A DNA stretch of 64,000 nucleotides from Alcanivorax limicola (GTDB taxonomy: Bacteria > Pseudomonadota > Gammaproteobacteria > Pseudomonadales > Alcanivoracaceae). Under the pieces are notes generated by a model, which saw only the letters and a list, made by a program, of their open reading frames with translations, was not told the origin of the DNA and ran no database searches. The DNA is taken from the NCBI RefSeq assembly GCF_019931215.1, contig NZ_JAIOUB010000001.1:310001-374000 (forward strand), in the 5' to 3' direction. How positions within the stretch are numbered: position 1 is the stretch's first letter; each line of letters opens with the position of its first letter. Of the stretch, positions 1 through 64,000 are shown in pieces. A program made the translations under genes and the position numbers.

Positions 1-1
1 G

Positions 2-724
2 GCCAACCTGCTGTTCTCAGCGGTCTTGATTGGCGTGCTACGCGTTGGTGTCACCGCTGCCTGGCAGGGGCCGCTACTTCTTCTGGCATTGGTCTCACTG
101 TTCCTCGGCGTGCTTAACCTGCTGCCGTTTCGCGCCAGTGGTTTCAGCACTGACGGCCGCAATCTGCTGGACATCCTTCGCGATGATGCGACCTACGCGG
201 TGTCGCGGGCGATGCTGGCCATCGCCGGGCACAGCGCTGCTGGCGTGCGCCCGCGAGAGTGGAACAGCACGCTTGTCGCGCAGGTTCGGGAGTTCCATCA
301 CGGCAATAACGCAGATGCTGACGAAGCAAGCCGGGCCGCGAGTGCTACCCAGGCCTATATTCTTTACCTGCACGCGCTGGATGCGGGAGACCGGGAAGCC
401 ATGCGGCGTTATCTGGCGGACACGGCGGAGTGTTTCGAGGCACTTCCCTCACTGACTGCCTCGCCGGTCGCCTGTGCATTGGCGATACATTTTCGCCTGA
501 TTGACGCGGATCTTGCTGCGGCCGAAATCTGGCATGAAAAAGGGCGCAGTGGTTTGACGGATGCGTCGATGTTGGCAGTGGCTGACTTTTCGCGTGCATA
601 TATCGACGGGGACATCAATGAGGCCCGGCGGCTGGCAGATCATGCTCGGCGGTGTATGGCGGAGGATGCCGATCAGGGTGGGGTGTTGCCCTATCGCGAC
701 TTGCTGGAGCGCATTGTCGTTTGA
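2..724 (+). CDS. M50-like membrane metalloprotease homologue, C-terminal part (5' end outside window)
   Basis: The frame is open from base 2, so the gene begins upstream and only the last 240 residues are visible. The segment starts with a hydrophobic stretch (ANLLFSAVLIGVLRVGV, then GPLLLLALVSLFLGVLNLLP), followed by NLLPFRASGFSTDGRNLLD. That resembles the second metal-ligand region of site-2-protease (M50) proteins, usually NLLPxxPxDGG, with STDG holding the Asp. The remaining 170 residues are soluble, Ala-rich and helical, with no transmembrane segment. The HExxH motif would lie upstream and cannot be checked. The family call therefore rests on one motif and the topology, and the substrate is unknown. 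It ends about 30 bp before a large palindromic repeat. Confidence 0.5.
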   Translation, partial: ANLLFSAVLIGVLRVGVTAAWQGPLLLLALVSLFLGVLNLLPFRASGFSTDGRNLLDILRDDATYAVSRAMLAIAGHSAAGVRPREWNSTLVAQVREFHHGNNADADEASRAASATQAYILYLHALDAGDREAMRRYLADTAECFEALPSLTASPVACALAIHFRLIDADLAAAEIWHEKGRSGLTDASMLAVADFSRAYIDGDINEARRLADHARRCMAEDADQGGVLPYRDLLERIVV

Positions 725-757
725 GGGGTTTCCATTCTTTGTTGGTTTGGTGGTTGT

Positions 758-875
758 GGCCCTCGGGGGGCGGGGATGTATTTTCAGGACCCGCCGTAAA
801 TACATCCCTGTAGTCTTGTGTTCGGCATCCATGCCTCACACAGTCCTGAAAATACATCCCCGCCCCCCGAGGGCC
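758..875. repeat. Intergenic palindromic repeat with 33-bp perfect inverted arms
   Basis: Bases 758-790 and 843-875 are perfect reverse complements (33 bp) separated by 52 bases. The arms begin GGCCCTCGGGGGGC and contain GGGATGTATTT. The spacer holds a further AAATACATCCCTG (about 797-810) that can also pair with GGGATGTATTT in the left arm, so two alternative hairpins are possible. No open reading frame or transposase is present. It looks like a dispersed REP/MITE-type intergenic element. Confidence 0.8.
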
Positions 876-970
876 GTCACGCGCAGCCCGGTTAACAAAC
901 TGGAAGCCAACTGACGGGCTTGTTCCTCCAGAGCGCTGAGGCAAACCACCAAACTTAGAATCTACTGCCA

Positions 971-1159
971 GCGTTGAGCCGGGGTATGCCCTGGAGGGAC
1001 CTCTTTGGCCATGGGTGAGGCAAGCGTTTTGCAAAGCACAGCTTTGCGTGCAGCCGAACGCACGCCATCTGTGATGGTGGGCCGGTCCCGAAGGGGCCAA
1101 AGCGCGAGCGCCCAGGGACGGCTTGAGCGGTCCCGGAAGGGCATACCCCGGCTCAACGC
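971..1159. repeat. Second intergenic repeat, 22-bp terminal inverted repeats
   Basis: Bases 971-992 and 1138-1159 are perfect inverted repeats (22 bp, beginning GCGTTGAGCCGGGG) bounding a 189-bp element. Inside is a smaller palindrome, GCAAAGC-aca-GCTTTGC (1031-1047). Frames across it look non-coding, and no target-site duplication is obvious. With the 758-875 repeat it accounts for most of the 611-bp gene-free stretch between 725 and 1335. The remaining bases (876-970 and 1160-1254) show nothing recognisable. Confidence 0.7.
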
Positions 1160-1254
1160 GCACTGTCTGGAGGGTGACCCACCGGATCGGGAACAGACTA
1201 CTTTCCGGTTACAACACCAATTGCCATTTCCGCGAATCTTTGACGCAACAAACC

Positions 1255-1291
1255 AAAAAAAAGCCCCGCATAACTGTGCGGGGCTTTTTTG
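1255..1291 (-). terminator. Bidirectional intrinsic terminator after ETF-QO
   Basis: AGCCCCGCA (1262-1270) pairs with TGCGGGGCT (1277-1285) across a six-base loop. A-rich DNA lies on the left and a T run on the right, so it can work in both directions. It lies about 45 bp beyond the stop of the leftward ETF-QO gene. Confidence 0.85.
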
Positions 1292-1335
1292 TAAACGGCC
1301 GGTTTGCAGTAATACGCTAGCCGGCGTTTTGAGGA

Positions 1336-2988
1336 TTACATGTTGGGATAGTTCGGCCCACCAGTGCCCTCAGGCGCAACCCAGTTGATGTTCTGCGTCG
1401 GGTCCTTGATGTCGCATGTCTTGCAGTGAACGCAGTTCTGCGCATTGATCTGAAAACGCTTGGAACCGTCGTCGTTATCCACTACCTCGTAGACACCGGC
1501 AGGGCAGTAGCGCTGCGCAGGCTCGTCCCACTTCGGCAGGTTGACCTTGATCGGCACTTCCGGATCTTTCAGCTGCAAGTGACATGGCTGATCTTCTTCA
1601 TGGTTGGTGTTGGACAAAAACACCGAATCCAGCTTGTTGAAGGTCAGCTTGCCATCCGGTTTCGGATAGGTGATTTCCTTGCACTCGGCAGCCGGCTTGA
1701 GTGTTTCGTGATCCGGCGTCTGATCGCGCAGGGTGAACGGCATCTTGCCGCCCAGGAAGTTGAGATCCAGCACCGCCAGACCGGAACCGATGAAGTTACC
1801 GAACTTGTGCTGGTAAGCACCGAAGTTGCGCTGTGTGTGCAACTCTTCGTAAATCCAGCTGCTTTCAAATGCCGCCTTGTATCCGCTCAGCTCGTCGTTG
1901 CCTCGGCCTTCTTTCAATGCCTCGGCCAGCAGTTCAGCGGCAATCATGCCGGACTTCATGGCGGTGTGGCTGCCCTTGATCTTGGCGAAGTTCAGGGTGC
2001 CGGCATCACAGCCCACCAGCAGACCACCGGGGAAGCTCATCTTCGGCAGTGACTGCAAGCCGCCTTTGGCGATGGCGCGGGCGCCGTAGGACACGCGCTT
2101 GCCGCCTTCCAGATATTTCTTCACTTCCGGGTTGGTTTTCCAGCGCTGCATTTCGTCAAACGGGCTGACGTGCGGGTTGGAATAGCACAGGTCGGTAATC
2201 AGACCCAGAGCCACCTGGTTGTCGTTGAGGTGATACAGGAACCCACCGCCCAGGGAGCCGGATTCGGTCAGGGGCCAGCCGGCGCTGTGCATGACCAGGC
2301 CTTCGCGGTGCTTGGACGGATCAATATCCCACAGCTCTTTGATGCCGATGCCGTAATGCTGCGGGTCAGCGCCTTCGCGCAGGTTGTACTTGTCCATCAG
2401 CTGCTTGCCGAGGTGACCACGGCAGCCTTCGGAGAAGATGGTGTACTTGGCGTGCAGTTCCATGCCCGGGGCATAGCTGCCTTTCTTCTCGCCATCGTGG
2501 CCGATGCCGAAGTCGCCTGTGGCGATGCCGCGTACGGCGCCGTTGTCGTCGAACAGGACTTCAGTGGCGGCAAAGCCCGGGAAGACTTCGATGCCGAGTT
2601 GTTCGGCCTGTTCGCCGAGCCAGCGGCAGACGTTGCCCAGCGAGACAATATAGTTGCCTTCGTTGTGCATGGTTTTGGGGACGAACAGCCCCGGCACCTT
2701 GATGGCTTTCTCGGCACCGGTCATGTAGAAGATCTCGTCTTCCTTCACCGGGACATTCAGCGGTGCGCCGCGTTCTTGCCAGTCCGGGAACAGCTCGTTG
2801 AGCGCTCGCGGTTCGAGAACGGCACCGGAGAGGATATGGGCGCCGACTTCGGAGCCTTTTTCGACAACTACGACACTGATTTCCTGACCGGTTTCCTGAG
2901 CGATCTGGCCCAGACGGCAGGCAGTTGCCAGACCCGATGGGCCTGCGCCGACGATGACGACATCGACTTCCATTGCTTCGCGTTCCAC
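1336..2988 (-). CDS. Electron transfer flavoprotein-ubiquinone oxidoreductase (ETF-QO)
   Basis: Membrane-associated flavoprotein/iron-sulfur enzyme that passes electrons from reduced ETF to ubiquinone, linking acyl-CoA dehydrogenases to the respiratory chain. The N-terminus has the FAD-binding GAGPSG (residues 14-19). The C-terminal [4Fe-4S] domain has four cysteines at about 495, 519, 522 and 525 (CPAGVY, then NCVHCKTC). I chose a GTG start at 2988 because AAGGAGAC sits six bases upstream, giving 550 residues, the usual family length. An ATG at 2973 is possible, and in-frame upstream ATGs would add an unlikely tail. It is divergent from etfBA, with a PsrA-like palindrome in the shared intergenic region, and ends at a strong terminator. 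Confidence 0.95.
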   Translation of the reverse strand: MEREAMEVDVVIVGAGPSGLATACRLGQIAQETGQEISVVVVEKGSEVGAHILSGAVLEPRALNELFPDWQERGAPLNVPVKEDEIFYMTGAEKAIKVPGLFVPKTMHNEGNYIVSLGNVCRWLGEQAEQLGIEVFPGFAATEVLFDDNGAVRGIATGDFGIGHDGEKKGSYAPGMELHAKYTIFSEGCRGHLGKQLMDKYNLREGADPQHYGIGIKELWDIDPSKHREGLVMHSAGWPLTESGSLGGGFLYHLNDNQVALGLITDLCYSNPHVSPFDEMQRWKTNPEVKKYLEGGKRVSYGARAIAKGGLQSLPKMSFPGGLLVGCDAGTLNFAKIKGSHTAMKSGMIAAELLAEALKEGRGNDELSGYKAAFESSWIYEELHTQRNFGAYQHKFGNFIGSGLAVLDLNFLGGKMPFTLRDQTPDHETLKPAAECKEITYPKPDGKLTFNKLDSVFLSNTNHEEDQPCHLQLKDPEVPIKVNLPKWDEPAQRYCPAGVYEVVDNDDGSKRFQINAQNCVHCKTCDIKDPTQNINWVAPEGTGGPNYPNM

Positions 2989-3130
2989 AGCCTGTCTCCT
3001 TAACGTAGCCACCCGGACAACGGGCAGTAATATTGAAGGCGCGCAGTATATAGAGCCCCTTTCGAGGTGACCACACCGTGAGGCCATGGCCGTTGACCTC
3101 TGTGCCCGTCAGGGTTGCGGCGCCGGTCAA

Positions 3131-3147
3131 TTCAAACAAGTGTTTAA
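3131..3147. promoter_or_regulatory. PsrA-like palindromic operator between ETF-QO and etfBA
   Basis: TTCAAACAAGTGTTTAA is a near-perfect palindrome (CAAAC-N4-GTTTR). From memory, it matches the operator described for the TetR-type fatty-acid regulator PsrA, whose regulon includes etf genes. A second copy with the same arms, TTCAAACGAGCGTTTAA, occurs at 63641-63657 before an acyl-CoA dehydrogenase. It lies in the 400-bp divergent region 2989-3388, where I could not place promoter hexamers with confidence. Confidence 0.65.
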
Positions 3148-3388
3148 ATTATCCCCCTGAAAGCCGTTGATTTACAAGGAAAAGCCACACACCGCAGTGA
3201 GTTGTTTGTGACTGATGCGTCAAAATCAACGGCGCTATTTGCTGGAAAATCAAAAGGTTCGGGCATTTCAGGCTATTGACCTTCCGGACAGCAGCGGTCA
3301 ACATAGCCGCCTCATTTGCGCGGGGGTAGTCCCGGTCTTCACCAGGCGCCTCCTGTTCTGTCACTCAAGCAATCATTCCGAGGATCCT

Positions 3389-4141
3389 ATGAAGGTTCTT
3401 GTACCGATCAAGCGGGTCGTGGATTACAACGTCAAGGTACGCGTCAAAGCGGACCAGAGCGGTGTTGACCTCGCCAACGTGAAAATGGCCATGAACCCGT
3501 TCTGCGAAATCGCAGTGGAAGAAGCCGTGCGCCTGAAAGAGAAAGGCGTAGTAACCGAGATTGTCGCGGTTACCGTTGGCCCGAAGGCTTCCCAGGAGCA
3601 GCTCCGCACCGCGATGGCGCTGGGCGCAGACCGTTCCATCCTGGTCGAGACCGATGAACAGACCCAGCCGCTGGGCGTGGCCAAGGCGCTGAAAGCGCTG
3701 GTCGACAAAGAGCAGCCTGACCTGGTGATCCTCGGCAAGCAGGCCATTGACGACGACAACAACCAGACTGGCCAGATGCTGGCTGCGCTGGCTGGCATGT
3801 CTCAGGGTACCTTCGCATCTGTTGTGGAAGTAGCTGACGGCAAAGTGAAAGTCACCCGTGAGATTGATGGCGGCCTGCAGACTGTCGAGCTGACCCTGCC
3901 GGCAGTGGTCACCACTGACCTGCGTCTCAACGAGCCGCGCTACGCCTCACTGCCCAACATCATGAAAGCCAAGAAGAAGCCGCTGGAAACCCTGTCCCCG
4001 GCAGACATTGGCGTGGACCTGACCCCGCGCGTCAAGACCATCAAGGTTGAGCCGCCGGCAGAGCGCCAGGCGGGTATCAAGGTGGCTTCCGTCGAGGAGC
4101 TGGTTGATAAACTGAAGAACGAAGCGAAGGTGATCTCATGA
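3389..4141 (+). CDS. etfB: Electron transfer flavoprotein beta subunit
   Basis: Small subunit of the soluble heterodimeric ETF that collects electrons from acyl-CoA dehydrogenases (including isovaleryl-CoA dehydrogenase, encoded at 17.8-19.0 kb) and hands them to ETF-QO. The protein has 250 residues, typical of the family. The N-terminal [20 protein letters not shown] is the usual EtfB opening, and the AMP-binding region includes [19 protein letters not shown]. The ATG at 3389 follows GAGGATCCT. The frame is open further upstream to 3215, but that extension has no family resemblance. The stop overlaps the etfA start (ATGA), so the two subunits are translationally coupled. Confidence 0.97.
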
Positions 4142-5067
4142 GCGTACTGGTCTATGCAGAACACGATAATGCTGCGCTGAAAGGGGTCACCCTGAGCGTC
4201 GTCGCTGCCGCCAAGGCTATCGGTGGTGATATCACCGTGCTGGTCGCTGGTGAAGGCTGCGCCGCTGTGGCAGGCGAAGCGGCCAAGATTGACGGCGTGA
4301 GCAAGGTCCTGCTGGCTGACAACGCCGCTTACGGACATCAGCTGGCAGAGAACATTGCCGCGCTGGTTGCTGAAGTAGGCAAGGACTACGGCCACATCCT
4401 GGCTGCGGCAACCACTACCGGCAAGAACTTCGCACCGCGTGCGGCGGCACTGCTGGATGTGGGCATGATCTCCGAGATTCAGTCTGTGGAGTCTGCCGAC
4501 ACCTTCAAGCGTCCTATCTATGCCGGTAACGCCATCGCTACCGTACAGAGCAGCGACAGCATCAAGGTCATTACTGTACGTGGTACGTCTTTTGACGCGG
4601 TTGCCGCTGAAGGCGGTTCTGCCAGCGTTGAGAGCGTTGATGTTGCCGCTGACGCTGGCCTGTCCAGCTTCGTCGGCGAAGAGATCGCGAAATCCGACCG
4701 TCCTGAACTGGCCGGTGCCAAGATCGTGATCTCCGGCGGCCGTGGCATGCAGAATGGCGACAACTTCGAGATGCTCTACAAAGTGGCTGATAAACTCGGC
4801 GCTGCAGTAGGTGCTTCCCGGGCTGCCGTGGATGCAGGCTTTGTGCCCAACGACATGCAAGTCGGTCAGACCGGCAAGATCGTTGCCCCGGAGCTGTATG
4901 TTGCCGTTGGTATTTCCGGCGCTATCCAGCATCTGGCGGGCATGAAAGACTCCAAGGTGATTGTTGCCATCAACAAGGACGAAGAAGCCCCGATTTTCCA
5001 GGTGGCGGATTACGGCCTGGTGGCAGATCTGTTCGAAGCCGTGCCGGAGCTTGATAGCAAGCTCTGA
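4138..5067 (+). CDS. etfA: Electron transfer flavoprotein alpha subunit
   Basis: FAD-carrying subunit of ETF, 309 residues. The C-terminal FAD domain is clear: VISGGRGM near residue 200, then [20 protein letters not shown] and [15 protein letters not shown], the conserved EtfA signature. The N-terminal [15 protein letters not shown] is also typical. It starts inside the etfB stop codon (4-bp overlap) and ends 26 bp before a GC-rich terminator with a T run. etfBA is therefore a two-gene operon. Confidence 0.97.
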
Positions 5068-5093
5068 GCCGGTCTGACACAGATGCCGCAAGG

Positions 5094-5116
5094 AACCCGG
5101 CTCCGGCCGGGTTTTT
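5094..5116 (+). terminator. Intrinsic terminator of etfBA
   Basis: AACCCGG (5094-5100) pairs with CCGGGTT (5107-5113), followed by a T run. It lies 26 bp after the etfA stop. Confidence 0.85.
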
Positions 5117-5210
5117 TGTGCCCGCACGGTGCTGCTTTTGTGCAGCGGATGCTGTGTCGCGTCATCACTTTATGGTACAACGCTTTCACACAGAACAGGG
5201 ACGACGCATC

Positions 5211-5657
5211 ATGCTGACAAGTTACGCATTCTGGATGATATTCGGCTTTCTGCTGATCATCTCCGAGTTCTTTTTTACCGGGCTGATCGCCATCTTTTTC
5301 GGCATCGGCGCTATCGCAGTAGGCCTGCTGACGCTGCTGGGTGTGATCGATGGTGCGCCAGCCCAGCTCCTGCTGTTCAGTCTGATCAGCCTGGCTGCCC
5401 TGTTTGGGTCGCGCAAACACTTCAAGCGCTGGCTGAAAGGCAATGTCTCGGGTGGTGGCGATGATGAGATGGCCGCCACACACATCGGTGCCCGGGTCAT
5501 GGTAATCACTGATTTTCAGCAGGGCGCCGGACACGTCCAGCTCAATGGTGCCAAGTGGGATGCGGAATCCACGGAGCCATTGAGGGCAGGGCAGTCTGCC
5601 TGGGTTGTCGGCAATCGTGGCATCCTGCTCATTGTGGCCAGCAATCTGCCTGGCTGA
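5211..5657 (+). CDS. NfeD family membrane protein
   Basis: Short NfeD protein of 148 residues. Two to three hydrophobic segments occupy about residues 1-70 (YAFWMIFGFLLIISEFFFTG, LIAIFFGIGAIAVGLLTLLG, LLLFSLISLAALFG). They are followed by a soluble OB-fold-like domain containing HIGARVMVITDF and the GxWxAES-like NGAKWDAES. NfeD proteins are commonly paired with SPFH/stomatin proteins and thought to work with them in membrane microdomains; the SPFH partner follows 38 bp downstream. The ATG at 5211 begins right at the first membrane segment. The in-frame extension to 5118 runs back into the etfBA terminator and is unlikely. Confidence 0.9.
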   Translation: MLTSYAFWMIFGFLLIISEFFFTGLIAIFFGIGAIAVGLLTLLGVIDGAPAQLLLFSLISLAALFGSRKHFKRWLKGNVSGGGDDEMAATHIGARVMVITDFQQGAGHVQLNGAKWDAESTEPLRAGQSAWVVGNRGILLIVASNLPG

Positions 5658-5695
5658 ACCCGTTTTTCTTTCGTTGCATAATCTGGAGATTGAAC

Positions 5696-6616
5696 ATGGA
5701 AATAGCGACCATTCTGGCGCTTTTGTTTGTTGCGTTTGTTGTTGTGGCAGTGGTCAAGACTGCCCGTATCGTTCCCCAGCGTTCCGCGTTTGTGATTGAG
5801 CGCCTGGGCAAGTATGCCTCCACCCTGGATGCCGGCTTCCATCTGCTGATCCCGTTCGTGGACAAAGTGGCATACCGTCATACCCTGAAAGAAGAAGCGA
5901 TTGATGTAGAGCGCCAGTCCTGTGTCACCAAGGACAACATCCAGGTGGTCGTCAACGGCGTTATCTACCTGCAAGTGATCGATCCGAAGCAGGCCAGCTA
6001 TGGCATTTCGGACTACCGTTTTGCGGCCATGCAGCTGGCGCAAACCACTCTGCGTTCGGTGGTCGGTAAAATCGAGCTGGACAAGACCTTTGAAGAGCGG
6101 GAAACCATCAATTCCCAGGTGGTCGAAGCGCTGGACGAAGCGGCAAAGCCCTGGGGCGTGAAGGTCATGCGCTATGAGATTGCCGATATCGAGCTGCCCG
6201 CCACTATCCTTGATGCACTGGAAAAGCAGATGCGCGCGGAGCGTGAGCGTCGTGCAGTCGTTGCCCAGTCTGAGGGTGAGCGTCAGGCCAAGATCAACGT
6301 GTCTGAAGGTCAGAAGCAGGAGACCATCAACCACTCTGAAGCCGAGAAGCTGAAGCAGATCAACGAGGCGGAAGGTAAGGCACGGGAAATCGAGCTGATT
6401 GCAGACGCGACAGCCCGTGGTCTGGAGCGCGTTGGTGCGGCGATCCAGAGCAGCGGCGGCAAGGAAGCGGTTTCCCTGCGCGTTGCGGAGCAGTATGTGC
6501 GCGAATTCGGCAAGCTGGCGCAGACCAACAACACCATGATCCTGCCCGCCGAACTGAGCGACATCGGCTCCGCCGTGGCAGCACTGACCAAGACCCTGGA
6601 TGTAACCCGCCGTTAA
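5696..6616 (+). CDS. SPFH/stomatin family protein, QmcA-like
   Basis: Protein of 306 residues. An N-terminal membrane anchor (ATILALLFVAFVVVAVV) is followed by the SPFH/band-7 domain (IVPQRSAFVIERLGKY...HLLIPFVDKVAYRH) and a long charged helical region (about residues 180-260, with QSEGERQAKINVSEGQKQ and AEKLKQINEAEGKAREIE) expected to drive oligomerisation. It resembles E. coli QmcA, usually paired with an NfeD protein as here. The likely role is membrane-microdomain organisation or quality control. The ATG at 5696 follows CTGGAGATTGAAC. A hairpin lies just after the stop. Confidence 0.92.
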   Translation: MEIATILALLFVAFVVVAVVKTARIVPQRSAFVIERLGKYASTLDAGFHLLIPFVDKVAYRHTLKEEAIDVERQSCVTKDNIQVVVNGVIYLQVIDPKQASYGISDYRFAAMQLAQTTLRSVVGKIELDKTFEERETINSQVVEALDEAAKPWGVKVMRYEIADIELPATILDALEKQMRAERERRAVVAQSEGERQAKINVSEGQKQETINHSEAEKLKQINEAEGKAREIELIADATARGLERVGAAIQSSGGKEAVSLRVAEQYVREFGKLAQTNNTMILPAELSDIGSAVAALTKTLDVTRR

Positions 6617-6626
6617 TCCGGCACCT

Positions 6627-6648
6627 GCCCCTCCTGCTCAGGAGGGGC
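6627..6648 (+). terminator. Hairpin terminator after the SPFH gene
   Basis: GCCCCTCCT (6627-6635) pairs with AGGAGGGGC (6640-6648) over a GCTC loop, followed by a pyrimidine-rich tract rather than a clean T run. Confidence 0.6.
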
Positions 6649-6670
6649 TTCCCCCTTTCCTCCTTTCCTC

Positions 6671-6694
6671 TGCACCCTGCACCCTGCACCCTGC
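6671..6694 (+). repeat. Short tandem repeat, TGCACCC x3
   Basis: Three exact copies of the 7-base unit TGCACCC plus TGC lie between the SPFH hairpin and the next gene. Copy number could vary between strains. Confidence 0.75.
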
Positions 6695-6797
6695 GGTCAA
6701 GCCATTTTGTGCGGGTAAACATCTTGTTTCGTTTCAGCAGCTTGGTTAAGGTCATGGCTCCATGACCGATGCGTCACAAGCAGGAGTGAGGCGAGCC

Positions 6798-7445
6798 ATG
6801 CCCACCGCAAAAGAACCCTCCCGAGATCAATCAGACCAGGCAGCGGCACGCCAGGTGACTGCGCCGTTGGCGGCCGTGACCCGGCGCCGTTTCATGAAAG
6901 GTGTCTTGCTGGGCAGTGCCGGCCTGGCCGTCGCCGCCGGTGGCACCTTCGCCGTGCTGCGTCGCTCACCGGTGGATCAGCAGCCGGTGCCAGAAGGCAT
7001 ACGGCACCTGAGCCAATCTGAATACCATCTGTTCCGGCGTGCCATTGATGTGCTGTTGCCGCTTGCCGGCAGCGCGCTGACCCCCGTGGCAGAGGTGCCG
7101 GTGCTGGCGAACATCGATGCCATGATCGGCACCTTGCCCGCGCACATTCGCAAGGACGTCGCCAGCGGGCTGATGTTGTTTGATAACGCTGCTGTGGTCT
7201 CCGGCTGGCACGGGCGTCGCTTTGTCGACCTGGACGATGCCGATGCCGTGGCGTATTTCGATCGCTGGTCCCGGGGCAGCGTGATCCAGCGCACCATGAA
7301 CACCGTGATCAAGCAGTTCGTCTATGTGAGCTACTGGCGCGACCCGAAGACCTGGCCGCCGGTGGAGTTTGATGGTCCCGTATCGGATCGTTGGGGCATT
7401 GCCTACCTGGGTAACGCCCCCTTGCCTGAGGAGGCAGACGCATGA
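6798..7445 (+). CDS. Tat-exported small subunit of a GMC dehydrogenase (gluconate-2-dehydrogenase subunit 3-like), copy 1
   Basis: Protein of 215 residues. A twin-arginine signal lies at about residues 27-60 (RRRFMKG followed by VLLGSAGLAVAAGG). The rest has features of the small (gamma) subunit that accompanies membrane FAD-dependent sugar and alcohol dehydrogenases: LSQSEYHLFRRAIDVLLP, then VYVSYWRDPKTWPPVEFDGP near the end. In known FAD-glucose dehydrogenases this subunit carries the folded catalytic partner through the Tat system. I chose the ATG at 6798 (GAGG six bases upstream) over 6762 because it gives 215 residues, exactly the length of the paralogue at 9152-9799. The stop overlaps the next gene's start by 4 bp. 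Confidence 0.8.
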   Translation: MPTAKEPSRDQSDQAAARQVTAPLAAVTRRRFMKGVLLGSAGLAVAAGGTFAVLRRSPVDQQPVPEGIRHLSQSEYHLFRRAIDVLLPLAGSALTPVAEVPVLANIDAMIGTLPAHIRKDVASGLMLFDNAAVVSGWHGRRFVDLDDADAVAYFDRWSRGSVIQRTMNTVIKQFVYVSYWRDPKTWPPVEFDGPVSDRWGIAYLGNAPLPEEADA

Positions 7446-9013
7446 GCACGCCAGTCCAGATGAGAGAAGACACGGGCAGTGCCGCGACAGTGCAGCAGAT
7501 CAATCAGGGCCTGCCAGTGGTACAGGCCAGCGACGTGACGGTCGATCGGCTCGAGTTGACCGCTGACGTGGTGATTATCGGCTCCGGTGCCGGTGGTGCG
7601 GTGACCGCCTATGAGCTGGCACGCAAGGGGCTGGATGTGCTGGTACTGGAAGCGGGGCCGTACGTCCCCTCCAATGAATTTACCGAAGATTTCAGCGAAA
7701 GCCTCGAGACACTGTATGAGGATCACGGCGGCCAGGCTAACACCGACGGTGATCTGCTGGTGCTCCAGGGCCGTTGTGTGGGGGGGTCCACGGTGGTGAA
7801 TGGCTGTGTGTCGTTCCGCACGCCGGATTTCATCTTCGAGGAATGGCATCGGGATTTTGGCCTGACAGATTTTACGTCCGCGTCCATGGCGCCGTACTTC
7901 GAGCGGGTGGAGCGTAACCTGTCCATCACCGAGAACGGGCCTCACGAGATCGCCAGGCACAGCCGCATCATGCAGCGTGGCGCGGAAGCGCTGGGCTGGT
8001 CGATGAAGCCGTTCAAACGCAATATCCGGGAATGTGCGCTGACCGGCCACTGCCTGTCCGGCTGCAAGACTGAGCGCAAGCAGTCCATGCTGGTGACGTA
8101 TCTGCCCTGGGCGGCGGCGCACGGTGCGCGCATCCACAGCGATACCCGGGTGGACCGGGTCACCGCCGAGCAGGGTCGTGCCACAGGCGTTGAGGGCAGG
8201 GTGATAGACCGTCACGGCAAGCATGTGGCGGATGTCAGCGTGAAGGCCGAGCGTGTGATCATGGCCGCCGGGGCAGTGCAGACACCGGTGATCCTGCAGC
8301 GCAGCGGTCTGGGCAATGACCAGGTGGGCCGTAACTTTGCCTGTCACCCGTCCATGTACGTCGGCGCCCGCTACCCGGAGCCAGTGCATCCCTGGCGTGG
8401 CGCCATGCTGGGGGTCTATGTCGACGAGTTCATGCACCCGGACAACGGCGGCTTCATCCTTGAGGTGGGCGGTCTTGGCATCGCCGAGCTGTGCATGATC
8501 TCGGAGCCGGGTACCGGCAAGCCGTTTGTCGAGTACATGGAGAAAGCGGCGCATATGGCCGGCATCGTGACCCTCATCCACGACCACAATGTGGGTGAGA
8601 TTCGCTGGCAGGGCGACCACAAGGAAATCGTCTATAAACTGAGTGACAAGGATTTCCCGTCCATGCTGGCGTCCCTGAAAGCAGCGGTGCGCCTGCATCT
8701 GGCTGCCGGGGCAGAAGAGGTCCTGCTGCCCACCAGCGAACGGCTTTCCGTGACCTCGGTAGACCAGATCGATGCGGTCATCGACCGCCTCAGCAACAAG
8801 CCTCAGCATCTGCGGATGGTGTCCTACCATCCCCAGGGCAGCTGCCGCATGGGCACCGACCCGGCCAACAGCGCCACGGACCCGGAAGGGCGGCTGCGCG
8901 GGGTCGAGGGGGTGTGGGTGGCGGATGCCAGCCTGCTGCCGACGTCGCTGATCGTGAACCCGCAGGTCACGGTGTACGCGCTGGCCAACTATGTGGCGGA
9001 CCGTATTGGCTGA
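7442..9013 (+). CDS. GMC-family FAD dehydrogenase with probable 3Fe-4S motif, copy 1
   Basis: Glucose-methanol-choline oxidoreductase, 523 residues. The FAD dinucleotide motif GSGAGG is at 47-52, GGSTVVNGCVSF near 115-125, and the active-site pair appears to be His463 (HPQGSCRMG) and Asn506 (VNPQVT). ECALTGHCLSGC gives Cys198, Cys204 and Cys208, spacing C-x5-C-x3-C. As I recall it, this matches the three cysteines that bind the [3Fe-4S] cluster in bacterial FAD-glucose dehydrogenase. It has no signal peptide and is translationally coupled to the upstream Tat-bearing subunit, which fits hitch-hiker export to the periplasm. Substrate unknown (alcohol, sterol or sugar possible). No cytochrome c subunit is adjacent. 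Confidence 0.88.
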   Translation: MSTPVQMREDTGSAATVQQINQGLPVVQASDVTVDRLELTADVVIIGSGAGGAVTAYELARKGLDVLVLEAGPYVPSNEFTEDFSESLETLYEDHGGQANTDGDLLVLQGRCVGGSTVVNGCVSFRTPDFIFEEWHRDFGLTDFTSASMAPYFERVERNLSITENGPHEIARHSRIMQRGAEALGWSMKPFKRNIRECALTGHCLSGCKTERKQSMLVTYLPWAAAHGARIHSDTRVDRVTAEQGRATGVEGRVIDRHGKHVADVSVKAERVIMAAGAVQTPVILQRSGLGNDQVGRNFACHPSMYVGARYPEPVHPWRGAMLGVYVDEFMHPDNGGFILEVGGLGIAELCMISEPGTGKPFVEYMEKAAHMAGIVTLIHDHNVGEIRWQGDHKEIVYKLSDKDFPSMLASLKAAVRLHLAAGAEEVLLPTSERLSVTSVDQIDAVIDRLSNKPQHLRMVSYHPQGSCRMGTDPANSATDPEGRLRGVEGVWVADASLLPTSLIVNPQVTVYALANYVADRIG

Positions 9014-9026
9014 ACTGCACAAGCGC

Positions 9027-9056
9027 CGGGCCGGGCTGCCTCTTTTGCCCGGCCCG
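9027..9056 (+). terminator. Strong hairpin after first GMC pair
   Basis: CGGGCCGGGC (9027-9036) pairs perfectly with GCCCGGCCCG (9047-9056). No T run follows, so it may stall or protect RNA rather than terminate cleanly. It lies between the two GMC pairs. Confidence 0.55.
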
Positions 9057-9060
9057 TGCT

Positions 9061-9090
9061 TTGTATAGACTGTCTCCGGTTACATAAAAT
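9061..9090 (+). promoter_or_regulatory. Possible sigma-70 promoter of the second GMC pair
   Basis: TTGTAT (9061-9066) and TAAAAT (9085-9090) are separated by 18 bases, 62 bp before the ATG at 9152. Together with the preceding hairpin, this suggests the second pair has its own transcription start. Confidence 0.4.
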
Positions 9091-9151
9091 AACGTTCATA
9101 ATAACAACGCATAAAAACAGGGCCATCAGGCCTCGCTGTGGAGACAGCACC

Positions 9152-9799
9152 ATGAATAATAATAACCTCCGCGCGTCGCGGCGCAGCGGTGCGCCCGTGG
9201 CCGAGGCAAGTGTTGCCGGTCTTGGTTCTCTTCTGTCCCGCCGCAGTTTCCTGCGTGCCAGCATTCTCACGGGTATGGTGATCAGCAGCGGCTGTGCCAC
9301 GCTGACGGGCCGTCGCGCCCTGGACGGCGAGGCCGTTTACCCCCATCTCACGGCAGAGGAAGCGCGCGTACTCACGCGCCTCACAGAAATCCTGTTGCCT
9401 ACCGAGCAGTTCAACCTGCCCTCCAGTCTTCATGAAGTGCCGACGGTCGCCAACATCAATGATATGGCGGGCGATATGTCTGGCCAGACCCGCGATCTGC
9501 TGGCCATGGCATTGTGGGCCTTCGAACGTCGGCCCATGGCCAGCTTCCGCTTCAGCCGTTTCTCGCGCCTGGATGATGAAGAGGCCTTGCGCTATGTGCA
9601 GGCAATGCAGGCCGGTACCTTCTTCGAGCGCGGCCTGATCACGACCCTGCACACGGTGGTCTGCGTGAATTACTGGCGTGACAGCCGTACCTGGCCGGGG
9701 CTGGATTATCACGGCCCTGTGACCGGTATCTGGGGGGTGCGTCGGCTTGGCAACGCGCCGCTGCCAAATGGTTCTTCCGCTACCCAGCCGACCGCCTGA
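9152..9799 (+). CDS. Tat-exported small subunit of a GMC dehydrogenase, copy 2 (possible lipoprotein)
   Basis: Paralogue of the 6798-7445 product with the same 215-residue length. The Tat motif SRRSFLRAS is followed by ILTGMVISSGCATL. The SSGC resembles a lipobox, so it may be lipid-anchored after export, unlike copy 1. The mature part again has EARVLTRLTEILLPTE and ends with VNYWRDSRTWPGLDYHGP and GNAPLPNG, closely matching copy 1 (YWRDPKTWPPVEFDGP, GNAPLPEE). It ends 10 bp before the second GMC dehydrogenase, its presumed Tat-carried partner. Confidence 0.8.
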   Translation: MNNNNLRASRRSGAPVAEASVAGLGSLLSRRSFLRASILTGMVISSGCATLTGRRALDGEAVYPHLTAEEARVLTRLTEILLPTEQFNLPSSLHEVPTVANINDMAGDMSGQTRDLLAMALWAFERRPMASFRFSRFSRLDDEEALRYVQAMQAGTFFERGLITTLHTVVCVNYWRDSRTWPGLDYHGPVTGIWGVRRLGNAPLPNGSSATQPTA

Positions 9800-9809
9800 G
9801 GGGACAGAC

Positions 9810-11408
9810 ATGCGAGCAATCAATATGCCCCGTGACGGGCTGCCGGTGACCACCGCCCGTGACATGGCGCGGGATGAAAGTATCGGCCAGCAATTTACGC
9901 TGAAAACGGAGGTGGTGATCGTTGGCTCTGGCGCCGGTGGTGCCATGACTGCCTACGAACTGGCCAAGGCCGGGCGCCAGGTACTGGTGCTGGAGGCCGG
10001 CCGTTACCATCCCAGTTCGCTGTTCACCGAGCACCTGGGCGACACCATGACCGAGGTCTACCGGGATCAGGCGACGCAGTTCAATACCACCGCCGATGTG
10101 CTGTTTGCCGAGGGCGCCTGTGTCGGTGGTTCTACGGTGATCGGTGCCTGTGTGATGCAGATGCCGCCGGACAGCCTGTTGCGGCGCTGGGAAACCGAGC
10201 TTGGCCTGAGCAACCTGGCGCCAGCGCGCTTCAAGCCATTGCTGGATGAAGTGGGCAAGGAGCAGTACCTGCACCTCAACGAGGCGCATGAAATCAATAC
10301 CACTGCCCACAAGGTGATTCAGGGTTGTGAGCGCATGGGCTTCAGCTGGAAGCCGGTCAGTCGCAATGTGCGCCAGTGCGCCCTGACCGGGCACTGCCTG
10401 GCGGGCTGCCCGTCGGACCGCAAGATGTCGTCACTGGTCACCCATCTGCCTTGGGCGGTCGCCCACGGGGCGCGACTGATGGCGGACACCGAGGTGACGC
10501 GGGTGCTGATCAGCAACGGCCGCGCCTACGGGGTGGAAGCCGTGGTCAGGGACCCGGATACCGGCCGCAAGATTGCCGATCTGCGCGTGGAAGCCGATGT
10601 TGTGGTTGCCGCAGGGGGAGCAATACAGACGCCGTTGCTGTTGCAGCGCAGCCAGATTCCCGACCCCAGTGGTCAGGTGGGCAAGAACATGGCGGTGCAG
10701 CCTTTTGTGCAGGTGCTCGCGCGCTTCAAGGAAGAGTTGCACGGCTTCCGCGGCGCGCTGGTGGGGGTGGAGATCGATCACTTTGTGGAGAACGAAGGCT
10801 ACATGTTTTTCTCCGCACTGGCCGAGCCTGAACAGTTGATGATTCAGGGTAATCAGGGGGCTGGTGCCGATCACATTCGTTTCATGAAAAGCTACAAGCA
10901 CCTGGCCGGCCTGAATGCCTTCGCCATTGATGAAGGGCGTGGTGAAGTGACCTGGAAAGGCGGGTTGGAGGATGGCCGCAAGGTGATCAGCTGGAATCCC
11001 AGCCGCAGCGAGTTCGAAAAACTCAAGCATGGCGCCGCGCTGGCCGCGCGCGTGTTCTTTGCTGCCGGGGCAGAAGAGGTGTTCATCCCCAGCTTCCAGC
11101 AGATCTCCGCGACCAGCGTGTTTGACCTTGACCCGGCACTGGATGAGATCAGCTATGGCGTGCGCGGGCTCTACTCCCTGCGCATCAATTCCTTCAGTGC
11201 CCACGGCACCTGTCGGATGGGGGTGGATCGTTATCAGGCGGTCGCCAATGCGCGCGGCGAGGTCTACGACGTCAAGGGCCTGTTTATCGCTGACGCCAGC
11301 CTGATCCCCGAACCGATGCCGTCAGCGCCGCACTGGACGGTGCAGGCGCTGGCCAAGCAAGTGGCCCAGGGTATCAATCAGCGCAGCAGGGAGCTGTTCC
11401 TGTCCTGA
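9810..11408 (+). CDS. GMC-family FAD dehydrogenase with probable 3Fe-4S motif, copy 2
   Basis: Protein of 532 residues, paralogous to the 7442-9013 product. GSGAGG FAD motif and GGSTVIGACVMQ are present. QCALTGHCLAGC gives Cys190, Cys196 and Cys200, the same C-x5-C-x3-C spacing. The first catalytic residue is His465 (AHGTCRMG). At the second position, where copy 1 has Asn506 (NPQVT), this copy has His508 (PHWTVQ), so the active-site pair is His-His rather than His-Asn. Both occur in the GMC family, so the two pairs may differ in substrate. The ATG at 9810 follows GAGGGGACAG. It ends just before a hairpin shared with the convergent AACS gene. Confidence 0.88.
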   Translation: MRAINMPRDGLPVTTARDMARDESIGQQFTLKTEVVIVGSGAGGAMTAYELAKAGRQVLVLEAGRYHPSSLFTEHLGDTMTEVYRDQATQFNTTADVLFAEGACVGGSTVIGACVMQMPPDSLLRRWETELGLSNLAPARFKPLLDEVGKEQYLHLNEAHEINTTAHKVIQGCERMGFSWKPVSRNVRQCALTGHCLAGCPSDRKMSSLVTHLPWAVAHGARLMADTEVTRVLISNGRAYGVEAVVRDPDTGRKIADLRVEADVVVAAGGAIQTPLLLQRSQIPDPSGQVGKNMAVQPFVQVLARFKEELHGFRGALVGVEIDHFVENEGYMFFSALAEPEQLMIQGNQGAGADHIRFMKSYKHLAGLNAFAIDEGRGEVTWKGGLEDGRKVISWNPSRSEFEKLKHGAALAARVFFAAGAEEVFIPSFQQISATSVFDLDPALDEISYGVRGLYSLRINSFSAHGTCRMGVDRYQAVANARGEVYDVKGLFIADASLIPEPMPSAPHWTVQALAKQVAQGINQRSRELFLS

Positions 11409-11434
11409 CAATGCTCTCGGATCAGTCTCTCGGA

Positions 11435-13395
<1,961 letters not shown>

Positions 13396-13396
<1 letters not shown>

Positions 13397-15417
13397 TACA
13401 GTGCTCCGTCTTCTTTGTCTTCGTCGTCGGCTTCAAACACCACCAGCAGCGTCCCGTCGCTGACGGTATCGCCGGGCCCATAGGGCAACTCGCGGACCAC
13501 GCCAGCAGCGGGTGCGCGCAATGTGTGTTCCATTTTCATGGCTTCAAGGGTGACCACGGGATCGCCTTCGGCCACATGCGCTCCGGCGTCCACATGCACT
13601 GCCACCAGCGTGCCGCTCATGGGCGCCGTAAAGGCCGCGCCCCGGCTTTGCGCTGCGCCGGGAATGAATGCCGGGTCCAGCGCCAGGCACCAGCTGTGTC
13701 CGGCCGCAAAAAGATGCAGCTGGCGATCGACGATGCGAGCGCTGAATTCATGGGTGTCGTCGTTATAGTGCAATCGCCCCCGGCAGAAACCATCGCTGGC
13801 CGGCGTGCCGTGCCACGACAGGTCCAGCAGGGTGTCATCGACCCGTGCTTGCCAGGCACCGCTGTTGCCCGGTGTGGCGGCAGCAGCTTCCAGCATGATG
13901 CTGGCCACCGTGTCTTCCAGTGCCAGGCGGGCATGGAATCGTTCGGGCAGCAGACCACGCCAGCCGTTGAGCCGGGCCCAGGGATCGCCGTCCGCTGCGG
14001 CGGCCAGCGCATCACGCCAGAGCAACGCCGCCGCGCAGAGCAGGGTGTGGGTGTCGGGCTGCTGTGCTGCGCCCAGGACTTCCGGGTGCTCTTCGAGGAA
14101 TCGGGTAGACAGATCGGCCGCGATAAAGCCGGGATGATTCAGTACCGTGACCAGAAAACCGATGTTGTGATCGATGCCACCCAGATGCACGGCAGACAGG
14201 CTGCGCTGCAATTGCCGGCGCGCTTGTTCGCGATCGCTGCCATGGGTAATGACCTTGGCGAGCATCGGGTCGTAATGGTCGCTGACCCGGTTGCCTTCGA
14301 CAAAACCGGTATCGATACGCAGCCCCGGCAGTTGCGGCCAGTGACAGACGCTGAGCAGGCCGGAGGAGGGCATGAATTGATTGGCCGGGTCCTCGGCGTA
14401 GAGCCGCACTTCCATGGCATGGCCGTGGATGCTGAGCGCACTCTGGGTCTTGGGCAGCGGGTTACCCGCCGCGACAGCAAGCTGCCAGGCGACCAGATCT
14501 TCGCCGGTGATCAGTTCAGTGACCGGGTGCTCTACCTGCAGCCGGGTATTCATTTCCATGAAGAAGAATTCGCCGTCCGGTGCCAGCAGGAATTCCACGG
14601 TGCCGGCCCCCCGATAGCTGATCGACTGCGCAGCGCGAACAGCGGCGTCGCCGAGCCGCGTGCGCAAGGCATCATCAACGCCGGGGGCCGGGGCTTCCTC
14701 GATGATTTTCTGGTGGCGGCGCTGCACCGAACAATCACGTTCGAAAAGATGCACCGCATTGCCGTGGGTGTCGGCAAATACCTGCACTTCCACATGCCGG
14801 GCGCGGGGCAGGTAGCGTTCCAGCAGCACGCGATCATCGCCGAACGCATTGCGGGCCTCACGGCGTGCCGCCTGCAATGCGCCCTCGAATTCGGAGGTAT
14901 CATTGACGATACGCATGCCCTTGCCGCCGCCACCGGCCACCGCCTTGATCAGCAACGGATAGCCGACCTGGTCTGCGGCCTGGATCAGCGCGGCGTCATC
15001 GGCGCCTTCTTCGTCGAAACCGGGCAGCACCGGCACGCCGTGGCGTGTCATGTGCTGGCGCGCGGCGGCTTTGTCGCCCATCAGGCGAATGGTATCGGCT
15101 TCCGGCCCGACAAAAATAATACCCGCTGCCGCACAGGCATCGGCAAAGGCAGGATTCTCGGAGAGAAACCCGTAGCCGGGATGAATGGCATCGGCACCAC
15201 TGGTGCGCGCTGCGGCAATGACCTTGCCGATATCCAGATAGCTTTCCCGCGCCGGTGCGGGCCCGATATGCACGCTGTGGTCGGCCATACGCACGTGGGG
15301 CAGATCCGCATCAGCATCAGAGTAGAGCGCGACTGTTTCAATGCCCAGGCGGGTGCAGGTGCGCATGATGCGGCAGGCAATTTCGCCCCGGTTGGCGATC
15401 AGCAATCGCTGAATCAT
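13396..15417 (-). CDS. liuD: Methylcrotonyl-CoA carboxylase, biotin-carboxylase/biotin-carrier subunit
   Basis: Alpha subunit of 3-methylcrotonyl-CoA carboxylase in leucine degradation, 673 residues. The biotin carboxylase domain starts RLLIANRGEIACRIMRTC, has the Gly-rich ATP loop VAGGGGKGMR near residue 160, and EMNTRLQVEHPVTE near 290. The C-terminal biotinyl domain has the biotin-lysine motif EAMKMEH about 35 residues from the end. The start overlaps the liuC stop by four bases (ATGA), and the stop overlaps the AACS start. Neighbouring liuA, liuB and liuC favour this over acetyl-, propionyl- or geranyl-CoA carboxylase, though geranyl-CoA carboxylase subunits are close homologues. Confidence 0.92.
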
Positions 15418-16217
15418 GATGTTTCTCCGTAGCGGTCCGCCTGCCAGGCGGGCGCGCGTTTATTCAGAAAAGCGTCCAGACCTTCGCGGCCCTCATCGGC
15501 GGTACGTAACCCGGCGATCAGTTCAGCGGTCCAGTCCGTCAGTGTGTTGTCCAGCGGTGATTGAGCAGTGCGGGCGACCAGTTCGCGCACGCCAAGCTGC
15601 GCCTGTGGCGCGCCTTGCAACAACGCGTTGACCAGTTGCGCGACGGTGGTGTCCAGCGCCGCCTCGGGCACGACTTCATGAACGACACCCAATGCCATGG
15701 CCCTTGGGGCGTCCATGACTTCCGTGGTCATCATGTAGCGCTGTGCCTGCCGCGCGCCCATGGCACGAACCACATAAGGGCCAATGACGGCAGGCAGAAT
15801 ACCCAGCCGGGCTTCGCTGAGGCAGAAGCGGCTGCTGTCGCTGGCGACGGCAATATCGGCGGCACAGATCAGCCCCAGTGCGCCGCCGAACGCAGCGCCC
15901 TGCACCCGCGCGATGACGGGTTTGCCGGCTTGATCAATGGCGCGCATCAGTGCGGCAAGCCGCAGCGCATCGGCACGGTTGTCTTCCCAGTTCATATCCG
16001 CCATGCGGCGCATCCAACCCAGGTCAGCCCCGGCACTGAAATTGCGGCCGCTGGCAGCCAGCACGATGACGCGGGCCGCACTGTCACCCGCCTGGGCAAA
16101 GGCCGCCGTCAGATCCGCGATGACCTGGTCGTCAAAGGCATTGTGCTTGGCCGGGCGGTTTAACGTGATACGTGCTACCGGCCCGTCTATGTTCAGTGCC
16201 ACTGCTGTGTCAGACAT
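15414..16217 (-). CDS. liuC: Methylglutaconyl-CoA hydratase (enoyl-CoA hydratase family)
   Basis: Crotonase-fold enzyme expected to hydrate 3-methylglutaconyl-CoA to HMG-CoA. The protein has 267 residues from the ATG at 16217, preceded by AAGGAG; the in-frame upstream ATG at 16271 lies inside liuB. ARITLNRPAKHNAFD and the oxyanion-hole ASGRNFSAGADLGWM (about residues 55-75) are present, followed by GAAFGGALGLICAADIAVAS. The liuB stop lies 10 bp upstream and the stop overlaps liuD. The function rests on operon position, since crotonase sequences alone do not define substrate. Confidence 0.9.
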   Translation of the reverse strand: MSDTAVALNIDGPVARITLNRPAKHNAFDDQVIADLTAAFAQAGDSAARVIVLAASGRNFSAGADLGWMRRMADMNWEDNRADALRLAALMRAIDQAGKPVIARVQGAAFGGALGLICAADIAVASDSSRFCLSEARLGILPAVIGPYVVRAMGARQAQRYMMTTEVMDAPRAMALGVVHEVVPEAALDTTVAQLVNALLQGAPQAQLGVRELVARTAQSPLDNTLTDWTAELIAGLRTADEGREGLDAFLNKRAPAWQADRYGETS

Positions 16218-16227
16218 GCGGCGCTCC

Positions 16228-17835
16228 TTACATGCGGAACACGCCGTACCGGGTTTCCCCGATGGGCGCATTCAGGCTGGCGGAAATGGCGAGGCCGAGC
16301 ACATCCCGCGTGTCGGCAGGATCGATAATGCCGTCATCCCACAGGCGCGCGCTGGCGTAGTAGGGGTGCGCCATGGTGTCGTAACGGGCCACCATGTCAT
16401 CCTGAAACTGTTGTGCTTCATTCGCCGGCCAGGGCGTGCCTTTCTTTTTCATTGAGGCAGCGCGCACTTGTGTCAGCACGCTGGCCGCCTGCTCGCCGCC
16501 CATGACGCTGATGCGGGCGTTCGGCCACATGAACATGAAGCGCGGATCGTAGGCGCGGCCGCACATACCGTAGTTGCCAGCGCCGTAGCTGCCGCCGATG
16601 ACAACAGTAAATTTGGGCACGCTGGCGCAGGCCACCGCGTTGACCATCTTGGCGCCGTGCTTGGCGATGCCCTCGGCTTCGTACTTGCGGCCCACCATGA
16701 AGCCGGTGATGTTCTGCAGGAATACCAGCGGGATACCGCGCTGGTTGCACAGCTCGATAAAGTGGGCGCCTTTCAAGGCCGATTCGGAAAACAGGATGCC
16801 GTCGTTGGCCAGAATGCCCACCGGAAAGCCGTGGATGCGGGCGAAGCCGGTGACCAGGGTGGTGCCGTAACGCGCCTTGAATTCATCGAACTCGGAGCTG
16901 TCCACCATGCGCGCAATGATTTCCCGGGCCGGCATCGGCTGGCGCAGATTGTCCGGAATAATCCCGTACAGCTCCTGCGGATCGAACGCCGGCGGTTGCG
17001 GCGCGGCCATGGCCATCTGCTCGGGTTTTTTCCAGTTGATGCGTGCAATCACCTGACGCGCCAGCGAGAGGGCATGGGGCTCATCTTCGGCAAGGTGATC
17101 GGCAACACCGGACTGTTCGCAATGCAGTGCCGCGCCGCCCAGATCTTCCGCGCTGACTTCCTCGCCGGTGGCGGCCTTGACCAGCGGCGGGCCGGCCAGA
17201 AAGATGGTGCCCTGGCCGCGGACCATGATGGTTTCATCGGCCATGGCCGGCACATAAGCCCCGCCGGCCGTGCAGCTGCCCAACACCACCGCAATCTGCG
17301 GAATGCCCTGGGCCGACATGTTGGCCTGATTGAAAAAGATGCGACCGAAGTGTTCGCGATCAGGAAACACCTCATCCTGGCGCGGCAGGTTGGCGCCGCC
17401 GGAATCCACCAGATAGATGCACGGCAGCCGGTTTTCCGCAGCCACCGCTTGAGCGCGCAAGTGTTTTTTTACCGTCAGGGGATAATAGCTGCCCCCTTTG
17501 ACGGTGGGATCGTTGGCGACGATCATGCATTCGACACCGTGCACCCGGCCAATGCCGCCGACACAGCCCGCTGCAGGGACGTCTTCGCCATAGACATCCA
17601 TGGCTGCCAATGGCGAGAGCTCGAGAAACGGCGAGCCGGGATCGAGCAAGCGGGCGATGCGTTCGCGCACCGGCAGCTTGCCGCGCTCGCGCAAACGTTG
17701 CTCGGCGGCTTCGCCGCCGCCGTGCGCGATGCTGGCCAGCTTGTCGCGGAGATCATCACGCAGTGCCAGATTGTGGTCCCGGTTGCGGGAGAAATCGGCG
17801 CTGCCTGTGCTGATTGTCGAGACGATACGTGGCAT
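16228..17835 (-). CDS. liuB: Methylcrotonyl-CoA carboxylase, carboxyltransferase subunit
   Basis: Beta subunit of methylcrotonyl-CoA carboxylase, 535 residues, moving the carboxyl group from biotin to methylcrotonyl-CoA. Characteristic stretches: [20 protein letters not shown] near the N-terminus, [21 protein letters not shown] near 150, [25 protein letters not shown] in the second half, and [20 protein letters not shown]. The start overlaps the liuA stop by one base (TGATG), and liuC follows after 10 bp. It forms the complex with the liuD product. Confidence 0.95.
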
Positions 17836-19013
17836 CAGGCGGTTTCCTTGAACAGTTCACGGCCGATCAGCATGCGGCGGATTTCACTGGTGCCGGCGCC
17901 GATCTCGTACAGCTTGGCGTCGCGCAGCAGGCGGCCGGTGGGGTAGTCATTGATATAACCGTTGCCGCCCAGGCACTGAATGGCATCCAGCGCCAGTCTG
18001 GTGGCGTTTTCGGCACAGAACAGAATGGCACCGGCAGCGTCCTTGCGGCTGGTTTCACCCCGGTCACAGGCCTGGCAGACAGCGTAAAGATAAGCGCGGC
18101 TGGCGTTGAGCGTGACATACATGTCAGCCAGCTTGCCCTGCATCAACTGGAACTCACCGATGGCCTGGCCAAACTGCTTGCGCTCGTGCACATAGGGCAC
18201 CACCACATCCAGCGCGGCCTGCATCAGGCCGACAGCGCCCCCGGACAGCACAGCGCGCTCGTAATCCAGGCCGCTCATCAGCACGCGGGCGCCGTCGCCT
18301 TCCTTGCCGAGGATATTCTCTGCCGGTACGGGGCAGTCTTCGAATACCAGCTCGCAGGTGTTGGAGCCCCGCATGCCGAGCTTGTCCAGTTTTTGCGCGC
18401 GGGAAAAACCGGGGTAATCCCGCTCGACGATAAAGGCGGTGATGCCACGCGGGCCGGCATTGATGTCGGTCTTGGCATAGATGACATAGGTGCTGGCATC
18501 CGGGCCGTTGGTGATCCACATCTTGTTGCCATTAAGAATGAAATGGTCCCCCTGGCGCTCGGCCCGCAATTTCATGCTGACCACATCCGAGCCCGCGCCT
18601 GGTTCGCTCATGGCCAGGGCGCCGACCTGTTCGCCGGACACCAGGCCGGGCAGGTACTTCGCCCGCTGCGCGTCGGTGCCATTGAGGAAAATCTGGTTTA
18701 CACAGAGATTGGAGTGGGCGCCGTAGGACAACCCCACCGAGGCAGACGCCCGGGAAATCTCTTCCATGGCGATGGTATGGGCCAGATAGGACATGCCCGC
18801 GCCACCGTATTCTTCGCTGACGGTCATGCCGAGAATGCCGAGGTCGCCCATCTTCTTCCACAGCTGCGCGGGGAAGGCGTTGTCGCGATCGATCTGGGCA
18901 GCGATGGGCGCAATTTCCTTCTCGGCGAAATGGCGCACGCTGTCGCGCAGGGCATTGATGGTCTCGTCGAAATTGAAGTTCAGGGTAGGGTAGTGGCTCA
19001 TAGTAGCGCTCAT
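17835..19013 (-). CDS. liuA: Isovaleryl-CoA dehydrogenase
   Basis: Acyl-CoA dehydrogenase catalysing isovaleryl-CoA to 3-methylcrotonyl-CoA and passing electrons to ETF. The ATG at 19013, with CCGGAGA six bases upstream, gives 392 residues. Family features include [20 protein letters not shown] (FAD region), [12 protein letters not shown] and the C-terminal [53 protein letters not shown], near residue 250, carries the glutamate position that separates isovaleryl-CoA dehydrogenases from short- and medium-chain enzymes. The start overlaps the liuR stop (ATGA). Confidence 0.94.
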
Positions 19014-19420
19014 GCGGATTCTCCGGAGAGGGTGCTGGGGTCTGCGGTGCGCATGGCGTCCTGGCAACGGCGTTCCGCTTCATCGAGTTCGATCTGCATG
19101 ACTTCAATGTCATGCAGCTGGCGCAGCAGTTGCGCCCGTTTTTCGGCAATCTTGCCCAGCAGGGCTTTCAGCTGGGTCTGGTTGTTGTCGGCGTCGGGGT
19201 TATACAGCTCGATCAGCTCGCGGCTTTCTGCCAGCGAGAAACCAAGCCGCTTGCCGCGCAGGATCAATTTGAGCCTGACCCGGTCTGCGGGGGTATAGAT
19301 CCGCGTCTGGCCGCGGCGCTCCGGGCTCAGCAGGCCCATATCCTCATAGAAGCGGATAGTGCGCGTGGTGATGTCCAGTTCGCGGGCCAGTTCGCCGATG
19401 CTGTGGGTCTTTTTTGTCAT
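19010..19420 (-). CDS. liuR: MerR-family regulator of leucine/isovalerate catabolism
   Basis: Protein of 136 residues with an N-terminal MerR winged helix ([47 protein letters not shown]...) and a C-terminal coiled coil (about residues 75-125). There is no cysteine metal centre, as expected for a regulator sensing a CoA ester or related metabolite. It is first in the liu operon and overlaps liuA, so it probably autoregulates. A palindrome (ACGTTAACGT core) lies 20 bp before its start. Confidence 0.92.
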
Positions 19421-19439
19421 GGGCGAACGCTACCCCAAG

Positions 19440-19455
19440 TTGACGTTAACGTAAA
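19440..19455 (-). promoter_or_regulatory. LiuR-type operator
   Basis: TTGACGTTAACGTAAA (plus strand) is a 16-bp near-palindrome with a perfect ACGTTAACGT core, located 20-35 bp upstream of the liuR ATG. It resembles, from memory, the LiuR motif described for gammaproteobacteria. A MerR activator would bind between the promoter elements. Confidence 0.65.
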
Positions 19456-19586
19456 GTGCGGATTGATGGCGGAAAGAGGGCCGGGACGGCGGCTCGCAGC
19501 ACCCCGATGAGCGCCGTGTACAAGGGGCTGGCGAGCGCCGGAAGCCGGTGTTACCTTAGCGCGTCATCGCAAGGAGATGGCGCTGA

Positions 19587-21872
19587 ATGACCCGTTCTGC
19601 AGCACCGGTGAACAAAGACCGCAAGGTTTTGCGGCGGATCGACCACGGGGCCGCCTGGAATTCCGTCATGGGATTGCTGGCCGCACTGGCGGTGTTCGTC
19701 CTGATCGGCTTCTGGGGCCGACTGTATTTTGACCACGAAGGTCTGGTGATCGGCTTCGGCCTGCTGATTCTGCTGGTCACCGCCTACCGTCTGTTGATTG
19801 TTGCCCGTTTCGAATCCCTGTATGCCGCCGGGCCCGCGCGCTGGCGCTGGCTGTTCGGTATCGGCCTGTTGGCCCACGCCTGCATCTGGGGGGCGTTGCT
19901 GGCCGTCGTGACGCTGAATTACGGTATCAGCTTCAACTTCTTCGCGGTGGCCATCTACAACATCGGCGTCACAACGGCCTTGTCCGGTGCCTGGATGGCG
20001 GCGCTGCCCGCCCGGCAGAGCTATATTGGTCTGATGCTGGCGCCGGGCATTGTCGCCCTGTTGCTGGTGGGTGGTGCGGAAGCCCTGATTCTGGCGCTGC
20101 TGCTCACCGTGTACGCCGTCTACCTGCACCGTCTTTTTGCCAGCCTCTACCACACCTTCTGGCACGCACTGGCCCGGGAGCGTCGCCCGATGCAGGCCCA
20201 GCTCGAGGCGGACGACCCGTCGCGCCGCTCCCGCGATATGCAACTGAGCCTGGTATATCGTCTGGCCCACGAGCTGCGCACGCCCATGAACAGCATGCTC
20301 GGCATGCTGTCGCTGATTGAAGAAACCGAGCTGTCCCGCGAACAGAAGGAATACCACCAGGTGGCGTCCCAGTCCGGGCGGCTGTTGTTGTCGTTGATTG
20401 ATGACGTGCTCGATTACAGCCGCGTGCTGACCGGCCGTATTGTGCTTAACCATGAGTATTTCGACGTGCGTGGGGCGATCGAGCAGTCGCTGGATGCGTT
20501 CGGCAATATTGCCCAGAGCAAAGGACTGGAGTTGACCTGTGTCATGAGCCGTCATTTGCCGCGGCGCGTGCGTGGTGACCGTGAACGCTTCCTGCAAGTC
20601 CTGAACAATCTGCTCAGTAATGCCATCAAATTCTCTGATCGCGGCGAAATCCGTATCGAAGTGGAGCACCTGGGCGACCATGATCGTGACGGCATCCTGC
20701 AGGTGCGCGTCGTGGATCACGGCGTCGGCATGGAGCCCTTGTCGGCCCGGCGTCTGTTCGAGGATGAATTTCTGGGCCCGGATGCTGACCCGTTTGCGAA
20801 CCGCCATACCGGCTTCGGGCTGCTCGTCTGCAAGGGGCTGGTGGAGGCCATGGCGGGTCAGATCGGTGTCGACAGTGCGCCGGGGGAGGGCAGCACTTTC
20901 TGGTTTACCCTGCGCCTGCCCACACAGCTTGATCTCAGCGATCGCAGCGAGCTGCGTCGCGCGCTGCGCAACAAGCGCTGTCTGGTGGCGGGCGCGGCGC
21001 CGGGCACGTTTGCTGCACTGGTGGAAGAACTGGAAGTGCTGGAAGCAGAGTGCGAGGAAGCGGATGACTATGATCATGCGCTGCAGCATCTGCGTGCCGG
21101 CCATCGCGACGGCAGTGAATATGACCTGTTGCTGGTAGACACCCGTGAGCGTCGCGACAGCGCATTGAATCTGTGCGCCACGGTGCTGGATGACCCGGCG
21201 CTGCGCGGCGTAAACGTGGTGCTGCTGGCTGCTGTGGACGAGCGCAGCCATGCCAGGGTGCAAAAACTGGTGCACAAACATAATCTGCCGGTGCTGACCA
21301 AACCGGTTCACCGTTACGGTCTGCGCACGCTGATGGCCGGCCTTTACGGCGTTGATGATGTGACGCCGGAAGACAGTGATTACACCGAAACTGCCGAGGA
21401 TCTGGCGCGCCGCCGGGATTATCGTTTGCTGCTGGTGGAAGACAATGATGTCAACCAGATCGTCATTCGCGGCATGCTCGCCAAGCTGGGCTATCAACTG
21501 AAAAGTGTCAGTAGCGGTGAGACCGCACTCGCCTTGCTTGAGCAGGAACAGTTTGACCTGATTCTGCTGGATTGCATGATGCCCGAGATGGATGGTTTTG
21601 AAGTGGCTCGCCGCATTCGCCAGTATGAGCGGGCGCAGCAGGCCGACGTGGCGGCGGATGACGCAACGAAAGGCGAATACCCGTCGACAGATGCGGGGCG
21701 CGTGCCGATTGTGGCGATTACGGCGAACACGATGGAAGGTGTCCAGGCCCGCTGTCTGGCTGCCGGTATGGATGACTTTCTGGCCAAGCCGGTGCAGCTG
21801 GAACGCCTTGAAACCATCCTCCGGCACTGGCTGACGCCGGAGGCAACAACGTCAGTTTATATCGACCAGTAA
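19587..21872 (+). CDS. Hybrid sensor histidine kinase with two receiver-like domains
   Basis: Protein of 761 residues. About six transmembrane segments lie between residues 25 and 185, with no obvious periplasmic sensor domain. The kinase core has the phospho-acceptor His228 (LAHELRTPMNS), an ATP-binding N-box (LNNLLSNAIKFSD, about 335) and G-box VVDHGVGM. The middle (about 455-595) looks like a degenerate receiver: VDTRERRD stands where the phospho-Asp should be, although a KPVH remains. The C-terminal receiver is intact, with VEDNDVNQ near 615, Asp662 (LLDCMMP) and Lys734 (LAKPV). No Hpt domain is visible, so phosphotransfer needs an external partner. Layout recalls BarA/GacS minus HAMP. 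Signal unknown. Confidence 0.9.
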   Translation: MTRSAAPVNKDRKVLRRIDHGAAWNSVMGLLAALAVFVLIGFWGRLYFDHEGLVIGFGLLILLVTAYRLLIVARFESLYAAGPARWRWLFGIGLLAHACIWGALLAVVTLNYGISFNFFAVAIYNIGVTTALSGAWMAALPARQSYIGLMLAPGIVALLLVGGAEALILALLLTVYAVYLHRLFASLYHTFWHALARERRPMQAQLEADDPSRRSRDMQLSLVYRLAHELRTPMNSMLGMLSLIEETELSREQKEYHQVASQSGRLLLSLIDDVLDYSRVLTGRIVLNHEYFDVRGAIEQSLDAFGNIAQSKGLELTCVMSRHLPRRVRGDRERFLQVLNNLLSNAIKFSDRGEIRIEVEHLGDHDRDGILQVRVVDHGVGMEPLSARRLFEDEFLGPDADPFANRHTGFGLLVCKGLVEAMAGQIGVDSAPGEGSTFWFTLRLPTQLDLSDRSELRRALRNKRCLVAGAAPGTFAALVEELEVLEAECEEADDYDHALQHLRAGHRDGSEYDLLLVDTRERRDSALNLCATVLDDPALRGVNVVLLAAVDERSHARVQKLVHKHNLPVLTKPVHRYGLRTLMAGLYGVDDVTPEDSDYTETAEDLARRRDYRLLLVEDNDVNQIVIRGMLAKLGYQLKSVSSGETALALLEQEQFDLILLDCMMPEMDGFEVARRIRQYERAQQADVAADDATKGEYPSTDAGRVPIVAITANTMEGVQARCLAAGMDDFLAKPVQLERLETILRHWLTPEATTSVYIDQ

Positions 21873-21886
21873 GGGGGGAAGATACG

Positions 21887-22588
21887 ATGGCCGGTTATCA
21901 TGCACTTGTGCTCGGCGGCACCGGGCTGGTCGGGCAGGCATTATTGCAACGGCTGCTCGCTGATCCGGCCTGGGAGCGGGTTACCGTGTTAACGCGTCGG
22001 ACCCTGACCGGGCCGGATGGCGCGCCACTCGATCACCCGGCGCTGCATCAGCAATGCTGCTCACTGGATGATATGGCACAGCATGCCGATCTGTTTTCGG
22101 TGGATCAGGTGTTCTGCTGCCTGGGCACAACATTGCGCAAGGCCGGTTCCCGGGACGCCTTCAAGCGCGTTGACTTCGACTATTGTGTTGAAGCCGCGCG
22201 ACTGGGAAGACGGCAGGGGGCTGAACATTTTCTGATCGTCTCGGCAGTCAATGCCAATCCCCGCGCCCGCGTTTTCTATTCCCGCATCAAGGGCGAGATG
22301 GAGGCGGCGATCCAGGCGCTGGATTTCCCCATGCTCAGTATTTTTCAGCCTTCGCTGCTGCTCGGGGATCGCCAGGAATTTCGTCTGGGTGAAACCCTGG
22401 GCGCCTGGTCCGCTCGCGCCCTGCGACCGCTGGCCGCCTTCAGCCGGGCGGACTGGTTACCCATTGAAGCGGACACCGTTGCGGCGGCCATGCTGGCCGC
22501 CGCCAAATCTCCGGCGCCCGGGTGCCGACGGCTGCGCTATGACGCCATGCTGTCGTTGCAGTCCGGCAACGCCGTTTCAGCGGCCTGA
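21887..22588 (+). CDS. Atypical short-chain dehydrogenase, HTATIP2-like NAD(P)-binding protein
   Basis: Protein of 233 residues with an N-terminal Rossmann motif GGTGLVG (about residues 9-15), VTVLTRR as the cofactor-selecting strand, FCCLGTTLRKAGS near 77-90, and YSRIKGEMEAAI near 130 carrying the YxxxK catalytic pair. It resembles the HTATIP2/TIP30 family of atypical SDRs often annotated as NAD(P)H-binding oxidoreductases. Substrate unknown. The ATG at 21887 follows AAGGGGGGAAGATACG, 14 bp after the kinase gene, so the two may be co-transcribed. Confidence 0.78.
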   Translation: MAGYHALVLGGTGLVGQALLQRLLADPAWERVTVLTRRTLTGPDGAPLDHPALHQQCCSLDDMAQHADLFSVDQVFCCLGTTLRKAGSRDAFKRVDFDYCVEAARLGRRQGAEHFLIVSAVNANPRARVFYSRIKGEMEAAIQALDFPMLSIFQPSLLLGDRQEFRLGETLGAWSARALRPLAAFSRADWLPIEADTVAAAMLAAAKSPAPGCRRLRYDAMLSLQSGNAVSAA

Positions 22589-22612
22589 TTTTCAACCTTC
22601 CAGGAGTGAACA

Positions 22613-23095
22613 GTGAGTTTTGTAACCTGCGATCTGTGCGACGACCATGCAGAACATGTTGCCGTGGTAACCGGCCTGCAATGGCGCAGCTTCGGCGGAC
22701 GTAGCCGCTTCAGCGGCGAAATCCAGACAGTGAAGTGCTTCGAGGACAACAGCCGCGTCAAGGAACACCTGGCTACGCCGGGCAAAGGCAAAGTACTGGT
22801 GGTTGATGGTGGCGGCTCACTGCGCAATGCATTGATCGGCGATCTGATTGCTGAAAAAGCAGTGGAAAACGGTTGGGAGGGCGTCATTATCGCCGGCGCT
22901 TGCCGGGATGTGGATGCGCTGGCATCACTGGATATCGGCATCATGACCCTGGGCTGCGTCCCCATCAAGAGCGTGCGGCGCGGCGAAGGGCAACTGAATA
23001 TTCCCGTCAGCATCGGCGGCGTCACCTTCGAGCCGGGCCAGTTCGTTTATGCGGACAACAACGGCATTATTGTGGCGCCGACGGCGCTTGTCTGA
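22613..23095 (+). CDS. rraA: RraA family protein (ribonuclease E regulator-like / HMG aldolase-like)
   Basis: Protein of 160 residues matching the RraA family: VTGLQWRSFGGRSRFSGEIQTVKC, VLVVDGGGSLRNALIGDLIAEKA (about residues 63-85), and GACRDVDALASLDIGIMTLGCVPIKS. E. coli RraA binds RNase E and inhibits it. Close relatives are 4-hydroxy-4-methyl-2-oxoglutarate aldolases, and the GDL plus CRD residues needed for metal-dependent aldolase activity are present, so either role is possible. The ATG start is inferred from AGGAGTGAACAGTG upstream. A strong terminator follows 4 bp after the stop. Confidence 0.88.
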   Translation: MSFVTCDLCDDHAEHVAVVTGLQWRSFGGRSRFSGEIQTVKCFEDNSRVKEHLATPGKGKVLVVDGGGSLRNALIGDLIAEKAVENGWEGVIIAGACRDVDALASLDIGIMTLGCVPIKSVRRGEGQLNIPVSIGGVTFEPGQFVYADNNGIIVAPTALV

Positions 23096-23098
23096 ACA

Positions 23099-23136
23099 CA
23101 GATGGCGCCGGTATCGGCGCCATCTGCTTGCGTTTT
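23099..23136 (+). terminator. Intrinsic terminator after rraA
   Basis: CAGATGGCGCC (23099-23109) pairs perfectly with GGCGCCATCTG (23116-23126), followed by CTTGCGTTTTT. Confidence 0.85.
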
Positions 23137-23146
23137 TCAAGTCCTG

Positions 23147-23698
23147 TCAGGGGGCGCTCTGCATCGCCTGGGCACGTTCCACGTATTCGGCATACTGCGG
23201 GATGGCAATCGCCGCGAGAATGCCAATGATGGCGGTCAACAGAACCGGCATCATTACCGCAAGAATGACGACCCCCGTTGTATTTGCCGCAGGCCGTGGG
23301 CCGAAGCGGTTGCTTGCCGGCTGGCCGCGGGCGAAGAGCAGGTAAAGAACCAGAATCAGGTTGACGATGGGCACCAGCGTTAGCAGACAGAACCAGCCAG
23401 AGTGGTTCAGATCATGCAGTCGGCGCACCATATAGCCAAATGTGTAGACGATAAGCGCGATATACAATACGACGGCCAGCGTGATCGTGATGACCATCCC
23501 CGCATCTTCCCCAAACAGTGTCAGAGACAACAGGGTGCCCAGCATCATCACCGCATAACCGAGCAGCGCAATCGCGAAACAGTAAGCGAGATAACGCAGC
23601 CGGCCGATTCTGCCGGAGAGACTGAGAAAGCGCGGTGTATAAGGCACATCGTTTGTCATACCGACAGGTGCGGTCGGTGTCTGGTATGGATTATTCAT
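23147..23698 (-). CDS. DUF805 membrane protein with pilin-like C-terminal segment
   Basis: Protein of 183 residues. The N-terminal FLSLSGRIGRLRYLAYCFAI and central VRRLHDLNHSGWFCLLTLVP are typical DUF805 features, with about four transmembrane segments. After residue 130 a fifth hydrophobic stretch (TTGVVILAVMMPVLLTAIIG) runs into ILAAIAIPQYAEYVERAQAM. The latter strongly resembles the N-terminal helix of type IV pilins, but sits at the C-terminus with no prepilin peptidase site. Function unknown. It is convergent with rraA. Confidence 0.85.
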   Translation of the reverse strand: MNNPYQTPTAPVGMTNDVPYTPRFLSLSGRIGRLRYLAYCFAIALLGYAVMMLGTLLSLTLFGEDAGMVITITLAVVLYIALIVYTFGYMVRRLHDLNHSGWFCLLTLVPIVNLILVLYLLFARGQPASNRFGPRPAANTTGVVILAVMMPVLLTAIIGILAAIAIPQYAEYVERAQAMQSAP

Positions 23699-23790
23699 CG
23701 TGAAGCCCCCGAGTGATATGTTCTTGTTTGGTGTCCGAATATAGCTTTCGCGGACAGGGCGCGCCAGCAGAAAAGTGTGCCGGCTTTAGC

Positions 23791-23817
23791 AAAAAAAGGG
23801 TGCGCTTTCGCGCACCC
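23791..23817 (-). terminator. Intrinsic terminator of the DUF4331/hydrolase/EF-hand operon
   Basis: GGGTGCG (23798-23804) pairs with CGCACCC (23811-23817). The A run at 23791-23797 becomes a T run in leftward transcripts, placing the terminator about 75 bp after the EF-hand gene. Confidence 0.8.
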
Positions 23818-23892
23818 GTACAGGATCATGCCGACCTAACCGCAGGTATCAGGGGCTGCGGCCAGGCTGGCACGCCAGAGCAACCTCTGCGG

Positions 23893-24285
23893 TTATTCGT
23901 CCTCGTAAGGGCCTTTGCCTATCCATTCATCAATCTCGATATAGCCGTCACCGTCGTCATCCAGTGCGTCGAACATCGGGGCCATGGCGGCTTCCATCTC
24001 TTCCCGGGTAACGCGGCCATCACCATTGATATCCATACGCAGAAACCAGGCTTTTTGAGACTCGGCCGCTTGCGTGTCACCCGATGCGAGATCCTTCGGC
24101 ACGATATAGCCCTTGTTTCCCTTGTCCAGCTCCCGGAATGCGGCTGCGCGCATGTCGGCGGCCTGCTCACGGCTGAGCAGGTCTCCCGGTTCAAGGATCA
24201 GTGGCGCAGCACCTGACGGCGCGGCAATCAGCAGGAGCATGCTCAGGCTGAAGGCAATAGCAGGGTTCTTGAAAAAGCGTTTCAT
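23893..24285 (-). CDS. Exported EF-hand calcium-binding protein
   Basis: Protein of 130 residues from the ATG at 24285, preceded by GGAGGAGA. A Sec signal peptide covers about residues 1-26 (FFKNPAIAFSLSMLLLIAAPSGA). Two canonical EF-hand loops are seen, DINGDGRVTREE (about 83-94) and DDDGDGYIEIDE (about 110-121), plus a degenerate one, DKGNKGYIVPKD (about 54-65). It is last in a leftward operon with an exported hydrolase and a DUF4331 protein, so it probably binds calcium in the periplasm or at the surface, perhaps stabilising a partner. Confidence 0.85.
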   Translation of the reverse strand: MKRFFKNPAIAFSLSMLLLIAAPSGAAPLILEPGDLLSREQAADMRAAAFRELDKGNKGYIVPKDLASGDTQAAESQKAWFLRMDINGDGRVTREEMEAAMAPMFDALDDDGDGYIEIDEWIGKGPYEDE

Positions 24286-24310
24286 AAGGTTCTCCTCCGG
24301 GGGGCCGGAT

Positions 24311-26227
24311 TCAGGGTGCCAGCTGCAGGCGCTGGAACTGGATATCGGTGAACTGGATGGCGCCGTTACTGGTCTGGTCGAACACCAGCTCGAGTGCCGC
24401 AAGGCGCGTCTTGTCGATGCCGGAGTAGGCCGCAAGCGGGATGGCGACCATGTTCAGTGTCGTCTTGCCCTCCGAGGCCAGGGCCATGGGATAGAACAGG
24501 GCATCGCTATAGCTGCTGGCCGGGATCTCCGCGCTCATCCCATTGGCGTCTGTCAGCCGAATGTGGAAATCCTGATCGCCACTGGAGAGTATGCCGGTGG
24601 TATCAAAGGCTACACCTGCCCGAAGGCTGACGACTTCATAGTCCGAGACATCCAGCTCGCCGAGCTCGGTGCGATACACCGCATCAGTGGTGGACCATTT
24701 GGCGAAGAGCTGAGTCGAGTTGCCATAGGTGCGTGCAGAAGGGCAGCCGGTCGCGGCACCGTTGAGGATGCTGCAAAACTCGAACCGATCCAGCCCGCTG
24801 ATGCTGACAGGGAGGCCCAGCGCGTTGCGACTCAGACTGGTCGGGCTGAGTGTGTCCTCTACCAGCAAACGATGCTGCCAGGGCGCGTGGTAGGAGACAA
24901 TGCTGCGTGCATTGCAGCGCTCGACACTGTTGTTCATCGGGCAGTACTCCAGCGGAATGGTTGCGCGCCCTTTCCAGTAGTTGGCGTACTGCATTTCGCC
25001 ACCCGCCGCCATGCGGAGATAGGAGGACATCAGGAACTCACCGTAGTCACGCTGCTGCTCGGGTGTCAGGCGGCCGCTGGTGCTGGCGGTGCTGCGCTGG
25101 CAGTGGACGCCGGTAGCGCGGTAGTCGTCTGACGGCCAGTAAGTGTTGAAGAAGTTGTGGTTGGCGCCGTCGAGCAGTATCTGATATTTGGTTTCCGGTT
25201 CGCCGACGGAGTTCGGGTCGTCGGGATTGGGCGGGTTGGTATAGCGGCTGGTGTCATACATCCGCGCGCCTTGCAGGTTGCTGACATCGCCATCGCAGTA
25301 GGGCAACAGTGTCATGAAGTTGGACTGCGGAACGGTCTGGTATTCGAAATCAGTGGGGGCCAGGGGCAACACAGCGCCCAGGGAGTGCTTGTTGGTGAAG
25401 GGTTCGCCAAGTGTAGTCGGTCCCTCGGCGCGATACTCCAGCGTCGTGCGCTCCTCCGTCAACTCGTTGAGCAGGTTGGCACGCATCACGCCTTCCCCGC
25501 CACGGGAGTGGCCCATGATGCCGACGCGGGACAGATCCATCTTGCCCATCAGATCCATGAAGAATGCCGGCTCGGGTGCTGTGCCCTGCATCGGACTCAG
25601 CGTTGCATATTCGCCGGTCTCGTTGATCTGCCGGAAGATATCCAGGTGATGGAGGATGATGTAGCCGCGCGCGATACCGCCGCGCTCCGGCAGGCTGGGG
25701 TTATCGATATCGTTAACGTCATTGCCGTCGATGGAAATCACCACGTAACCGGCGGCCGCCAGATTGGTGGCCATGTAGTCGTAACCGGCAAGACTTTTGA
25801 CCGGGCGAACCCCCACGAGTGGCAAACCAATCAGTGACATGTTCGGGCAGCCGGCAGCACCGGTCAGGGCTTCGGTCCCGCCGAGATAAATACAGGTGCC
25901 GTGACGTCCGTGCAGGTAAAGGATTACCGGGAACGGCCCTTCACCAACAAGGGGATAGCGCACCTGCCCCTTGATGGACATCGGTGCATCGGCGCCTCCG
26001 GTGGTAAGTACCCGGATCGGCGCGGCCTTGTATTCGATAACCGGGCTGATGGGCAGGGTGCCATCCCGGACGCCGGGTGCCACTTCGAGAAAACGTTCCG
26101 CCGAGGTTTCAATTTCATCCACAGGTGGCGGTGTTGGCGAACTGTTGTTGTTGCTACTGCTGCCACCGCAACCCGCTATGGCGGTCAGCAGCAGTGACAG
26201 AAGAACAAGAGACAATGATGGTTTCAT
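24311..26227 (-). CDS. Lipoprotein alpha/beta hydrolase
   Basis: Protein of 638 residues from the ATG at 26227. Signal peptide with lipobox LTAIAGC, followed by a Ser/Asn/Pro-rich linker, indicates an outer-membrane or surface lipoprotein. The hydrolase domain (about residues 60-460) has YLHGRHGTC as the oxyanion region and GHSRGGEG as the nucleophile elbow (catalytic Ser in G-x-S-x-G). A candidate acid/His lies around LLDGANHNFFN. The last 170 residues (FEFCSILNGAATGC..., ending LELVFDQTSNGAIQFTDIQFQRLQL) form a separate beta-rich domain resembling a carbohydrate- or surface-binding module. Several Cys pairs suggest disulfides and an extracytoplasmic site. Likely esterase or depolymerase of unknown substrate. 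Confidence 0.82.
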   Translation of the reverse strand: MKPSLSLVLLSLLLTAIAGCGGSSSNNNSSPTPPPVDEIETSAERFLEVAPGVRDGTLPISPVIEYKAAPIRVLTTGGADAPMSIKGQVRYPLVGEGPFPVILYLHGRHGTCIYLGGTEALTGAAGCPNMSLIGLPLVGVRPVKSLAGYDYMATNLAAAGYVVISIDGNDVNDIDNPSLPERGGIARGYIILHHLDIFRQINETGEYATLSPMQGTAPEPAFFMDLMGKMDLSRVGIMGHSRGGEGVMRANLLNELTEERTTLEYRAEGPTTLGEPFTNKHSLGAVLPLAPTDFEYQTVPQSNFMTLLPYCDGDVSNLQGARMYDTSRYTNPPNPDDPNSVGEPETKYQILLDGANHNFFNTYWPSDDYRATGVHCQRSTASTSGRLTPEQQRDYGEFLMSSYLRMAAGGEMQYANYWKGRATIPLEYCPMNNSVERCNARSIVSYHAPWQHRLLVEDTLSPTSLSRNALGLPVSISGLDRFEFCSILNGAATGCPSARTYGNSTQLFAKWSTTDAVYRTELGELDVSDYEVVSLRAGVAFDTTGILSSGDQDFHIRLTDANGMSAEIPASSYSDALFYPMALASEGKTTLNMVAIPLAAYSGIDKTRLAALELVFDQTSNGAIQFTDIQFQRLQLAP

Positions 26228-26287
26228 GTTAGGCCTCGTGTAATACATATGCGTTGATGAGTTCTGCGCTGGCATGACGTTGCCTGG

Positions 26288-26557
26288 CTACAGTGCCGGA
26301 TCGAAACAGGACGCGAAGGTTTCCGGGGCGTCCGCGCGCTCGGAGAAGCGCATGCCGGTGATATCCGAGGGCACGCCATTGCCGGCGCCGTCTGTGCAGA
26401 CAGCAAGCACCAGATCCACCAGGTCATCTGAAGCGGGTGGCGGTGTCTCGGGGCCGGGTGGTGGTTCGCCAGGGGTGCCGCTTGATCCGGAAGAGCCGCC
26501 GCAGGCTGCAAGCAGTACAGCGAGTACCAGAACAGTGAGGAAACGGAGCTGTGTCAT
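26288..26557 (-). CDS. Small lipoprotein
   Basis: Protein of 89 residues with a clear lipoprotein signal (FLTVLVLAVLLAACGG), a Gly/Ser/Pro linker (about 20-43) and a short folded part containing two cysteines (VCTDGAGNG, ASCFDPAL). GGGAGAA lies five bases before the ATG. It lies 14 bp after the DUF4331 gene and 60 bp before the hydrolase gene. I do not recognise a family. The two Cys may form one disulfide. A partner role for the hydrolase or DUF4331 protein is inference. Confidence 0.75.
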   Translation of the reverse strand: MTQLRFLTVLVLAVLLAACGGSSGSSGTPGEPPPGPETPPPASDDLVDLVLAVCTDGAGNGVPSDITGMRFSERADAPETFASCFDPAL

Positions 26558-26571
26558 GAGGTTCTCCCGAA

Positions 26572-28020
26572 TCAGCGCGCGGAGCCCGCAGTGGGCAGCG
26601 GCAGGTAAGGGAAGTTGGCGAGCATACCTGTCGTGGTACGACGCGCACCGTCGGTGACATGGTCGCCGGCAACCAGATCCGGTGTTTCATCGCTCAGATC
26701 GCAGAACTGCAGCGATAGCGGGTTATCTGCGGAGGTAGCACCGAGGCTGGCGCTGAGCACGATATCCAGCACGTCATCCATTGGCCGGCGTCCGTTTGGG
26801 TAGCCCGCGAGATCGCAGGCCAGAACGCCCATCGGATTCTGACTCGCGAGCGGGGCAGCGGCGATGCTGGTGTCCAGGCGGAGCATGTCTGCTGGCGCAC
26901 TGCTGGTGCCGGTCAGCGCAGGGATGCCATAGAAGAAAAGTTGCGCGAGATCCTGGCGTGGTGTTGCGGCCTCAAGAAGGTTGTAACGCTGCGCGATGAC
27001 TCTGGCCGGGTTAGGGTAGAGCGCGGCATTCAGGAAGCGGTTGTCATCGACGGGCTTTGAAGCGTTGAAAGCGTCACGACGCCCGGCATCAACAAACAGT
27101 GCATTCAGATAGGGATTCCCGACGCGGGAAACCTGTACCCAGCCGCCACCGCTGACGAATGGCGCAGAGCCTGCCTCGGCCGGGAACCCGGGATTGAGCA
27201 CTTTGGCCTGAGGCAAACTGGCGGTGGTCCATGCGCCGATGACGGGGTTTTCCGGGTCGGATTGCAGGCAGCTTATCGGGACCTCTATCGCAATGGAGGT
27301 CACGTTGAACGCGGCCATGGGGTCAGTGACGCTGTCTGCGCCGATGACACTCGCGAAAGGTTGTGCACCAAGTGCCAGATTGCCGTTGTCAAAATAGTTG
27401 CCGAGGCTCGCTGCGGTACTTTCAGCGCGCTGGCCGACAAAAACCCGCCCCTGGCTGCCGCAAAGTGGCAAACCGACAGTGTAGATTCTGGCATTGCTGT
27501 AGTTGGTGTAGCTGGTGGTGGAAAACGTACTTGTTCCGATGAAATCAGCGGGCTTTTCCATTGCATCGTTGCCCGCCGTAGTGCGAACGACGGCTTTGCT
27601 GCCCGTGCGCCGGTCTCCATTGACCATGGTGATGCCATAGGTCTGGAGTACATCGTTTTCGTCCAGGCGCTCCGTGCTGCCGAAGCGGAACTGGAATGTC
27701 AGGTTCTCCCGGCCATCACCGGTGTTGTCCACATGAATTTCGTAGAGTGCTTCTTCATCCATCGGGTAATAGATGGCGCCACTGAACGGCACCTGGAAGG
27801 GCTGGTAGTTTGCGATCATGGTGACGGTATCGGTCCGCCCCGACTGGTAGCTTCGAAACAGATAAAAATCACTGCCATCGACGCGTGGCAAACCGGCAAT
27901 GGCGGGTGCTTCTCGGTGACTTGAGGCTGTTGCAAGCCCTGTCAGACTGGTGGTGGCAAGCGTAATGAGTGTGCTGCAGGCGAGCGAAAGCGCAGCGCTC
28001 CCCGTGAGAAAATCTCTCAT
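26572..28020 (-). CDS. Exported DUF4331 protein
   Basis: Protein of 482 residues. The N-terminal hydrophobic signal (about 1-32) ends at ATA, followed by the DUF4331 hallmark SSHREAPAIAGLPRVDGSDFYLFRSY. Other family features are TMIANYQPFQVP, FQFRFG and, near the C-terminus, GRRPMDDVLDIVLSAS and LGDGV-like DLVAGDHVTDGA. DUF4331 proteins are exported and of uncertain function. It is the first gene of a four-gene leftward operon whose other products are also predicted to be exported. Confidence 0.88.
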   Translation of the reverse strand: MRDFLTGSAALSLACSTLITLATTSLTGLATASSHREAPAIAGLPRVDGSDFYLFRSYQSGRTDTVTMIANYQPFQVPFSGAIYYPMDEEALYEIHVDNTGDGRENLTFQFRFGSTERLDENDVLQTYGITMVNGDRRTGSKAVVRTTAGNDAMEKPADFIGTSTFSTTSYTNYSNARIYTVGLPLCGSQGRVFVGQRAESTAASLGNYFDNGNLALGAQPFASVIGADSVTDPMAAFNVTSIAIEVPISCLQSDPENPVIGAWTTASLPQAKVLNPGFPAEAGSAPFVSGGGWVQVSRVGNPYLNALFVDAGRRDAFNASKPVDDNRFLNAALYPNPARVIAQRYNLLEAATPRQDLAQLFFYGIPALTGTSSAPADMLRLDTSIAAAPLASQNPMGVLACDLAGYPNGRRPMDDVLDIVLSASLGATSADNPLSLQFCDLSDETPDLVAGDHVTDGARRTTTGMLANFPYLPLPTAGSAR

Positions 28021-28482
28021 GAGTGATTAGCCTTTTCATAAAGTTGAAATAGTCCAGAGAAAGGTAAAGCCGCCATCCGGGGCACGTGAATATTCAGCAA
28101 ACGCCATGCCAGATGATTTGATTGGTAATATAAAAAACAACAAAACAGCTATTTATCATTAACTTGAAGGTACTTCTGTACCAAGAGTAAAGTCCCGAAA
28201 AGGAGTGCGCCAAGCCTATGAATTACATGAAATCATGCACTTTCAGTGAACATGCGCACCGAGAAATTCCACGCGACGTGCGCGATCATGATGCAAGGTG
28301 GGGGTTGGCAGCTGGCGGTGTCGGGATAATAAAAAATGAATGACGTTCAGTTTTAATTAGTGTTTATTTTTCGAGGTGTCACATAATCAGGTCGGCATAC
28401 ACGGAGTATAAAACGGCGGGGCTTTCTTACATGAAACGGGGCCATACGGCCCCGTTTCTTTTCTTGCTACAAACAGGAATGT
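28021..28482. other. AT-richer intergenic region upstream of the DUF4331 operon
   Basis: This 460-bp gap is clearly richer in A+T than its surroundings. It should hold the leftward promoter of the DUF4331 operon and the end of the mdh transcript. A small palindrome, GGTAC-ttct-GTACC, lies around 28168-28181. A 41-codon frame at 28218-28343 exists but has poor translation signals. Nothing else is recognisable. Confidence 0.5.
28433..28458 (-). terminator. Hairpin terminator beyond mdh
   Basis: GAAACGGGGCC (28433-28443) pairs perfectly with GGCCCCGTTTC (28448-28458) over ATAC. It is 25 bp past the mdh stop. The T-rich flank is on the plus-strand side, so leftward termination may be imperfect. 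Confidence 0.7.
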
Positions 28483-29463
28483 TTACGGCAGCAGGTGTTT
28501 CACTGCATCACGCTCTTCGGCCAGCTCTTTCTCGGTCGCCAGCATGCGCTCGCGGGAGAAATCGTTGACGTCCAGGCCCTGAACGATAGCCCAGTCGCCG
28601 TTCTGGCAGGTGCAGGGGAAGGAATAGATCAGACCTTCTTCAATGCCGTAGGAGCCGTCACTGTAGACACCCATGGAAACCCAGTCGCCTTCGGCGCTGC
28701 CCAGCGCCCAGGAGCGCATGTGGTCGACAGCGGAGCTGGCAGCCGAGGCTGCGGAAGAGGCGCCGCGTGCCTTGATGATGGCTGCGCCGCGCTGCTGCAC
28801 TTCCGGAATGTAGGTGTCGGTGTACCAGGACTGATCCACCAGGCTGATTGCGTTCTTGCCATCAACGATGGCGTGGTGCAGATCAGGGTACTGGGTAGAG
28901 GAGTGGTTGCCCCAGATGGTCATCTTGCTGATGTCGTTCACGGTGGTGCCGGTCTTCTGGGCCAGCTGCGCCATGGCGCGGTTGTGATCCAGGCGGGTCA
29001 TGGCAGTGAACTGACGCGGGTTGATGTCCGGCGCGTTGCGCTGGGCAATCAGGGCGTTGGTGTTGGCCGGGTTGCCGACAACCAGGACCTTGATGTCACG
29101 GCTGGCCACTTCGTTAATGGCTTTGCCCTGTGCGGAGAAGATGGCAGCATTGGCTTCCAGCAGATCCTTGCGCTCCATGCCCGGGCCACGCGGACGTGCG
29201 CCGACCAGCAGTGCATAGTCTGCATCCTTGAAAGCCACCTTGGGGTCGTCAGTCTGGACGATACCGGCCACCAGCGGGAATGCGCAGTCATCGATTTCCA
29301 TGGCCACGCCTTTCAGTGCTTCCAGCGCCGGGGTGATTTCCAGCAGCTGCAGAATCACGGGCTGATCTTTGCCGAGCATGTCGCCGGAGGCAATGCGGAA
29401 CAGCAGGGAGTAGCTGATCTGGCCTGCGGCACCGGTGACCGTGACGCGTACGGGTGCTTTCAT
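28483..29463 (-). CDS. mdh: Malate dehydrogenase
   Basis: Cytosolic NAD-dependent malate dehydrogenase of the TCA cycle, 326 residues. The ATG at 29463 follows AAGGAG. The NAD motif [13 protein letters not shown] is at about residues 8-20. The substrate loop contains [15 protein letters not shown] (about 90-104), and the active site includes TRLDHNRA and the catalytic-His region [16 protein letters not shown]. The GAAGQI motif and 326-residue length place it in the cytosolic/plant-type MDH group common in beta- and gammaproteobacteria. Transcribed alone. Confidence 0.97.
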
Positions 29464-29695
29464 GAACAATCTCCTTGATTCGCCTGTATGGCGGATTGTG
29501 TGTGAGTCTTCCGGCGACATCCGGCCTTTTGGGCTGGAGGGCGATGACCCGGTGGGCGCGCATTATAATCGACTCGGCGCGGTATCGCACGGGGGACGAT
29601 TTCCGGGCGAGGGGCTGCGTGCGCCACTCAGGTGTGCCCGGTCATGGACGTGAAGGAACGAGCGAGGGAGACTTTGCCTTTTCAGCAGGGAGGCC

Positions 29696-30823
29696 ATGCG
29701 AGTGAGCACAACGGAGGCAGAAGTACTGGTGGTCGGTGCCGGGCCCGCGGGGGCAGCAGCGGCGCTGGATCTGGCGCGGGCCGGGGTGTCGGTGCTGATG
29801 CTGGATCGGCCGGCACAGGCGCGGGCCAAGCCCTGCGCAGGGGGCGTGACCATCAAGGCGGCGCAACGCCTGCGCTTTGCCATTGCACCGGTGGTGCGCG
29901 AATCGGTCTCCGCTATCACCATGAGCCACCGCGGCCGCTGGGTGGACCGCTTTGAAGCCGCCGCGCCGGTGTGTCTGATGACGCATCGTCCGGAACTGGA
30001 TGCCTTTTGTCTGACACAGGCCCGCCAGGCGGGTGCGGCACTGGAGCATATCCCGGGCATCGCCCGGGTTACGCAGGACGGCCTGCATACTGCCGACGGG
30101 GCGGGGCGGGTGACGCTCATTGCCAGCGATGGCCAGGCCTTTCGTGGCCGCTGGCTGATTGCCGCTGACGGTGCTCATTCGCCGGTGCGGCGTTTGCTCC
30201 TCGGTCAGCCTGATGGCGCGACGGCAATGGCTATCGAAGGCTTGCTGCCCCGGGAAGCGCTGACCGATGTTGCCTGGCCCGGCATGCGTTTCGACTATGC
30301 CAGCCAGGCGGGCGGTTACGGCTGGCTGTTCCCCAAGGGCGATCATGTCAATGTCGGTCTCTATACCCATTGCGGCGCGACACACGGGATCAGTCGCGAA
30401 CGGTTGCTGGCCTATAGCCGGGCGCGGCTTGGCAGCGATGCGCTGGAGGCGGTGAAGGGCTATCCGATTCCGGTGCGCGGCGATCAGCAACCGCTGAGTG
30501 CAGGGCGGGTATTGTTTGCCGGGGACGCGGCAGGGCTGGCAGAAGCGCTGCTGGGGGAAGGTATCTATGGGGCGGTGTTCAGTGGCCAGATGGCGGCAGC
30601 CGCCATTCTGGGCGCTGGCGATGTTGCTGCAAGCTACCAGCGCAACCTGCAGAGTTGGCGCCGGGAACTGGCAGTGGTTCGCCGTCTGGCGAGGGTCTAC
30701 TACCGTTTGCTGCCGGTGCCCTATGCGCTGCTCCGTATGGGGCTGCACAAGCCGTTGATGACGGGCTTTGCCGAGGGGCTGACGCTGGTGCAGAGCAAGC
30801 GGCGCTGGTTGACCCGACAATGA
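29696..30823 (+). CDS. Geranylgeranyl-reductase-family flavoprotein
   Basis: Protein of 375 residues. FAD motif VVGAGPAGAAAALDLARAG is at about residues 11-29. KPCAGGVTIKA, near 45, is characteristic of the geranylgeranyl reductase family, as are ADGAHSPVRR (about 155) and the second FAD motif VLFAGDAAGLAEALLGEGIY (about 270-290). Family members reduce prenyl double bonds or act as monooxygenases. No isoprenoid or quinone genes are adjacent, so the substrate is unclear. It lies divergent from mdh and ends 12 bp before a convergent AraC regulator. Confidence 0.82.
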   Translation: MRVSTTEAEVLVVGAGPAGAAAALDLARAGVSVLMLDRPAQARAKPCAGGVTIKAAQRLRFAIAPVVRESVSAITMSHRGRWVDRFEAAAPVCLMTHRPELDAFCLTQARQAGAALEHIPGIARVTQDGLHTADGAGRVTLIASDGQAFRGRWLIAADGAHSPVRRLLLGQPDGATAMAIEGLLPREALTDVAWPGMRFDYASQAGGYGWLFPKGDHVNVGLYTHCGATHGISRERLLAYSRARLGSDALEAVKGYPIPVRGDQQPLSAGRVLFAGDAAGLAEALLGEGIYGAVFSGQMAAAAILGAGDVAASYQRNLQSWRRELAVVRRLARVYYRLLPVPYALLRMGLHKPLMTGFAEGLTLVQSKRRWLTRQ

Positions 30824-30835
30824 CGGCTGGCGACG

Positions 30836-31870
30836 TCAGCTCCGGTATTGCTGCCGGTAAGCCACGGGTGTGCAGGCAAACCAGCGTCGGAAGGCGCGAT
30901 TGAAGGCGCTTTGCTCGGAATAGCCCAGATCAGCGGCGATCTGGCTCACCGGGCGATCACTGTTGATCAGCCAGTCGGTCGCCAGCGCCTTGCGCTCGTC
31001 ATCCAGCAGTGTGGTGAAATCCGCTTCTTCGGCGCGCAGGCGCCGGCGCAGTGTCCAGGGCTTTACATTCATCGCCTCGGCCACGCTTTCCAGCTGGGGG
31101 GTGCCATGCAGCAGTTGTTGCTGGATTTCCGCACGCACCTGATCAAGCAGATTGTCCCGCGCCAGAAACTGGGTCATGGCCTGATGCACGCGATTGCGCA
31201 TGATCCGGTGTACTTCCGGGTCGGCATCGCGGATCGGCATGTCGAGCATGCGCTGATCAAGCACTACAGAATTGTGGTCGGCACCGAAATGCACCGGGCA
31301 GCGGAAAATGCGGGCGTGCTCGCTGGTATCCGCTGGCGCTGCATGCCGGAAGTGTACTGACACGGGGTTTTCTGCCTTACCGGTGATCCAGCGGCCGAAG
31401 GTAACCGAGCCTGCGCACAGGGCCTCGATGCGGTGATGCACCTCAGGCAGGTCCGGTAGCAAGGCGTCCCAGATCAGGATCAGCTGGTCGCCCTCGCGTT
31501 CGACATCCAGGGAAATCAGTTCGTTGGTGACGCGCTGGAAGGGGATGGTCAACTCCAGCGCCTGGCGCAGGTTGGCGCTGGACATGGTGGCGTAGCCCAG
31601 TTCGCCCATGAAGCGCGGCCGGATCATTTCGCCCATATGCAGGCCGAAGCAGGCGTCGCCGGTGCGGCTGACGGCAGCTTGCAGCAGTGCTTGCTCCGTA
31701 CGCAGGGGAACGCGTGCCTGCGGCTGCTCCAGTTGCTCTTCGGTAATACCCAGCCGCAGCAGGTCAGCGCTGAGGTCGCAGCCGAGATGCAGGGCGGCAT
31801 CGAGCAGGTACTCGATCCAATAGGAGGCCACCGTAAGGGTGCCCGGCCGTGTGTTATTCGGGTTGTTCAT
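30836..31870 (-). CDS. AraC-family transcriptional regulator
   Basis: Protein of 344 residues. The N-terminal ligand-binding region (about 1-235) resembles the arabinose-binding-like domain of the OruR/ArgR-type group, with VPLRTEQALLQAAVSRTGDACFGLHMGE. The C-terminal AraC DNA-binding domain (about 240-342) has two helix-turn-helices, with ALATDWLINSDRPVSQIAADLGYSEQSAFNRAFRRWFACTP as the conserved second part. Ligand and targets are unknown. The convergent flavoprotein gene at 29696 and the upstream phasin are only neighbours, not proven targets. Confidence 0.9.
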   Translation of the reverse strand: MNNPNNTRPGTLTVASYWIEYLLDAALHLGCDLSADLLRLGITEEQLEQPQARVPLRTEQALLQAAVSRTGDACFGLHMGEMIRPRFMGELGYATMSSANLRQALELTIPFQRVTNELISLDVEREGDQLILIWDALLPDLPEVHHRIEALCAGSVTFGRWITGKAENPVSVHFRHAAPADTSEHARIFRCPVHFGADHNSVVLDQRMLDMPIRDADPEVHRIMRNRVHQAMTQFLARDNLLDQVRAEIQQQLLHGTPQLESVAEAMNVKPWTLRRRLRAEEADFTTLLDDERKALATDWLINSDRPVSQIAADLGYSEQSAFNRAFRRWFACTPVAYRQQYRS

Positions 31871-32011
31871 GCAGGACGTTACCCATCAGCGTAGACCGCA
31901 TAGTCAACGGAAGCGCTGGCGGTGTGTCAATAGGCAGGCGTGGCTGGCACCGCACGATCGCCAGACAGACGAGCGTGCGGGACGCAGCACAAACGGGCCA
32001 GGCCCGGGAAA

Positions 32012-32386
32012 TCAGGCGCCGGTGGCAGATTTCTCGATCTTGCGGACCTTGCGGGTCAGGGAATTGAGCTTCTTGTTCAGGGCTTCGACTTCGTCACGGG
32101 TCGGCAGGCCAAGCAGGCTGGCAGTGCTTTGACGCAGGCTGTCGAGGGACAGCTCCGGCTTCTTGGCGGTCTTGGCGGCTTTGCTCTGGTTCTTGCTGCG
32201 TGACTTTTGCAGTGCTTCGCCGGTCTTGACCAGCTCCTGGAAAAAGTCGGCGCTGCGCTGCTCTACACGGGTCACGGCGCCGCGCAGGGCTTTCACAGCC
32301 TTGTCACTGGTGGCGCGAAGGTCTTCACGGGCCTGCTCAAGACGGCTGTTGATCTGGTCAAGGCTTTCCTTGTTGAACTGAGGCAT
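32012..32386 (-). CDS. Phasin family protein (polyhydroxyalkanoate granule-associated)
   Basis: Protein of 124 residues, mostly helical and charged. The N-terminal two thirds (SLDQINSRLEQAREDLRA...FFQELVKTGEAL) look like a phasin helix. A Lys/Ala-rich linker (SKNQSKAAKTAKKPE) follows, then SLLGLPTRDEVEALNKKLNSLTRKVRKIEK, the C-terminal coiled coil typical of PhaI/PhaF-type granule proteins. The ATG is preceded by AAGGAGTTAGATC. Expected to coat storage granules (PHA, or possibly neutral-lipid inclusions). No PHA synthase is in the window. Confidence 0.8.
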   Translation of the reverse strand: MPQFNKESLDQINSRLEQAREDLRATSDKAVKALRGAVTRVEQRSADFFQELVKTGEALQKSRSKNQSKAAKTAKKPELSLDSLRQSTASLLGLPTRDEVEALNKKLNSLTRKVRKIEKSATGA

Positions 32387-32513
32387 GATCTAACTCCTTA
32401 AAATGCTGAATGTCAGGTCGTCCCCGGCAACAGCTTCCCTGATGTGGTGAGGAATGGCTTCGTGAGGACGCAGACAGTGTAGGTGAGATGTCAGAGCTGT
32501 TCATCGCTCGTTG

Positions 32514-32537
32514 TCCGACAATTAAACAGGTGTCGGA
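32514..32537. promoter_or_regulatory. Inverted repeat upstream of the carboxylesterase
   Basis: TCCGACA (32514-32520) and TGTCGGA (32531-32537) are perfect inverted repeats with a 10-base spacer, in the divergent phasin-esterase region. The spacing (centre to centre about 17 bp) suits a dimeric repressor site. Regulator unknown. Confidence 0.45.
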
Positions 32538-32600
32538 ATGCGAGACCTCTCCGCAGCATTCACAACGTATCAGGCGTCATCAACGGATGAGGAGTTATTA

Positions 32601-34154
32601 ATGACAGTGGTGGAAACCGAGAGCGGTAAAGTCAGTGGTCTACCCGGCAAGGGATGCATGGCATACCGGGGTATCCCGTTCGCCGCCCCGGCCAGCGGCG
32701 CGTTGCGCTTTCGGGCGCCGCAACCGGTGCCACCCTGGCAAGGCGTGCGGGCAGCGGATCGCTTTGCCGTGGCCACATGGCAGGAAAAGAACCCGCTGAT
32801 GGGGGTCGAGGAGATCGGTGACGATTGTCTGGCGGTCAACATCTGGGTGCCTGAGGGGGAGGGGCCTTTTCCCGTGATGGTCTGGTTTCACGGGGGTGGC
32901 TATCTCGCCGGATCGCCTTCGCAACTGCTGTACAACGGCGAGCAGCTGGCGCGCACACAAAATGTCATCGTCGTGAATGCCGCCTATCGGCTGGGGGCCT
33001 GGGGTTATGGCTGGTTCGCTGATCTGGCGCCCTCGCTGGAAGCCGACGGCAATCTGGGGCTGCGCGACCAGGTGGCGGCCCTGGCCTGGGTGCAACGCAA
33101 TATCGGTGCTTTCGGCGGTGACCCTGCGGCAGTCACGATTTTTGGCGAATCCGCCGGGGCGTTCAGTGTGGCCACGCTGCTGGCGACGCCCTCGGCCAGC
33201 GCGTTGTTTCATCGCGCCATTCTGCAGTCCGGCGCTGGCGATATGGTGCTCTCACCGGACGAGGCCAGCCGCGTTGCCGAGATGTTGGTGGCAGCACTGC
33301 CGGGAGACGGGAACGCCGCCGACAAGCTGCGGCAGGCATCCCCCAAAGACGTGGTGCGGGCGCAACGCAGCGCCGTGAAAACAGCCGTGCAGCGCGGGCT
33401 GCGCAGCAGCACACCGCAATTCGGCATGACGTTTCTGCCTGTGGTGGACGGCGATCTGCTGCCAGAGGTGCCCGTGAACGCCATCGCGGCCGGTTGTGCC
33501 CGGGACAAGATCCTGTTGGCGGGCACCTGCCGGGATGAATGGCATCTGTTCCAGTATGCGGCGCCCTTCAATGGTGGTGCCAGCATGCAGCAACTGCGGG
33601 CGCTGGGCGACGATGACATACAACGGCGTTTCCAGCGGGCACTGCCGGCGCATGGCGAGGCGGCACTGGCGGCCTATCAGCGTGAAGTGACCCCGCATGC
33701 CGAACGGTCGAAGCTGGACTGGCTGAGCGCCATGGAGACGGACCGCGTGTTCCGGGTGCCTACGCGGCGGCTGCTGGACGCCCAGGTTGCCGCAGGCGGC
33801 AGCGCCTGGGGTTTCGAGTTTACCTGGGAAGTGTCGGCATTCGGCGTGCCGCTGGGTGCGTGTCATGTCAGTGATGTGCCTTTCGTTTTCGGCATCACGG
33901 ACACCCCGGTGGGGCAGCTGTTCACCGGCGGCGGTGAGGCGGCGGCCGCTCTCAGTCAGGCGGTGCAGACAATATGGGGCGGTTTCGCCGCAGGCAAGGC
34001 ACCGGGCTGGGCTGATTGGGCGAGCAGTGGTCAGGTGCGGTTGCTGGGCCGGGAATCCGGCATGGCGGACTATCCGGGCTGGCAGAACACCGCGCTGCCA
34101 GCGCTTTGGGACGAGATCATCGATTCCCCGATCAGCGAGCCGATTGCCGGGTGA
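32601..34154 (+). CDS. Type-B carboxylesterase
   Basis: Protein of 517 residues from the ATG at 32601, preceded by GATGAGGAG. YRGIPFAAP and DCLAVNIWVPEG lie in the N-terminal half, followed by the oxyanion hole WFHGGGYLAGS (about 95-105). The nucleophile elbow is FGESAGAFSVATLLATP (about 185-200), the type-B signature. The acid may be in LAGTCRDEWHLF, and the His in ACHVSDVPFVFG, near 430. No signal peptide is seen, so it is probably cytoplasmic. Substrate unknown. Confidence 0.92.
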   Translation: MTVVETESGKVSGLPGKGCMAYRGIPFAAPASGALRFRAPQPVPPWQGVRAADRFAVATWQEKNPLMGVEEIGDDCLAVNIWVPEGEGPFPVMVWFHGGGYLAGSPSQLLYNGEQLARTQNVIVVNAAYRLGAWGYGWFADLAPSLEADGNLGLRDQVAALAWVQRNIGAFGGDPAAVTIFGESAGAFSVATLLATPSASALFHRAILQSGAGDMVLSPDEASRVAEMLVAALPGDGNAADKLRQASPKDVVRAQRSAVKTAVQRGLRSSTPQFGMTFLPVVDGDLLPEVPVNAIAAGCARDKILLAGTCRDEWHLFQYAAPFNGGASMQQLRALGDDDIQRRFQRALPAHGEAALAAYQREVTPHAERSKLDWLSAMETDRVFRVPTRRLLDAQVAAGGSAWGFEFTWEVSAFGVPLGACHVSDVPFVFGITDTPVGQLFTGGGEAAAALSQAVQTIWGGFAAGKAPGWADWASSGQVRLLGRESGMADYPGWQNTALPALWDEIIDSPISEPIAG

Positions 34155-34232
34155 GCGGGACAGTGGGCGGGACAGAGCGTGCCGGTGCGGCGTAGAATGC
34201 GCCCCGATTGACCGGTGCATGAAGGGGGGCAT

Positions 34233-34577
34233 ATGGCAAACGCCACAACAGACGCCACAGCAGACGCTACAACAATGGCAACCTTGATCGAGCGCAAGGT
34301 GCGTGACGGTCTTGCTGTGACACACTTGGCGCTGGAGAACGAGAGCCACATGCACGGCGGCCCGGCGACGGAGTCGCACTACAAACTGGTAGTGGTCTCC
34401 GACGCATTCGAGGGCCTGTCGCTGGTAAAGCGCCATCGGTGCATCTATGCATTGCTGAAAGAGGAACTGGCGGGGTCGGTGCATGCGCTGGCGCTGCATA
34501 CGCACACGCCGCAGGAATGGGCACAGCGCGGTGGCGAAGCACTGGCGTCACCGGACTGTCGGGGCGGTAGCCGCTGA
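34233..34577 (+). CDS. BolA family protein
   Basis: Protein of 114 residues. The BolA domain spans about 15-105: MATLIERKVRDGLAVTHLALENESHMHGGPATESHYKLVVVS, then FEGLSLVKRHRCIYALLKEEL and the conserved HALALHTHTPQEW. BolA proteins bind monothiol glutaredoxins and take part in Fe-S and envelope physiology. GGGGGG precedes the ATG at 34233. The first 14 residues are a low-complexity repeat (NATTDATADATT) not expected in the family, and an alternative ATG at 34275 begins exactly at the conserved domain but lacks a ribosome-binding site. Confidence 0.9.
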   Translation: MANATTDATADATTMATLIERKVRDGLAVTHLALENESHMHGGPATESHYKLVVVSDAFEGLSLVKRHRCIYALLKEELAGSVHALALHTHTPQEWAQRGGEALASPDCRGGSR

Positions 34578-34624
34578 ACTTGAACAACTCAGATTAAAGA
34601 AACACGGGAGCTTCTGGAAAGGTC

Positions 34625-35551
34625 ATGCGCGAGATTGTTGTTGCAGCACTCTACAAGTTTGTCCGGCTGGACAATTATCAAGCTCTGCAGCAGCCGCTGC
34701 TGGATACAATGCATCGGCTGGCCGTGCGTGGCACCCTGTTGCTCGCCGCAGAGGGCATTAATGGCACCGTGTCGGGCACGCGCGCGGCGATTGATGCGCT
34801 GCTGGACTGGCTGGCGCAGGACCCCAACCTGGGCGCCATCGAGCACAAGGAATCCTACGTGGAGGCGCACCCCTTCCTGCGCACCAAAGTAAAACTCAAG
34901 CGCGAGATCGTCACCATGGGCGTGGAGGGTATTGACCCGCGTCATGTGGTGGGGACCTATGTGGCGCCTGAAGACTGGAATGCTCTGATCAGTGATCCTG
35001 AGGTCCTGCTGATCGATACCCGCAACGATTATGAAGTGGCCGTGGGCAGCTTTCGGGGTGCCGTCAATCCGGAGACCACCAGTTTTCGTGAGTTCCCGGA
35101 CTATGTGCGCGAGCATCTCGACCCGGCGCAGCACCGCAAGGTGGCCATGTTCTGCACCGGCGGTATTCGGTGTGAGAAATCCACGGCGTACCTGAAGGAG
35201 CAGGGCTTCGAGGAGGTGTATCACCTCAAGGGCGGTATTCTGAAGTATCTCGAAGAGGTGCCGGCGGAGACATCGCTCTGGGAAGGGGAATGCTTTGTCT
35301 TTGATGAGCGAGTGACGGTTGATCACAGCTTGCAGCCCGGACAATACGATCAATGCCACGCGTGTCGCCGCCCGATTTCCGCCGAAGACAAGGCCTCGCC
35401 CCTGTATCAGCCGGGCGTTTCATGCCCCCATTGCCATGATCAACTGACGCCGGAGCAGAAGACACGTTTTGCCGAGCGCCAGAAGCAGATCGAACTGGCA
35501 CGCCAGCGCGGTGTGGCGCATCGGGGTCAGAATCCCCGTCAGGCGGACTGA
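34625..35551 (+). CDS. trhO: tRNA uridine(34) hydroxylase (rhodanese-domain)
   Basis: Protein of 308 residues of the YceA/TrhO family, which hydroxylates uridine-34 of certain tRNAs with oxygen. An N-terminal acylphosphatase-like domain has [17 protein letters not shown] (about 36-52). The rhodanese domain has [22 protein letters not shown] and catalytic Cys in [12 protein letters not shown] (about 178-190). The C-terminal region has a zinc-binding-like cysteine set ([18 protein letters not shown]). It follows the BolA gene by 47 bp. Confidence 0.93.
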
Positions 35552-35652
35552 ACGGAGCCCCGGCAGCTGCTGGCGGGCCGTGGCCTGGTCTTTGCATGAC
35601 TCTTGCCCACTGTTTCACACTATATTGACGTAGTTCGGGTAAAAGAGAGCAG

Positions 35653-36987
35653 ATGATGACCGCTGGACCGCTCGGTAAATCCCGGCAAGACAGGCCTTGT
35701 GCGACGGATTTCGTGATTGCTTCAAGGCAGTGCGAGATCGACGATCTGTCGCACCTGATGCGTATGGGGCAGCTCGTTGCCGTCATCAGCAACCTGATTC
35801 ATGCCCTGCAACGGGAGCGGGGCGCCTCCAACGTCCACCTCGGTTCCGGCGGCGAGCGCTTTGCCGCGCAACTGGATGATCTCCGCGCCGCCTCGGATGA
35901 ACTGGCCCAGACATTCTACGGCGCACTGAATGAGGTCGCCTCGCGCACCATTGGTGTGCAAAGCGGTGCCCGGCTGTTCAGCCGTATCGCCCATGCAGTG
36001 CATGTCCTGGAGGGGCTGGCCCCGTTGCGGGCGCGCATCAGGGCACTGGACCTGGCGCCGGATGAAGCGGTGCGGCACTACAGCGCCATGGTGGGCAGCC
36101 TGTTGGCCGTGGTGTTCGAGGCGGCCGATGCGGCCATGGACCCGACCATTTCCCGGCTACTGGTGGCCATGTTCAATTTCATGCAAGGCAAGGAACTGGC
36201 GGGCCAGGAACGCGCGCTGGGTGCGGCAGGCTTCGCACAGGGTGAGTTCGATGCTGCCCATGCGGAGCGGCTGAGTGATCTGATCGAGGGGCAGGAGCGC
36301 TGTTTCGATATCTTCGCCGAGTTTGCCGATGCCGACAGCCAGGCGTTGTGGTGTGCGGCGCTCGGGGCGACCGATCAGGCGGAGGTGGAGCGGCTGCGGC
36401 GTCTGGCGTGCACCGGCAATCTGTCTGCACTGATCAGAAGCGAGAGCGCATCGGCGCATATCTCGGACCATTGGTTCTTGCTGATGACAGCGCGTATTGA
36501 TGCCATGAAAGAGGTGGAGGACCACCTTGAGGATCAGTTGCAGGCCTTGTGTGTGGAGCGGCTGGAACAGGCACGTTTGCGCCTGGCGGAGCATGAATCA
36601 CGGATTGGTGCCTTGCAGCAAACGGATGTGGCCGAACCGGACGCGCTGGACAAGGACGCTGTCGAAGAGAACGGTTCCTTTGTCGTGTTCTGCGGGCCAG
36701 AACGTTACAGCAGTGAGAGTCTCAGCCCGCGTCTTGGCCGGGCGATTATCGAGATGGTGCATGATCAGTCGCAACGTCTGCAGTCTATGCAGGATGAGCT
36801 TGATGCGGCGCGGGAAGCTCTGGAAGAACGCAAGGTTGTTGAGCGGGCCAAGGCATTGCTGATGAAACACCGCAAGTTGCAGGAAGATGATGCGCATCGC
36901 CTGCTGCGCAAAATGGCCATGAATCAGGGCAAGCGGCTGGTGGATGTTGCCAGAGCTGTGGTGTCCATGGCGGACGTACTGGGTTGA
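35653..36987 (+). CDS. nasR: NIT-ANTAR nitrate/nitrite-responsive antiterminator, NasR-like
   Basis: Protein of 444 residues. The NIT sensor domain (about 45-300) starts MRMGQLVAVISNLIHALQRERGASNVHLGSGG and contains LVAMFNFMQGKELAGQERALGA, the RxxxxNxxxG...GKExAGQER signature of nitrate/nitrite-sensing domains. A linker leads to a C-terminal ANTAR domain (about 385-440): ALEERKVVERAKALLMKHRKLQEDDAHRLLRKMAMNQGKRLVDVARAVV. This is the architecture of Klebsiella NasR, which on nitrate binding prevents termination in the nasF leader RNA. The hairpin-plus-terminator leaders found in front of three nearby transcription units are its likely targets. It is convergent with the nrtABD operon. Confidence 0.93.
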   Translation: MMTAGPLGKSRQDRPCATDFVIASRQCEIDDLSHLMRMGQLVAVISNLIHALQRERGASNVHLGSGGERFAAQLDDLRAASDELAQTFYGALNEVASRTIGVQSGARLFSRIAHAVHVLEGLAPLRARIRALDLAPDEAVRHYSAMVGSLLAVVFEAADAAMDPTISRLLVAMFNFMQGKELAGQERALGAAGFAQGEFDAAHAERLSDLIEGQERCFDIFAEFADADSQALWCAALGATDQAEVERLRRLACTGNLSALIRSESASAHISDHWFLLMTARIDAMKEVEDHLEDQLQALCVERLEQARLRLAEHESRIGALQQTDVAEPDALDKDAVEENGSFVVFCGPERYSSESLSPRLGRAIIEMVHDQSQRLQSMQDELDAAREALEERKVVERAKALLMKHRKLQEDDAHRLLRKMAMNQGKRLVDVARAVVSMADVLG

Positions 36988-36993
36988 TCCAGC

Positions 36994-37030
36994 CCATGCT
37001 GCACTGCGCGGTCCGCACAGTGCAGCATGG
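36994..37030. terminator. Hairpin between convergent nasR and nrtD
   Basis: CCATGCTGCACTG (36994-37006) pairs perfectly with CAGTGCAGCATGG (37018-37030), with GCG/CGC pairing inside the loop. No T run, so it is probably a shared 3'-end structure. Confidence 0.55.
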
Positions 37031-37039
37031 CCCGTCTCA

Positions 37040-37894
37040 TCAACTCGCCCTGGCTTTTTCTGATGCTGTGCCTTCATCCTTCTTTGCCCGGTGCTCACTG
37101 AGGTTTTCCAGTTTGCGCTGCTTTTCGTACAGAAAGCGCAGCACTTCCTGACGGTAATGGTTGTAGCGCGGGTCATCCGCGAGTGCGATGCGGTCCCTGG
37201 GGCGGGGCAGGTCGATGCTCAGCACTTCCCCGATGGTCGCGGAAGGGCCATTGGTCATCATCACGATGCGGTCCGAGAGCAGGACTGCTTCGTCGACGTC
37301 ATGGGTAATCATCAACACGGTATTGTGCAGTTCGGCCTGGATGCGCATCACCTCGTCCTGCAGGTGCGCACGGGTCAGCGCGTCCAGTGCGCCAAAGGGC
37401 TCGTCCAGCAGCAGAACTTTGGGCTGCATGGCCAGCGCCCGGGCGATGCCCACGCGCTGTTTCATCCCGCCGGAGATTTCCGCCGGTCGTTTGTCCAGCG
37501 CATGGGTCATGTTCACCATGGCGAGGTTATGCAGTATCCAGTCATGACGCTCACTGGCCTTCATGGTTTTGCGCAGAGTCTTGTTCACCGCCAGGGCGAC
37601 ATTCTCATATACGGTCAACCAGGGCAGCAGTGAATGGTTCTGGAACACCAGGGCGCGATCCGGCCCCGGCTTGCTGACTTCACTGCCATCCAGGATGACA
37701 CCGCCGGATGTGGGCGAAATCAGCCCGGCGACAATATTCAGTACCGTGGACTTGCCGCAACCGGAGTGGCCGATGATGGAAATGTATTCGCCTTTGTCGA
37801 CACGCAGGTTTACCTTGTCCAGAACATGGGACGCAACCTTGCCGCTGTTGAACGTCATGTCGATATTTTCGATTGTCAGATAATGTGCACTCAT
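37040..37894 (-). CDS. nrtD: Nitrate-type ABC transporter ATPase (system 1)
   Basis: Protein of 284 residues. Walker A GHSGCGKST (about 41-49), Q-loop FQNHSLLPWLTV, signature SGGMKQRVGIARALA (about 140), Walker B VLLLDEPFGALD, and H-loop ITHDVDEAVLLSDRIVMMTNGP are all present. This places it in the NrtD/SsuB/TauB group. It lacks the extra substrate-binding-like C-terminal domain of cyanobacterial NrtC. The last gene of the leftward nrtA-nrtB-nrtD operon, it energises uptake of nitrate (possibly nitrite or cyanate). Confidence 0.92.
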   Translation of the reverse strand: MSAHYLTIENIDMTFNSGKVASHVLDKVNLRVDKGEYISIIGHSGCGKSTVLNIVAGLISPTSGGVILDGSEVSKPGPDRALVFQNHSLLPWLTVYENVALAVNKTLRKTMKASERHDWILHNLAMVNMTHALDKRPAEISGGMKQRVGIARALAMQPKVLLLDEPFGALDALTRAHLQDEVMRIQAELHNTVLMITHDVDEAVLLSDRIVMMTNGPSATIGEVLSIDLPRPRDRIALADDPRYNHYRQEVLRFLYEKQRKLENLSEHRAKKDEGTASEKARAS

Positions 37895-37918
37895 GATGAT
37901 GCTCCTTCGCTGCGCGGA

Positions 37919-38791
37919 TTAACTGCCAGCCTCGTTGCCACGTGTGACCCGATTGCCGATAAATACCACCAGCCGATCAAGCATAAAGCCGACGATGCCG
38001 ACATAGACCAGTGCCAGGATGATGTCGCTGATCAGTGAGGCGTTCCAGGCATCCCAGATAAAGAAGCCGATGCCCACGCCGCCAATCAGCATTTCAGCAG
38101 CGACAATGGCCAGCCAGGAGAGGCCGACACCGATACGCAGGCCGGAAAAGATGTAGGGCGCTGCTGCAGGCAGCATGATGCGGTGGAAATATTCGGCGCC
38201 GTTCAGTCGCAGCACCCGGGCGACATTGCGATAGTCCTCGGGAATATTGCGGATGCCGACGGAGGTATTGATGATGATCGGCCAGATGGCCGTGATGAAG
38301 ATGACGAAAATGGCGGATGGATTGCTGTCCTGAAAGCCGGCCAGGGAGATCGGCAACCAGGCCAGCGGCGGCACCGTGCGCAGCACCTGAAACAGCGGGT
38401 CCAGACCGCGCATGGCCCAGGTGGATTGGCCCACCAGCACGCCCAGGCTGACCCCGGCAATCACGGCCAGCACATAGCCATAGGCAACACGCTCCAGGCT
38501 GGCAAGGATCTGCCAGGCCATGCCGACATCATTGCCGCCATAATCATAAAACGGGTTGACGATCAGCTCCCACGTGTCGCTGACGACCTGAGTGGGGGGC
38601 GGCAGCACAGCGCCGTCACCGGAGCAAAGCAGTTCCCATATGCCGAGCAATACTGCCGTAATCAGTACCGGGGGCAAAACGCGATCCAGCGCAAAGCGCA
38701 AGGTCCGAGTCGCTGCCTCTGCCCGCCCTGCGGCGTGCATCAGCGAGTGCCCGGGGAAGCGCAGGCCGGAAGTAAGGGTTGATGTGCTCAT
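37919..38791 (-). CDS. nrtB: Nitrate-type ABC transporter permease (system 1)
   Basis: Protein of 290 residues with about six membrane segments. VLPPVLITAVLLGIWELLC lies near residue 35, then PPLAWLPISLAGFQDSNPSAIFVIFITAIWPIIINTSVG and the EAA-type coupling loop NVARVLRLNGAEYFHRIMLPAAAPYIFSGLRIGVGLSW. It is very close to NrtB of nitrate importers. The nrtA gene ends 24 bp upstream and nrtD begins 24 bp downstream. Confidence 0.92.
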   Translation of the reverse strand: MSTSTLTSGLRFPGHSLMHAAGRAEAATRTLRFALDRVLPPVLITAVLLGIWELLCSGDGAVLPPPTQVVSDTWELIVNPFYDYGGNDVGMAWQILASLERVAYGYVLAVIAGVSLGVLVGQSTWAMRGLDPLFQVLRTVPPLAWLPISLAGFQDSNPSAIFVIFITAIWPIIINTSVGIRNIPEDYRNVARVLRLNGAEYFHRIMLPAAAPYIFSGLRIGVGLSWLAIVAAEMLIGGVGIGFFIWDAWNASLISDIILALVYVGIVGFMLDRLVVFIGNRVTRGNEAGS

Positions 38792-38815
38792 GGTAGTTAC
38801 TCCTGCTTGCCGCTA

Positions 38816-40126
38816 TTACCGAAGCCGCTTGATCGCCAGGCTGTCGAGATAGGCCTGCGGGTTTTCGGGATCGAAGACTTTGCCATCGAAGAAGGTCTCG
38901 ACGCCGCGCGAGGTGGTATCTGGAATGTCACGCTTGTCGATGCCCAGCTCCGCCGCGGCAGCGCGCCAGATATCTTCGCGGTTGACACTTTCCACCAGGG
39001 CTTTGGTGTCGAGTTCCTTCGGCAAATAACCCCAGCGGATATTCTCGGTCAGGAACCACTGATCATGGCTCTTGAACGGGTAGGACGCCTGATCATGCCA
39101 GTAGCGCATGCGGTGCGGGCTGTTTTCCACGACCCGGCCGGTGCCGTAGTCAAAATGGCCCTGCATGCGATTGATGATGTCTTCATAGGGTGCGTTGATC
39201 CAGCGACGCCGTGAGCAGATACGGGCCACTTCTTCGATATTTTCCGGTTGCTCGCAGAATATCTGTGCTTCCATGATGGCCTTCACCAGCGCACGGGTAG
39301 CGTTCGGGTTCTGTTCCACATAATCGGCGCGCATACCGAATGCTTTTTCCGGGTGGTTGTGCCAGAGCTCACCGGTGGTGTTGGCGGTGTAGCCGATATT
39401 CTGGCGGATCAGCTGTTCGTTCCAGGGTTCGCAAACACAGAAGGTGTCCATGCTGCCAACACGCATATTGGCGACCATCTGCGCCGGTGGCACAACGATG
39501 GTGGAGATGTCGGCATTCGGATCAATGCCGGCGGCAGCCATCCAGTAGCGAATCCAGAGATCATGGGTGCCGCCGGGGAAGGTCATGGCTGCACGGACTT
39601 CGTTGCCGCCGGCACGTTTGGCTGCGAGCGCCTTGGCGAACTCGCCTGCATCAACACCGACTTTCAGGTCCGCATACTCGCGGCCTACTGAAATGCACTG
39701 CCCGGCAAGATTCAGACGGGCGAGGATGTACATGGGGACCGGCTGGTTGTTTGCCGTCATGGCGCCGGTGGCAATCAGGTAGGGCATGGGCGTCAGGATA
39801 TGAGCACCATCAATGCCGTTACGGGCGGAACCCAGTACCAGATTGTCGCGGGTGGTTCCCCAGGAGGATTGCTTGAGCACCTCGACACCGGTCATGCCGT
39901 GTTTGGCAAAGAGGCCTTTTTCATCGGCGACAAACAAGGGTGCTGCATCTGTCAGTGCGATAAAGCCCAGCTTGGCGTTGCGTGTTTCCGGTTGGCCGGT
40001 GCTGGCCCGGGCGGTACCGCTCAGTAGCGGTGCGGCCAGGGTCGCGCCCCCGATCGCGGCGGTGGACTGTTTGATAAAATCCCGACGTTGCTGGCCACTG
40101 TTGCTCAGCGCTGGTGCCTTTTTCAT
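38816..40126 (-). CDS. nrtA: Nitrate-type ABC transporter substrate-binding protein (system 1, Tat-exported)
   Basis: Protein of 436 residues from the ATG at 40126, preceded by AAAGAGGGAAAGGTC. A twin-arginine signal, QQRRDFIKQSTAAIGGATLAA, lies at about residues 11-40. The mature protein is a CmpA/NrtA-type binding protein: KLGFIALTDAAPLFVADEKGLFAKHG, DGAHILTPMPYLI, VVPPAQMVANMRVGSMDTFCVCEPWN and RRRWINAPYEDIINRMQGHFDYG. It is the first gene of the operon and sits behind a leader with sigma-54 promoter, hexaloop hairpin and terminator, so expression should need both nitrogen limitation and the NIT-ANTAR protein. The in-frame extension to 40291 runs through that terminator and is rejected. 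Confidence 0.93.
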   Translation of the reverse strand: MKKAPALSNSGQQRRDFIKQSTAAIGGATLAAPLLSGTARASTGQPETRNAKLGFIALTDAAPLFVADEKGLFAKHGMTGVEVLKQSSWGTTRDNLVLGSARNGIDGAHILTPMPYLIATGAMTANNQPVPMYILARLNLAGQCISVGREYADLKVGVDAGEFAKALAAKRAGGNEVRAAMTFPGGTHDLWIRYWMAAAGIDPNADISTIVVPPAQMVANMRVGSMDTFCVCEPWNEQLIRQNIGYTANTTGELWHNHPEKAFGMRADYVEQNPNATRALVKAIMEAQIFCEQPENIEEVARICSRRRWINAPYEDIINRMQGHFDYGTGRVVENSPHRMRYWHDQASYPFKSHDQWFLTENIRWGYLPKELDTKALVESVNREDIWRAAAAELGIDKRDIPDTTSRGVETFFDGKVFDPENPQAYLDSLAIKRLR

Positions 40127-40160
40127 GACCTTTCCCTCTTTCCGTTCCCGAAAAAAAGCA

Positions 40161-40209
40161 AAAAAAAACGCCCACGCATACCAGGCTGAAGCCGAAGTAT
40201 GTGTGGGCG
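40161..40209 (-). terminator. Leader terminator (attenuator) before nrtA
   Basis: On the minus strand, CGCCCACACATAC (from 40209) pairs with GTATGCGTGGGCG (ending 40169) with one mismatch, followed by eight T, GC and seven T. It ends 25-35 bp before the nrtA ATG, so read-through is required for expression. Confidence 0.88.
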
Positions 40210-40233
40210 CCATTGCCCGACAAAATGACCCAT

Positions 40234-40261
40234 GCAACAACATCGACATTGATTCCGTTGC
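40234..40261 (-). promoter_or_regulatory. ANTAR-target-like hexaloop hairpin in the nrtA leader
   Basis: On the minus strand, GCAACGGAATC pairs with GATGTTGTTGC (two G-T pairs, one mismatch) around the six-base loop AATGTC (40245-40250). Loop position 1 is A and position 4 is G, as described for ANTAR RNA targets. It lies between the sigma-54 promoter and the leader terminator. Confidence 0.75.
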
Positions 40262-40274
40262 ACACCTGGAGAAA

Positions 40275-40290
40275 AGCATGAAGCGTGCCA
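40275..40290 (-). promoter_or_regulatory. Sigma-54 promoter of the nrtABD operon
   Basis: Minus-strand TGGCACGCTTCATGCT matches the -24/-12 consensus TGGCACG-N4-TTGCW with GG-N10-GC exact. Expected transcription start is near 40263, immediately before the hexaloop hairpin. Confidence 0.82.
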
Positions 40291-40413
40291 TGTCGGGTTT
40301 CGGGGTTGGCTGGATACGCGGCGGGGCAACATTATTCTATAATAATCATGTAGTTATGGATTGCTCGGCGCCCCCGCCCCGGAGTGCGGCTGAGCTCAGG
40401 CGAAGCCATGCAT

Positions 40414-40450
40414 TGCGTTAAAGCAGTGCTCTTCGCACCGCTTTAACGCA
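40414..40450. promoter_or_regulatory. Large dyad midway between the divergent nrt promoters
   Basis: TGCGTTAAAGCAGTGC (40414-40429) and GCACCGCTTTAACGCA (40435-40450) are inverted repeats with one mismatch and a five-base centre. It lies about 125-135 bp upstream of each of the two divergent sigma-54 promoters, an enhancer-like position. The half-site order does not fit the NtrC consensus, so the binding protein is unknown. Confidence 0.5.
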
Positions 40451-40471
40451 GCGCAAGACGATGCCCGGCGC

Positions 40472-40486
40472 GCGCCAGATCGGTGC
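40472..40486. promoter_or_regulatory. NtrC-like enhancer site shared by the two nrt operons
   Basis: GCGCCAGATCGGTGC matches GCACC-N5-GGTGC with one change. It is 100 bp upstream of the rightward sigma-54 promoter (40586) and about 180 bp from the leftward one (40290), both suitable for NtrC activation. Confidence 0.6.
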
Positions 40487-40585
40487 GCGATATCGTGCAG
40501 ACTGCCCGGTGATAGCGCAGGAGATGTCGATCTTTGCGGAGAGCTTTCCGTGTTAACACTTTGATTTTTATCGTCGATATGAGGG

Positions 40586-40601
40586 TGGCATAGCGATTGC
40601 A
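40586..40601 (+). promoter_or_regulatory. Sigma-54 promoter of the second nitrate ABC operon
   Basis: TGGCATAGCGATTGCA fits the -24/-12 consensus with GG-N10-GC exact. Expected start is near 40613, about 17 bases before the hexaloop hairpin. Confidence 0.82.
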
Positions 40602-40629
40602 TTGTACTTCACCGTCAGAGTGACCGTTG

Positions 40630-40647
40630 GCCGACAACGTTGTTGGC
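40630..40647 (+). promoter_or_regulatory. ANTAR-target-like hexaloop hairpin in the second nrt leader
   Basis: GCCGAC (40630-40635) pairs with GTTGGC (40642-40647), one G-T pair, around loop AACGTT (40636-40641). A at loop position 1 and G at position 4 match the ANTAR consensus. Confidence 0.75.
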
Positions 40648-40685
40648 ATTGCAGTCACTTCTCGTATCACTATGTCGGGCAATGG

Positions 40686-40726
40686 CGCTCACCGCACAGG
40701 GAACTGTGCAGTGAGCGTTTTTTTTT
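40686..40726 (+). terminator. Leader terminator (attenuator) before the second nrt operon
   Basis: CGCTCAC (40686-40692) pairs with GTGAGCG (40711-40717), and GCACAG with CTGTGC inside around a GGAA tetraloop, followed by nine T. It ends 25 bp before the ATG at 40752. The 16-base string TGTCGGGCAATGGCGC at 40673-40688 leads into it and is identical, in inverted orientation, to the nrtA leader (40207-40222). Confidence 0.9.
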
Positions 40727-40751
40727 GCCCGCAGGGAAAGGGAGCAGAGCT

Positions 40752-42107
40752 ATGACCGCAAGATTCATCATCGCGCTATGCAGTGTGTTACTCGTCTCAG
40801 CTCAGGCTGCGGCACAGAACTGGCCGGAAAAGGATGAGCTGCGTTTCGGCTTTATCAAATTGACTGATATGGCGCCATTGGCCATAGCGTATGAACGTGG
40901 CTATTTTGAGGATGAAGGTCTCTTCGTCACGCTGGAGGCGCAAGCAAACTGGCGTGTGCTGCTGGACGGTGTGATCTCCGGGGAGCTGGATGGCGCACAT
41001 ATGCTGGCTGGACAACCGCTGGGCAGCACGCTTGGTTTTGGTACCCAGGCGCATGTCGTGACTGCCTTTACGATGGACCTGAACGGTAATGCCATCACCG
41101 TATCCAACCAGGTCTGGGAAGCGATGAAGCCGCATCTCGATATGGCGGACGGTAAACCGCAGCACCCGATTCATGCCGGTGCACTGAAGCCTGTCATCGA
41201 GGCCCATAATGACAAGGGTGAGGCTTTCCGCATGGGGATGGTCTTCCCGGTCTCTACGCACAATTATGAGTTGCGCTACTGGCTTGCTGCTGCCGGCATT
41301 CACCCGGGCTACTATGCACCGCTGCGGGGTGACACCTCGGGCAATATCGACGCAGAAGTGTTGCTGTCCGTCACACCGCCGCCGCAGATGCCCGCCACGC
41401 TGGAAGCCGGCACGATTCATGGCTATAGCGTCGGTGAGCCGTGGAATCAACAGGCGGTTTTCCGGGGTATCGGTGTGCCGGTCATTACGGATTACGATAT
41501 CCGCAACAATATCGCGGAGAAGGTGTTCGGCGTCAGCAATGAATGGGCCGAACGTTATCCCAATACCCACATGCGTGTGGTCAAGGCGCTGATCCGGGCC
41601 GGTATGTGGCTGGACGCCGAGAATAATCGCAACCGGGAAGAAGCGGCGCGCATCATTTCACGGCCCAACTATGTCGGCGCGGACTACGAGGTGATCGCCA
41701 ACAGCATGACCGGGGTTTTCGAGTTCGAAAAAGGTGACGTGCGCGAGGCACCGGATTTCAACGTTTTCTTCCGCCACAATGCGACCTATCCCTACTACTC
41801 CGATGCGATCTGGTACCTCACCCAGATGCGTCGCTGGGGCCAGATACCCGAGCACAAGCCGGACGACTGGTATCTCGACATGGCGCGCAAGGTATTCAAG
41901 CCGGCAGTCTATCAGGCCGCCGCGCGAGCCCTGATCGAAGAAGGTAAGGCGTCCGCCGCAGACTTTCCTGACATGAACACCGAAAGCGGTTTCCGGTCGC
42001 CGGAACATACGACGTTCATTGATGGCATGGTGTTCGATGCACGTGAACCGAACGCTTACCTGCAACGCTTCGATATCGGCCTCAAGCAAGACAGCGGGAG
42101 GCTGTGA
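40752..42107 (+). CDS. Nitrate-type ABC transporter substrate-binding protein (system 2)
   Basis: Protein of 451 residues with a Sec signal peptide ([18 protein letters not shown], cleaved near 22), unlike the Tat signal of the system 1 protein. It is a CmpA/NrtA-family binding protein: [94 protein letters not shown]. The ATG at 40752 follows AGGGAAAGGGAGCAG. It is divergent from system 1 and controlled by its own sigma-54 promoter and attenuator. The ligand could be nitrate, nitrite or cyanate; sequence alone does not separate them. Its stop overlaps the permease start (ATGA). Confidence 0.9.
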
Positions 42108-43096
42108 TGACGACGCTGACTTTGCCGCAATGGCTGCAACCCTGGGTGCGCCTGGCGCGGGGCGAGGCACCGCAAGCGCAGATAAGACTGCTGCTGTTGC
42201 AGTGGGCGGCGCCCATCGTCGGCATTCTGGTATTGCTGGCAGTCTGGCAACTGGGTGCGTCGCGTATCAATACGTCATTGGGTCAATTTCCCGGCCCGGT
42301 ACAGGTGTATGAACAGGCCGGCAATCTGCTCGCGGAGCACCGTGCGGAGCGCGAGCGGTCACGGGCGTTCATGTTGCGCCAGGAGGAGCGTATTGCTGCG
42401 CGCCTGGCGCAGCAGCCGGACTGGGAACCGGTACGTCGCAGCTATACCGGGGCGCCGACCTTCTTTGACCAGATTCGCACCAGTCTGGTAACGGTGCTGG
42501 CCGGTTTTCTGCTGGCATCGCTGATAGCGATACCCCTGGGTATCGTCATGGGGCTCAGTCGCGTGCTGGAGAATGCATTGAATCCGGTGGTGCAACTGCT
42601 GAAGCCCGTATCGCCGCTGGCGTGGTTGCCGCTGGTCACGTTGGTGGTGGCGGCACTGTATACGACGGAGGACCCCGCCTTTTCACGATCCTTTGTGGTG
42701 TCCATGGTCACGGTGATGTTGTGCAGTCTGTGGCCGACGCTGATCAATACGGCAGTGGGCGTGAAAACGGTCAGCGATGACCTGAACAACGTCAGCCGTG
42801 TCCTGCGCCTCAAGTGGCTGACGCACGTGCGCCGGATCGTATTGCCCTCCGCCATTCCGATGATGTTTGCCGGCCTCAGGGTATCGCTGGGCATTGCCTG
42901 GATGGTGCTGATCGCGGCGGAAATGCTGGCCCAGAATCCGGGGTTGGGCAAGTTCGTCTGGGACGAATTTCAGAACGGCAGCTCGCAATCGTTGAGCCGC
43001 ATCATGGTGGCCGTGCTGGTCATCGGCGCCATCGGCTTCGCGCTGGACCGCATCATGGTGCTGATTCAGCGGCGGGTAGACTGGAAACAGGATTAG
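42104..43096 (+). CDS. Nitrate-type ABC transporter permease (system 2)
   Basis: Protein of 330 residues, about 40 longer than the system 1 permease. After the first membrane segment ([18 protein letters not shown]) there is an extra charged, probably periplasmic stretch (about residues 65-115: [37 protein letters not shown]). The core is NrtB-like: [77 protein letters not shown]. Start overlaps the binding-protein stop by 4 bp, and the ATPase follows after 9 bp. Confidence 0.9.
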
Positions 43097-43105
43097 GAGA
43101 ATGCG

Positions 43106-43981
43106 ATGAAACCCTTACTTGAGCTCTCATCTGTGGGCATGCATTTTGAAACGCCGGGGGGCATTTTTGACGCACTGCGTGACGTCAATCTGCGTATCAA
43201 TGAAGGGGAGTTCGTCTCCCTGATCGGTCATTCCGGCTGCGGCAAGTCTACGGTGCTGAATATTGTGGCGGGCCTGTTACAGGCGACGCGCGGTGGCGCC
43301 ATCCTCGCAGGCCGTGAAGTGACAGCGCCCGGCCCGGAACGCGCCGTCGTGTTCCAGAATCATTCGTTGTTGCCCTGGCTGAGCGTCTGGGACAACGTTG
43401 CGCTGGCGGTGCAGGAGGTGTTTCGGCGGCGCATGAATCGCGCCGAGATGCGTGACTGGATAGCGCATAACCTCGAGCTGGTGCAAATGCTGCACGCGCG
43501 GGACAAGCGTCCGGGGGAAATTTCCGGGGGCATGAAGCAACGTGTTGGCATCGCCCGGGCACTCGCCATGCAGCCGCGCGTGTTGCTGATGGATGAACCG
43601 TTTGGAGCGCTGGATGCCCTGACGCGGGCCCGCCTGCAGGATACGCTGATGCAGATCCAGACAGCACAGGGCAATACGGTGATCATGATTACGCATGATG
43701 TCGACGAGGCGGTGCTGTTGTCGGACCGCATTGTGATGATGACCAATGGCCCCTCGGCAACGATTGGCGAGATTTTGCCGATCGATCTGCCGCGCCCGCG
43801 TGATCGTCTGATGCTGGCTGATAATGCGCATTACAACCGTCTGCGACACCGGGTGCTGCGATTTTTGCACGAACGGGATGATGACGGTGATGTGGCCGGG
43901 GTCGCGGCATCGGTGACGGCTTTGCAGACGCCAGCGTCATCTCCGGCGAGTCCTCCGAAGAAGAGCGCGGCCAGCGCCTGA
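43106..43981 (+). CDS. Nitrate-type ABC transporter ATPase (system 2)
   Basis: Protein of 291 residues, closely paralogous to the system 1 ATPase. Walker A GHSGCGKST (about 42-50), FQNHSLLPWLSV, signature SGGMKQRVGIARALAMQ, Walker B VLLMDEPFGALD and ITHDVDEAVLLSDRIVMMTNGPSATIGEILPIDLPRPRDR are all present. The tail (about 260-291) is Ala/Ser/Pro-rich and divergent. It is the last gene of the operon; the stop codon sits in the loop of a 12-bp perfect hairpin. Confidence 0.92.
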   Translation: MKPLLELSSVGMHFETPGGIFDALRDVNLRINEGEFVSLIGHSGCGKSTVLNIVAGLLQATRGGAILAGREVTAPGPERAVVFQNHSLLPWLSVWDNVALAVQEVFRRRMNRAEMRDWIAHNLELVQMLHARDKRPGEISGGMKQRVGIARALAMQPRVLLMDEPFGALDALTRARLQDTLMQIQTAQGNTVIMITHDVDEAVLLSDRIVMMTNGPSATIGEILPIDLPRPRDRLMLADNAHYNRLRHRVLRFLHERDDDGDVAGVAASVTALQTPASSPASPPKKSAASA

Positions 43982-43994
43982 TGGCGCTGGCCGC
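43967..43994. terminator. 12-bp hairpin spanning the stop codon of the system 2 ATPase
   Basis: GCGGCCAGCGCC (43967-43978) pairs perfectly with GGCGCTGGCCGC (43983-43994). The TGA stop lies in the four-base loop. It separates convergent genes and has no T run. Confidence 0.6.
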
Positions 43995-44000
43995 ATGACG

Positions 44001-45686
44001 TCACAGGTGCAAGGACAGACTCATGATCAGCAGCACCAGCAGAATGACGCTGGTGGCCTGCCAGAGGCGCAGCGTATTGCGCTCCTGGCGGGTGATGATC
44101 GCAGTGTGGGCGGCAGGGCGGCGCAGTGCGGCGCGGAACTCCGCCGCATCGGCATAGGGATTGGCATCCGGGTGCAGTGCGCGTTGCAGCACATGGTTCA
44201 GCCACATCGGCACGAAGGCATTGTGCTGTTGCAGGCGCAGTGCCGGCTTGTCCGGATCAGGCAGCGTGCCAGTGAGCATCTCGTGGATGATCACCGCCAC
44301 GGCATACAGGTCTCCCTGCTCGTCCGGCGTGGCGCCGCTACGAATATGACGGGCTGTATAGTGACGCGTACCGAGGGGCAGCGGCGGGGGTTGCTGGTCC
44401 AGCCCGCGACAGTAACAACTGCCGAAGTCGATCAGTTTTACCAGCCCGCTGCGGTCGACCATGATGTTGTCGGGTTTCAGATCGCCATGGATCACATCGG
44501 CCCGATGCAGGGCGCGCACGCCGTTGAGTAACTGATCCGCCAAGTAGAGCTTTTCTTCCACGGCCGCATCAGGATGTTCGCGCAGCCACTGGCGCAGTGT
44601 CACACCATCGATATATTCGAGCCGCTGATACAGGCAACTCTGCTGGCCGACGGGGGGCAGGGGTTTCAACAAGTGAGCGCTGCGCAAGCGCGCGCCGATC
44701 CAGCCTTCCAGCGCAAAGCGGGTCAACGCATCAGCATCGTCCTCCAGATTGACGGAGGGTGCCTTGAGTGCGCTGAGCTGGTCGTCAGCATCGCGCACCA
44801 GATACAAGTGGCTGCGCGCGCTGGCATACAGCTCATGCACCACGGTCAGACCGTCGACGCGCATCCCCGGCGCCAGCGGTGGCGGCAGCGGCAGTTCGCG
44901 CAGCGAGGCCAGTGCGTCATCGGCACTGGCATCCGGCAAGGTCAATACATGAAGGACCTGGCAACTGACGTTGTCGCGGCTGCCATTGTTGAGCGCAAAC
45001 TGTACCAGGTTCTCGGCGGCCACCTGCGGGGTCTCCGAACCGAGCAGGGTGTCTTCAATGATCGGCCAGGGCAGAACGTCATGCACACCATCACTGGTGA
45101 GCAGGAAGATGTCACCCTGCTGCAGTTCGCATTGGCGGTAGTCCACTTCCAGACGCGTATCGCCCCCCATGGCTCGCGTCAGCAGGCGTCGTCCGCCGGC
45201 CTGACGGCTGTGATCCTCGGTCAGGCATTCCAGTCGTCTGTCGCGCAGTCGCCAGATGCGCGAATCGCCGACCTGGAACAGATGCGCCAGGCGCGAGCGC
45301 AAAATCAGGACCGACAGGGTGCACAGATGATCTTCGCCCGCGAGGGTGCGTCGGCACAGCCAGCGGTTGAGTGCTTCCAGTACGCGCTGCGCCGAGCGCG
45401 GCACGCTCCATAGCGAGGGCGTGGCGTAGTAGTCGTTGATGAAACCGAGCACGCAGGCCTCGGCGGCCTCACGCCCCGCCTCGGCGGAGCTGAGGCCATC
45501 GGCGAGGGCTGCCACCAGTCCCTTGGTGCGCAACGGCTGGCCGGAAGGCAGTCGCATGGCTACGGCGTCCTGGTTGTGTGGTTTGACGCCGGTCTCACTG
45601 CACTGGCCCACGCATACGTTCAGACCGCTTTCTATGGCGTCTTGTGGCGAGGTCCCTGCCTCCCGCAGATCTGGCATGTGTGCCAT
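44001..45686 (-). CDS. PP2C phosphatase / Ser-Thr protein kinase fusion with C-terminal membrane anchor
   Basis: Protein of 561 residues from the ATG at 45686, which overlaps the narK stop (TGATG). The N-terminal PP2C-type phosphatase (about 10-245) has GQCSETGVKPHNQDAVA, ALADGLSS, FQVGDSRIW, LLTSDGVHDVL and SRDNVSCQ, with all metal-binding Asp positions apparent. The C-terminal kinase (about 270-520) has a Lys in LSALKAPS, HGDLKPDNIMVD (catalytic loop, about 398) and IDFGSC (DFG). The last 20 residues (TSVILLVLLIMSLSLHL) form a tail anchor, placing both activities on the cytoplasmic membrane face. Co-transcription with narK suggests control of nitrate uptake or assimilation by phosphorylation, but targets are unknown. 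Confidence 0.9.
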   Translation of the reverse strand: MAHMPDLREAGTSPQDAIESGLNVCVGQCSETGVKPHNQDAVAMRLPSGQPLRTKGLVAALADGLSSAEAGREAAEACVLGFINDYYATPSLWSVPRSAQRVLEALNRWLCRRTLAGEDHLCTLSVLILRSRLAHLFQVGDSRIWRLRDRRLECLTEDHSRQAGGRRLLTRAMGGDTRLEVDYRQCELQQGDIFLLTSDGVHDVLPWPIIEDTLLGSETPQVAAENLVQFALNNGSRDNVSCQVLHVLTLPDASADDALASLRELPLPPPLAPGMRVDGLTVVHELYASARSHLYLVRDADDQLSALKAPSVNLEDDADALTRFALEGWIGARLRSAHLLKPLPPVGQQSCLYQRLEYIDGVTLRQWLREHPDAAVEEKLYLADQLLNGVRALHRADVIHGDLKPDNIMVDRSGLVKLIDFGSCYCRGLDQQPPPLPLGTRHYTARHIRSGATPDEQGDLYAVAVIIHEMLTGTLPDPDKPALRLQQHNAFVPMWLNHVLQRALHPDANPYADAAEFRAALRRPAAHTAIITRQERNTLRLWQATSVILLVLLIMSLSLHL

Positions 45687-47155
45687 CAGCTTACCTCGAT
45701 CAACTGAACCTGGCCGTTCTCGTCCACTTCCGCAATATGTCCGCGCGGTTCTTCCAGCCACTGCACGGCGGCGAGTGTTACTGCGGCAAATGCTGCGATG
45801 ACCAGGAAGAAGGATGAGGGATCGACAAAGGTCAGCACTGTGAGAAAGCTCACAGCGCCGGCGTTGCCATAAGCACCGACCATACCGGATATCTGGCCGG
45901 TCAGGCGGCGTTTGATAAGCGGCACTGTGGCAAACACGGCGCCTTCGCCAGCCTGAACAAAGAACGAGCAGCACATGGTCGCCATGACGGCAAACACCAG
46001 CGGCCAGCTACTGCCGATCAGACTCATCAGCCCGTAACCGAGCATCAGCCCACACAGCAGAATGCTCAGGGAGCGTTTCCGGCCGAAGCGATCCGAGAGC
46101 CAGCCGCCACCGGGCCGTGCGACCAGATTCATGAACGCAAAGCCGGAGGCCAGGATCCCGGCTGTCACAGCAGCCAGGTTGAAGGTATCGATAAAGAAGA
46201 GCGGCAGCATCGACACCACGGCGAGCTCTGAACCGAAGGTGACCAGGTAAGCCAGGTTGAGAATAGCGACTTGCTTGAACGCGTAACGGTCATGCTCCGG
46301 CACGCCCTCGCGCAGGCGCTGGTAGTTTACCCGCCAGACCTGATGCAGCTGGACGATCGCCAGGCTCAGAATCACAGCAATCAAAGCCAGTTGCGGTGTC
46401 ACGCCATACAGTCCGAGTTGCCCCGGACCGAGACGCCAGACGATGACCAGCAGCGCGGCGTAAAGCGGCACACACATTGCCATATAGAAGTACAGGTCGC
46501 GCTTGCTGCTGACTTCCAGTGCAGACGCTTTCTTGGGTTTGAAGTAGGACGCACCGGCGGGCGTATTGCGCGCGCGCCAGAGAAAGATCAGCCCGTAGGT
46601 GACAGACAGCAGGCCGGTGCAGGCCACGGCCCAGCGCCAACCGTTGTCGCCGCCGAACAGCATGGCCAGCGTGGGCAGGGTAAGGGCTGCCGCCGCGGAA
46701 CCGAAGTTGCCCCAGCCGCCGTAGACACCCTCTGCCAGCCCGACCTCTCGCGCCGGGAACCATTCGCTGATGAGACGAATGCCGACGACGAAGCCGGCGC
46801 CGACAAAGCCGAGCAACAGACGTGTGACAGCCAGTTGCTCATAGGTATTGGCCAGAGCAAAGGCCCAGCAGGGAATCGCTGCCACAATCAGCAGCATGCC
46901 GAACACCAGGCGTGGCCCGTAGCGATCGACCAGTGAACCGATAACCACCCGTGCGGGAATGGTTAATGCAACGTTGAGAATGAGCAGTGCCTTGACCTGA
47001 TCCGAGGTCAGGTCAAAAACCTCACGGATATCCCCCATCAACGGGGCGTGGGAAAACCACACCACAAAGCTGACAAAGAAAGCCATCCAGCTGAGATGCA
47101 ACAGGCGGACGCGCGGGACAGACAGGTTCAGCAAATTCAGTTTCTGCGTGCTCAT
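45686..47155 (-). CDS. narK: Nitrate/nitrite transporter, NarK/NasA type (MFS)
   Basis: Protein of 489 residues with about 12 transmembrane segments. It belongs to the nitrate/nitrite porter family: [20 protein letters not shown], the [10 protein letters not shown] loop after the second helix, [47 protein letters not shown] (nitrate signature region) and, in the second half, [40 protein letters not shown]. It imports nitrate for assimilation. The ATG follows TGGAGCACCC. A sigma-54 promoter and hexaloop hairpin are seen at 47313-47366, 160-210 bp upstream. It is first in an operon with the phosphatase/kinase fusion. Confidence 0.93.
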
Positions 47156-47312
47156 GGGTGCTCCATTTCAGGGCCATATCAGGAATGAGCGCGCGGTGCT
47201 GCTCAGGAGCCCGCTGCGCCCATGTGTGAACGGGGATAACCGGACACAAGGCCGAGCGTCGTTGCTCCTGGTGCGCTGACTGCGATGATGTCGCCGGTGT
47301 CAGGGCAGGGTG

Positions 47313-47334
47313 TCCGGACCGCCATTGATCCGGA
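47313..47334 (-). promoter_or_regulatory. ANTAR-target-like hexaloop hairpin upstream of narK
   Basis: On the minus strand, TCCGGATC pairs with GGTCCGGA (one G-T pair) around loop AATGGC (47321-47326), again A at position 1 and G at position 4. It sits just after the predicted sigma-54 start. No T-tailed terminator is visible between it and narK. Confidence 0.6.
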
Positions 47335-47350
47335 ACATGCAGGCAAATAG

Positions 47351-47366
47351 TGCACGATGCATGCCA
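47351..47366 (-). promoter_or_regulatory. Candidate sigma-54 promoter of narK operon
   Basis: Minus-strand TGGCATGCATCGTGCA has GG-N10-GC and one mismatch in the -12 box. Expected start is near 47340, giving a leader of about 185 bases before narK. Confidence 0.65.
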
Positions 47367-47509
47367 CTTTTCCCGGAGTGCATCTCAATGGTGCGAAACA
47401 GGCAGGCGTGGTGGGCCTTAACCGGGCGTTTGCAGGTTCTGCACGATGTCGCAGTAGTAACCCGCTGCATGGCGATAGCGGACTGCCAGGGCACGGATGA
47501 AGGTTCCTG

Positions 47510-47526
47510 TGCATTGTTTCGGTGCA
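47510..47526. promoter_or_regulatory. NtrC-like enhancer site between narK and nirB
   Basis: TGCATTGTTTCGGTGCA matches the NtrC consensus TGCAC-N7-GTGCA closely. It lies about 145 bp upstream of the leftward and 155 bp upstream of the rightward sigma-54 promoter. A weaker second match, TGCATCTCAATGGTGCG, is at 47379-47395. Confidence 0.7.
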
Positions 47527-47680
47527 CGGGTGCGCGATCAGGTGGCAGGGGAGGGCGTGGCCGGAGGTTGCCTGGCAATCCCCTGCGCCCGAGCGAAGTC
47601 GGGCAGGTGCCGTGTCAGCGGCTGTCCTGCAAGGCTTTGCGGGCGTCGGGGAGGTTGATGGCTGTGTGCTTTACAACGGC

Positions 47681-47696
47681 TGGCATGAGTTTTGCT
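47681..47696 (+). promoter_or_regulatory. Sigma-54 promoter of the nirBD-nas operon
   Basis: TGGCATGAGTTTTGCT fits TGGCACG-N4-TTGCW with GG-N10-GC exact. Expected start is near 47708. It is the rightward promoter of the 788-bp region between narK and nirB. Confidence 0.82.
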
Positions 47697-47726
47697 CCTT
47701 TCATCACGTCGCGACCCGTGCCGCAT

Positions 47727-47744
47727 GCCATCAACGACGATGGC
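47727..47744 (+). promoter_or_regulatory. ANTAR-target-like hexaloop hairpin in the nirB leader
   Basis: GCCATC (47727-47732) pairs perfectly with GATGGC (47739-47744) around loop AACGAC (47733-47738); A at position 1 and G at position 4. Confidence 0.78.
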
Positions 47745-47800
47745 GCCGTGCACTGCCGTGATACAGCGACAAGACATCGCGCTAGGGACAATCGAGCAAA

Positions 47801-47848
47801 GGCGCTCACCGTCCGGGCCACAGCCCGGGATGTGAGCGCCTTTTTTTT
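47801..47848 (+). terminator. Leader terminator (attenuator) before nirB
   Basis: GGCGCTCAC (47801-47809) pairs perfectly with GTGAGCGCC (47832-47840), with further GC-rich pairing inside, followed by eight T. It lies 95 bp before the nirB ATG and shares the GGCGCTCAC stem with the attenuator at 40686. Confidence 0.9.
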
Positions 47849-47943
47849 ATGTCTGCGAGACGGCGATACCCGCCGAACCGACAGGCGGACCGGTACAGCA
47901 CGACCTTGTTGTACAACCGAAACATGCAGTGAAGGAGCTTTCC

Positions 47944-50517
47944 ATGGGCAAACCGGCGTTGGTCATCATAGGTAACGGGATGGTGGGGCAGAGCCTGCTC
48001 GAAACGTTGAGCGGTCTCACTCATGACTACGCCATCACGGTGTTCAGTGCCGAGCCGCGTCCCGCCTATGATCGGGTGCAATTGAGCAGTTGGTTCAGCG
48101 GTGCGACTACTGAAGATCTGGCATTGACCACTGAGGCCTTCTTTACCGAGCACGGTATCCGGCTGCTGCTGGGTGAAGCGGTGGCACGCATCGATACCGC
48201 CGGGCGTTGCGTGGAAGGGGTGTCAGGCGCGTCAGTGGCCTATGACAAGCTGGTTATTGCCACGGGCTCCTATCCGTTTGTGCCGCCCATTCCCGGTAAC
48301 GATCAGGCGCATTGCCTGGTGTATCGCACCATTGAAGATCTGGAGGCGATTCGCGACAGCGCAACCTCATCAAAATGCGGCGTCGTGATTGGTGGTGGTC
48401 TGCTGGGTCTGGAAGCTGCCAAGGCGCTGAAGGATCTCGGGCTGGATACCCATGTGGTGGAGTTCGCGCCACGTCTGATGGCCGTGCAGCTGGATGACGG
48501 CGGTGCGCGGGTGCTGCGCCACAAGATCGAGAGCCTGGGCGTCAAGGTGCATACCGGCAAGGCAACGCAGGCGATTGTCGCCGGCGAGACCTCACGTTAT
48601 CGCCTGGAATTTGCCGACGGCGAAACCCTTGAAACCGATATGGTGCTCTTCTCTGCCGGCATTCGACCGGACGATAAACTGGCCCGTGACGCCGGTCTTG
48701 AGGTGGGCGAGCGAGGCGGCATTGTCGTCAATGATCGTTGCCAGACCTCCGATCCGGATATCTATGCCATCGGTGAAGTCGCGCTGTGGTCCGGGCGTAT
48801 CTACGGTCTGGTGGCGCCGGGCTATGAAATGGCCCGTGTCTGCGCCGCACAGCTTACCGGTGATGGCAGCCGCACCTTTACCGGTGCGGATATGAGCACC
48901 AAACTCAAACTGATGGGCGTGGAAGTGGGCTCCATCGGTGATGCCCAGGGCAATGCGCCCGGCGCGACCACGTGCGTATTCGAAGACGGGCCCGCGGGCA
49001 TCTACAAGAAACTGATCCTGGACGCCGAAGGCAAGAAGCTGATCGGCGCCGTGCTGGTCGGGGATACCGCAGACTATGGCATGTTGTTGCAGTACTGCCT
49101 CAACGAGATGGCACTGCCGCAGCAACCCGCCGCGTTGATCCTGCCGGCATCCTCCGACAAACCGTCGCTGGGCGTGGATGCGCTGCCCGATTCAGCACAG
49201 ATTTGCTCCTGCAACAATGTCACCAAAGGCGATCTGTGCAGCGCCATCGCCGGCGGCTGCACCACCGTAGGTGGTTTGAAAACTGATACCAAAGCGGCCT
49301 CCAGTTGTGGCGGTTGCGCCGCCCTGGTGAAGCAGGTGCTGGATGCAGAGCTCGTGCGGCAGGGCATTGAAGTCAACAATGACCTTTGCGAGCACTTTGC
49401 CTACAGCCGCCAGGAGCTCTATCACTTGGTACGGGTGCATGAAATAAAGACATTCGATGCGCTGCTGGAAAAATTCGGCAAAGGCCACGGCTGTGATATC
49501 TGCAAGCCGACGGTGGCGTCCATCCTGGCATCTTGCTGGAACGAATACCTGCTCAAGCCCCAGCACGCCGGCCTGCAGGATACCAACGACTATTTCCTGG
49601 CCAATCTGCAGAAGGACGGGACCTACTCGGTGGTGCCCCGCGTACCCGGTGGCGAGATCACACCGGAAAAACTCATCGTTATCGGTGAGGTAGCGCAGCG
49701 TTACGACCTCTATACCAAGATCACCGGCGGTCAGCGTATTGACCTGTTTGGCGCCCGGGTGGAACAGCTGCCAAAAATCTGGAGTGAACTGGTGGAAGCC
49801 GGTTTCGAATCCGGCCACGCCTACGGTAAATCCCTGCGTACGGTGAAGTCCTGTGTCGGCAACAGCTGGTGCCGCTACGGCGTGCAGGATTCCGTCGCCA
49901 TGGCGATCTTTGTGGAAGAGCGCTATCGCGGTCTGCGTTCCCCGCACAAGCTGAAGATGGCCGTGTCCGGTTGCACACGGGAATGTGCAGAAGCACAAAG
50001 CAAGGACATCGGCATTATCGCAACAGAAAAGGGCTGGAACCTGTATGTCTGCGGCAATGGTGGCATGCGCCCCCGGCACGCCGAACTGTTTGCCAGTGAT
50101 ATTGATGACGACACCCTGATCCGCTACATCGACCGCTTGCTGATGTTCTATATCCGCACCGCTGATCGTCTGCAGCGCACCTCGGTGTGGCGCGACAACA
50201 TGGAGGGCGGGCTGGAGTATCTGCAGGACGTGGTCATCAATGATTCCCTGAATATTGCGGAAGAGCTTGAACACCAGATGCAGGCGGTGGTGGATACCTA
50301 TGTCTGTGAATGGAAACGCACTATCGAAGACGCCCAGGCGTTGCGCCGCTTCGATGCCTTCATCAATGACGACAGCGCGGATGAGCATATCGTCTATGTC
50401 CGTGAGCGCGGGCAGAAGCGCCCGGCGCGACCTGAAGAACGACAACAGCTGATGGCAGAGGCGCAGCCAGTGCGCTTCGATCCTCAGGCCCGCACGGAAA
50501 AAGGAGAACCGGCATGA
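47944..50517 (+). CDS. nirB: Assimilatory nitrite reductase [NAD(P)H], large subunit
   Basis: Protein of 857 residues that reduces nitrite to ammonium in the cytosol. The order is: FAD domain (IIGNGMVGQSLLETL at 6-20), NAD(P)H domain (VVIGGGLLGLEAAKAL near 145), BFD-like [2Fe-2S] cysteines 421, 423, 455 and 458 (CSCN and SCGGC), and a nitrite/sulfite reductase domain with siroheme-[4Fe-4S] ligands Cys637, Cys643, Cys677 and Cys681 (CVGNSWC and GCTREC). AAGGAG lies six bases before the ATG at 47944. It is first in the operon nirB-nirD-flavoprotein-nasA-cobA, behind the leader at 47681-47848, and overlaps nirD by 4 bp. Confidence 0.96.
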   Translation: MGKPALVIIGNGMVGQSLLETLSGLTHDYAITVFSAEPRPAYDRVQLSSWFSGATTEDLALTTEAFFTEHGIRLLLGEAVARIDTAGRCVEGVSGASVAYDKLVIATGSYPFVPPIPGNDQAHCLVYRTIEDLEAIRDSATSSKCGVVIGGGLLGLEAAKALKDLGLDTHVVEFAPRLMAVQLDDGGARVLRHKIESLGVKVHTGKATQAIVAGETSRYRLEFADGETLETDMVLFSAGIRPDDKLARDAGLEVGERGGIVVNDRCQTSDPDIYAIGEVALWSGRIYGLVAPGYEMARVCAAQLTGDGSRTFTGADMSTKLKLMGVEVGSIGDAQGNAPGATTCVFEDGPAGIYKKLILDAEGKKLIGAVLVGDTADYGMLLQYCLNEMALPQQPAALILPASSDKPSLGVDALPDSAQICSCNNVTKGDLCSAIAGGCTTVGGLKTDTKAASSCGGCAALVKQVLDAELVRQGIEVNNDLCEHFAYSRQELYHLVRVHEIKTFDALLEKFGKGHGCDICKPTVASILASCWNEYLLKPQHAGLQDTNDYFLANLQKDGTYSVVPRVPGGEITPEKLIVIGEVAQRYDLYTKITGGQRIDLFGARVEQLPKIWSELVEAGFESGHAYGKSLRTVKSCVGNSWCRYGVQDSVAMAIFVEERYRGLRSPHKLKMAVSGCTRECAEAQSKDIGIIATEKGWNLYVCGNGGMRPRHAELFASDIDDDTLIRYIDRLLMFYIRTADRLQRTSVWRDNMEGGLEYLQDVVINDSLNIAEELEHQMQAVVDTYVCEWKRTIEDAQALRRFDAFINDDSADEHIVYVRERGQKRPARPEERQQLMAEAQPVRFDPQARTEKGEPA

Positions 50518-50867
50518 ACAGCAAGGCACAGGTGACGGGTTGGGCGGATGTGTGCGCCGTGAGTGATGTCATTCCGGGTACTGGTGTTGCGGCGCGGATC
50601 AACGGCGCGCAGGTGGCGCTGTTCCACACCGAGGACGGGTTCTTCGCGCTGGGCAATCATGATCCCTTCAGCGATGCCAATGTGCTGGCCCGCGGCATTC
50701 TGGGTGATATTGGCGGCAAGCTGGTCGTGGCATCGCCGGTATACAAGCAGCATTTCTGTTTGCACACCGGCATCTGTCTGGAAGACATGGCCGTGAATGT
50801 CCCGACCTGGCCGGTCACCGTGCGCGACGGACGTGTGCTGGTGGCGCAACAGCCGAGCGCACAGTAA
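50514..50867 (+). CDS. nirD: Nitrite reductase small subunit
   Basis: Protein of 117 residues with a Rieske-like fold: ARINGAQVALFHTEDGFFALGNHDPFSDANVLARGILGD, then SPVYKQHFCLHTGICLEDMAVNVPTWPVTVRDGRVLV. The CxH...CxxH cluster ligands are not in the Rieske positions, which is normal for NirD proteins. It partners NirB. The start overlaps the nirB stop by 4 bp. Confidence 0.94.
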   Translation: MNSKAQVTGWADVCAVSDVIPGTGVAARINGAQVALFHTEDGFFALGNHDPFSDANVLARGILGDIGGKLVVASPVYKQHFCLHTGICLEDMAVNVPTWPVTVRDGRVLVAQQPSAQ

Positions 50868-50911
50868 TCCGCATGTTCCTTACCAAGCGAGCAAGTCAAG
50901 CGAGCAAGCGC

Positions 50912-52168
50912 ATGAGCGAGCACCGTACACCACAGACTGCAACGCCCGATGCCCGGCACCTGATCATCATCGGTAACGGCATGGCGGCGACTCGATTGCT
51001 GGAGGAATGCCTCAGCCTGGCGTCTTCAGCATGGCGCATCACGGTGATCAGTGCGGAAGCGGAGCCGGGATACAACCGCGTACTGTTGTCGCCGGTGCTG
51101 GGTGGCGAGCAGAACGAGGCGTCGGTGATCACCCATGATGCCGAATGGTATCGCAGCCGGGGCATTACCCTGATTTCCGGCGATGCGGTGGTTGAGATAG
51201 ATCGTCGCCGCCGCGTAGTGCGCACGGCCTCCGGGCGCGAGGAAGTCTACCAGCGTCTGGTGTTGGCCACCGGGTCGCAGCCGCGGCGCATCGATTGTGC
51301 CGGCGCCGAACTGGCGGGCATTACCACCTTCCGTGACCTCCATGACACTCGGCAGCTCATTGATGCCAGCCGAAGTGTGCGTGAGGCGGTGGTGATCGGT
51401 GGTGGTTTTCTGGGTATCGAGGCGGCGGAAGGGCTGCGGCGTCGCGGTGTGTCCGTGACGTTGTTGCACAGTGGACGCAGCCTGCTCAATCGCCAGCTCG
51501 ATCCCGAAGCCGGTGCGCTGTTGCAGAAGGATCTGGCAAAGCGTGGATTGCACATCGTATTGCAGGCGCGTACGGCCGCCTTCCTGGGGAATGGCCGCGG
51601 CCAGGTGCGCGCTGTCGCGCTGGAAGATGGTCGCAAGATCGCGGCAGATCTGGTGGTGCTGGCCATCGGCATCATCCCGGATATTCGTCTGGCGCGCAGC
51701 GCCGGGCTGGCCTGTCGGCAAGGTGTGCTGACGGATGACACGCTGCAAACCTATGACCCGGCCATTTATGCGGTGGGTGAGTGCGTTGAACACCGTCACC
51801 GGACCTTCGGTCTGGTGGCACCCTTGTATGAACAGGCCCGCGTCTGCGCCGCGCATCTGATGGAGACCGGGCATCGCCGTTATGTGTATCGCGACAGCCC
51901 GACGCGTCTGAAAGTCAGCGGTGTGTCGGTGTTTGCCGCCGGTGTGCAGCAGGGCGACAGCAGCCTGGTCTGGCGCGATCCGGTGGCGGGGCACTATCGT
52001 CGCCTCTGGCTGGAGGGCAATCGCCTGACCGGCACCGTGTTGTACGGTGAAACCAGCGGTGGCGCCTGGTACGAAAAACACCTGGGCAAAGACATCACGC
52101 GCTGGCGTAACCAGTTGTTGTTCGCAGACCGTTTGCCCGTGTCCGCCGCCGAGGAGGCCCTTGTATGA
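50912..52168 (+). CDS. FAD/NAD(P)-dependent oxidoreductase of the nitrate reductase operon
   Basis: Protein of 418 residues from the ATG at 50912. FAD motif IIIGNGMAATRLLEECL is near the N-terminus, SAEAEPGYNRVLLSPVL follows, and the NAD(P)H motif VVIGGGFLGIEAAEGL lies near 145. Layout matches the FAD half of NirB and stand-alone flavoproteins encoded beside bacterial assimilatory nitrate reductases, thought to pass electrons from NAD(P)H to the reductase. An in-frame ATG at 50873 is possible; neither start has a good ribosome-binding site, and the intervening DNA is a short AAGCGAGCA-type repeat. The stop overlaps nasA by 4 bp. Confidence 0.85.
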   Translation: MSEHRTPQTATPDARHLIIIGNGMAATRLLEECLSLASSAWRITVISAEAEPGYNRVLLSPVLGGEQNEASVITHDAEWYRSRGITLISGDAVVEIDRRRRVVRTASGREEVYQRLVLATGSQPRRIDCAGAELAGITTFRDLHDTRQLIDASRSVREAVVIGGGFLGIEAAEGLRRRGVSVTLLHSGRSLLNRQLDPEAGALLQKDLAKRGLHIVLQARTAAFLGNGRGQVRAVALEDGRKIAADLVVLAIGIIPDIRLARSAGLACRQGVLTDDTLQTYDPAIYAVGECVEHRHRTFGLVAPLYEQARVCAAHLMETGHRRYVYRDSPTRLKVSGVSVFAAGVQQGDSSLVWRDPVAGHYRRLWLEGNRLTGTVLYGETSGGAWYEKHLGKDITRWRNQLLFADRLPVSAAEEALV

Positions 52169-54900
52169 GCCGTTGCGGCGATCAGGATACAACACAAACC
52201 ACCTGCCCCTATTGTGGCGTTGGCTGCGGTGTTGCCATGCAACGCACGCAGGATGACGGCTGGAAAGCGAGCGGGCTCGCAGCGCATCCGGCAAACCAGG
52301 GGCGGCTGTGTGTCAAAGGTAGCGCGCTGGGCGATACCGTCAGTGTCCGGGAACGGTTGCTGTACCCCGAGATCAACGAATGTCGCGTGAGCTGGGATCA
52401 GGCGCTGGACACCGTCGCCGTGCGCATGCGCGAGGCGATCGATCAGTATGGCCCGGAATCCATCGGCTTCTATGTGTCCGGCCAGTTGCTGACAGAAGAC
52501 TATTACGTCGCCAACAAGTTGATGAAGGGCTTTATCGGCGCCGCCAATATCGATACCAATTCGCGCCTGTGCATGGCCAGTGCTGTGGTGGCGCACAAGA
52601 AGACGCTGGGTGCTGACGCGGTGCCAGGCTGTTACGCCGATCTTGAGTTGGCCGACCTGGTGATCATCACCGGCTCGAACATGGCCTGGACGCATCCGGT
52701 GGTGTACCAGCGTATCGTCGCCGCGAAACAGCAACGTCCCGACATGAAAGTGGTGGTGATTGATCCGCGCGAAACGGCGACTTGTGATCTTGCGGATCTG
52801 CATCTTGCCATCCAGCCGGGATCGGATGGTTTTCTGTTTACCGCCTTGCTGGCCTGGATGGCCGATCAGGGCAATCTGGATCAGGATTTCATTGCCGCGC
52901 ACACGCGCGACGCGGAGGCTGCGATTGCTGCGGCAGCGGCGGCCTTTGCCGGCAGTGCCGATGACGTGGCGGGTATGGCAGAGGCGTGTGGGGTATCGAC
53001 CACCGCGCTGAGCACGTTCTTCGACTGGTTTGCCCAATCACCGAAAACGGTGACGGTGTTCTCTCAGGGCATCAACCAGTCGGAAACCGGCGTCGACAAG
53101 GCCAGCGCCATCATCAACTGCCACCTGGCTACCGGTCGTATCGGCAAGCCCGGGGCGGCGCCTTTCTCCATTACCGGTCAGCCGAACGCCATGGGCGGTC
53201 GGGAAGTGGGTGGGCTGGCCAATCAGCTCGCTGCACACATGGGTTTCGATGAGCCTTCCCGGTCACTGGTTGGCCGCTTCTGGGGCAGCAATCGCGTGGC
53301 GCGGGCCCCGGGCTTCAAGGCCGTAGACTTGTTTCGTGCAGTGGGCGAGGGGCGCATCAAGGTGATCTGGATCATGGCCACCAATCCGGTGGTGTCCATG
53401 CCGGAGGCGGATCTGGTGCGCGCCGCACTGGCCCAATGCCCGACGGTAATTGTCTCGGACTGTGTTGCCGATACCGATACCCTGCGCATGGCACATATTC
53501 GTTTGCCTGCGGCGGGCTGGGGTGAGAAGGATGGCACCGTCACCAATTCAGAGCGCTGTATTTCCCGGCAACGGGCCTTCCTGCCGTTGCCCGGTGAAGC
53601 GCGCCCGGATTGGTGGATCATCAGCGCGCTGGCACAACGTCTGGGTTTTTCTGACGCCTTTGATTACGCCAACCCGGCAGCGATCTTTCGTGAACATGCG
53701 GCGCTTTCGGGGTTTGAGCAGAGCAGGTCGCGCCGCGCTTTTGATATTGGCGCACTGGCGACGCTCAGCGATCGGGATTATGACTCACTGTTACCTGTCC
53801 AGTGGCCGCTCAGTGCACATGGTCCGGGCGATCCAGGTTCCTCAGGGACTGAGCGCCTTTTTGCTGACGGCCACTTTTTTACACCTGACGGGCGTGCGCG
53901 GCTGGTGCCGGTCACGCCACGTTTGTCCCATGCCGGTGTCAACAGCGACTGGCCCTTGTTGCTCAACAGCGGACGTTTGCGTGATCAGTGGCACACCATG
54001 ACGCGCACCGGGCGCGCACAGAAATTGCTCAGCCACACCAGCGAGCCTTTCGTGGCCATGCATCCTGAAGACATGAAGCGTGCCGATGTCCGTGAGGGTG
54101 ATCTGGTGCGCGTGGAAAGCCCCCTGGGGCAGTGCGTTGTGCCGGCCTGCAGCAGCGATGGCCAGCAGCAGGGCAGCGTGTTCATGCCGATTCACTGGAA
54201 CGATTGCTTTGCCAGCGCAGCGCGGGTGGATGCGCTGGTCGCCGCCAACTGCGATGCGGAGTCCGGGCAACCGGCCTTCAAACAGACACCGGTACGGGTC
54301 GCCCCTTTCGCACCGATCTGGCATGCCACGGTAATTGCCCTGACGCGCCTGAATGCCCCGGATGCCAGCCACTACTGGTGCCGCATCCCCGGCGAACCGG
54401 CCACCCGTCTGCGCATGGCAGGTCAGCGCCCGGTGGACACGGACTGGTTGCGTGCCCGCTGCCCGGATGTGCAGGACTGGGCCGAAATGACGGATGAGGC
54501 CAGCGGCCACCATCGTTTGCTCGGTTACCGCCAGGGCAAACCGGTCTGCTTTGCGGTGATATCGCCGCTGCCGGCAGATATTGACGAGGACTGGTTGGCG
54601 CTGGCACTGGCCGAGCCCCGTCCGGACCCCATGCAGCTGATGGCCGGTGTGCCGGGTGGTCTGCGAGACAACAGTGCGGTCGTGTGCAGTTGTTATCAGA
54701 TACGTCAGGCAAAAATTGAAGAAGCGATTCATGAGGGTTGCGCGGATGTGGCAGCGATCAGTCGTTGCACTGGCGCGGGCAGTGGCTGCGGCTCCTGTAT
54801 CCCTGAACTGAAGAAACTGCTGGCAGCCGGTGCAGGTGCACCGTCGCGGGAATCCGATGAGGAGAACGACAATGTTGAGCCTGTTCGCGCCCTGGGTTGA
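52165..54900 (+). CDS. nasA: Assimilatory nitrate reductase, catalytic molybdopterin subunit
   Basis: Protein of 911 residues that reduces nitrate to nitrite. The N-terminal [4Fe-4S] cluster is bound by Cys14, Cys17, Cys21 and Cys49 (CPYCGVGC...LCVKG). The molybdopterin domain includes TNSRLCMASAVVAHKKTLGADAVP (with the Mo-ligand Cys), ITGSNMAWTHPV, GRIGKPGAAPFSITGQPNAMGGREVGGL and LNSGRLRDQWHTMTRTG. A C-terminal BFD-like [2Fe-2S] domain (about 845-890) has VCSCYQIRQ and SGCGSC, as in NasA-type enzymes. No Tat signal, so cytoplasmic. It starts in the flavoprotein stop, and its end overlaps cobA by 29 bp. Confidence 0.96.
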   Translation: MSRCGDQDTTQTTCPYCGVGCGVAMQRTQDDGWKASGLAAHPANQGRLCVKGSALGDTVSVRERLLYPEINECRVSWDQALDTVAVRMREAIDQYGPESIGFYVSGQLLTEDYYVANKLMKGFIGAANIDTNSRLCMASAVVAHKKTLGADAVPGCYADLELADLVIITGSNMAWTHPVVYQRIVAAKQQRPDMKVVVIDPRETATCDLADLHLAIQPGSDGFLFTALLAWMADQGNLDQDFIAAHTRDAEAAIAAAAAAFAGSADDVAGMAEACGVSTTALSTFFDWFAQSPKTVTVFSQGINQSETGVDKASAIINCHLATGRIGKPGAAPFSITGQPNAMGGREVGGLANQLAAHMGFDEPSRSLVGRFWGSNRVARAPGFKAVDLFRAVGEGRIKVIWIMATNPVVSMPEADLVRAALAQCPTVIVSDCVADTDTLRMAHIRLPAAGWGEKDGTVTNSERCISRQRAFLPLPGEARPDWWIISALAQRLGFSDAFDYANPAAIFREHAALSGFEQSRSRRAFDIGALATLSDRDYDSLLPVQWPLSAHGPGDPGSSGTERLFADGHFFTPDGRARLVPVTPRLSHAGVNSDWPLLLNSGRLRDQWHTMTRTGRAQKLLSHTSEPFVAMHPEDMKRADVREGDLVRVESPLGQCVVPACSSDGQQQGSVFMPIHWNDCFASAARVDALVAANCDAESGQPAFKQTPVRVAPFAPIWHATVIALTRLNAPDASHYWCRIPGEPATRLRMAGQRPVDTDWLRARCPDVQDWAEMTDEASGHHRLLGYRQGKPVCFAVISPLPADIDEDWLALALAEPRPDPMQLMAGVPGGLRDNSAVVCSCYQIRQAKIEEAIHEGCADVAAISRCTGAGSGCGSCIPELKKLLAAGAGAPSRESDEENDNVEPVRALG

Positions 54901-55756
54901 TGCACTGCACGGCACCGGTAATACCGTGTCCGAATGGTGGCAGCGGCTGCGTGCCGACGAAGCGAACCGCACAACACACGGGCGTAGCGGTCATGTGTGG
55001 TTGGTGGGTGCCGGCCCCGGCGATCCTGATCTGATTACCGTGCGTGGCATGCGTTTGCTGCAGCAGGCGGACGTGGTGGTCCACGACCGCCTGGTAGCGC
55101 CGGAGCTGCTGGACTATTGCCGCCCCGATGCCCGCCGACTTTATGTCGGAAAACGGTGCGGCCGTCATAGCGTGCCGCAGAACGAGATCAATGCGCTGCT
55201 GGTACGAGAAGCGCTCGCGGGCCGCCAGGTTGTGCGCCTGAAAGGCGGCGATCCCTTCATTTTTGGTCGCGGCGGCGAAGAACTCGCGGAGCTGCAGCGT
55301 CACGGCGTGGCGGCCAGTGTGGTGCCGGGGATTACGGCGGCGGCGGGCTGCGCAGCGGCCACCGGTATTCCGCTGACCCACAGAGATCATGCCGCCAGTG
55401 TCTGCCTGGTGACGGCGCACCGTCGTGATGGCGCGCCGCAGACCGACTGGGCCGCGTTGGCGGCTGATCCGAAGCGCACGCTGGTGTGTTACATGGGGTT
55501 GAGCGAGCTTGGCACCATCACGGCGCAGCTGACGCGCCATGGGCTCTCGGCAGAGACGCCCGCCGCGCTGATCAGTGAGGGCACGACAGCGCGCCAGAAA
55601 GCTGCGCGCTGCACTCTGGCAACGCTTGCGGAGACGGCGCAGCAAACGCAAATGGGCTCGCCGTGTCTGGTGATGATCGGCAGCGTGGTGAGTCTGGGTG
55701 ACGCGCGGGTGTTCAGTCAGGAGATCGCAAGCACCACAGACGCGGTGGTGGCCTAA
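54872..55756 (+). CDS. cobA: Uroporphyrinogen-III C-methyltransferase (siroheme pathway)
   Basis: Protein of 294 residues from the ATG at 54872 (GAGGAGA eight bases upstream). The SUMT signatures VWLVGAGPGDPDLITVRGMRLLQQADVVVHDRLV (about 45-78), VVRLKGGDPFIFGRGGEE and VVPGITAAAGCAAATGIPLTHRD are intact. An N-terminal extension of about 40 residues (ending near THGRSGHVW) is absent from the minimal family. It lacks the CysG dehydrogenase/ferrochelatase domain, so precorrin-2 must be completed elsewhere. It supplies precorrin-2 for NirB siroheme and overlaps the nasA end by 29 bp. Confidence 0.94.
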   Translation: MLSLFAPWVDALHGTGNTVSEWWQRLRADEANRTTHGRSGHVWLVGAGPGDPDLITVRGMRLLQQADVVVHDRLVAPELLDYCRPDARRLYVGKRCGRHSVPQNEINALLVREALAGRQVVRLKGGDPFIFGRGGEELAELQRHGVAASVVPGITAAAGCAAATGIPLTHRDHAASVCLVTAHRRDGAPQTDWAALAADPKRTLVCYMGLSELGTITAQLTRHGLSAETPAALISEGTTARQKAARCTLATLAETAQQTQMGSPCLVMIGSVVSLGDARVFSQEIASTTDAVVA

Positions 55757-55848
55757 CAGATTGATAAAAAGGCATGACAGTAAAAAATGCCGGTATAACG
55801 CAGTGCTTTTCGGACAGGCATTTCACTTACCTTGAGAGGGAATCGGAG

Positions 55849-57072
55849 ATGTCTCATACCTATCGTTTGGCAGCCATTGTGCTGTGTTGTGTCAGTCTTG
55901 CCGGGGTACGCAGTGTGGCGGCGGCAGATGCCGATACACTGGTAGAAGCGCTGACAGAGGGAAACGTGTCCCTCGGCGTACGCTATCGCTATGAACAGGT
56001 GCGCCAACCCGATCTGTTCGATAAAAACGCGCATGCCAATACCCTGCGTTCCCGTCTGAGTTATCAGAGCGGCAACTGGCAGGGGCTGCAGTTGAGAGTG
56101 GAAATGGACCATGTCGGTTATCTGACCGAGCAACGGTTCAATTCCACGCGCAACGGCCGCACAGATTTTCCTGTCGTCGCAGATCCCAAGGGGGCGGACC
56201 TCAACCAGTTTGCGCTGGACTACCGGTTCAATGACACCGCAGGGGCGACGCTCGGGCGGCAGCGCATCAATCTTGATAACCAGCGTTTCATCGGCGGGGT
56301 AGGCTGGCGCCAGAATGAGCAGACATTCGATGCGGCCAGTCTCGACATGGCTGTGCCGGGCGGGGTCAAGCTCCGGTACGTCTGGATTGACCAGGTGCGG
56401 CGCATATTCGGTCCTGAGCAAGGTGGGCCGCCGGCCGCGTTTGACAGTGACAGCCATCTGCTCCATCTGTCCGGCGCAATCGGCGGGGTGACGTTGAGCG
56501 GCTACGCCTATGCACTGGATCTTGATGAAGCGCCGGCGTTATCCAGCCTGACGACCGGGCTGCGTGTCAGTGGGCGCCCGGCATGGCAGTCGCTGTCGTT
56601 CCCGATCACGCTGGAATATGCGCGGCAGCGGGATTATGCCGATAACCCGGTGGATTTCGGGGCTGATTATCTTCTGACAGAAGTGGGTGTAGCGAGTAAC
56701 GGCTATGGCCTCACGCTGGGTCGCGAAAGCCTGGGTGCTGACGCGGACGCGGGTGTGGCGCTGCAAACACCGCTGGCCACCATGCATGCGTTCCAGGGCT
56801 TTACGGACATTTTCCTGACAACGCCGGCGGACGGTGTGGTGGATCAGTATGTGCGCGTCAGTGGCCCTGCGGGCCCGGTTTCCCTGGCGCTGACCAGCCA
56901 CTGGTTCGATGCTGACCGTGGTGACGACAGATATGGTCGGGAGATCAATGTCAGCGCCGGCTGGCAGGCGCGGCCATGGCTGCATCTGTTGCTCAAGGCC
57001 GCGGACTATCAGGCCCGTGACCTCGCTGCGGATACCCGCAAGCTGTGGGCCCAGGCAACATTGACGTTCTGA
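55849..57072 (+). CDS. Outer-membrane channel, alginate-export-type porin
   Basis: Protein of 407 residues with a Sec signal peptide (about 1-25, ending VAAADA). The mature part has alternating beta strands typical of a barrel: NVSLGVRYRYEQVRQ, ANTLRSRLSYQSGNWQGLQLRVEMDHVG, GATLGRQRINLDNQRFIGGVGWRQNEQTFDA, and it ends in a C-terminal aromatic (LWAQATLTF). This matches the alginate-export porin family, not specific for alginate in this setting. GAGGGAATCGGAG precedes the ATG. It lies 92 bp after cobA with no obvious terminator between them. A role in nitrate or nitrite passage across the outer membrane is inferred from position. Confidence 0.82.
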   Translation: MSHTYRLAAIVLCCVSLAGVRSVAAADADTLVEALTEGNVSLGVRYRYEQVRQPDLFDKNAHANTLRSRLSYQSGNWQGLQLRVEMDHVGYLTEQRFNSTRNGRTDFPVVADPKGADLNQFALDYRFNDTAGATLGRQRINLDNQRFIGGVGWRQNEQTFDAASLDMAVPGGVKLRYVWIDQVRRIFGPEQGGPPAAFDSDSHLLHLSGAIGGVTLSGYAYALDLDEAPALSSLTTGLRVSGRPAWQSLSFPITLEYARQRDYADNPVDFGADYLLTEVGVASNGYGLTLGRESLGADADAGVALQTPLATMHAFQGFTDIFLTTPADGVVDQYVRVSGPAGPVSLALTSHWFDADRGDDRYGREINVSAGWQARPWLHLLLKAADYQARDLAADTRKLWAQATLTF

Positions 57073-57082
57073 TGGGCTAACC

Positions 57083-57103
57083 GCGGCTCTCCCCGAGAGC
57101 CGC
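57083..57103 (+). terminator. Hairpin after the porin gene
   Basis: GCGGCTCTC (57083-57091) pairs perfectly with GAGAGCCGC (57095-57103) across a three-base loop. No T run. It probably marks the end of the nitrate gene block. Confidence 0.5.
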
Positions 57104-57196
57104 TCTCCTCGACAGCAGCGCCCCCCTTGTCTTGCAGAGTCAGCGCTGCATGGCATTTAATGACAAGAATAATGGGAAGGGGAGCGCGGGGGCGTC

Positions 57197-58789
57197 ATGG
57201 AGCGAACAGACACGCTGGTTGTGGGCAGCGGTTTTGGTGGTGCCGTGATGGCGTTGCGGCTGGCTCAGCAGGGCGCTCGTGTGCTGGTGCTGGAACGCGG
57301 GCGGCGCTGGTCTCCGCAAAGTTATCCCAGTGTCAGTGGACGGCACTGGCGCTGGGACGAGCGGCGACCGGAACGCCACAATGGCTGGATCGATTTCCGC
57401 GCCTTTGGCGACATGAGTGTGGCCGCAGGCGCCGGTGTTGGTGGCGGGTCATTGATCTATGCCAATATCAGTATTCCCGCACGTCCGGATAATTTTCTGC
57501 GCGGCTGGCCTGCCGCGATCAGCTATGCCGCACTGGCGCCGCATTTTGCGACGGTGCAGCAGATGCTGAAGGTGGCCCCCTTGCCCGCCAACCAGTTTAC
57601 GCCGCGCACACGCCTGTTGCGTGACGCCGCAGAAGCGATTGGCGAAGGCAAGCGTTTTACCGTGCTGCCACAGGCCGTCACGTTTGACCCGGCCTGGCAC
57701 ACGCGGCGCGAGCGGCCTTACGATTATCGACATTCGCGTACCTGGACCAACGAGCATGGCCGTGTCCAGGGCACCTGTGTGCATTGCGGCAACTGTGATA
57801 TCGGTTGCCCGGTGCAGGCAAAAAATACCCTCGATCTGAATTATCTCGCTGAGGCAGAGCAGTGCGGAGCGGAGATCCGGCCGTTGCATCATGTGCGCTG
57901 GCTACGTCCGGCAGAGGAGGGCGGTTACGAAGTGGGTGTCCGCGATCTGGCCGCAGGTAAAGATGTGCGGATACTGGCCCGTCGGGTTGTTATTGCGGCG
58001 GGGAGTATCGGTTCAACGGAATTACTGTTGCGATGCCGCGATCAGTATCAGACCCTGCCGGGGCTCAGCGACAGGCTGGGGCACGGTTGGCTCAGCAACG
58101 GCGATTTCCTGACGCCGGCGCGCTATCCACACCGCGACATATCACCCTCAAGAGGGCCGACTATTTCTGCCGCAATAGACTTTCTTGATGGCAGTCAGCA
58201 GGGCCAGCGTTTTCTCGTGGAAGATGGCGGATTTCCGGACGTGGTCGGGAATCTGCTACGCCGTCGCAAGCGACGTTTGCTGACGGACCCGTTTGCGGGG
58301 CTGGGCAAGCATCGACTGATCGGCATTCTGCGACATCTGATCAGCAAGCGCGATCCGCTGACCGGGCTCATGCCCTGGTTTGGCCAGGCGCAAGACGAGG
58401 CGGGTGGTGTGCTGTCGCTGGGCCGCCCCTGGTATGCGCCGTGGCGCCGCAATCAGTTGCGGATGAAATGGGATTATCGCGCGGCCGAGCCTGCCGTCGA
58501 GGCCCTCTCTTCAATGCATGTGCGTCTCAGTGAGGCGACCGGCGGCCAGCCACTGGTGCCCGCAACCTGGCGCTGGTTCCGTAATCTGGTGACGCCGCAC
58601 CCGCTGGGGGGCTGCAACATGGCGGACTCACCGGAGCAGGGCGTGGTGGATCATCGCGGCGAGGTGTTTGGTTATCCGGAACTGTTCGTGATGGATGGCG
58701 CGGTGGTGCCGGTGGCGCTGGGGTTGAATCCCTCACAGACCATCGCGGCACTGGCTGAATACGCGGCGGCGCAGATAGCCGAGCGCTGA
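57197..58789 (+). CDS. GMC oxidoreductase, cholesterol-oxidase-like, with four-cysteine motif
   Basis: Protein of 530 residues. FAD motif GSGFGGAVMALRLAQQG is at about 10-26, GAGVGGGSLIYANISIP near 82, and C-terminal catalytic stretches are PHPLGGCNMAD (His) and LGLNPSQTIAALAE (Asn). GTCVHCGNCDIGCPVQAK provides Cys194, Cys197, Cys200 and Cys204. Cys194/200/204 have the same C-x5-C-x3-C spacing as the two GMC enzymes at 7.4 and 9.8 kb, with one extra Cys. It has no small subunit and no Tat signal, so it probably stays cytoplasmic. Substrate unknown (sterol or alcohol). Confidence 0.88.
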   Translation: MERTDTLVVGSGFGGAVMALRLAQQGARVLVLERGRRWSPQSYPSVSGRHWRWDERRPERHNGWIDFRAFGDMSVAAGAGVGGGSLIYANISIPARPDNFLRGWPAAISYAALAPHFATVQQMLKVAPLPANQFTPRTRLLRDAAEAIGEGKRFTVLPQAVTFDPAWHTRRERPYDYRHSRTWTNEHGRVQGTCVHCGNCDIGCPVQAKNTLDLNYLAEAEQCGAEIRPLHHVRWLRPAEEGGYEVGVRDLAAGKDVRILARRVVIAAGSIGSTELLLRCRDQYQTLPGLSDRLGHGWLSNGDFLTPARYPHRDISPSRGPTISAAIDFLDGSQQGQRFLVEDGGFPDVVGNLLRRRKRRLLTDPFAGLGKHRLIGILRHLISKRDPLTGLMPWFGQAQDEAGGVLSLGRPWYAPWRRNQLRMKWDYRAAEPAVEALSSMHVRLSEATGGQPLVPATWRWFRNLVTPHPLGGCNMADSPEQGVVDHRGEVFGYPELFVMDGAVVPVALGLNPSQTIAALAEYAAAQIAER

Positions 58790-58835
58790 GGTGTGTGGCT
58801 TCCCTGGCCGCAACGACGACGGTAGACTGTCTGGC

Positions 58836-59366
58836 ATGAGTGATGCACGTTACAACATTGTATTTGACGGCAGTCTGGTGCCCGGTGCTGATCCGGCCGC
58901 CGTGCGTGCCAATCTGGGGCGCCTGTTCCGTATGACACCGGAGCGGGTGGAAGCGCTGTTTTCAGGCAAGCGCATGGTGCTCAAGCGTGACGCCGATCAG
59001 GCGACGGCGATGAAGTTCCGTGCGGCGCTCAAGCAGGCGGGCGCCCAGTGCCAGATGGTTGAGTCCTCTCCGGCTGCTGTTGCGGCGCCATCACCGGCTG
59101 CGCCTGAACAGCGCAGCAGCCCTGCGGACAGCAACCGCGAAATGGTCGGTACCATCCGTACGGGAGGCGAAGGGTTCAGCGGGCCCTTCGAGGTGGCACC
59201 GCCGGGTGCGGATCTGGACACTACCGAGCGTCAGACAGTCAGTGTTAATCCCGACATCAGCCATCTGTCGATGGCTCCCCCGGGGACTGAACTGGAAGAG
59301 CTGGCGCCGCGTAAAGCGGCGGTCAACCCGGACATCAGTCATCTGTCACTGGCGGATGACAGCTGA
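58836..59366 (+). CDS. Hypothetical protein with two 26-residue C-terminal repeats
   Basis: Protein of 176 residues. Residues 5-75 (YNIVFDGSLVPGADPAAVRANLGRLF, then LFSGKRMVLKRDADQATAMKFRAALKQAGAQCQM) form a compact domain that, as I recall, occurs at the N-terminus of assorted gammaproteobacterial proteins. A Pro/Ala linker follows (about 78-98). Residues 120-145 and 146-171 are tandem repeats of the pattern [VM]APPG-x-[DE]-L-[DE]...VNPDISHLS. No signal or membrane segment. Function unknown. The stop lies inside the 3' end of the convergent gene at 59346 (21-bp overlap). Confidence 0.72.
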   Translation: MSDARYNIVFDGSLVPGADPAAVRANLGRLFRMTPERVEALFSGKRMVLKRDADQATAMKFRAALKQAGAQCQMVESSPAAVAAPSPAAPEQRSSPADSNREMVGTIRTGGEGFSGPFEVAPPGADLDTTERQTVSVNPDISHLSMAPPGTELEELAPRKAAVNPDISHLSLADDS

Positions 59367-60440
59367 CACACCGGAATGCTGCAGTGGACAGTGGAGTGGC
59401 AGTACATGGCTGCGCCCGGTGCGTGTATCAATCAGCAGAAAATCATAACCGGTTGCGGTTGCCTGACGGTCCACCCATGACAACGCTTCGGTAATCCGCG
59501 TCGGCCAATCCTCGGCGAACGCAGACGGATTGGTACAAAGTGCGCCGCCGGCCAGGCCCTGATTGACGGTGTGGCGCCAGGCGGCCAACCAGTACACGTA
59601 TTCGTTCTCCAGATCGGCGGTACGCTGCGTAATCTCCCTCTGCAATCCTGTGATTGATGCTCGCTCCTGATCACTCAGGTCGTCGCGCTCAGACAGTTGT
59701 GCCAGACGCGTGGCGGCGGTGTACAGGCGCTCCGCCTCGATTTCCCGCCGGGCACTGGCCAATTCCAGATCCACTTGCCTGATACGTGCCAGCAGCTGTG
59801 GGGCCACACCGCGCTCCGCTTCCGCCTCCAGCAGCATACGTGCGCCGATCAGGTCTTGCTCCGCTAGCAAGGCATTGATTTCTTCAGTTCTGAGTGCCGT
59901 CTCGGCGGTTCGTGTCGCCCGGGTCGGTGATGAGCGAACGGGTGTTGAACGGGTCGGTGCTGCCGCAGGTGGCCGTGCTGCATCCGGATTGCCCGCAATA
60001 GTCCAGACACCCAGTGTGCAACCGTTGTCGGTGGTGACGGTGACGCGCCAGTCCATCGTATTGTCGACGATCTGCCGACTGGACCAGGTGCGCCAGCCCG
60101 GGCTGCCGATACGCAGCGGCACGGTGACATCCGAGTCCCCGTTTTGCCAGCGATGCTGCAGTGTCATGCCGGTGGCGCCCAGAACTTCCGTAAAGAAGAA
60201 CAGCGTTCTGACGGTGGCAGGCACTTCCGTCAGCAGGTCCAGCGGTTCGCTGCCGACCACGGCGCCGGTAAAGCCGGCGCGGCTGATTTCCGGGCAGCTT
60301 TCGGCATGTGCGGCGGCACCGCCGGATTCGGCAAATGCCGGCGTCGCTGACAACATTGCCGACAAGGCAGTCAAGATGACGCCGAACCGGACGGCCGGGC
60401 AGGGCATAAGCGGAAGTATGAGGCGACGCATCGTGAACAT
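59346..60440 (-). CDS. Exported DUF2914-like protein with coiled coil
   Basis: Protein of 364 residues from the ATG at 60440 (60431 also possible; no strong ribosome-binding site). Signal peptide ends near ATPAFA. Residues about 45-165 match the DUF2914 pattern: EVPATVRTLFFFTEVLGATGMTLQHRWQNGD, then RIGSPGWRTWSSRQI and WRVTVTTDNGCTLG. A Pro/Arg/Thr linker follows, then a long helical, probably coiled-coil stretch (about 190-290: INALLAEQDLIGARMLLEAEAERG...). The final part has LCTNPSAFAEDWPTRITEALSW. Function unknown; periplasmic or envelope location expected. Confidence 0.75.
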   Translation of the reverse strand: MFTMRRLILPLMPCPAVRFGVILTALSAMLSATPAFAESGGAAAHAESCPEISRAGFTGAVVGSEPLDLLTEVPATVRTLFFFTEVLGATGMTLQHRWQNGDSDVTVPLRIGSPGWRTWSSRQIVDNTMDWRVTVTTDNGCTLGVWTIAGNPDAARPPAAAPTRSTPVRSSPTRATRTAETALRTEEINALLAEQDLIGARMLLEAEAERGVAPQLLARIRQVDLELASARREIEAERLYTAATRLAQLSERDDLSDQERASITGLQREITQRTADLENEYVYWLAAWRHTVNQGLAGGALCTNPSAFAEDWPTRITEALSWVDRQATATGYDFLLIDTRTGRSHVLPLHCPLQHSGVSAVIRQ

Positions 60441-60584
60441 GATCAAGGCTCTTGCACTCTTTTGCGTCGTATCATAGGCGGCGGCACTGCAGAAACAACC
60501 GCAGAGTTGTAACTGTGGCGTGAACACCGGAGTATAGAACGCGCAGTTTCCACACAAGACGCTAACACAGTTTGCGAGGTAACC

Positions 60585-61691
60585 ATGTCTGACGCCCGGG
60601 CCAGCTGGCCATGGATTGGGATTCTTGCGGCCCTGGTGGTGCTGGTGGCAGGTATGCGGGCCGCCTCTGGGTTACTTGAGCCGTTTTTACTCGCTGTCTT
60701 TCTGAGCATCGTCTGTGCGCCGGGCGTTGCCTGGTTGCGGCGCCATCATGTGCCGGAAGCGTTGGCGGTATTGCTGGTCATGATCGGACTGATCGTGGCC
60801 ATGATCGGTGTGGCCACAGGGCTCGGTGCGTCGATCAATGGCTTTGTGCGCGAGCTGCCAAAATATGAAGAGGCGCTGAATGAACGCCTTGCCGGGGTGC
60901 TGGATATGCTGGCCGGATTCGGGATGCACCTGGATACTGATGCATGGCGTGAGCACCTGGATGCCGAGACGCTGATGAATATGGCGGGCAAGGTTGCCGG
61001 GCATTTTGGTTCTGCGCTGGGCAATCTGTTGCTGGTGCTGTTGACCGTGGCGTTTATCCTCCTTGAGGCGGCACGCTTCCCCGCGAAGCTGCAGGCTGCG
61101 TTGGGCGGTTCCGCCCCCGGCGTTGCGGTGTTCCGCAAGTTCTCTGCCGGTGTGAATCAGTATCTGGCGATCAAGTCACTGGTCAGTCTGGGGACGGGCA
61201 TTATCGTGGCCTTGTGGATGTGGATACTGGATGTGGACTATCCGCTGCTGTGGGGCGCGTTGGCCTTCATGTTCAACTACATCCCGAATATAGGCTCTTT
61301 CCTGGCTGCCATTCCGGCGTGTCTGTTGGCTTATGTGTTGCACGGGTTCGGTCTTGCTGCCGTTGCCGTCGCCGGTTTTGTGGTGATCAACACCGGTATG
61401 GGCAACCTGCTGGAGCCACGACTGATGGGACGTCGGCTGGGATTGTCCACGCTGGTGGTATTTGTGTCTCTGGTCTTCTGGGGGTGGGTGCTGGGGCCGG
61501 TAGGTATGGTCCTGTCGGTGCCATTGACCATGATCTTGCGGATCGCATTTGAAAGCCGTGCCGAAAGCCGCTGGCTTGCCGTATTGCTGGGTCCGGAGGT
61601 TGCTTCTGAGGTTGCTCAGCAGGGCCCTGCTGCACCCGGGCAGCAGGACGAGGACGTGATGACCGGGGACAGGGATGCCGGCGGGGGCTGA
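60585..61691 (+). CDS. AI-2E family transporter (UPF0118 permease)
   Basis: Protein of 368 residues with about seven to eight transmembrane segments: IGILAALVVLVAGMRAASGLLEPFLLAVFLSIVCAPGVAWL at the start, and the family-typical PLLWGALAFMFNYIPNIGSFLAAIP (about 220-245) and NTGMGNLLEPRLMGRRLGLSTLVVFVSLVFWGWVLGPVGMVLSVPLT. The family includes TqsA (AI-2 export) and Na+/H+ antiporters, so substrate cannot be assigned. The ATG at 60585 follows GCGAGGTAACC. It ends directly against the convergent UPF0149 gene. Confidence 0.9.
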   Translation: MSDARASWPWIGILAALVVLVAGMRAASGLLEPFLLAVFLSIVCAPGVAWLRRHHVPEALAVLLVMIGLIVAMIGVATGLGASINGFVRELPKYEEALNERLAGVLDMLAGFGMHLDTDAWREHLDAETLMNMAGKVAGHFGSALGNLLLVLLTVAFILLEAARFPAKLQAALGGSAPGVAVFRKFSAGVNQYLAIKSLVSLGTGIIVALWMWILDVDYPLLWGALAFMFNYIPNIGSFLAAIPACLLAYVLHGFGLAAVAVAGFVVINTGMGNLLEPRLMGRRLGLSTLVVFVSLVFWGWVLGPVGMVLSVPLTMILRIAFESRAESRWLAVLLGPEVASEVAQQGPAAPGQQDEDVMTGDRDAGGG

Positions 61692-62267
61692 TTAATCGTC
61701 CTCGCTCGCTTCGCTGTCATCACCGCCGGTCGGGGCATCCGGTGCATGGAAGTACAGGAACAGTTCTTCCAGCAGCTCGGGTATCGCCATGGCCATGGTC
61801 CGCACCAGTCGGGTGTCTTCCCAGAGGCTGTCCAGTTCAGGGTCTTCATCCATACCGCTGATCAGCAAAAAAGGCAGCAGCATGTTGGCCATGCGTTCTT
61901 CATCTGCCTCCGACCAGCGCTCTTCCTGTAGCAGAACACCTGCCATGAAACCGGCGCACCAGCTGGACAGATCTTCCCCTTCATCGTCGGCATACGGGTC
62001 CAGCAGGCAGGGGAGCTGAAGGCGCTCGCCGACGCCCAGCTGGGCGGCGAGGCGTTGCTGCAGTTGCAACAACGCGGTTGCAACATTGGCGGGCACCGCG
62101 TTCTCTTCCGCATGACAGATCTGCGGCCAGTCTTCGGGGGCGGACGGGCCAGCGGAAATGGCACACATCAGGCCATGGATCTCGGTCCAGGTCAGGGCAT
62201 CCTCACCGGTTTCCCGGATAAAGGCATCGACGGTTTGCCGCAGACCGGGATTTTCAAGACTTTCCAT
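61692..62267 (-). CDS. UPF0149 (YgfB/YecA-like) family protein
   Basis: Protein of 191 residues, acidic and helical. Family features: TWTEIHGLMCAISAGPSAPEDW (about 26-47), LPCLLDPYADDEGEDLSSWCAGFMAGV (about 84-110) and a C-terminal tail rich in Asp/Glu (GGDDSEASEDD). No SEC-C zinc motif, so it is closer to YgfB than YecA. Homologues affect regulation and antibiotic responses in Pseudomonas, but no role can be assigned here. It lies next to a diguanylate cyclase gene on the same strand. Confidence 0.87.
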   Translation of the reverse strand: MESLENPGLRQTVDAFIRETGEDALTWTEIHGLMCAISAGPSAPEDWPQICHAEENAVPANVATALLQLQQRLAAQLGVGERLQLPCLLDPYADDEGEDLSSWCAGFMAGVLLQEERWSEADEERMANMLLPFLLISGMDEDPELDSLWEDTRLVRTMAMAIPELLEELFLYFHAPDAPTGGDDSEASEDD

Positions 62268-62335
62268 TTGAGCATGACCTTCTTGTTGGTGATCTTGTAG
62301 GCGATTGGGCGCGAGTCTAGCATGCCGCCGGGGTA

Positions 62336-63517
62336 TCAGGCTTCTGCTTCGACCAGTCGGTTGCGGCCGGTGTTCTTGGCGCGATAAAGGGCCACGTCGG
62401 CGCGCTGGAACAAGGAGTCCACGGTGTCGCCTTGGCGCCAGGTGGCGAGCCCGGCGGACAGGGTCACCTGGAACCCTGCCTGGCCGCCAAAATGAAGGCC
62501 GGAGAGCGTGCTGCGCAGCCGTTCCAGTACCTGACGGATGTCGTGCGTGTCGCCTGCGGTCAGCAGAATAACGAACTCCTCGCCACCATAACGGGCAATC
62601 AGATCGGAGCGCCGCAAGGTGTTACGGGCAGTTTCGGCGAAGCGAACCAGCACTTGATCACCGGCCTGATGTCCCCAGGTGTCATTGATTTTCTTGAAGT
62701 GATCGAGGTCGATCAGCGCCAGATGCAGCGGGTTTCCCTGACGCTCTGCGCGGGCCATTTCTTCTTCGATCCGTTCCATGAAATGGCGACGATTGAACAG
62801 ACCGGTGAGGCTGTCACGGATGGCCACTTCTTCCAGCCGCGCCATGGCATCCTGCAGCTGCTGGTTGATCTGTTCCAGATGGCGTTGTTGCGCTTGCAGC
62901 GAGGTACGCTGATCCCGGTTTCGTTGTTGCAGGTTGTGAATATGACCGCCGACATAGATAAACCAGGCAAGCCCCATGGTCAGGATGCTCAGGTGCCCGA
63001 GGCTCAGTGACACGATCTTGTATTGCGGCGCATCAAGATACTCGACCACTTCCAGGGTGATAAAGCAGGCGAGCACAAACAATGCCATGACGATCATGCG
63101 TCGCCGGGCCAGCGCAAATACACCAAAGGTCATGACCATGAAGTAGATGGCCAGCATGGCGCCACGCATGTCACGGGAGTAATGCAGCAACAGGGTAATC
63201 AGCAGAATGCCGATGATCATCTGCGGGGTGGTCAGGCTGGGATCTCGCCAGCGCTCAGAAAATCCACCCTGAATCAGGAAAAACACCAACAGATTGAGCG
63301 CCAGCGTGCCGCCGAACAGCCACTGGTGAGGGGTGTCTGGCTCGAAGTAGCCGATTTGCATGCCCAGCAGCACGCCCCCCCATACCAGCAGATACGAGTA
63401 GATGGCCATTCTCTGGCGCCGCAGGCGCAGACTGCGGCGATGGTCCTGTGAAACGTTCAATGCTTTGACATTTCCCCCTGACGGCAGCTGCTCCTCGCAA
63501 ATCCCGCCTGATATCAC
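62336..63517 (-). CDS. Membrane diguanylate cyclase (GGDEF)
   Basis: Up to 393 residues; the start is uncertain (GTG at 63517, TTG at 63460 behind AGGGGGA, or ATG at 63409). Five to six transmembrane segments lie between about residues 38 and 190. A coiled coil follows (LQAQQRHLEQINQQLQDAMARLEEVA), then a GGDEF domain (about 232-393) starting RDSLTGLFNRRHFMERI. The active-site motif is GGEEF (RYGGEEFVILL), with the metal Asp in LIDLDHFKKINDTWGH. An RxxD-type inhibitory site upstream of GGEEF seems present as RSDL. It makes cyclic-di-GMP in response to an unknown membrane signal. Confidence 0.9.
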   Translation of the reverse strand: MISGGICEEQLPSGGNVKALNVSQDHRRSLRLRRQRMAIYSYLLVWGGVLLGMQIGYFEPDTPHQWLFGGTLALNLLVFFLIQGGFSERWRDPSLTTPQMIIGILLITLLLHYSRDMRGAMLAIYFMVMTFGVFALARRRMIVMALFVLACFITLEVVEYLDAPQYKIVSLSLGHLSILTMGLAWFIYVGGHIHNLQQRNRDQRTSLQAQQRHLEQINQQLQDAMARLEEVAIRDSLTGLFNRRHFMERIEEEMARAERQGNPLHLALIDLDHFKKINDTWGHQAGDQVLVRFAETARNTLRRSDLIARYGGEEFVILLTAGDTHDIRQVLERLRSTLSGLHFGGQAGFQVTLSAGLATWRQGDTVDSLFQRADVALYRAKNTGRNRLVEAEA

Positions 63518-63640
63518 ATTGATATCATGACACAGGTCCGGAAACGCGGCGATAGGCCCGGAGCGCAGGCGTGGCGGGGGGCGCCGGTGGGCGACGAACG
63601 GCTTGCCGCGTATCCGGTGCTGTGTCAGGATTGACGCAAA

Positions 63641-63657
63641 TTCAAACGAGCGTTTAA
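63641..63657. promoter_or_regulatory. PsrA-like palindromic operator before the acyl-CoA dehydrogenase gene
   Basis: TTCAAACGAGCGTTTAA shares 15 of 17 bases with the site between ETF-QO and etfBA (3131-3147). It lies about 70 bp before the start of the acyl-CoA dehydrogenase gene. Region 63518-63725 otherwise shows nothing recognisable. Confidence 0.65.
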
Positions 63658-63725
63658 CTGGCCGCGGGTCTCAGACATACCCCCGTCAGCCAGACGCGCA
63701 ACGGTCACCCACAGGAGTATGCGAA

Positions 63726-64000
63726 GTGGTCACGAGTCAGGATCTGCCATTTGATCTGTCACTGTCGGAGGAGCAGCGCATCGGTCGCGAGAGCATGCGC
63801 CGTTACGCAGAGCGACAGCTGCGCGCCATTGCCCGCGATGCCGATGAGGCCGGGGCTGCACCGGAGGGCTTTTATCAGGGCACCACAGAGCTGGGCCTGT
63901 CGCTGATGCCGATCCCGGAGGCGTTTGGCGGAGCCGGTATGCCGCGCTCGCCGGTGAGTAACGCGCTGAATGCGGAAGACCTGGGCAGCGGCGACATTTC
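63726..64000 (+). CDS. Acyl-CoA dehydrogenase, N-terminal part (3' end outside window)
   Basis: Open frame running off the window with 91 complete codons. A GTG start at 63726 follows AGGAG by eight bases; the ATG at 63719 is in a frame that soon stops. The translation (VVTSQDLPFDLSLSEEQRIG, then MRRYAERQLRAIARDADEAG, TELGLSLMPIPEAFGGAGMP, NALNAEDLGSGDI) matches the N-terminal helical domain of acyl-CoA dehydrogenases, with LSEEQ...R...ELGL..IPE.FGG as the guide. It would feed electrons to the ETF system at 1.3-5.1 kb, which carries the same operator. Chain-length preference cannot be judged from this part. Confidence 0.85.
   Translation, partial: MVTSQDLPFDLSLSEEQRIGRESMRRYAERQLRAIARDADEAGAAPEGFYQGTTELGLSLMPIPEAFGGAGMPRSPVSNALNAEDLGSGDI

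Follow-up and report, generated by a model that had tools for sequence, protein, structure and literature searches.

A predicted NasR-type nitrate regulon in Alcanivorax limicola with three terminator leaders and a terminator-less narK leader

In Klebsiella oxytoca, the nasF leader recognised by NasR carries two hairpins with hexaloops that are closed by C:G and have A at position 1 and G at position 4, the second hairpin being exclusive with the terminator, according to the available text of two reports (PMC7496416, PMC3369931). The ANTAR systems characterised until 2012, including NasR, each acted on a single locus according to the available text of Ramesh 2012 (PMC3369931), in which multi-operon ANTAR regulons were predicted and terminator-less matches were noted as possible translation control. 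In the NasS-NasT system of Bradyrhizobium and others, an ANTAR protein controls several nitrogen units via leader hairpins, and narK leader hairpins are predicted in B. diazoefficiens, as described in the consulted sections of PMC6759348. Compared with these systems, as far as the available text of the sources describes them, the locus studied here resembles NasR/nasF of K. oxytoca in its NIT-ANTAR protein, its two-hairpin target (P1 and P2), the exclusion between P2 and the terminator, and its relation to nitrate assimilation; unlike that single-locus system, it has a narK leader without a terminator in addition to three leaders with one, of which two precede ABC importers. It shares with NasS-NasT an ANTAR protein and leader hairpins at several nitrogen units, whereas NasS is a separate sensor protein and here sensor and ANTAR domain are fused. 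Like the EutV regulon of Enterococcus and the predictions of Ramesh 2012, it has several leaders and one ANTAR protein (PMC3369931), while signal and genes differ from those of the EutV regulon. NasR-type antitermination itself is already known; here it appears to be spread over several operons, with one unusual, terminator-less leader.

The genes concerned lie in a 64-kb window, the whole stretch of DNA analysed:

35581..35597, plus strand: sigma-54-like GG-N10-GC element 5' of the NIT-ANTAR gene (by eye)
35653..36987, plus strand: nasR-like gene, NIT (aa 47-297) and ANTAR (aa 385-437) (Pfam, whole-genome ANTAR search, 4akk match)
37040..40126, minus strand: nrtA-nrtB-nrtD nitrate ABC importer (NCBIfam ntrB and ntrCD over cut-off; NrtA to 2g29, E 7.7e-170)
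40752..43981, plus strand: second nrt-like ABC importer (ATPase over ntrCD cut-off)
44001..47155, minus strand: narK-kinase unit, with narK (45686-47155) and a PP2C + protein kinase gene (44001-45689)
47944..57072, plus strand: nirB unit, with nirB, a nirD-like frame, FAD reductase, molybdopterin oxidoreductase, tetrapyrrole methylase and outer-membrane channel

In the second importer, the permease falls below the ntrB cut-off (173.6 of 209) and the binding protein is nearest to the NrtC/CmpC regulatory domain. In the nirB unit, the nirD-like frame (50514-50867) was assigned by position only, and the molybdopterin oxidoreductase is probably the nitrate reductase. The NIT-ANTAR gene that the first-pass annotation had called at 35653 was recovered by Pfam, with NIT (193 bits) fused to a C-terminal ANTAR domain (69 bits); its best solved relative is K. 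oxytoca NasR (4akk, E 6.1e-62), and it is the single ANTAR match in the whole genome at E<=0.001, genome completeness being given as 100. The sigma-54-like element upstream of it, missed by the scripted pattern, ends in TTGCAT in 6/6 genus genomes (read by eye). Eight residues named, in the available text on K. oxytoca NasR, for the nitrate pocket and RNA binding were mapped by hand on the alignment: five are kept (E175=E186, R176=R187, R340=R393, K347=K400, R366=R419) and three are changed (K345->R398, W362->H415, N373->G426). According to the same text, RNA binding of K. oxytoca NasR depends on N373, and the three changes were counted against the NasR-regulon reading. Overall, the sequence comparisons support a NasR-type protein, and the single ANTAR gene together with the co-occurrence described below makes it appear that this one protein serves all units.

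Three of the units are preceded by leaders composed of the following parts:

40275..40290, minus strand: sigma-54-type promoter, nrtA1 unit (sequence pattern)
40238..40257, minus strand: P1 hairpin, loop AATGTC, nrtA1 leader (sequence, folding)
40205..40218, minus strand: P2 hairpin GGGC[AATGGC]GCCC, nrtA1 leader, with a strand common to the terminator (sequence, alignment)
40160..40211, minus strand: intrinsic terminator and U-tract, nrtA1 leader (folding, covariation)
40586..40601, plus strand: sigma-54-type promoter, second ABC unit (nrtA2) (sequence pattern)
40629..40648, plus strand: P1 hairpin GCCGAC[AACGTT]GTTGGC, second ABC leader (sequence)
40677..40690, plus strand: P2 hairpin GGGC[AATGGC]GCTC, second ABC leader (sequence, alignment)
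40684..40726, plus strand: intrinsic terminator, second ABC leader (folding, covariation)
47681..47696, plus strand: sigma-54-type promoter, nirB unit (sequence pattern)
47726..47745, plus strand: P1 hairpin TGCCATC[AACGAC]GATGGCG, nirB leader (sequence)
47794..47807, plus strand: P2 hairpin GAGC[AAAGGC]GCTC, nirB leader (sequence, alignment)
47800..47848, plus strand: intrinsic terminator, nirB leader (folding, covariation)

The first-pass annotation had placed a sigma-54-type element, a hexaloop hairpin and an intrinsic terminator before each of these units, and all three parts were found again. The GC of each element plus 12 bp gives the starts it had predicted near 40263, 40613 and 47708; its hexaloops AATGTC, AACGTT and AACGAC are each closed by C:G, with just 3 uninterrupted pairs beside the loop in P1 of nrtA1; and the U-tracts end, within the distance it had given, 33, 25 and 95 bp upstream of the nrtA1, nrtA2 and nirB start codons (ATG), a second T run of the nrtA1 leader ending 24 bp before its ATG. 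Its description of the target as a single hexaloop holds for P1 and falls short in each leader, where P2 had been missed: two hairpins with a C:G-closed hexaloop, A1 and G4 occur in four leaders of the window. In the nrtA1, nrtA2 and nirB leaders, P2 and the intrinsic terminator are mutually exclusive by sequence, and the nirB P2 is identical over its 14 bases in 6/6 genus nirB leaders.

Taken whole, the three leaders are more stably folded than their dinucleotide shuffles (z -3.1, -6.2 and -4.8); the P1 part alone is much less clear, with 9, 2 and 22 of 200 shuffles folding equally well. The sigma-54 pattern by itself is weak evidence, matching 11 times within the window, and a scan of the window for hexaloop pairs, which yielded 10 where Markov sequence gave 2.3, is likewise too weak alone. 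Rfam at gathering threshold gave no match within the window, and a generic terminator scan was uninformative (8 sites versus 9.8 in shuffles), listing just part of the nrtA1 terminator and missing those of nrtA2 and nirB.

From these sequences we consider it highly probable that the locus encodes a NasR-type nitrate regulon, with sigma-54 starts at four units, nitrate-triggered antitermination at three and another route at narK. We infer that under nitrogen limitation sigma-54 RNA polymerase would start the nrtABD, second nrt-like importer, nirB-nas and narK-kinase units, and that the 3' part of the three leaders would by default be folded into the terminator. Nitrate or nitrite bound by the NIT domain would free the ANTAR domain, which would then hold the P1 and P2 hexaloop hairpins; since P2 would engage the strand that makes up the 5' arm of the terminator, the terminator could not form and transcription would proceed.

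The first-pass annotation had described the regulon as complete, with three leaders. The protein, the one ANTAR gene and three conserved leaders with a competing terminator stand, but 'complete' and 'three' do not, since the narK-kinase unit carries a sigma-54 element, P1 and P2 without a terminator:

47366-47156, minus strand: narK leader, missed in the first-pass annotation
47351..47366, minus strand: sigma-54-type promoter, narK unit (sequence pattern)
47313..47334, minus strand: P1, TCCGGATC[AATGGC]GGTCCGGA (sequence)
47254..47267, minus strand: P2, GAGC[AACGAC]GCTC (sequence)
47204..47210, minus strand: GCTCCTG, potential partner of CAGGAGC at 47264-47270 (by eye; no U-tract after it)

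The same arrangement, with C[ANNGNN]G loops, precedes narK in 6/6 genus genomes with narK. No T5 run occurs in 5/6 of these leaders, and the sixth has one only within the loop of a predicted hairpin; no terminator-like site in the narK leader was listed by the generic terminator scan, and P2 there has no terminator to exclude. This leader does not fit plain antitermination and was counted against the regulon reading; given that it lacks a U-tract, the NIT-ANTAR protein most likely acts there by another route, which may be translation, Rho or titration. Judged from sequence, the leader looks like a gain within the genus, and like one whose mode of action is not intrinsic termination. We tentatively suggest, as a plausible reading, that within the genus the narK-kinase unit acquired a leader of ~155-185 nt that includes the complete NasR target and lacks a terminator. 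A single nitrate sensor would then act on three operons through antitermination, and on the fourth through a step other than termination, possibly repression or control of translation.

ANTAR-binding small RNAs sequester EutV. The narK leader might similarly be a decoy whose P1 and P2 soak up the NIT-ANTAR protein, with no cis control of narK; the conserved loops and missing U-tract would agree with this. A helix excluding P2, needless for a pure decoy, is however present in the best predicted folds of 4/5 narK leaders (G004 left out), although the best fold of the window's own leader retains P2. CAGGAGC holds the 5' arm of P2, and its helix with GCTCCTG appears in the best fold predicted for the leader of G001 and is absent from that of the window's leader. 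We regard the decoy as unlikely, yet still worth weighing. Somewhat less likely again is a chance or decayed, functionless copy, with narK under sigma-54 alone. No such leader was found at 24 narK loci outside the genus, 21 of which have a sigma-54-type element near the start (the readable loci among 48 matching genomes; these are narK matches and may not all be orthologues, and G033, G043 and G045 have two adjacent copies each), and 3/6 genus narK leaders have a mismatch in the P1 stem. Against decay, the motif is kept in 6/6, only 26/12000 shuffles pass, and P1 shows paired changes between G000 and G001 with loop A1/G4 constant.

The proposed regulon also gains from the comparison of leaders among relatives. 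Across 92 loci, P1, P2 and terminator were found together upstream of 63/78 nrtA starts (0/780 shuffles), 10/41 nirB starts (0/410 shuffles) and 1/29 FAD-reductase starts, and of 0/65 nrtB, 0/79 nrtD, 0/84 NIT-ANTAR, 0/37 nasA and 0/25 kinase starts; L054-L056, which duplicate G001, G004 and G003, were excluded, as was any gene start preceded by <250 bases, and some pairs of loci come from a single genome. Leaders of this type adjoin NIT-ANTAR genes across beta- and gammaproteobacteria, and a GG-N10-GC element occurs in 61/63 motif-bearing nrtA regions, as at the four units of the window. Within 19 genus leaders, whose P1 hairpins were selected visually by their hexaloop and their pairs counted gap-free by script, 90/95 inner pairs are formed, with loop A1 in 18/19 and G4 in 19/19. 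Counted against the regulon reading were the 15/78 nrtA upstream regions without the strict motif, a G for A at loop position 1 (GACGAT in P1 of G001 nrtA2, GACGCA in a G024 leader), and the G036 nirB leader, which has P2 and terminator without a canonical P1.

Covariation was assessed on 41 leaders (3 from the window, 38 others), hand-chosen for similar terminator form out of 74. The P2 and terminator helices covary on common columns, with 99.4% and 91.7% of cells paired, values inflated because the rows had already passed pairing filters. The covariation score and doubly changed cells exceed all 500 shuffles for both helices, while shuffles did as well on two of the five measures for P2 (155 and 382 of 500) and on one of the terminator's five (93 of 500). 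The covariance-model search for ANTAR targets that had been proposed for the window was run on the whole 3.55-Mb genome: at E<=0.01 and under strict filters, with which weak matches are lost, the P2+terminator model, whose 41 rows include the three leaders themselves, matched exactly these leaders (E 2.2e-7, 2.3e-6 and 4.8e-6). The pattern GRGCAANGRYGCYC had 8 matches in the genome (reversed-pattern control 0), 4 of which are the P2s of the four units; the other 4 were rejected, none of them combining P1 with a sigma-54 element in the order expected. One of the rejected matches (L051) lies directly 5' of a nitroreductase-like frame. The pattern GGACAANGNNGTCC gave no signal (4 matches versus 20 for the reversed control). 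Terminator-less targets with other stem sequences are possible elsewhere in the genome.

Among 57 genomes, a leader match is present in 26/33 with a protein match and 1/24 without, in a hand cross-count of two lists where the protein matched is mostly a NasT, through its ANTAR domain; G065, with a leader and no detected ANTAR match, was counted against the regulon reading. That the leaders are real targets on which another ANTAR protein, a NasT, acts alone or with NIT-ANTAR would agree with a NasT-type receiver-ANTAR protein in another genus of the family (L015) and with matches of the same P2+terminator model (R1) in genomes with a NasT-type protein, but the single ANTAR gene of this genome makes it very improbable. 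Equally improbable are constitutive attenuators with incidental hexaloops, which are compatible with the present, sequence-only data but at odds with the joint retention of P1, P2 and terminator beside NIT-ANTAR genes and with leader matches that track an ANTAR relative.

The NasR-type reading would describe a small regulon in which one sensor is linked to the reductases, to two ABC importers and probably to NarK. Three leaders with and one without a terminator in the same genome provide a natural test of ANTAR action where there is no terminator to prevent.

The product of the gene at 35653 carries NIT and ANTAR domains by domain search, as the first-pass annotation had proposed; its best solved relative is K. 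oxytoca NasR (4akk), and it is the only ANTAR match in the genome (3.55 Mb, 10 contigs). The three leaders assigned to this protein, those of nrtABD (nrtA1), of a second nrt-like ABC unit (nrtA2) and of nirB, were all recovered on reading the sequence, each with a sigma-54-type GG-N10-GC element, a hexaloop hairpin and a terminator, and a whole-genome covariance-model search (R1, modelling P2 plus terminator; E ≤ 0.01) returned these three and nothing else. Two parts of that description did not hold: a single hexaloop had been taken as the target, overlooking a second hairpin (P2), and the regulon had been called complete with three units, while a fourth, narK with a PP2C/kinase gene, carries a target as well. 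A NasR-type regulon, predicted to be larger than first stated, is well supported, and one unit, narK, is by its sequence a departure from the known rule. The elements read from the sequence are:

40290, minus strand: sigma-54-type GG-N10-GC element, nrtA1 leader
40586, plus strand: sigma-54-type GG-N10-GC element, second ABC leader
47681, plus strand: sigma-54-type GG-N10-GC element, nirB leader
47366, minus strand: sigma-54-type element, narK unit
upstream of the narK unit, minus strand: P1, TCCGGATC[AATGGC]GGTCCGGA
upstream of the narK unit, minus strand: P2, GAGC[AACGAC]GCTC

ANTAR proteins recognise two hairpins together (PMC3369931), and NasR SELEX gave a closing C:G with loop A at position 1 and G at 4 (PMC7496416). 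In the nrtA1, second ABC and nirB leaders, respectively, the first hairpin (P1) has the hexaloops AATGTC, AACGTT and AACGAC, P2 reads GGGC[AATGGC]GCCC, GGGC[AATGGC]GCTC and GAGC[AAAGGC]GCTC, and the U-tract ends 33, 25 and 95 bp before the ATG. In all three, the terminator has P2 at its 5' base, and the two have a strand in common. Compared with dinucleotide shuffles, folding is better for the leaders taken whole; for P1 alone the advantage is less clear, and weakest in nirB (22/200 shuffles equally good). Between the divergent nrt promoters, an inverted repeat found by eye (40415-40449, GCGTTAAAGC...GCTTTAACGC) could be an activator site, e.g., for NtrC. In the second ABC unit, the binding protein (40752-42107) is closer to the NrtC/CmpC regulatory domain than to NrtA, and its start resembles a signal peptide. 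A sigma-54-like element was also read by eye upstream of the NIT-ANTAR gene, such promoters having been noted before ANTAR genes (PMC12316311), and another (TGGCATGGCGTTTGCT, 28111, minus strand) lies 91 bp upstream of a minus-strand frame (26572-28020).

In an alignment of 41 leaders, the P2 and terminator helices use common columns (14-17) and form in 99.4% and 91.7% of cells; none of 500 shuffles matches either helix in covariation score or in doubly changed cells. These figures are upper bounds because the rows had passed pairing filters. Doubly changed pairs and pair types of P2 did not stand out against shuffling (155 and 382 of 500). For P1, 71/76 pairs at positions 2-5 were formed in 19 genus hairpins selected by eye for the hexaloop (shuffled mean 36.8).

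The leader comparison suggested earlier found the leaders conserved in relatives. Among the relatives kept (best 80 of 523; Alcanivorax, Pseudohongiella, Thioalkalivibrio, Azoarcus, Polaromonas, Variovorax and others), 92 loci were scanned for P1, P2 and a competing terminator, which were present upstream of 63/78 nrtA starts (shuffles 0/780) and 10/41 nirB starts (0/410); 61 of the nrtA regions and all 10 of the nirB regions also have a sigma-54-type element. Many motif-free nirB genes may be internal to an nrtA operon. Control starts gave 0/65 (nrtB), 0/79 (nrtD), 0/37 (nasA) and 0/84 (NIT-ANTAR), kinase starts 0/25 (shuffles 1/250), FAD reductase starts 1/29 and narK starts 0/5. Since nine loci, three of them in the genus, have at least two such leaders, the window is not alone in having a multi-leader NIT-ANTAR system. 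An additional unit with a leader, in G003 and G006, is a formate/nitrite transporter gene (Pfam check in G006 only), and in the draft G024 the NIT-ANTAR gene and an nrtA2-like leader are on separate contigs. Two nrtA2-type leaders have G, not A, at P1 loop position 1 (G001, GACGAT, L032:16671-16690; G024, GACGCA, L141 near 1400-1500). The nirB leader of the distant NIT-ANTAR genome G036 (L042:19761-19862) has the sigma-54-type element, P2 and terminator, and its upstream hairpin loop seems to be a five-base GTACA rather than a hexaloop.

Over 57 genomes, R1 matched in 26/33 with a match to the NIT-ANTAR protein, which in most of the 33 is to a NasT-like ANTAR domain only, versus 1/24 without; it was absent from the other 7/33. 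The one exception among the 24, G065 (L149), has its R1 match before a nirB-like frame and no protein match at E ≤ 1e-10. At the cut-offs applied, the sister genome G002 matched none of NIT-ANTAR, nirB, narK and R1 and, as genes and leaders are absent together, is not an independent test.

The narK leader has no U-tract after P2. If a single mismatch in the P1 stem is tolerated, the dual motif precedes narK in 6/6 genus genomes with the gene (shuffles 26/12000), and with strict pairing in 3/5; the promoter element lies about 180-211 nt upstream of the start. Outside the genus the motif was found in 0/24 loci, which were taken as narK by match rather than gene order; in 21 of them a sigma-54-type element lies 54-60 nt upstream of where the match begins. 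Predicted best folds give up P2 for another helix in 4/5 narK leaders, and forcing P2 costs 0 (window), 0.7, 3.0, 6.4 and 6.5 kcal/mol. A possible competitor, CAGGAGC/GCTCCTG, is common to the window and G001; in G003, G005 and G006 the 3' arm of P2 would instead pair with a GGGTGG stretch close to the start codon region. In actinobacteria, translation has been reported to be under ANTAR control (PMC8164766). For Bradyrhizobium narK, where NasT hairpins were predicted, a nasT mutant raised expression under denitrifying conditions, while another group saw it lowered under aerobic assimilation (PMC6759348); given this conflict, control at narK could run in either direction.

Multi-operon ANTAR regulons as such are published (PMC3369931). 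Titles and abstract openings disclosed no multi-leader NIT-ANTAR regulon or terminator-less narK leader for these bacteria; single leaders may be in Ramesh Table S2. In other genera of the family, NasT-type proteins (receiver plus ANTAR; L015 by Pfam, L012, L016, L017 and L022 by look; also L143) replace NIT-ANTAR with the leader type unchanged; there, the P2 of G019 has exactly the 14 bases of its counterpart before nirB in the window and is followed by a gene resembling nrtA2. The RNA code looks common to NIT-ANTAR and NasT-type genera, though the regulator differs.
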